Origin: an uncultured Anaerosolibacter sp. | GTDB lineage: Bacteria; Bacillota_A; Clostridia; Peptostreptococcales; Thermotaleaceae | Direction: 5' to 3' | Length of the DNA stretch: 18,283 nt | Assembly (NCBI GenBank): GCA_937948705.1 | Contig: CALECF010000112.1 | Location: 1-18,283, forward strand | Shown here: piece after piece, positions 1 through 18,283 of the stretch | How the letters are laid out: each line of letters starts with the position of its first letter | Position numbering within the stretch: the first letter of the stretch is position 1 | Translations under genes and position numbers: made by a program | The notes under the pieces: model-generated | What the model was told of the DNA's origin: nothing | What the model saw: only the letters and a program-made list of their open reading frames with translations | Databases searched by the model: none

Positions 1-73
1 ATGGCTTAGGGGTATCATCGGTGATTTCTTTCATCCTAGATCCTTTGCCACCACATAAGATTACGACTTTCAT
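1..73 (-). CDS. Sugar-nucleotide (NTP) transferase, N-terminal fragment
   Basis: Only the first 24 codons are in the window; the gene continues past the left edge. The peptide begins MKVVILCGGKGSRM and continues to TPKP. This is the N-terminal nucleotide-binding signature (GGxGxRM, then a PKP segment) of nucleotidyltransferases that make activated sugars, such as glucose-1-phosphate cytidylyl- or thymidylyltransferases. The start is supported by a GGGGGGAG ribosome-binding site about six bases upstream. It lies downstream of, and on the same strand as, a glycosyltransferase, but has its own sigma-K-type promoter at 147-174, so a role in spore-surface polysaccharide or glycoprotein synthesis is inferred. 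The exact sugar cannot be told from this fragment. Confidence 0.75.
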   Translation of the reverse strand, partial: MKVVILCGGKGSRMKEITDDTPKP

Positions 74-146
74 ATATCGCTCCCCCCAATAGATATTTTG
101 AATCATTTATTCGTTCATGAAAATTAATCGTCCAACCTTCTTAATT

Positions 147-174
147 TAATTTATGTAGACAAGTGAGTTTTTGT
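147..174 (-). promoter_or_regulatory. Sigma-K-type promoter for the nucleotidyltransferase gene
   Basis: On the minus strand, AC at 174-173 (context AACA) is followed by exactly 17 bases and then CATAAATTA at 155-147. This matches the sigma-K consensus as I know it from Bacillus: mACm, 16-17 bases, CATANNNTA. It lies about 75 bases before the start at 73. The -35 context GTAACAA is identical to that of the promoter at 1375-1402. Confidence 0.6.
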
Positions 175-255
175 TACTGTAGATTTAATGATTTAATGGA
201 GGAGGTTACTGAAGTTCAAAAGACGAATCCACCCACATGATCCTATGAAAGAAAA

Positions 256-286
256 TTGACAGGTTATTCATATTACACCCTGTCAA
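256..286 (-). terminator. Probable rho-independent terminator of the glycosyltransferase gene
   Basis: TTGACAGG (256-263) and CCTGTCAA (279-286) form a perfect 8-bp stem with a 15-base loop. On the minus strand the stem is followed by TTTTCTTTC, so it terminates leftward transcription 35 bases beyond the glycosyltransferase stop. There is no T tract on the plus strand. The long loop makes this a moderate call. Confidence 0.5.
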
Positions 287-320
287 CGAAACGACCTTAT
301 CGACATCTTCTGTGTCTCAA

Positions 321-1313
321 TTATATTAGGGAAGCGTAAACCTCCAGTACCTTCTTAGAAATTCTATGCCATGTGAAATGCTCCTCAATATAATTACATA
401 AATCTGGTGTAGGCTGCTTATGAAGGGCTGACATGGTTGCATTGTAAATTGAATTGACATTTGATGGATTACAATAGTTTGCATAGTGTGCCAATATTTC
501 TTTAGCGGAGCCAATCTCGGTAGATACAACATTACAACCAGCAATGCCAGCTTCTAGACTGGCTAGGCCAGGGTACTCTATCCAACTAGGGAGTACATGG
601 ACCAATGCCCCTTTATACAGGGACTTCAGCGCCTCTCTTTTTATATCTTGCAAAATCATAATGTTCTCTTTTTTTTGATTTATGCATTCCTTATAATATT
701 GTTTGTCATTTATTGAACCAACCAACAGAATAGAAATTCCTTCTTTGGACATCGCTTTCAAAAGATTTAATTGATTTTTTTGAGGATGGATTCTTCCTAC
801 ACAAAGAATATATTCCCTGATACCGTATTTATCTCTTATATAATCTTTATTACCATTCTTAAAGCTCTCGTCCACACCATAGGGGATAATGACATATTTA
901 GTATCTATCTGATAATTTTTTTTGATAAGCTCTACTTCTCCCATGGCATGAGGTAAGTACACGTCGCAATTTTCAAATAAGTATTTTCTTTTGACCTCGC
1001 TTTTTTCCCATGCTTCCTTTTGCGTATTTTGATGGGTCTGCATGTAGTAATCTCGTAAGTCCCAATAGATAGGCGTCAAAACAACTTTTTTCCTATACCT
1101 TTGGGCATTCTTCATAAACCCATAGCTTTCCCGCGTTCTGACCGTGTTAAATAGGTGGATAAGATCATAACTTTTCACATTGATATTTTCATCGGTACAA
1201 ACATCAATTTTTATGCCGAGGGACTGCAGGTGCTTTCGTAAATTTAAAAATACAATGCTATCTCCTGCAACATTATTCATAAAGTCCTTTCGAATCTGAA
1301 ACAGTATTTTCAT
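321..1313 (-). CDS. GT-B fold glycosyltransferase (GT4-like)
   Basis: This 330-residue protein has the layout of a short family-4 glycosyltransferase. The N-terminal Rossmann half starts MKILFQIRKD and has a loop with AGDS (16-19), where the acceptor-binding glycine-rich loop normally lies. The hinge contains IIPYGVDESF (142-151). The C-terminal donor-binding half has VGRIHPQKN (172-180) and PSWIEYPGLASLEAG (242-256). The latter contains the retaining-enzyme E-x7-E pair, E246 and E254. No signal peptide or membrane segment is visible, so it is probably a cytoplasmic enzyme transferring a sugar from a nucleotide donor to a glycan or protein. An AGGTGG ribosome-binding site precedes the ATG. 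A sigma-K promoter upstream suggests late mother-cell expression and a spore-surface substrate, which is inference; donor and acceptor are unknown. Confidence 0.85.
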   Translation of the reverse strand: MKILFQIRKDFMNNVAGDSIVFLNLRKHLQSLGIKIDVCTDENINVKSYDLIHLFNTVRTRESYGFMKNAQRYRKKVVLTPIYWDLRDYYMQTHQNTQKEAWEKSEVKRKYLFENCDVYLPHAMGEVELIKKNYQIDTKYVIIPYGVDESFKNGNKDYIRDKYGIREYILCVGRIHPQKNQLNLLKAMSKEGISILLVGSINDKQYYKECINQKKENIMILQDIKREALKSLYKGALVHVLPSWIEYPGLASLEAGIAGCNVVSTEIGSAKEILAHYANYCNPSNVNSIYNATMSALHKQPTPDLCNYIEEHFTWHRISKKVLEVYASLI

Positions 1314-1374
1314 TGAACAGCCACCTAACTTCCCTAGAATTTTAGGTCATTTAGACAAAATAAATCCCTTATAT

Positions 1375-1402
1375 TAGCCTATGATGAAGTATTTTACCTT
1401 GT
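1375..1402 (-). promoter_or_regulatory. Sigma-K-type promoter for the glycosyltransferase gene
   Basis: On the minus strand, AC at 1402-1401 (context AACA) is followed by 17 bases and CATAGGCTA at 1383-1375, matching mACm-N17-CATANNNTA at every fixed position. It is about 60 bases upstream of the start at 1313. It shares the extended -35 context GTAACAA with the promoter at 147-174. Confidence 0.6.
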
Positions 1403-1458
1403 TACTTATTTTAAAATAGAATCTTTCAAGAATGTTTCAGATGAATGGATGGAATCCA

Positions 1459-1488
1459 GTCATTTTTTGCACTTTTCTTTTATACATT
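1459..1488 (+). promoter_or_regulatory. Sigma-E-like promoter for the first propeller/coiled-coil gene
   Basis: GTCATTTT (1459-1466), a 14-base spacer, then TATACATT (1481-1488). This resembles the sigma-E pattern GTCATATT, 13-15 bases, CATACAnT, with one mismatch in each box. The predicted transcript would start near 1495, upstream of the ATG at 1525 and downstream of the ATG at 1432, so it supports the shorter protein. Single-gene consensus matches in AT-rich DNA can arise by chance. Confidence 0.4.
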
Positions 1489-1524
1489 ATAAATGGGACA
1501 CTATTAAAAGAGGAGGTGGTCGCT

Positions 1525-2994
1525 ATGAAGAGGAATCCTTTATATCAGTATATTCATTTTCATTCATCTGAATATGTCTATATCTTTTATAAAATAGATG
1601 ATGGATTGTTTGTAAGGATCCTTAAAGACAATCATGAGTTTTCAAATAAAAAAATATCAGATAATGTGATGGATTTCGCCGTTGAAGTGGATGAATTAGG
1701 CATATTTCATCTTGTATGTTTAGCATTAAATGGTGAGCTAGTATACTGGAAAAATCGCGAATTCCATTGGCATCACAGAATTCTCACAAAGTACGATAGC
1801 TCGTTTTACAAATTTAAGGGGTTGAAGCTCTTTCTTTGTCACCAGAAAATTCATATACTTTTGGCTATGGCAAATGAATTGAATCCTGAGTTGTGGACCC
1901 TAAAGCATCACTATTGGAACAATACGGTATGGCATAATAAAAAGATATGTGAAATGAACTGTGGAAAATATGATCATCCTTACCAAGGAGATATTGATAA
2001 GAATGACCATATTCATATTGTTTATAAGTCCAGACAGAATGGAAAAACCCAAATCTACTATAGCAAATTTAACATACTACATAACATGTGGAGTACACCA
2101 CAAAAAATGAGTACTTTATCCAAAGAAAACAATCATCCCTTCATTTTCTGTGATCACGAGAACGGGCTACATTTGGTATGGTCTTGTTTAGAAAATGGTA
2201 GTTATGAAATCCTATATAGACATGATCAAAATAGTCCTACGCCTAAAGCTAATTGGTCTGAGGCTGCTAAACTCTCTTTAGAGAATTCCAACTGTACCCA
2301 CCCCCTCATATTAGAATGTGATGACGAACTAAAGATTTTATGGAAACAAAACAATGATTATTATATTGGAAGGTTAAGCCCTAATGAACGTTCTGTAGAT
2401 GAGGCTATGCTGCTATCCATGCCTGGTGGTGAAAGGCTTTTCCTCATCTCTGTCATTGGTCATACATATAAATTATATCCATATGTAAAGCTCATTCTAG
2501 GTTATGGCGTTGCCGATGATAAAGGTATGTATATTTTAGGTCTAGATGACATTCGGAACGACAAAACTTCTTTTGACGACCAAGGCCCATATCATGAAGG
2601 TCACTCTGCATTCTATACGAATCATGATGATTTGACTTCCCATACAACCACTAGGGTATCATCTGGGAAGTTTCGGTCCAAAGGCAGTGTTGAAGACAAT
2701 TCACAGATTGGAAACAAGAATGAGGCCCAAACTATGGGTGATTCTAACATAAACACAAGCTATTCATCTGAGGATATAGGAAATCTTTCACTTACTCCTC
2801 AGGATCTAATAATAAAGATCGGTGTGATAGAAGGCAAAATAGAGAAGGTGTATGACCAATTGACATACTTAACAGAGAAAATGGAAGTTATAGCTCCAGC
2901 ACTATCTACTTTGAGTGAGCAGGGAATTCAACTACAGGAGTATATGGCTACCATACGCAATGAAAAAAACGGGTTATTTCGCTGGCTCAAATAG
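1525..2994 (+). CDS. Propeller-like repeat protein with C-terminal coiled coil (uncharacterised)
   Basis: I do not recognise a named family. The 489-residue protein has repeated blade-like segments of the form D-x-x-G-x-x-H-L-V-[WYC], followed about ten residues on by a Y-rich strand and often WS. Examples are at about residues 50-75, 155-185 and 209-245. A polar, low-complexity linker (about 345-425) leads to a heptad-like coiled coil (about 430-475) and the C-terminus GLFRWLK. It has no signal peptide or membrane helix from the chosen start. The open frame extends to an ATG at 1432, but the ATG at 1525 has an AGGAGGTGG ribosome-binding site and lies after the sigma-E-like promoter. A second gene with the same architecture lies at 4088. 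A structural or scaffold protein of the spore surface is inferred from context. Confidence 0.8.
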   Translation: MKRNPLYQYIHFHSSEYVYIFYKIDDGLFVRILKDNHEFSNKKISDNVMDFAVEVDELGIFHLVCLALNGELVYWKNREFHWHHRILTKYDSSFYKFKGLKLFLCHQKIHILLAMANELNPELWTLKHHYWNNTVWHNKKICEMNCGKYDHPYQGDIDKNDHIHIVYKSRQNGKTQIYYSKFNILHNMWSTPQKMSTLSKENNHPFIFCDHENGLHLVWSCLENGSYEILYRHDQNSPTPKANWSEAAKLSLENSNCTHPLILECDDELKILWKQNNDYYIGRLSPNERSVDEAMLLSMPGGERLFLISVIGHTYKLYPYVKLILGYGVADDKGMYILGLDDIRNDKTSFDDQGPYHEGHSAFYTNHDDLTSHTTTRVSSGKFRSKGSVEDNSQIGNKNEAQTMGDSNINTSYSSEDIGNLSLTPQDLIIKIGVIEGKIEKVYDQLTYLTEKMEVIAPALSTLSEQGIQLQEYMATIRNEKNGLFRWLK

Positions 2995-3046
2995 AATTTA
3001 AAATAATCTATATTAACCAGTGAGTACTTATCATTTCCCATGGGTT

Positions 3047-3083
3047 AAAAAAATAGATGTTCTCATTGAGAACATCTATTTTT
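3047..3083. terminator. Bidirectional terminator between converging genes
   Basis: TAGATGTTCTCA (3054-3065) and TGAGAACATCTA (3067-3078) are perfect inverted complements around one base. They are flanked by a run of seven A on the left and five T on the right, so a T tract follows the stem on either strand. It sits between the stop of the rightward gene (2994) and the stop of the leftward gene (3087) and would end both transcripts. Confidence 0.85.
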
Positions 3084-3086
3084 GTT

Positions 3087-3902
3087 TTAGAAGCCTATTC
3101 CAGGTCCTGTGATAAAGTCATCGAGTTGTGGCGGGAAGAATGCTGGTGGCAATTCTTCATTGAAATCTTCACAAACTGGTCTATCTGGTCTTCTCTCACA
3201 TGGAGCTGGTGGTGGGCAGAAGCCAAATGCAGGAATGACTAGCTGTACTTCTAGCTCACACTTGATTACGTTGTAAATACCAACTGTGAATTCAGCACAG
3301 CAGACATTTTCATAAGGATCATATGCGTCACATGAGTTATTACAATCATCCCTAACTACTCTTGCATCCAATACCCTTGCTACAATTTCTAATTTGATGA
3401 TTTCTTCGTCAATCGTTTCTCTTCCAGTTTCTCTAATAATTGCAGCAGGCTCTGGACAGTATAGTGGGCCAACTGTCTCACTTCTTCTAAGCAATAGTTC
3501 ATTGTCTGTGGACACTGTACCATCATCATAGACTACGTCATATAAGATTCTTAATTGGTAGGTATAACTGATTAACTTCCTATTTGCGTCACCAGGGATA
3601 GCTCTTCTGTTGATTACTCTGAATGATCCAGGAACAATTCCTTCTACTCTGGCATTAATAATGTCATCGGCGCTGCAGTCAATTCTAAAACGAAGATTTG
3701 AATCGAAAATTATTCCCTGATCTAGATCCTCTTGCTCGCAATCGCCAACAAGGCATAATCTTAATAGACAAGAGTCATATACTTTTGGTATTTGAACACA
3801 TACTAGTTCGCATGCATTTCCAAACTGCTCCCTTAATTCTTCTGGAATAACACCAGGTGTGTATAAACTGATTCCACACCCTGATGGAGTTTGTCTGTAC
3901 AT
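3087..3902 (-). CDS. Cysteine-rich protein, probable spore coat/exosporium component
   Basis: The protein has 271 residues and 16 cysteines, at 9, 31, 35, 45, 50, 55, 76, 149, 187, 191, 201, 202, 215, 229, 235 and 244. It is otherwise acidic and rich in beta-type sequence, and the tail is rich in proline and aromatic residues. It has no signal peptide or membrane helix. Conspicuous segments are VQIPKVYDSCLLRLC (36-50) and CPPPAPC (229-235). This composition fits disulfide-cross-linked coat or exosporium proteins of clostridia, but I cannot name the family. A GGGGGA ribosome-binding site precedes the ATG, and an excellent sigma-K promoter lies about 75 bases upstream, which is the best support for a late spore-coat role. 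It is flanked by two paralogous propeller/coiled-coil genes on the opposite strand. Family assignment is inference. Confidence 0.75.
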   Translation of the reverse strand: MYRQTPSGCGISLYTPGVIPEELREQFGNACELVCVQIPKVYDSCLLRLCLVGDCEQEDLDQGIIFDSNLRFRIDCSADDIINARVEGIVPGSFRVINRRAIPGDANRKLISYTYQLRILYDVVYDDGTVSTDNELLLRRSETVGPLYCPEPAAIIRETGRETIDEEIIKLEIVARVLDARVVRDDCNNSCDAYDPYENVCCAEFTVGIYNVIKCELEVQLVIPAFGFCPPPAPCERRPDRPVCEDFNEELPPAFFPPQLDDFITGPGIGF

Positions 3903-3975
3903 ACATTTTCCCCCTTCTTTTTAATAAATTTTATAGAATACATTTTTTAGCAGTTAAAACTGTCTTTTCTAATTG

Positions 3976-4004
3976 TATATTATGTATTGCTTATCTTTTT
4001 GGTG
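3976..4004 (-). promoter_or_regulatory. Sigma-K-type promoter for the cysteine-rich coat-like gene
   Basis: On the minus strand, CACC (4004-4001) carries AC at 4003-4002. It is followed by 17 bases and CATAATATA at 3984-3976, a full match to mACm-N17-CATANNNTA. The start codon at 3902 is about 65 bases beyond the expected transcription start. This is the third such element in the locus, all with the same 17-base spacing. Confidence 0.6.
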
Positions 4005-4087
4005 ATAAAAAATTTAATCCTCTCGTAAACTGCTCTAACATATTGTTATCTCTGTAATAATATATTTAATTAAGGCGGGTGATGTGA

Positions 4088-5611
4088 ATGATTCAAGAAA
4101 AAAAATTAGATATAATCTTAACTTCATCTATGAACAGCATGAAATTTTTCTCCCTAAATCAAAACGGTGTTGGATATCGAAATATAGACAATACAGATAT
4201 TGTCAATCTTTATGATGGAAGTATTATGGAATACGATTTGGATGTTGATGGACAGGGGAACATAGGCTTGGTTTTTTTGGACAGTACAGGAAAGTTGCAT
4301 TATTACTTTTACGATGGTCGAAAATGGAGTACTTATTCCATCCATCACTTTAACCTTCTATTCGAAGAAATAAAAGATCTGAGCATACGATTTTCAGTTC
4401 ATACTCCAATCATTACTTTTTGCAGCCGCAATCATTCAAGTTCAAATCAGTGGTCTATTAGCACCTTTCAGAAACTAGAAAATAGTTGGAAAAGAGATGT
4501 CATAGCAAAGGTATACTTAAGTGCAGATACTGTCCCTTATAAGATTGTAAAAGATCGAAAAGACAATTTATATCTCTTTTATCTAAGTAATCATAATATC
4601 GTATACGATATCAATATTATGATTTTTCATCAACAGTCTCAAACATGGTCTCAACCACTTTTCCTAAACAACTGTATATTTATTAAATACTTTCATATAG
4701 ATGCCCTTGTTGATGCCAATGGTGGAGTACATGTCATATGGATTGATAAATATAAAAAAAATTATTGCATCAAATATAGCTACCGAGCATCCTTTAAGGG
4801 AGCTCAGTCAAATCCGTCTGTTATCATGGAGTTTACTGAACCCCTTGTATGGACCCAACTCTATATGACACAGCAGTCTCTTTATGTCTACGGCCTGCAA
4901 AAAGAAAGGGTTTACAGTTCTTCTAAACCTTTAAAAAATACCTTTGGGCTTTCAAAGTGGCAACAGACAACAGCCTTAAGCTACGAATATGATCAATTGA
5001 CACTTTATAAATCGTTAGGTAGTAAAAGGGATTATATGGCCAATTATATACTTACGCCCTCAGGAGATGAATATAGACCTATTCCCGTAGACGAAATAGA
5101 GACTTCGCCCCAAAATAGCTTTATTCCCTTAACCAATCATCAAGGTGATGAATTTCAGCGGCCCATTCATATGGAAAAACTTCAGGAGTCCATGGTCAAT
5201 CATTCCAATGAAAGTAATGATATTCTCCGCTACAAAGGAGAATTGTTTAAGAAGAATCAACAGCTTGAAGTAAATCAAGGTCTTTTGAAATCTTTGCAAG
5301 GTGAATTATCTTTTATGAAGCAGGAAATAAGAACCCTTCAGGAGCAGCATAAAAAAAGCACTCAGTTTTTGAATGACGCTGCTGAAACCCACAGGAAGTT
5401 TCATGAGCGCTTGGACCATCTGAATCAAATCTTTGAAAGTAGATTGTCTCAGATGGATCTCTCTGAAGTGAAAAAAAAGCTGGAGATTCTCTCCCAGGAA
5501 GTGGAGAAAAGCAGAACCGATGTTACAGAATCCTTGATGACAAACAAAGAGTTGAAGGAAGCCGTAGAGGCCCTTCAAAGGGCCGGTTTGTTCCGAAAAA
5601 TTTTCAGTTAA
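4088..5611 (+). CDS. Propeller-like repeat protein with long C-terminal coiled coil (uncharacterised)
   Basis: This 507-residue protein shares its architecture with the gene at 1525. Blade-like segments with VDGQGNIGLVF (53-63), KDRKDNLYLFY (155-165) and VDANGGVHVIW (208-218) are each followed by strand-like stretches, and the first two end in WS. A proline- and asparagine-rich linker covers about 325-375. A long coiled coil covers about 378-500, rich in L, E, K and Q at heptad spacing. The last residues, AGLFRKIFS, parallel GLFRWLK at the end of the other protein. No signal peptide or membrane helix is evident. The ATG follows AAGGCGGGTG by about seven bases. No convincing promoter was found in the 185 bases shared with the divergent coat-like gene, though CATATTGT at 4039-4046 is a weak sigma-E-like -10. 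Function unknown; a spore-surface structural role is inferred. Confidence 0.8.
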   Translation: MIQEKKLDIILTSSMNSMKFFSLNQNGVGYRNIDNTDIVNLYDGSIMEYDLDVDGQGNIGLVFLDSTGKLHYYFYDGRKWSTYSIHHFNLLFEEIKDLSIRFSVHTPIITFCSRNHSSSNQWSISTFQKLENSWKRDVIAKVYLSADTVPYKIVKDRKDNLYLFYLSNHNIVYDINIMIFHQQSQTWSQPLFLNNCIFIKYFHIDALVDANGGVHVIWIDKYKKNYCIKYSYRASFKGAQSNPSVIMEFTEPLVWTQLYMTQQSLYVYGLQKERVYSSSKPLKNTFGLSKWQQTTALSYEYDQLTLYKSLGSKRDYMANYILTPSGDEYRPIPVDEIETSPQNSFIPLTNHQGDEFQRPIHMEKLQESMVNHSNESNDILRYKGELFKKNQQLEVNQGLLKSLQGELSFMKQEIRTLQEQHKKSTQFLNDAAETHRKFHERLDHLNQIFESRLSQMDLSEVKKKLEILSQEVEKSRTDVTESLMTNKELKEAVEALQRAGLFRKIFS

Positions 5612-5615
5612 ACAT

Positions 5616-5658
5616 AAAAGGAATGTTATTGTGTGAGCTCATAACATTCCTTTTTTCC
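5616..5658. terminator. Strong terminator after the second propeller gene
   Basis: AAAAGGAATGTTAT (5616-5629) pairs perfectly with ATAACATTCCTTTT (5641-5654) around an 11-base loop, and the T run extends to about 5656 on the plus strand. On the minus strand CCTTTTATG follows the stem, so it probably also stops the leftward gene ending at 5664. Confidence 0.85.
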
Positions 5659-5663
5659 ATGTA

Positions 5664-5936
5664 CTATCTATTTATTTTGATATATTCTTTTTTATTGTCT
5701 GCTGATGTGGTTATTTTATAAAGTCCCTGATAGTTGATTTTTGCTTGCTTAATAAGCTTTATTCCATCCTCTAAATCTTTCTCATAGATATAAATACCTG
5801 TATTACATGATTTGCCTACTGCTCTGGGTGCTTTCCTAAAAGTGCATTTCACATTATGTCTTCGAAAGAGTTCTTCTATATAATATCCATGATAGTTAGA
5901 TGAAAAAACAAAAATATAACTCTCCTCATATTGCAC
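5664..5936 (-). CDS. DUF3343-like small protein (putative Se/S carrier-like)
   Basis: The 90-residue protein resembles DUF3343 proteins: a short alpha/beta protein starting with a beta strand (SYIFVFSS), a helix (YHGYYIEELFRRHNV), then a KAPRAVGKSCNTGIYI segment. There the conserved arginine and the single C-G-type turn normally lie. Here the turn is SCNTG, with an asparagine where SCG is usual. Database members are labelled putative Se/S carrier-like, but their function is not established. The start is a GTG; AAGGAG lies about ten bases upstream and a stop lies three codons before it in frame, so no longer start exists. A TATAAT-like box lies at 5972-5967 on the minus strand without a good -35. 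It is isolated between two terminators. Confidence 0.65.
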   Translation of the reverse strand: MQYEESYIFVFSSNYHGYYIEELFRRHNVKCTFRKAPRAVGKSCNTGIYIYEKDLEDGIKLIKQAKINYQGLYKITTSADNKKEYIKINR

Positions 5937-6017
5937 AAGCCATCATCTCCTTGTTTAGTCTTTAATATTATACTATTCGACTGCTTGTAATAAGGAACAT
6001 ATAATAGGAAAGGGCAG

Positions 6018-6042
6018 AAAAAAACCCCAGGCGTCCCTGGGG
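6018..6042 (-). terminator. Terminator of the ornithine operon
   Basis: CCCCAGG (6025-6031) and CCTGGGG (6036-6042) form a perfect GC-rich 7-bp stem around CGTC. On the minus strand it is followed by seven T (6024-6018). It lies just beyond the racemase stop at 6050 and ends the leftward operon. Confidence 0.92.
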
Positions 6043-6049
6043 CTATAGA

Positions 6050-7114
6050 TTATTGAAAATCCTTGTAAATGTATTCAGATGTCATGAGCTGAAGTAATGC
6101 ACCATACTCGATATTGAATCTAACTTCATCTCCAACATTATATACGGATGTACAGTCGGTCACATCTACGATCAGATGATCACTACTGGCTCCAAGAATC
6201 ACCATATTAGGGTCCAATGGAATGATATTCTGAACAGTGATATCCTGTCTTCCGATGGCAAGAATTGCTCTTTTACGCAATCCTTTATCTTCGAAGGTTG
6301 GTTTATTGCCAAAAGCATCCATTCCTATTTCACCAATAGGAATAGAAGGCTTTTCCTTTAGCTCAACTACCTCTGTAACTAGGGTAAAAGCATCTTGATA
6401 GGTATCTTTTATTGGGTCCCCATAGGCTGTTTCTCTCCCTAAGACAATAGATTCTCCTAAGCGCAAATGATTAATTCGATCAGGCATCTCTCCTTTTTCC
6501 AAGAGATATAGGCTGCTGGAATTTCCTCCTGATACGATATTGAGAGATAGATTGAACCTTGCTTCAATGACTTCTGCTAGTTCCGCCAATCGCCCTAAAT
6601 TAGTATTATTTGGAATGACACCGCCGTAGCATGTTAAATTTGTGCCAATACCCAACAAATTGATATTATCAAGTTTTATGATTTCAGCAATGGTATCTTC
6701 CATTTGGTCCTGCCATATGCCCTCCCGTAAGTCCCCCAGATCAATCATTAATATGATGTTATGCATTTTTTCTAATTCCTTGGCCGCTGCATCTAAGGCT
6801 GCAATGGTTTTTATCTCAGAATTCAAACTAATATCGGCATATTGTACTGTTTCTCTCGCTTGACTAATCATAGGCAATCTCAGCAATAGCTTCTGGGCAT
6901 TCATCTCCTGGAGCTTCATTAGGTTTTCAATTCTAGAATCAGCTAGCATCGTAACGCCACTGTCAACAAGGGCCTGGGCAATCACAGGTATTCCACAAAA
7001 CACCTTTGTTACTGCAGCCACATCGATACCTTTCTCTCCACATAATTTGGTCAACGTGAGAGTATTGTGTCTGATTTTATCGATATTGACCTCAATTCTA
7101 GGACAAATCTTCAC
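6050..7114 (-). CDS. orr: Ornithine racemase (PLP-dependent, alanine-racemase fold)
   Basis: Orr interconverts L- and D-ornithine, supplying the D-isomer used by the aminomutase OraSE. The 354-residue protein has the fold-type III barrel of the YhfX/alanine racemase family. The PLP-binding lysine is K37 in AAVTKVFCG near the N-terminus, and a glycine/serine-rich phosphate-binding segment SGGNSSS lies at about 204-210. Length and sequence fit clostridial Orr rather than classical alanine racemase, and its place as the last gene of the ornithine operon decides the substrate. The start is GTG with AGGAGGAG about five bases upstream. A T-free hairpin (7141-7164) separates it from the preceding gene, so its level may differ from the rest of the operon. 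A terminator follows. Substrate assignment is by family and context. Confidence 0.9.
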   Translation of the reverse strand: MKICPRIEVNIDKIRHNTLTLTKLCGEKGIDVAAVTKVFCGIPVIAQALVDSGVTMLADSRIENLMKLQEMNAQKLLLRLPMISQARETVQYADISLNSEIKTIAALDAAAKELEKMHNIILMIDLGDLREGIWQDQMEDTIAEIIKLDNINLLGIGTNLTCYGGVIPNNTNLGRLAELAEVIEARFNLSLNIVSGGNSSSLYLLEKGEMPDRINHLRLGESIVLGRETAYGDPIKDTYQDAFTLVTEVVELKEKPSIPIGEIGMDAFGNKPTFEDKGLRKRAILAIGRQDITVQNIIPLDPNMVILGASSDHLIVDVTDCTSVYNVGDEVRFNIEYGALLQLMTSEYIYKDFQ

Positions 7115-7140
7115 ACGATCTCCTCCTATTCCTAAATCTA

Positions 7141-7164
7141 TAGCCGGGAATTTTTTCCCGGCTA
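7141..7164 (-). other. Intercistronic hairpin between the MutL-like gene and orr
   Basis: TAGCCGGGAA (7141-7150) and TTCCCGGCTA (7155-7164) are perfect 10-bp inverted complements around TTTT. On the minus strand no T run follows (CTATAGATTTAGG), so it is more likely an mRNA stability or processing element, or a weak attenuator, than a full terminator. It begins five bases past the upstream stop. Confidence 0.7.
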
Positions 7165-7168
7165 ATAG

Positions 7169-8527
7169 CTAGTTGATATTCATGCTTTGCTTCATCAAAT
7201 TTAAAGCAGCTTCAGGGTATCTCTTGGACAGTACCCCGAGGGATGCCATGATATAATCATTATCTATTAGTATCTGAGCCTCTTTTGTAGGAAGTAAACT
7301 ATCTCCTTTATTGTGCTGGGCGATCTGCTTTAAAATCTCTAATCTCCCAGGGAGTCTCGTCAGGGCACCTCCTGTTCCAACAATCCACTTGATATCAGTA
7401 AGATCCTTGCCTTCTGCAAGTGTTTTCTTGCCTGCTGGTCCATAGAGATGTCTAAACTTACCTACATGTCGATCCATAGCTGTTAACACTGCTTCTACAG
7501 TAAGAATCTCCACAAATTTCTTCAATTCATCTGTATCTGGTATTGGTTTGTGCCTACCCATCAATTCCTCAATATCGCAACCCATTTGTTGAGAAAGCTT
7601 ATCTTTCCCAATTCTTTCAACAATATTGGACATATTTACATAGACACCCAGATCACCTTCTACGGTTCTCTTGGCTTCAGGTTCGGGACTGATTAATATC
7701 CTATTCACTTCTTCACTACCCGCAGTTACTGAGTGAACGTCGGTGGTAGCGCCACCAACATCAAGGGTGACCAAATCACCAATGGCTTCTTTTAAAAGCT
7801 TAGAAGCCTCCATCACAGCGCCTGGTGTAGGAATAATAGGGCCAGTAACCAATTCTCGTACCTTCGCCATACCTGGGGCATGAATAATATGATCCTCAAA
7901 GGCATCTTGAATGACCTTTCTGGTTGGCTCAATATTGAGTTGATCAATTTTAGGATACACATTTTCCACAACATATAACTGATTAGACTTATTCTTGAAA
8001 ATCTCTTTTATTTCTTCTTGGTTTTCAACGTTGCCAGCATAAATAATGGGTACATGGGTATCCATATCAGCAATAAGCTCTGCGTTATAGAGGGCTGTGT
8101 CCCGTTCTCCATAGTCGACACCACCGGCAATTAAAATCAGATTCGGGTGGATCTCCTTAATTTTACCAAGGTCAGTTCTTCTTAATTTCCCTGCAGTAAC
8201 ATTATGGATGATGGCTCCCGCTCCTAGGGCAGCCTCTTTTGCAGCCCGAACGGTCATGTCATAGACCAGACCATGAACTGTCATTTTTAACCCACCTGCT
8301 GCACTGCTGGTAGCCAACATTTCATCATAGGATATCTCGTCTATCCCAAGCTTCTTCTTAAGATCGTCCATTGCACCCTGGAGTCCTATATTCACATCTC
8401 CCTCTAAAACTGTTGTTGGCGCTTGACCTTGACCAAGAAACTTAGGGTGGTTTGTATGAATATCCGCAAAAGCGTTTACCACGGTTGTAGTACTTCCTAT
8501 CTCAGCAACTAATACATTAATTTTCAT
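7169..8527 (-). CDS. MutL/GlmL-family ATPase, probable mutase accessory protein
   Basis: The 452-residue protein belongs to the MutL/GlmL family linked to B12-dependent glutamate mutase; it is unrelated to the DNA-repair MutL. It shows the actin/Hsp70-like ATPase signature: phosphate loop 1 in VAEIGSTTT (7-15), phosphate loop 2 in DVGGATTD (256-263), and an adenosine-type segment IVGTGGALTRLPG (about 386-398). AGGVDYGERDTA (134-145) is also typical of the family. It lies 16 bases after oraE and before orr, with GAGG eight bases before the ATG. By analogy with ASKHA-fold reactivases of B12 enzymes, it may remove damaged cobalamin from OraSE or assist its assembly. That role is inferred and not shown by sequence. 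Confidence 0.85.
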   Translation of the reverse strand: MKINVLVAEIGSTTTVVNAFADIHTNHPKFLGQGQAPTTVLEGDVNIGLQGAMDDLKKKLGIDEISYDEMLATSSAAGGLKMTVHGLVYDMTVRAAKEAALGAGAIIHNVTAGKLRRTDLGKIKEIHPNLILIAGGVDYGERDTALYNAELIADMDTHVPIIYAGNVENQEEIKEIFKNKSNQLYVVENVYPKIDQLNIEPTRKVIQDAFEDHIIHAPGMAKVRELVTGPIIPTPGAVMEASKLLKEAIGDLVTLDVGGATTDVHSVTAGSEEVNRILISPEPEAKRTVEGDLGVYVNMSNIVERIGKDKLSQQMGCDIEELMGRHKPIPDTDELKKFVEILTVEAVLTAMDRHVGKFRHLYGPAGKKTLAEGKDLTDIKWIVGTGGALTRLPGRLEILKQIAQHNKGDSLLPTKEAQILIDNDYIMASLGVLSKRYPEAALNLMKQSMNIN

Positions 8528-8543
8528 GTTAATGCCTCGTTTC

Positions 8544-10757
8544 CTACTTATTTCCTAACATCTCATTTCTTCTCTTTACCAGGAATGTGGCTACATTGAT
8601 TCCCTTTGTACCTCTTCCAAAACCTGCATCCATTCCGTATTTCACAGCGATTTCAGGTGTTACTTGGGTTCCACCGGCACAGATCATGATTCTATCTCTA
8701 ACGCCTTTTTCTACTGCATAATCATGAATTCTCTTCATGTTTTTATAGTGAATATCATCATGGCTAATGATGGTTGAAGCCAATATTGCATCTGCATTTA
8801 ATTCAATTGCAGCATCTACAAGCTTTTCAATTGGGCATGAAGTGCCAAGATATTCAACCTCGATACCCCATTTTTCAATACCGCCATGCTTAATGTCGAT
8901 CACTTCTCTCATACCTACAGAATGCTCATCTTCTCCTACTGTACCAGCGACTACTTTCATAGGCTTCGCATTCATTTCTTCCCATAGTTCTTCATTTGAC
9001 ATTATTTCTGGTTCGTCAGGCACTACGATCGTGTTCAAATCAATATCAAATCCAACAGTACCTTTTAATTGAACTCTTGTAGCTTCAGAAGGATGCATCT
9101 CTTCAATATGCATGACTTCCACATCACTCAATCCAAGCTTTTTACCCACCTCGATTGCAGCATATTCTGCTACTCTTCTTGATGTTGGTAAAAGTACCTC
9201 TACTTGAACAATACCGTCACCCAGCCATTGAACTTCAGGCTTGATAAGGGATGTGCTTCTATATTTTTCAGACTCATCCAGTCTTGTATATACATTGTCA
9301 CTTTCATCCAATTCATCAATAAATATAATCTTTTCTGGATTTTCAAAAGTGCCGCCATTGATAAGATTTGAAGGACTCTCCACTGCACTTGGATCATACT
9401 GCGCTACGTTATTATGACCAAAGTGAGCTGTTACTGGTGCCATATAATCTTCATCTCTTTCAAATACAGTTCCGAAGCCTAAACCACCATCAATTTTTCT
9501 TCCGATTCCATCGCCATGTCTTTCTGGATACATACCAGAATCAACAAAGAATCCTTTTTCTACTGCCTCGAAGTAGCCACCTTCTTGGATAATCTCTTCT
9601 AGGTATAGAACCGTTCTTTCTTTTAATTCTCTAACTTGATCTCTTAGGAAGCCTTCTTTTTTTAATTCTACCATTTCCATTAAGGAATCTAGTATTGTCA
9701 AAGTTTGCTTTGCAGTATCGCATGCTTCAATGTTGTACATATGCCATGGCACGTTTCTACCTTCATCTGGAGTAATGGTTGATTGAATATCCGCACTTGT
9801 TAATCTGGATAGCAGCATATTCAATACATGGGTTACTGTCGCTTCTCTAGAGGAGGAAGTAATATACTTTGTATTCATTTGTGCTCTCATCTTATACTCA
9901 TCAAAAAGTTCTCTTAGTGCAACAGCATAAGGTAAATCATACTTTAAGCTAGGTGCTGGTGCAGCAGTTGGAGGTACCGTTGATAAACAGATATTCTCCT
10001 TCTTCATTCCAACTTTATAGGAAAACAAGGAATTAATACCATGTTGTACCATCAGTTCAGGCATAACCTTCCAAGCATCTCTAGCTGTGGCGTTGGCATT
10101 ATGGGCCCCATCAATTTGTGCCATGTTCGCCCAAGTCATGATATTTTTTGCTTCTGCAGCATCTACAAAGGATCTAACCATGTTGATGTTTCTATAGAGT
10201 ATATTGTATTGAGGATCTTGATGGGCACCGTTTACGCCTTCCTCTGCAAACATAACTGCAATATCAGGACCTGCTACACCACTAACATAAGAATGGTAAT
10301 TAATTGGACGTCCCACTTCTTCTTCGATCAAATCAAGAGCTTTTCTTTGAGCCCTTACAATTTTCCTAGAAACAGCGATACCACCGATTCCCTGTGGTGT
10401 TCCTTCAATCAATCCATCATAGTGAGATTGACCTGCGGTTCGAATAACCATGATATGGTCCGCACCATGCCATGCTGCCATTCTCATTCTACGGATATCA
10501 TCTTCAAATCTTCCAGATGCAATCTCAGTAGTGATCGTATGAATTGGTTGTGGATCAATATTTCCCATATAGGCAGCAGATGGAATCGGGATAGAATTTT
10601 TCAAAGGTTCTGAACAATCATTGTATGTGAAAGGTCCCATTTGGAGGTTCTCAACTTTCTTTCTCCAAGTCCAACCTCTTCGTTTCGGTGTGTATTTATC
10701 AAGATCTTTTAGTATTTCTCTAACATTTATTTTTTCATTTACTTTTAACTGCTCCAT
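8544..10757 (-). CDS. oraE: D-ornithine 4,5-aminomutase, large subunit (B12 and PLP)
   Basis: OraE with OraS moves the terminal amino group of D-ornithine to C4, giving 2,4-diaminopentanoate, with adenosylcobalamin and PLP. The 737-residue protein has an N-terminal TIM-barrel region (about 60-400), a linker, and a C-terminal Rossmann-type B12 domain (about 598-735). The base-off cobalamin motif D-x-H-x-x-G is D610, H612 and G615. K623 in IDIKHGG lies 11 residues after H612, the same spacing as between the cobalamin histidine and PLP lysine in lysine 5,6-aminomutase and C. sticklandii OraE, so K623 is very likely the PLP lysine. The ATG overlaps the oraS stop as TAATG, with AAAGGAGGGG upstream, so the two subunits are translationally coupled. 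Confidence 0.96.
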   Translation of the reverse strand: MEQLKVNEKINVREILKDLDKYTPKRRGWTWRKKVENLQMGPFTYNDCSEPLKNSIPIPSAAYMGNIDPQPIHTITTEIASGRFEDDIRRMRMAAWHGADHIMVIRTAGQSHYDGLIEGTPQGIGGIAVSRKIVRAQRKALDLIEEEVGRPINYHSYVSGVAGPDIAVMFAEEGVNGAHQDPQYNILYRNINMVRSFVDAAEAKNIMTWANMAQIDGAHNANATARDAWKVMPELMVQHGINSLFSYKVGMKKENICLSTVPPTAAPAPSLKYDLPYAVALRELFDEYKMRAQMNTKYITSSSREATVTHVLNMLLSRLTSADIQSTITPDEGRNVPWHMYNIEACDTAKQTLTILDSLMEMVELKKEGFLRDQVRELKERTVLYLEEIIQEGGYFEAVEKGFFVDSGMYPERHGDGIGRKIDGGLGFGTVFERDEDYMAPVTAHFGHNNVAQYDPSAVESPSNLINGGTFENPEKIIFIDELDESDNVYTRLDESEKYRSTSLIKPEVQWLGDGIVQVEVLLPTSRRVAEYAAIEVGKKLGLSDVEVMHIEEMHPSEATRVQLKGTVGFDIDLNTIVVPDEPEIMSNEELWEEMNAKPMKVVAGTVGEDEHSVGMREVIDIKHGGIEKWGIEVEYLGTSCPIEKLVDAAIELNADAILASTIISHDDIHYKNMKRIHDYAVEKGVRDRIMICAGGTQVTPEIAVKYGMDAGFGRGTKGINVATFLVKRRNEMLGNK

Positions 10758-11134
10758 TATTTTTCCCCTCCTTTAAACATGGTTACAGCCTCGTCCCAAT
10801 GCTTACCTTCCATCAATTCGAGACCAGCTTGTCGAAGCGGAATATTCTTTTCCTTAGAAACCTTGTAAATAACATGACCAGCACCTTTGCCCATTAGCCC
10901 TCGATCCATGACACCATCAACAATGGTTTTTGCTTCTAAGCTTGAGAACCCCATTCTTAGTAATACTGATCGCTCAATGGCAGGTGTAGTATTCTTCTTC
11001 GCTAAATCTACCAAAGGATCTACTACCTGCTCCATTAATCCCCAAAATTTTTGCTTTAATGCTTCATCAGACAATGATGCCAGGTGTTTTCTTCTCTCTT
11101 GGAAATCGTCTTCCCGTACAATATAACCTTTCAT
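10757..11134 (-). CDS. oraS: D-ornithine 4,5-aminomutase, small subunit
   Basis: OraS is the 125-residue partner of OraE in the heteromeric aminomutase. It is mostly helical and highly charged, with no membrane or signal segment. Its length is close to that of the C. sticklandii subunit (about 120 residues). The C-terminal part (IPLRQAGLELMEGKHWDEAVTMFKGG in the last 30 residues) abuts the OraE start, and the genes share one base (TAATG). An AGGAGGG ribosome-binding site lies about eight bases before the ATG. The 86 bases upstream of it, after ortB, hold a hairpin but no clear promoter, so it is read as part of the ord operon. Identity rests on size, position directly before oraE and general resemblance. 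Confidence 0.93.
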   Translation of the reverse strand: MKGYIVREDDFQERRKHLASLSDEALKQKFWGLMEQVVDPLVDLAKKNTTPAIERSVLLRMGFSSLEAKTIVDGVMDRGLMGKGAGHVIYKVSKEKNIPLRQAGLELMEGKHWDEAVTMFKGGEK

Positions 11135-11176
11135 TCATTTCCCTCCTAATTCTCATAGATTTTTTATGGGTCCTAT

Positions 11177-11202
11177 AGGGAGTAAACAATTGCATACTCC
11201 CT
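11177..11202 (-). other. Intercistronic hairpin between ortB and oraS
   Basis: AGGGAGTA (11177-11184) and TACTCCCT (11195-11202) form a perfect 8-bp stem with a 10-base loop. No T tract follows on the minus strand, so it is not a standard terminator. It could stabilise or process the mRNA so that thiolase and mutase cistrons accumulate differently. This is inference. Confidence 0.6.
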
Positions 11203-11220
11203 TTACCCTTTCATATGTTT

Positions 11221-12639
11221 CTATAATTTAATGTTTCTCTCTTCTATGGCTTCTTTCACAAAATCATATGATGACTTTGTTTCTTGCACTAGAAACTCCA
11301 TGTCCGCTTCAGTTATCTTCTCTATTCCACGGATTTCAAAGCAGTTTTTAATATATGATTTTCTAATCTTATTCATATCTATATCTCTTGCTTTAATGAA
11401 GCTTGGATGCTCAGGTAATATAATGTTTATACCTGGAATTTCTACCTCAGGGTTTCCAAATCGAATCTCAATACCATTGTCACGGGCAAAGGAAAGTTGC
11501 GCCTGAATGTGCTTTCCTGCCCCTGTATACTCAGTCTCCTGTACGACAATAATCTGATTTTCATCTAGCTCCTGAGCAATGCTAAAAGCAGCAGCTAAAG
11601 ATGTATTCCCAGCGGGTCCTCTTTCTAATCCCTCAAGCTGTGCTAGGGCTTCTGTCATGTAGAACACCTCGCCTTGAGAAACGGTTACATAACGATCCAT
11701 GTATCTCAATGGTCTAGCCGCTGATCTAGGAACGTCAGAACGATCTGGCCAGGTAGAAAATGGCATCCCAAAGCCTGTATGTCCTGTTGTAAATGATTTC
11801 TTATTGAACTGTTCATCAGATGCCATGTGAAGTCCTTGAAGACTTACGCTGGCTCCGACTATACTTACGTTCTCTGCCCCTGCCTTCATTAGTCCTCGGG
11901 CTGTACCCGTTAGATTACCGCCACCAGCATTGGTACATACGACAACATCCGGATCTCTTCCAATCTTTTCTCTAAACTGCATGGCCAATTCATACCCTAA
12001 TGTCTCTACCCCTGCAATACCGAAAGGCGTATATAATGAGGCATTAAAGTATCCCGTTTCCTCTAGTAGTTTCAAGAAGATATAGAATAATTCTGGACCA
12101 ACTGTCAGTTGAACAACCTCAGCACCGTAAGCTTCACATTTTCTTGCCTTCTCGATAATCTCTGGCTGGCCTATTCCTTTGCTATCATAACATTCCTGTA
12201 CGATGATGCACTTTAAACCATGCATGGCAGCTTGACTAGCGACAGCCGCTCCATAATTTCCACTTGTAGCTGCGATGACGCCTTTATATCCAAGTTTTTT
12301 AGCATGATATACAGCATTGGCCGCTCGTCTGGCCTTGAAGCTCCCTGATGGATTCGAGGCTTCGTCTTTTATAAAGATTCTTGCCCCTTTCCCCTCAGGT
12401 GCCATCTTTCTTGCTAAGGCGGTTAAATTCTTTAGTTCAAGGATAGGTGTATTTCCTACGCCTGTTGCCCCTTGAATTTTTTGCATCTCTTCAAGGGTAT
12501 ATCCCGTTTCTCTCATCATCTTCTCATAGTCAAAAGAAATGGAACCTGACTCAAACACAGCATAGTCGATGCCTACCGCTTGCTTCATAATTTCGTTTCT
12601 TCTTGCCATTAATCCTTGGTAACTCATATCCTTACTCAT
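11221..12639 (-). CDS. ortB: 2-amino-4-oxopentanoate thiolase, beta subunit (PLP)
   Basis: OrtB is the PLP-carrying subunit of the thiolase that cleaves 2-amino-4-oxopentanoate with CoA to acetyl-CoA and alanine (D-alanine in the characterised enzyme). The 472-residue protein is of the threonine synthase/tryptophan synthase beta fold (fold type II). The PLP lysine is K102 in NPSGSFKAR, and the glycine-rich phosphate loop is NAGGGNLTG. The frame could open at a GTG at 12648, but that GTG lies inside the AGGAGG ribosome-binding site. The ATG at 12639 is eight bases after it and is chosen. The gene overlaps the end of ortA by eight bases (ATGAGTAA), implying coupled translation of the two subunits. 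Confidence 0.95.
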   Translation of the reverse strand: MSKDMSYQGLMARRNEIMKQAVGIDYAVFESGSISFDYEKMMRETGYTLEEMQKIQGATGVGNTPILELKNLTALARKMAPEGKGARIFIKDEASNPSGSFKARRAANAVYHAKKLGYKGVIAATSGNYGAAVASQAAMHGLKCIIVQECYDSKGIGQPEIIEKARKCEAYGAEVVQLTVGPELFYIFLKLLEETGYFNASLYTPFGIAGVETLGYELAMQFREKIGRDPDVVVCTNAGGGNLTGTARGLMKAGAENVSIVGASVSLQGLHMASDEQFNKKSFTTGHTGFGMPFSTWPDRSDVPRSAARPLRYMDRYVTVSQGEVFYMTEALAQLEGLERGPAGNTSLAAAFSIAQELDENQIIVVQETEYTGAGKHIQAQLSFARDNGIEIRFGNPEVEIPGINIILPEHPSFIKARDIDMNKIRKSYIKNCFEIRGIEKITEADMEFLVQETKSSYDFVKEAIEERNIKL

Positions 12640-12940
12640 GGACCTCACCTCCTGCTAGGATTGCTCTCGCTTGAATCCCTATTTGCAGAAGTTCTGGGAT
12701 GAACTTCCCATAATTGTGGGTATATGCAGGGTGAATTTCCACAAGCTCTCCCTCAACTCTTCTTCCTGTGATTGTGATAACTTCAGCGGATTGACCTATT
12801 TCGGCATCTGTCTGAATAAATCCTTTCACCCAAGATTCCAGAGGAACCTTTGCTGTATCTTCAGGAACTTGAGGAGCTCTTTCCTCACTTGTTAGAACTA
12901 TATTGTAGATTTTAACCCAATCTCCTCGTGTGGCCTTCAT
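12632..12940 (-). CDS. ortA: 2-amino-4-oxopentanoate thiolase, alpha subunit
   Basis: OrtA is the 102-residue partner of OrtB. It is a small, largely beta protein with the family-typical stretch ERAPQVPEDTAKVPLESWVKGF (about 20-41) and a conserved HPAYTHNYGKFIPEL segment (about 70-84). It has no cofactor motif; PLP is carried by OrtB. It starts nine bases after the ord stop. A rather weak GGTAGGGGA ribosome-binding site overlaps that stop, so coupling to ord translation is likely. Its last codons overlap the start of ortB. The identification is firm because of the sequence and its position between ord and ortB. Confidence 0.95.
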   Translation of the reverse strand: MKATRGDWVKIYNIVLTSEERAPQVPEDTAKVPLESWVKGFIQTDAEIGQSAEVITITGRRVEGELVEIHPAYTHNYGKFIPELLQIGIQARAILAGGEVHE

Positions 12941-12949
12941 AAAATTCCC

Positions 12950-13996
12950 CTACCTTTTTATTAAATCTCTCATGTCGCCCATGATCGCCCGTGGTACCGG
13001 TAAATCTAACATTGTCTTTAATCCTGGATCAGCGTTGATTACATGAGGAATCATATTTACACACATTGCTATTGTTCCAAGTCCACCCTCGACTTCTGGC
13101 TTGTTGGCCATATGAATTGCTGGTGTTCCCTTAATTGTAATATAGTCACCTGTCTCAGTACCTTCCATTTCTGGCTCAATTTGTTGAGGGTGAATCATAT
13201 CAATTTTTACTTCTCCATCAACATATCCTTGTCCAGTCATATTTACACCTGCCACATTACCCGCAGCTGCAAATCCATAAGGTGATTTTCTGTCAATGGT
13301 TGTAACGATAGGCTTCATTTGCTGCTCAATTTTTTCAACCTTCCAACCGATGGCATCTCCGATCATTCCGATAGATTCTGCAAAGCCAACATGTCCAGCT
13401 AATGTACCATCATTTACACCCTTTTCAAACTCTGCTACAGTTATACCAACACCTTGTTCTTCCATTACGGCTGGTCCAAATGGAGATAAACTATTTACAC
13501 GCTTTGCTTCAATATGCTCAACATCTACCATACACCCAGTTAGGCAAACAACCAATAAATCCATCATAAGTCCAGGGTTGATTCCTGTTCCAAGAATTGA
13601 AACACCGTTTTCTTTCGCGATTTTATCTAACTCAGCAGCCAACTCTGGATTTTGTGCTTGTGGATAAGCCATTTCTTCTGCTGTTGAAACCACATTTACT
13701 TTCTTTTCTAATACTGCTTTTAGTCTCGGGAAAGCACTTTTTGTAAATGAATCTGTAGCACATAGACAAACATCGCAGCTTCCCTCAGTAACAACTTCAT
13801 CAATATTTGGATTAATAATTACTTCAGGGCGCTCTCCTCTTTCTAATCCTAATACATCGTACATACTTCTACCCACTCTAGCTTCATTTCTATCGCAAAC
13901 ACCTACGATGTCAACACCCTTTTTGTTTATAAGCATTTTTGCCATACCACTACCCATTGCACCAAATCCCCAAATTGCTACTCTTACGTTTTTCAT
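12950..13996 (-). CDS. ord: 2,4-diaminopentanoate dehydrogenase
   Basis: Ord oxidatively deaminates 2,4-diaminopentanoate to 2-amino-4-oxopentanoate with NAD(P)+, releasing ammonia. The 348-residue protein begins with a Rossmann fold carrying GFGAMGSG (10-17), a G-x-G-x-x-G-x-G dinucleotide loop directly after the first strand. The remainder resembles dihydrodipicolinate-reductase-like dehydrogenases, with the family segment GINPGLMMDLLVVCLTG at about 137-153. The start follows GGAGGTG by about eight bases. It is the first gene of the operon and sits about 37 bases after the predicted start of transcription from the sigma-54 promoter. The family does not settle whether NAD or NADP is used. 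Confidence 0.95.
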   Translation of the reverse strand: MKNVRVAIWGFGAMGSGMAKMLINKKGVDIVGVCDRNEARVGRSMYDVLGLERGERPEVIINPNIDEVVTEGSCDVCLCATDSFTKSAFPRLKAVLEKKVNVVSTAEEMAYPQAQNPELAAELDKIAKENGVSILGTGINPGLMMDLLVVCLTGCMVDVEHIEAKRVNSLSPFGPAVMEEQGVGITVAEFEKGVNDGTLAGHVGFAESIGMIGDAIGWKVEKIEQQMKPIVTTIDRKSPYGFAAAGNVAGVNMTGQGYVDGEVKIDMIHPQQIEPEMEGTETGDYITIKGTPAIHMANKPEVEGGLGTIAMCVNMIPHVINADPGLKTMLDLPVPRAIMGDMRDLIKR

Positions 13997-14043
13997 TGAA
14001 AGGACACCTCCAAATTATTTAGTGATTCACAATAAATACTATA

Positions 14044-14060
14044 TGCAAAATCCCTGCCAA
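14044..14060 (-). promoter_or_regulatory. Sigma-54 (-24/-12) promoter of the ornithine operon
   Basis: The minus strand reads TTGGCA (14060-14055), six bases, then TTGCA (14048-14044). The GG (14058-14057) and GC (14046-14045) dinucleotides are exactly 12 bases apart, as sigma-54 requires. The rest of the match to TTGGCAC-N4-TTTGCA is close, with G in place of C after TTGGCA. Transcription would start near 14033, leaving a short leader with the ord ribosome-binding site. The adjacent sigma-54 activator gene supports the call. Confidence 0.88.
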
Positions 14061-14122
14061 TATTTTTCGTTAAATCCTAGAAAATATCCATAGCTTATAC
14101 AAATACCATACATATATCGATG

Positions 14123-14132
14123 TATTTTTGCA
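14123..14132. promoter_or_regulatory. Half-site of the activator-binding element
   Basis: TATTTTTGCA repeats the right-hand ten bases of the full element at 14429-14444, but the left half is not conserved. It lies between the paired sites and the -24 box and could be a weak or chance site. Confidence 0.2.
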
Positions 14133-14193
14133 TGTTTATGCTCATTTCAGTGTACATCATTCTTTTGTAATGGGTTAAAGAATGATAAATACG

Positions 14194-14243
14194 ATAAAAC
14201 GCAAGAATATTTGCATCCCGGTGCAAATATTCTTGCGTTTTAT
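14194..14243 (-). terminator. Long perfect hairpin ending the activator gene
   Basis: Positions 14194-14215 and 14222-14243 are perfect 22-bp inverted complements around TCCCGG. The stem begins in the stop region of the activator gene (stop at 14242-14240) and has TTTT at the distal end, then ATCG, so the T tract is short. It can fold in the glyA-activator transcript and probably terminates or stabilises it. The same DNA contains the paired activator sites described separately. Confidence 0.6.
14200..14237. promoter_or_regulatory. Paired upstream activating sites for the sigma-54 activator
   Basis: CGCAAGAATATTTGCA (14200-14215) and its exact reverse complement TGCAAATATTCTTGCG (14222-14237) lie with centres 22 bases apart, about two helical turns. 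Each is itself an imperfect palindrome of TGCAAA-type halves. They resemble the RocR upstream activating sequence of Bacillus as I recall it (TGCAAA...TTTTGCA). They sit about 165-205 bases upstream of the predicted operon start, a usual enhancer distance. Confidence 0.6.
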
Positions 14244-15637
14244 GAAAGAACAATGTCAAACCTTTTCAATTTGTGCTGAAGGGTTTGCCTCTTAATTCCT
14301 AGCTTTTCAGAAGCTCTACTAATGTTATTATTACAGTCTTTAAGAGCCCGTAGGATTAAATCCTTTTCAATCTTTGCCAGGGTATTGGTTAAATCCTCTG
14401 CGAGGATTAGATTTTGTTTTTGGTACAGTGCAAATATTTTTGCATTGGTCTGAGGCGGAAAATGCTCTTTTCTTAAAATTTCTTCTTTTTCAACAATATT
14501 CATAGCACCTTCAATTGTATTTTCTAATTCTCTTACATTACCTGGCCATCGATATTCTTGAAATGCTTCTAAAACAATGGGTTCTATTGCCTGAACATTT
14601 TTACCCAACCTTCTATTATACTTTTTTATAAACCATGTAGACAACAGTTGAATGTCATCTTTTCGTTCTCTTAAAGGAGGCAATATAATGGGAATTACGT
14701 TCAGTCTATAAAACAAATCTTTTCTAAGACTTCCTCTATCTATTGCATCATAGGGGTCTTGGTTGGTACTAGCAATAATTCTTACATCAATGGGAATATC
14801 TTTTATACCCCCTACTCTGCGTACATAACCCTCTTGTAACACCCTCAATAGTTTAGATTGCAGCTGCAACCCCATGGAATTCATTTCATCTAGAAAAACT
14901 GTTCCACCATGGGCTTGTTCAAAAAGACCTGGTCGATCAATAGCACCTGTAAATCCACCCTTTGATGTCCCAAACAAAATCCCTTCTAGCAATGACTCGG
15001 GAAGGGCTGCGCAATTTTGAGGTATGAAGGGTTTTTCAGCTCGATGGCTTCCATAGTGGATACTTTGTGCCACCAATTCTTTGCCTGTGCCGGTCTCACC
15101 ATTAATGAGCACACTGGAAGAAGACAATGCTGCCTTCTTCGCATATTGTATTGCCTTCATAAATTCAGTGTTATCACCAACGATACTTTCGAAGGTAAAC
15201 TTCCTGATTTTTTCAGACTCTTTCTTATTCGGCTTGGACAATTGGAGCTGAAGTGTCATAATCTGGCCTGATAGCTGCTTAATTTTCGTAATATTTTTAG
15301 AAATTTCCAAAGCGCCTACTTTCTTTTCTTGAAAATAGATGGGTACTGTTGTATTAATCGTTGTTATTTCCTTATGATGATTGTTTAAGTAGGTCTGTGG
15401 ACGATCAATCAAATCCTCTTCAGTTCTTAATACTCTGAGTAAGGTGCTGCTATCCTGGTCTAGGCTAGGAAACACATCCAAGAGTGGTTTGTCTACCACT
15501 TCGTCTGAATCCATTCCTTCCAGTTCAGCCATGGCTTTATTGTATATAATCGTCCGCCCATTTTCATCAATGACATGGACGCCCTCATCAATTGTTTCTA
15601 AAACAATCTTTAAAATTTCATAGATATATGGTTGCAT
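14240..15637 (-). CDS. Sigma-54-dependent activator, PAS-AAA+-Fis (RocR-like), of the ornithine operon
   Basis: This 465-residue enhancer-binding protein probably activates the ord promoter in response to ornithine or a related amino acid. An N-terminal PAS-type sensor domain (about 10-115) has VHVIDENGRTIIYNKAM. The AAA+ domain follows, with Walker A GETGTGKE (180-187), Walker B VFLDE (247-251) and RKDLFYRL (305-312), which bears arginine-finger residues. WPGNVRELENT lies at 364-374. The Fis-type HTH (about 420-459) has NNISRASEKLGIKRQTLQHKL. The sigma-54 contact loop reads GGFTGA (227-232) instead of the usual GAFTGA. It has no receiver domain. An upstream TTG at 15655 lacks a ribosome-binding site, so the ATG at 15637, after GGCAGGGA, is chosen. 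It starts 27 bases after the glyA stop. Confidence 0.92.
   Translation of the reverse strand: MQPYIYEILKIVLETIDEGVHVIDENGRTIIYNKAMAELEGMDSDEVVDKPLLDVFPSLDQDSSTLLRVLRTEEDLIDRPQTYLNNHHKEITTINTTVPIYFQEKKVGALEISKNITKIKQLSGQIMTLQLQLSKPNKKESEKIRKFTFESIVGDNTEFMKAIQYAKKAALSSSSVLINGETGTGKELVAQSIHYGSHRAEKPFIPQNCAALPESLLEGILFGTSKGGFTGAIDRPGLFEQAHGGTVFLDEMNSMGLQLQSKLLRVLQEGYVRRVGGIKDIPIDVRIIASTNQDPYDAIDRGSLRKDLFYRLNVIPIILPPLRERKDDIQLLSTWFIKKYNRRLGKNVQAIEPIVLEAFQEYRWPGNVRELENTIEGAMNIVEKEEILRKEHFPPQTNAKIFALYQKQNLILAEDLTNTLAKIEKDLILRALKDCNNNISRASEKLGIKRQTLQHKLKRFDIVLS
14429..14444. promoter_or_regulatory. Third activator-type element inside the activator coding sequence
   Basis: TGCAAATATTTTTGCA is a palindrome of TGCAAA and TTTGCA halves around TATT and matches the element at 14222-14237 at 14 of 16 positions. 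It lies within the coding region between the AAA+ and HTH domains (residues AKIFAL), about 400 bases upstream of the operon promoter. It could be a distal enhancer site. Confidence 0.4.
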
Positions 15638-15664
15638 ATTTCCCTGCCTTCCCAATAAAAATGA

Positions 15665-16894
15665 CTAGTATAAAGGAAATCGCTGACACAACCTTTGGAC
15701 TTTCTCTTCTATTTCTTGGGACGTAGTGTTATTTTCTATGGCCATAGAAATTATTTCGGCGATTTCAACCATGTCAGCCTCTTTCATCCCTCTAGTAGTC
15801 ATGGCTGGTGTTCCAATCCTTATGCCACTGGTCACAAATGGACTTTGAGGATCATAGGGAATTGTGTTCTTGTTCACAGTCACACCGATTTTATCTAAGC
15901 ATTTTTCGGCATCCTTCCCCGTAATGTTCTTATTTCTGAGATCAACGAGAATCAAATGATTATCTGTTCCACCAGATACTAGTTCAAAGCCATGCTTTAT
16001 TAATTCATCTGCTAGCTTAGCAGCATTAGATATAATTTGCTTCTGATAAACAACAAATGATTCGTCCATAGCTTCTTTAAAGCTTACTGCCTTTGCTGCA
16101 ATTACATGCATTAAAGGACCACCCTGTGTTCCAGGAAAAATGGCCTTATCAATTTTCTCAGCGAACTCTGACTTGCAGAGTATCGCACCGCCCCTAGGCC
16201 CTCTTAATGTCTTGTGGGTCGTCGTTGTCACGAAGTGTGCATGGTCACAAGGATTCTCGTGAAGTCCTGCAGCAACTAACCCCGCGATATGGGCCATATC
16301 CACCATCAGGTAGGCACCAACCTCATCAGCAATTTCTCTAAATCTTTTAAAATCAATCTTTCTAGGATATGCGCTGGCACCAGCAACGATTAGCTTAGGT
16401 TTTGCATTTAGTGCAATGTTTCTCACTTCATCATAATTGATGACCCCTGTTCCTTGATCTACACCATAGGCTACAAAGTTAAAATACTTTCCGGATAGGT
16501 TCACTGGACTACCATGGGTTAAGTGTCCACCATGGGATAAATTCATTCCTAAAACAGTATCTCCTGGCTGTAGTATAGCAAAATAGACTGCAAGATTTGC
16601 ATTGGCACCAGAGTGTGGCTGTACATTGGCATGGTCAGCACCGAATATTTTTTTCAATCGATTTCTTGCTAGATCCTCGACAATATCAACATGCTCGCAG
16701 CCACCATAGTATCTTTTTGCAGGGTATCCTTCAGCATATTTGTTCGTTAATTGACTGCCCATGGCTTCCATGACTGCATAGCTAACAAAATTTTCTGAAG
16801 CAATCAATTCAATTTTATCCTGTTGTCTATGAATCTCTTTATCTAATGCCTCATATATTTCTGGATCGGACACCTTCAAATTTTCAAAATCCAT
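15665..16894 (-). CDS. glyA: Serine hydroxymethyltransferase
   Basis: GlyA interconverts serine and glycine with tetrahydrofolate, feeding one-carbon and Stickland (glycine) metabolism; it is a cytoplasmic PLP dimer or tetramer. The 409-residue protein has all family landmarks: [27 protein letters not shown], and the active-site block [15 protein letters not shown] with PLP lysine K228. [10 protein letters not shown] lies near the C-terminus. The frame extends to an ATG at 16912, which has no ribosome-binding site. The ATG at 16894 has AAAGGGGCAGG upstream and gives the usual family N-terminus. The sigma-54 activator gene follows 27 bases downstream without a terminator, so the two are probably co-transcribed. 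A divergent Thr/Ser exporter lies upstream. Confidence 0.97.
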
Positions 16895-16946
16895 CTTACC
16901 TGCCCCTTTCATAAGTACATATTTTATTTTTAAACATTACTTGTAC

Positions 16947-16973
16947 ATCCTAACAATACGTGTCTTTTGTCAA
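16947..16973 (-). promoter_or_regulatory. Candidate sigma-A promoter for glyA
   Basis: A perfect -35 TTGACA (16973-16968, minus strand) is followed after 15 bases by TAGGAT (16952-16947), which is a weak -10 with a short spacer. It lies about 50 bases before the glyA start. No riboswitch or T-box structure was recognised in the 224 bases between glyA and the divergent gene. Confidence 0.4.
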
Positions 16974-17066
16974 TATACCCGTTTTTTATCTATATATATT
17001 ATATTTTCAAAAGATTTTTATGGCAAGTTTTACATTATCCTTCTATATCTTGTTCTACAACTTTAA

Positions 17067-17095
17067 TTGTAAATCCTTTCTAATTTTGATATAAT
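17067..17095 (+). promoter_or_regulatory. Sigma-A promoter for the exporter genes
   Basis: TTGTAA (17067-17072), a 17-base spacer and a perfect TATAAT (17090-17095). The transcript would start near 17102, just before the AAGGAG ribosome-binding site at 17105-17110, giving a very short leader. This also argues for the TTG start at 17119 rather than the GTG at 17110. Confidence 0.7.
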
Positions 17096-17118
17096 TTTCG
17101 AAATAAGGAGTGATTGAT

Positions 17119-17901
17119 TTGCATACTAACAGAAGAAGTATTCTAAACCTCGCTGTCTATGCTGGGGAAATCATGCTAAAGAATGGCGCAGAGACCTATC
17201 GCGTAGAGGATACGATTGTGCGAATATGTAAGGCATATCATATACCGAATGTGGAATCTTTTGTAACGCCAACGGGTATCTTTGTTACGGTAGATAGTGA
17301 GAATGATCTTCGGGAGCCTATCACATTTATCAAAAGGATCAAAACCAGAACCATTGATCTTAGTAAAGTATCGAAAGTAAATACCTTTTCTCGCAGTTTG
17401 ATGGAGTCTGAAAAATCTATCGAGAATGGTATGAACATTCTAAAAGATATTGAATGCTATCCCACTTACCCGAAATACATCAGAGTTTTTAGTGCAGGCC
17501 TTGCTTCCGCTTTTTTTGGTGTACTGCTGGGTGCGGGCATACTTGACTTTTTTAGTTCCTTCACCATCTCAATGATAGTATTTCTAGCTGTAAATTATTT
17601 TGATCATCATCAAGCAAACTTTTTTATCCAAAATGCCCTTGGTAGTGCCCTTGCTTCAGCATTGGCTCTGCTTTTCGTGTATTTAGGATTTGGAATTAAT
17701 CTAGACAAAATCATCATTAGCTCTATCATGATTTTACTTCCAGGGGTTGCCATAACCAATGCTGTTCGAGATTCCATATCAGGAGATTTGATATCTGGTA
17801 CTGCGCGAGGTGTAGAAGCCCTCATTACTGCCATATCTATTGCTTCAGGAGTGGGTATTATTATGAATCTATGGATTCATATGTTGGGAGGTACGTTCTA
17901 A
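17119..17901 (+). CDS. Threonine/serine exporter, N-terminal (ThrE/YjjP-like) subunit
   Basis: The 260-residue protein matches the ThrE (DUF1212) domain. A soluble N-terminal part (about 1-115) has YAGEIMLKNGAETYRVEDT and FVTPTGIFVTV. Several membrane helices follow (about 120-260), with PGVAITNAVRDSISGDLISG, a family hallmark. It forms the larger half of a split exporter of threonine/serine-type amino acids; the second half is encoded next with a one-base overlap (TAATG). A GTG at 17110 overlaps the ribosome-binding site, so the TTG at 17119, eight bases after AAGGAG, is taken as start. It is divergent from glyA, which makes or consumes serine; a shared physiological role is inference. The transported substrate is assigned by family only. 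Confidence 0.9.
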   Translation: MHTNRRSILNLAVYAGEIMLKNGAETYRVEDTIVRICKAYHIPNVESFVTPTGIFVTVDSENDLREPITFIKRIKTRTIDLSKVSKVNTFSRSLMESEKSIENGMNILKDIECYPTYPKYIRVFSAGLASAFFGVLLGAGILDFFSSFTISMIVFLAVNYFDHHQANFFIQNALGSALASALALLFVYLGFGINLDKIIISSIMILLPGVAITNAVRDSISGDLISGTARGVEALITAISIASGVGIIMNLWIHMLGGTF

Positions 17902-18283
17902 TGGTTGTACAATTTATCTATGCATATATTTCCACAGTAGGCTTTAGCTTATTATTTAACATTCCTAAAACTGCTATTTTAAAATCTGCATTGGTAGGGG
18001 CCATTGGCTGGCTCATTTTTACAAAAGTTAATGAATTCTCACACACAGCCATTTTATCTACTTTTCTAGGTGCTGGTGTCGTTTCCATCCTAAGCGAAAT
18101 ATTTGCTCGAAAATTTAAGGAAGCCGTAACTGTTTTTGTTATACCAGGAATTCTTCCTTTGGTACCCGGCTCCGGTATGTATAACACCATGCTTGCCCTT
18201 ATTCAAAAGAATTTTAGCAAAGCCGCTCAAGTTGGGAGCGAAACAATTTTTATTGCTGGTAGTATAGCGGTTGCCATCCTTTT
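17901..18283 (+). CDS. Threonine/serine exporter, C-terminal (ThrE_2/YjjB-like) subunit, partial
   Basis: The frame opens with ATG overlapping the stop of the preceding gene by one base and stays open for 127 codons to the right edge, so the C-terminus is missing. The translation is hydrophobic, with helices around YAYISTVGFSLLFNI, SALVGAIGWLIF and ILSTFLGAGVVSILSEIFA. It includes VIPGILPLVPGSGMYNTMLALI, the characteristic PGILPLVPG motif of the DUF3815/YjjB family. The usual length is about 145-150 residues, so little is lost. It pairs with the preceding gene to form the split transporter. Confidence 0.88.
   Translation, partial: MVVQFIYAYISTVGFSLLFNIPKTAILKSALVGAIGWLIFTKVNEFSHTAILSTFLGAGVVSILSEIFARKFKEAVTVFVIPGILPLVPGSGMYNTMLALIQKNFSKAAQVGSETIFIAGSIAVAIL

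Follow-up and report, generated by a model that had tools for sequence, protein, structure and literature searches.

Conserved sigma-K-type boxes before a cysteine-rich protein family and a CDP-sugar operon suggest a small spore-surface gene cluster

Introduction

The outer layers of spores vary widely among spore-formers and are hard to recognise from sequence alone. YfnH is a cytidylyltransferase and YfnG a CDP-sugar dehydratase, while CdeC and CdeM are cysteine-rich proteins of the clostridial exosporium. In Bacillus subtilis, the yfnHGF genes are placed under sigma-K and GerE in excerpts of PMC517825, and mutations in yfnHGFED alter the crust and the crust glycan layer according to passages of PMC7439481; the yfn operon is one among several clusters shaping the crust glycans (passages of PMC7439481 and PMC11708026). 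Here we analyse a locus in an 18,283-base stretch of DNA with 38 per cent G+C, called the window throughout. An initial annotation had proposed that three sigma-K promoters of identical spacing precede a nucleotidyltransferase, a glycosyltransferase and a cysteine-rich gene in this window, and that they mark a late mother-cell regulon which makes and glycosylates an outer spore layer.

Results

Three boxes of one form in the window

The genes and boxes concerned are the following.

NT, 1..73, minus strand: first 24 codons of a sugar nucleotidyltransferase gene, the only part of it in the window
Box 1, 147..175, minus strand: AACA-N16-CATAAATTA, sigma-K-type, 73 bases 5' of the NT ATG
GT, 321..1313, minus strand: group 1 glycosyltransferase, 330 aa (PF00534, E 5.9e-19)
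Box 2, 1375..1403, minus strand: AACA-N16-CATAGGCTA, 61 bases 5' of the GT ATG, weakly supported
prop1 (working name), 1525..2994, plus strand: 489 aa, paralogous to prop2 and oriented divergently to GT, no sigma-K-type upstream region
Fourth strict pattern match, 1923..1951, minus strand: antisense within prop1, taken as coincidence
cys, 3087..3902, minus strand: cysteine-rich protein, 271 aa, 16 Cys
Box 3, 3976..4004, minus strand: CACC-N16-CATAATATA, sigma-K-type, 73 bases 5' of the cys ATG
prop2 (working name), 4088..5611, plus strand: 507 aa, paralogous to prop1 and oriented divergently to cys, with a conserved upstream region that is not of sigma-K type

As had been proposed, all three boxes occur with one spacing and in the correct orientation; they lie on the minus strand and fit the strict pattern mACm-N16-CATANNNTA, with AC at -35, a CATANNNTA-type -10 element and a gap of 16 bases. 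The gap had been given as N17, but the pattern of the initial annotation itself leaves N16 between mACm and CATA; two of its end coordinates were one base too low. Measured from the end of the -10 elements, the distances to the ATG are 73 (NT), 61 (GT) and 73 (cys) bases, in agreement with the earlier figure of 60-75, and the GTAACAA at -35 said to be common to two boxes is found in boxes 1 and 2.

The strict pattern occurs in 3 of the 16 gene upstream regions of the window (150 bases each), and among 3000 dinucleotide shuffles of these regions 34 contained one match and none more; when gaps of N15-17 were permitted, 84 of the 3000 had one match and again none had more. Across the whole window there are four strict matches (300 whole-window shuffles: mean 0.25, maximum 3). 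The fourth lies antisense in coding sequence, with a counterpart at 11944 in the prop1 ortholog of L001, so that the pattern by itself is no proof. Genome-wide in a near relative, Anaerosolibacter carboniphilus, strict matches (72) showed no excess over those of the reversed control (also 72), and conservation therefore had to decide. Over nine syntenic stretches totalling 173,644 bases, a somewhat relaxed form occurred 24 times versus 9 for the reversed control. The evidence for the boxes rests on position and conservation.

When the strict matches of A. carboniphilus were sorted (70 of the 72), 15 were intergenic and 6 stood before an ORF with a ribosome-site-like stretch, compared with 3 and 1 for the 30 of 72 reversed-control matches that were sorted; the difference is small. 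Visual inspection of the 15 intergenic matches contributed a Tyr-rich cupin and so brought the number of genes to seven. Besides cys these are three genes identified by Pfam (the cupin, a DUF4230 protein and a Cu/Zn SOD whose start is Tyr-rich), two small Gly-rich proteins that belong to no family, and an aspartokinase, which alone was named by eye. A matrix built from seven yabG and sigK promoters ranked box 3 ninth of 36,498 positions, box 1 469th and box 2 1,130th; being too narrow, with low ranks for two of the boxes, it was not relied on.

Boxes 1 and 3 are conserved among relatives

A profile search with cys led to eight genomic loci in related genomes, namely A. carboniphilus (96 per cent identity), Thermotalea, an Anaerosolibacter MAG, Anaerophilus, Marinisporobacter, "Lutibacter sp. 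B2" and two Geosporobacter. With the short L006 left out, prop2, cys, prop1 and GT stand in one order in the seven relatives; L008 has one extra gene between cys and prop1, and some relatives have additional genes between prop1 and GT. To every gene set we applied one common test expression, AC[AC]-N15/16-CATANNNT at most 160 bases upstream, for which shuffling gave expectations of 0.04 to 0.28 matches per set; the related genomes are non-independent samples.

Before cys, the expression matched in 9/9 regions (shuffle expectation 0.28) and in 6/6 further cys loci (0.14). Since the upstream sequence of one of the latter, L174, is that of L006 and the two are probably the same record, 14 distinct cys orthologs were counted, window included, all with the box. 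It was likewise found in 16 of 17 distant cys relatives of about 220 residues (expectation 0.27), these being the ones of 19 genomes for which a locus came back, and a separate test on them with 1000 shuffles yielded at most 3 matches. Upstream of NT, 7 of 8 regions contain the box, window included (expectation 0.06). The scan of orthologous upstream regions that had been suggested as a check thus upheld boxes 1 and 3; box 2 did not fare so, the full box before GT being found in the window alone (1/8), and the proposed set of three promoters is not supported as a set.

Boxes of the same form as boxes 1 and 3 also precede yabG (4/4 genomes that have it, of seven) and sigK (4/4 examined of seven, those with the 5' part fetched). 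No AC-type box was found in the 14 regions of the sigma-E-type controls (spoIVA 0/7, spoIIIAA 0/7), in 24 regions before five neighbouring genes, or in sense orientation before prop2 (0/9) and prop1 (0/8); the antisense matches before prop2 (9) and prop1 (1) correspond to the boxes of the divergent genes cys and GT. Across all sets the reversed pattern gave a single match, at one of the six further cys loci. As for further candidate controls, DpaA gave weak matches, none above the cut-off, and CotJ no clear promoter. In alignments the AC and CATA parts are constant and the spacer is variable. The exact ending TA occurs in 7/9 cys and 4/8 NT regions, the rest ending in G or departing further; NT boxes end in TA or TG in 6/8. 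The yabG boxes and several distant cys relatives have CATANTATG in common.

The sigma factors of the clade

In the genomes of the relatives, the sigma-K copies read ISRSYVSR in 4/4 examined and the sigma-E copies ISQSYISR in 7/7, so that a sigma-K with Arg in the helix that reads the -35 element is present in the clade; excerpts of PMC517825 tie Gln in sigma-E versus Arg in sigma-K to the reading of -35. The spoIVA upstream regions of L060, L064 and L066 contain ATATT-N14-CATATATA, and the other four have a -10 element without a clear ATATT.

The sigK gene is split into separated pieces in 6/7 relatives and intact in Thermotalea (L039) only, an arrangement like that of skin-type elements. Elements of this type are excised during sporulation. 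The yabG gene is also split, in 3 of the 4 relatives that have it (G001:C8, G003:C5, G005:C61), and an element interrupting yabG is reported in the abstract of PMC10747680.

The glycosyltransferase gene and box 2

At the position of box 2, CATAGNNTA persists with an unchanged gap in L001 and L002, whose -35 reads AGC (GC in place of AC), L005 has CACC-N16-AATATAGTA, and the L003 region has no box. In L004, L007 and L008 a gene resembling cys lies between prop1 and GT, 5' of GT and in the same direction; for L008 the resemblance is 36 per cent over 59 residues. The full box being confined to the window and a gene being inserted upstream in three relatives, we regard box 2 as an uncertain promoter of GT, which itself is probably part of the system functionally. 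A sigma-K-type sequence, AACA-N16-CATAACTTG, was also observed at L003:16182-16210 before a glycosyltransferase-like gene.

The NT gene heads a putative CDP-sugar operon

An NT ortholog lies past GT in all seven relatives. In L001, where the gene is complete, the ortholog resembles glucose-1-phosphate cytidylyltransferase, scoring 285.8 bits with TIGR02623, whose cut-off of 300.25 it does not reach, and the best profile for the dehydratase ortholog of L001, TIGR02622, likewise stays below the curated NCBIfam cut-off. A CDP-glucose-4,6-dehydratase-like (RfbG-like) gene follows NT in 6/7 relatives, L003 being rearranged, and the order NT, RfbG-like gene, two GT-like genes is found in four of the seven (L001, L002, L004, L005); within the stretch examined, L007 and L008 have the RfbG-like gene alone after NT, with no GT-like match behind it. 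Before an NT-like gene of L006, at 3899-3927, stands CACC-N16-CATATCATG, which is of sigma-K type. In the literature on cytidylyltransferases and clostridial spores, the enzyme name was absent among the matches listed.

The cysteine-rich family and its link to sporulation

The cys protein had no match in the Pfam and NCBIfam copies searched, and the precomputed accession PF27077 is carried by 31 of its 32 close database relatives. Its predicted model has a mean pLDDT of 64, a PDB sequence search returned no convincing relative (best E 0.46), and we found no description of a function for the family. Profile comparison joins the distant relatives of about 220 residues to it over 68 C-terminal residues (E 1.1e-17); among the best 120 of 320, they come from Alkaliphilus, Natronincola, Anaerovirgula, Clostridium aceticum and others and are publicly named hypothetical or 'SipL SPOCS domain-containing'. 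A few much longer ORFs, about 1,000-2,400 residues in length, contain the C-terminal module as well. Membership of cys in the SPOCS family (PF12673) was rejected. Profile comparison by hhalign with SPOCS domains from SipL of the clade gave a probability of 0.3-0.4 per cent, and PF12673 matched neither the window protein nor its L008 ortholog nor any of 16 distant relatives, and none of its 27 places in the seven relatives is the cys gene.

We surveyed 198 genomes from the order of A. carboniphilus. Thirty-two have a cys-type match, which is full length in 13 and covers the C-terminal part in the others; that of G068 reaches only E 4.8e-4. A spoIVA match is present in 88 genomes, 87 above the cut-off, and all 32 cys-type genomes are among the 88 (hypergeometric 1.2e-13, kinship ignored). 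In 6/7 relatives a piece of sigK lies about 29-40 kb from cys on the same contig; in the seventh they are on different contigs. The spoIVA match itself is in two pieces about 109 kb apart on one contig in G073:C28, and in two adjacent pieces with stops inside both in G018:C1.

The prop pair and the rest of the window

Both prop1 and prop2 are fast-evolving; their tails are coiled-coil-like, and they end in a short hydrophobic-basic stretch, for example GLFRKIFS. Neither has a Pfam match above cut-off, and a PDB sequence search gave tail matches of coiled-coil type only. Conserved blocks precede both genes; sigma-E or SpoIIID control was considered, and the blocks could be assigned to neither. 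In the cys/prop2 intergenic region (window 3902-4088 and relatives) a second conserved block lies on the prop2 side, reading AACATATTG ... TAATATATTT in the window. Positions 6050-13996 hold the ornithine degradation genes Ord, OrtB, OraE, a GlmL-related protein and Orr by NCBIfam, together with probable OrtA and OraS genes, assigned by position, and a PAS/sigma-54 activator is found at 14240-15655. Plasmid records gave no DNA match to window positions 1-5700.

Discussion

Boxes 1 and 3, with AC at -35, a 16-base gap and CATANNNTR at -10, are in our judgement quite likely to be sigma-K-type promoters that drive a cysteine-rich spore protein and a CDP-deoxyhexose glycan operon late in sporulation. 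Because they are kept before a CDP-sugar operon and a cysteine-rich family, the most likely interpretation is a small spore-surface gene cluster. The late mother-cell sigma-K regulon proposed at the outset is supported in part, strongly so for boxes 1 and 3, which are conserved, resemble those of yabG and sigK and have no equivalent at spoIVA and spoIIIAA. Weighing against this reading are the lack of a genome-wide excess of the strict pattern, the low matrix ranks of boxes 1 and 2, and the scores of the NT and dehydratase orthologs of L001 below their curated cut-offs. The proposed role in making and glycosylating an outer spore layer is plausible, given a CDP-glucose-type operon after box 1 in 6/7 relatives and a spoIVA match in 32/32 cys-type genomes. 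We infer sigma-K use, the spore-surface site, the glycan and its attachment in the following scheme. At a late stage in the mother cell, polymerase carrying sigma-K would transcribe both cys and the NT operon, and the cysteine-rich protein would be put on the developing spore. The operon, with its cytidylyltransferase, CDP-glucose-4,6-dehydratase-like enzyme and glycosyltransferases, would make and attach a CDP-deoxyhexose glycan, its sugar presumably derived from CDP-4-keto-6-deoxyhexose, and GT together with the operon transferases may place this sugar on a surface layer of which the cys protein would be a part.

A coincidental origin of the three boxes together, as matches to be expected in AT-rich DNA, is barely credible: equal numbers of strict and reversed matches in one related genome and a fourth match within a gene would fit such a reading, but none of 3000 shuffles had two upstream matches, and boxes 1 and 3 are conserved. 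For box 2 taken singly the case is evenly poised. Only boxes 1 and 3 may be promoters, with GT read from another one, as the full box in a single GT region of eight and the cys paralog ahead of GT in three relatives would have it; against this stand the CATAGNNTA element and gap kept in L001 and L002, though with AGC at -35, and the CACC-N16-AATATAGTA of L005. A chance origin of box 2 would be compatible with our explanation of boxes 1 and 3.

The main reader of the boxes, as mother-cell promoters, might instead be sigma-E, whose -10 element has the same CATA. Excerpts of PMC3789822 describe a sigma-E-like along with a sigma-K-like promoter for C. difficile sigK, and the abstract of PMC10681294 puts yabG under two mother-cell regulators, one of them sigma-E; yabG may thus also be under sigma-E and is not a pure sigma-K control. 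We nevertheless regard sigma-E as an improbable main reader, for the conserved boxes have AC at -35 and a gap of 15-16 bases, three spoIVA regions show the ATATT-N14 arrangement instead, and the AC-type box is absent from all 14 sigma-E-type control regions.

With sigma-K as the preferred reader of boxes 1 and 3, the promoter finding itself is ordinary biology, well inferred, and the more interesting part is an order-wide sigma-K-type box before a protein family without known function. We tentatively suggest, at somewhat less than even confidence, that cys is a member of an order-wide protein family, with no described function, whose genes are under sigma-K and whose products are located at the spore surface, that its C-terminal module might anchor or link an outer spore layer carrying the CDP-deoxyhexose glycan, and that prop1 and prop2 might be further components. 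A promoter box kept before diverging genes offers a route to spore-surface genes; here it leads to a cysteine-rich family in spore-formers and to a CDP-sugar operon paralleling the crust operon of Bacillus.

In their AC at -35 and CATA-type -10 the boxes agree with the promoters of the sigma-K regulons of C. difficile and B. subtilis, as given in excerpts of PMC3789822. Their gap is 16 bases here and 15 or 16 in the distant cys relatives, next to a sigma-K optimum of 15 plus or minus 1 in excerpts of PMC517825, which counts between elements delimited differently. Several distant cys relatives, among the best 120 of 320, share their UniRef name with the SipL/SPOCS coat proteins but lack a PF12673 match, and the cysteine-rich proteins of the clostridial exosporium, described in the title of PMC6101409 as cysteine-rich and of the spore surface, resemble cys in the first respect and, if its predicted site is right, in the second. 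Among known systems the closest is yfnHGF of B. subtilis: the pairing of a cytidylyltransferase with a CDP-sugar dehydratase in yfnHGFED has a putative counterpart in the NT operon of the relatives, whereas the locus described here, unlike yfnHGFED, has a cysteine-rich family and the prop pair alongside.
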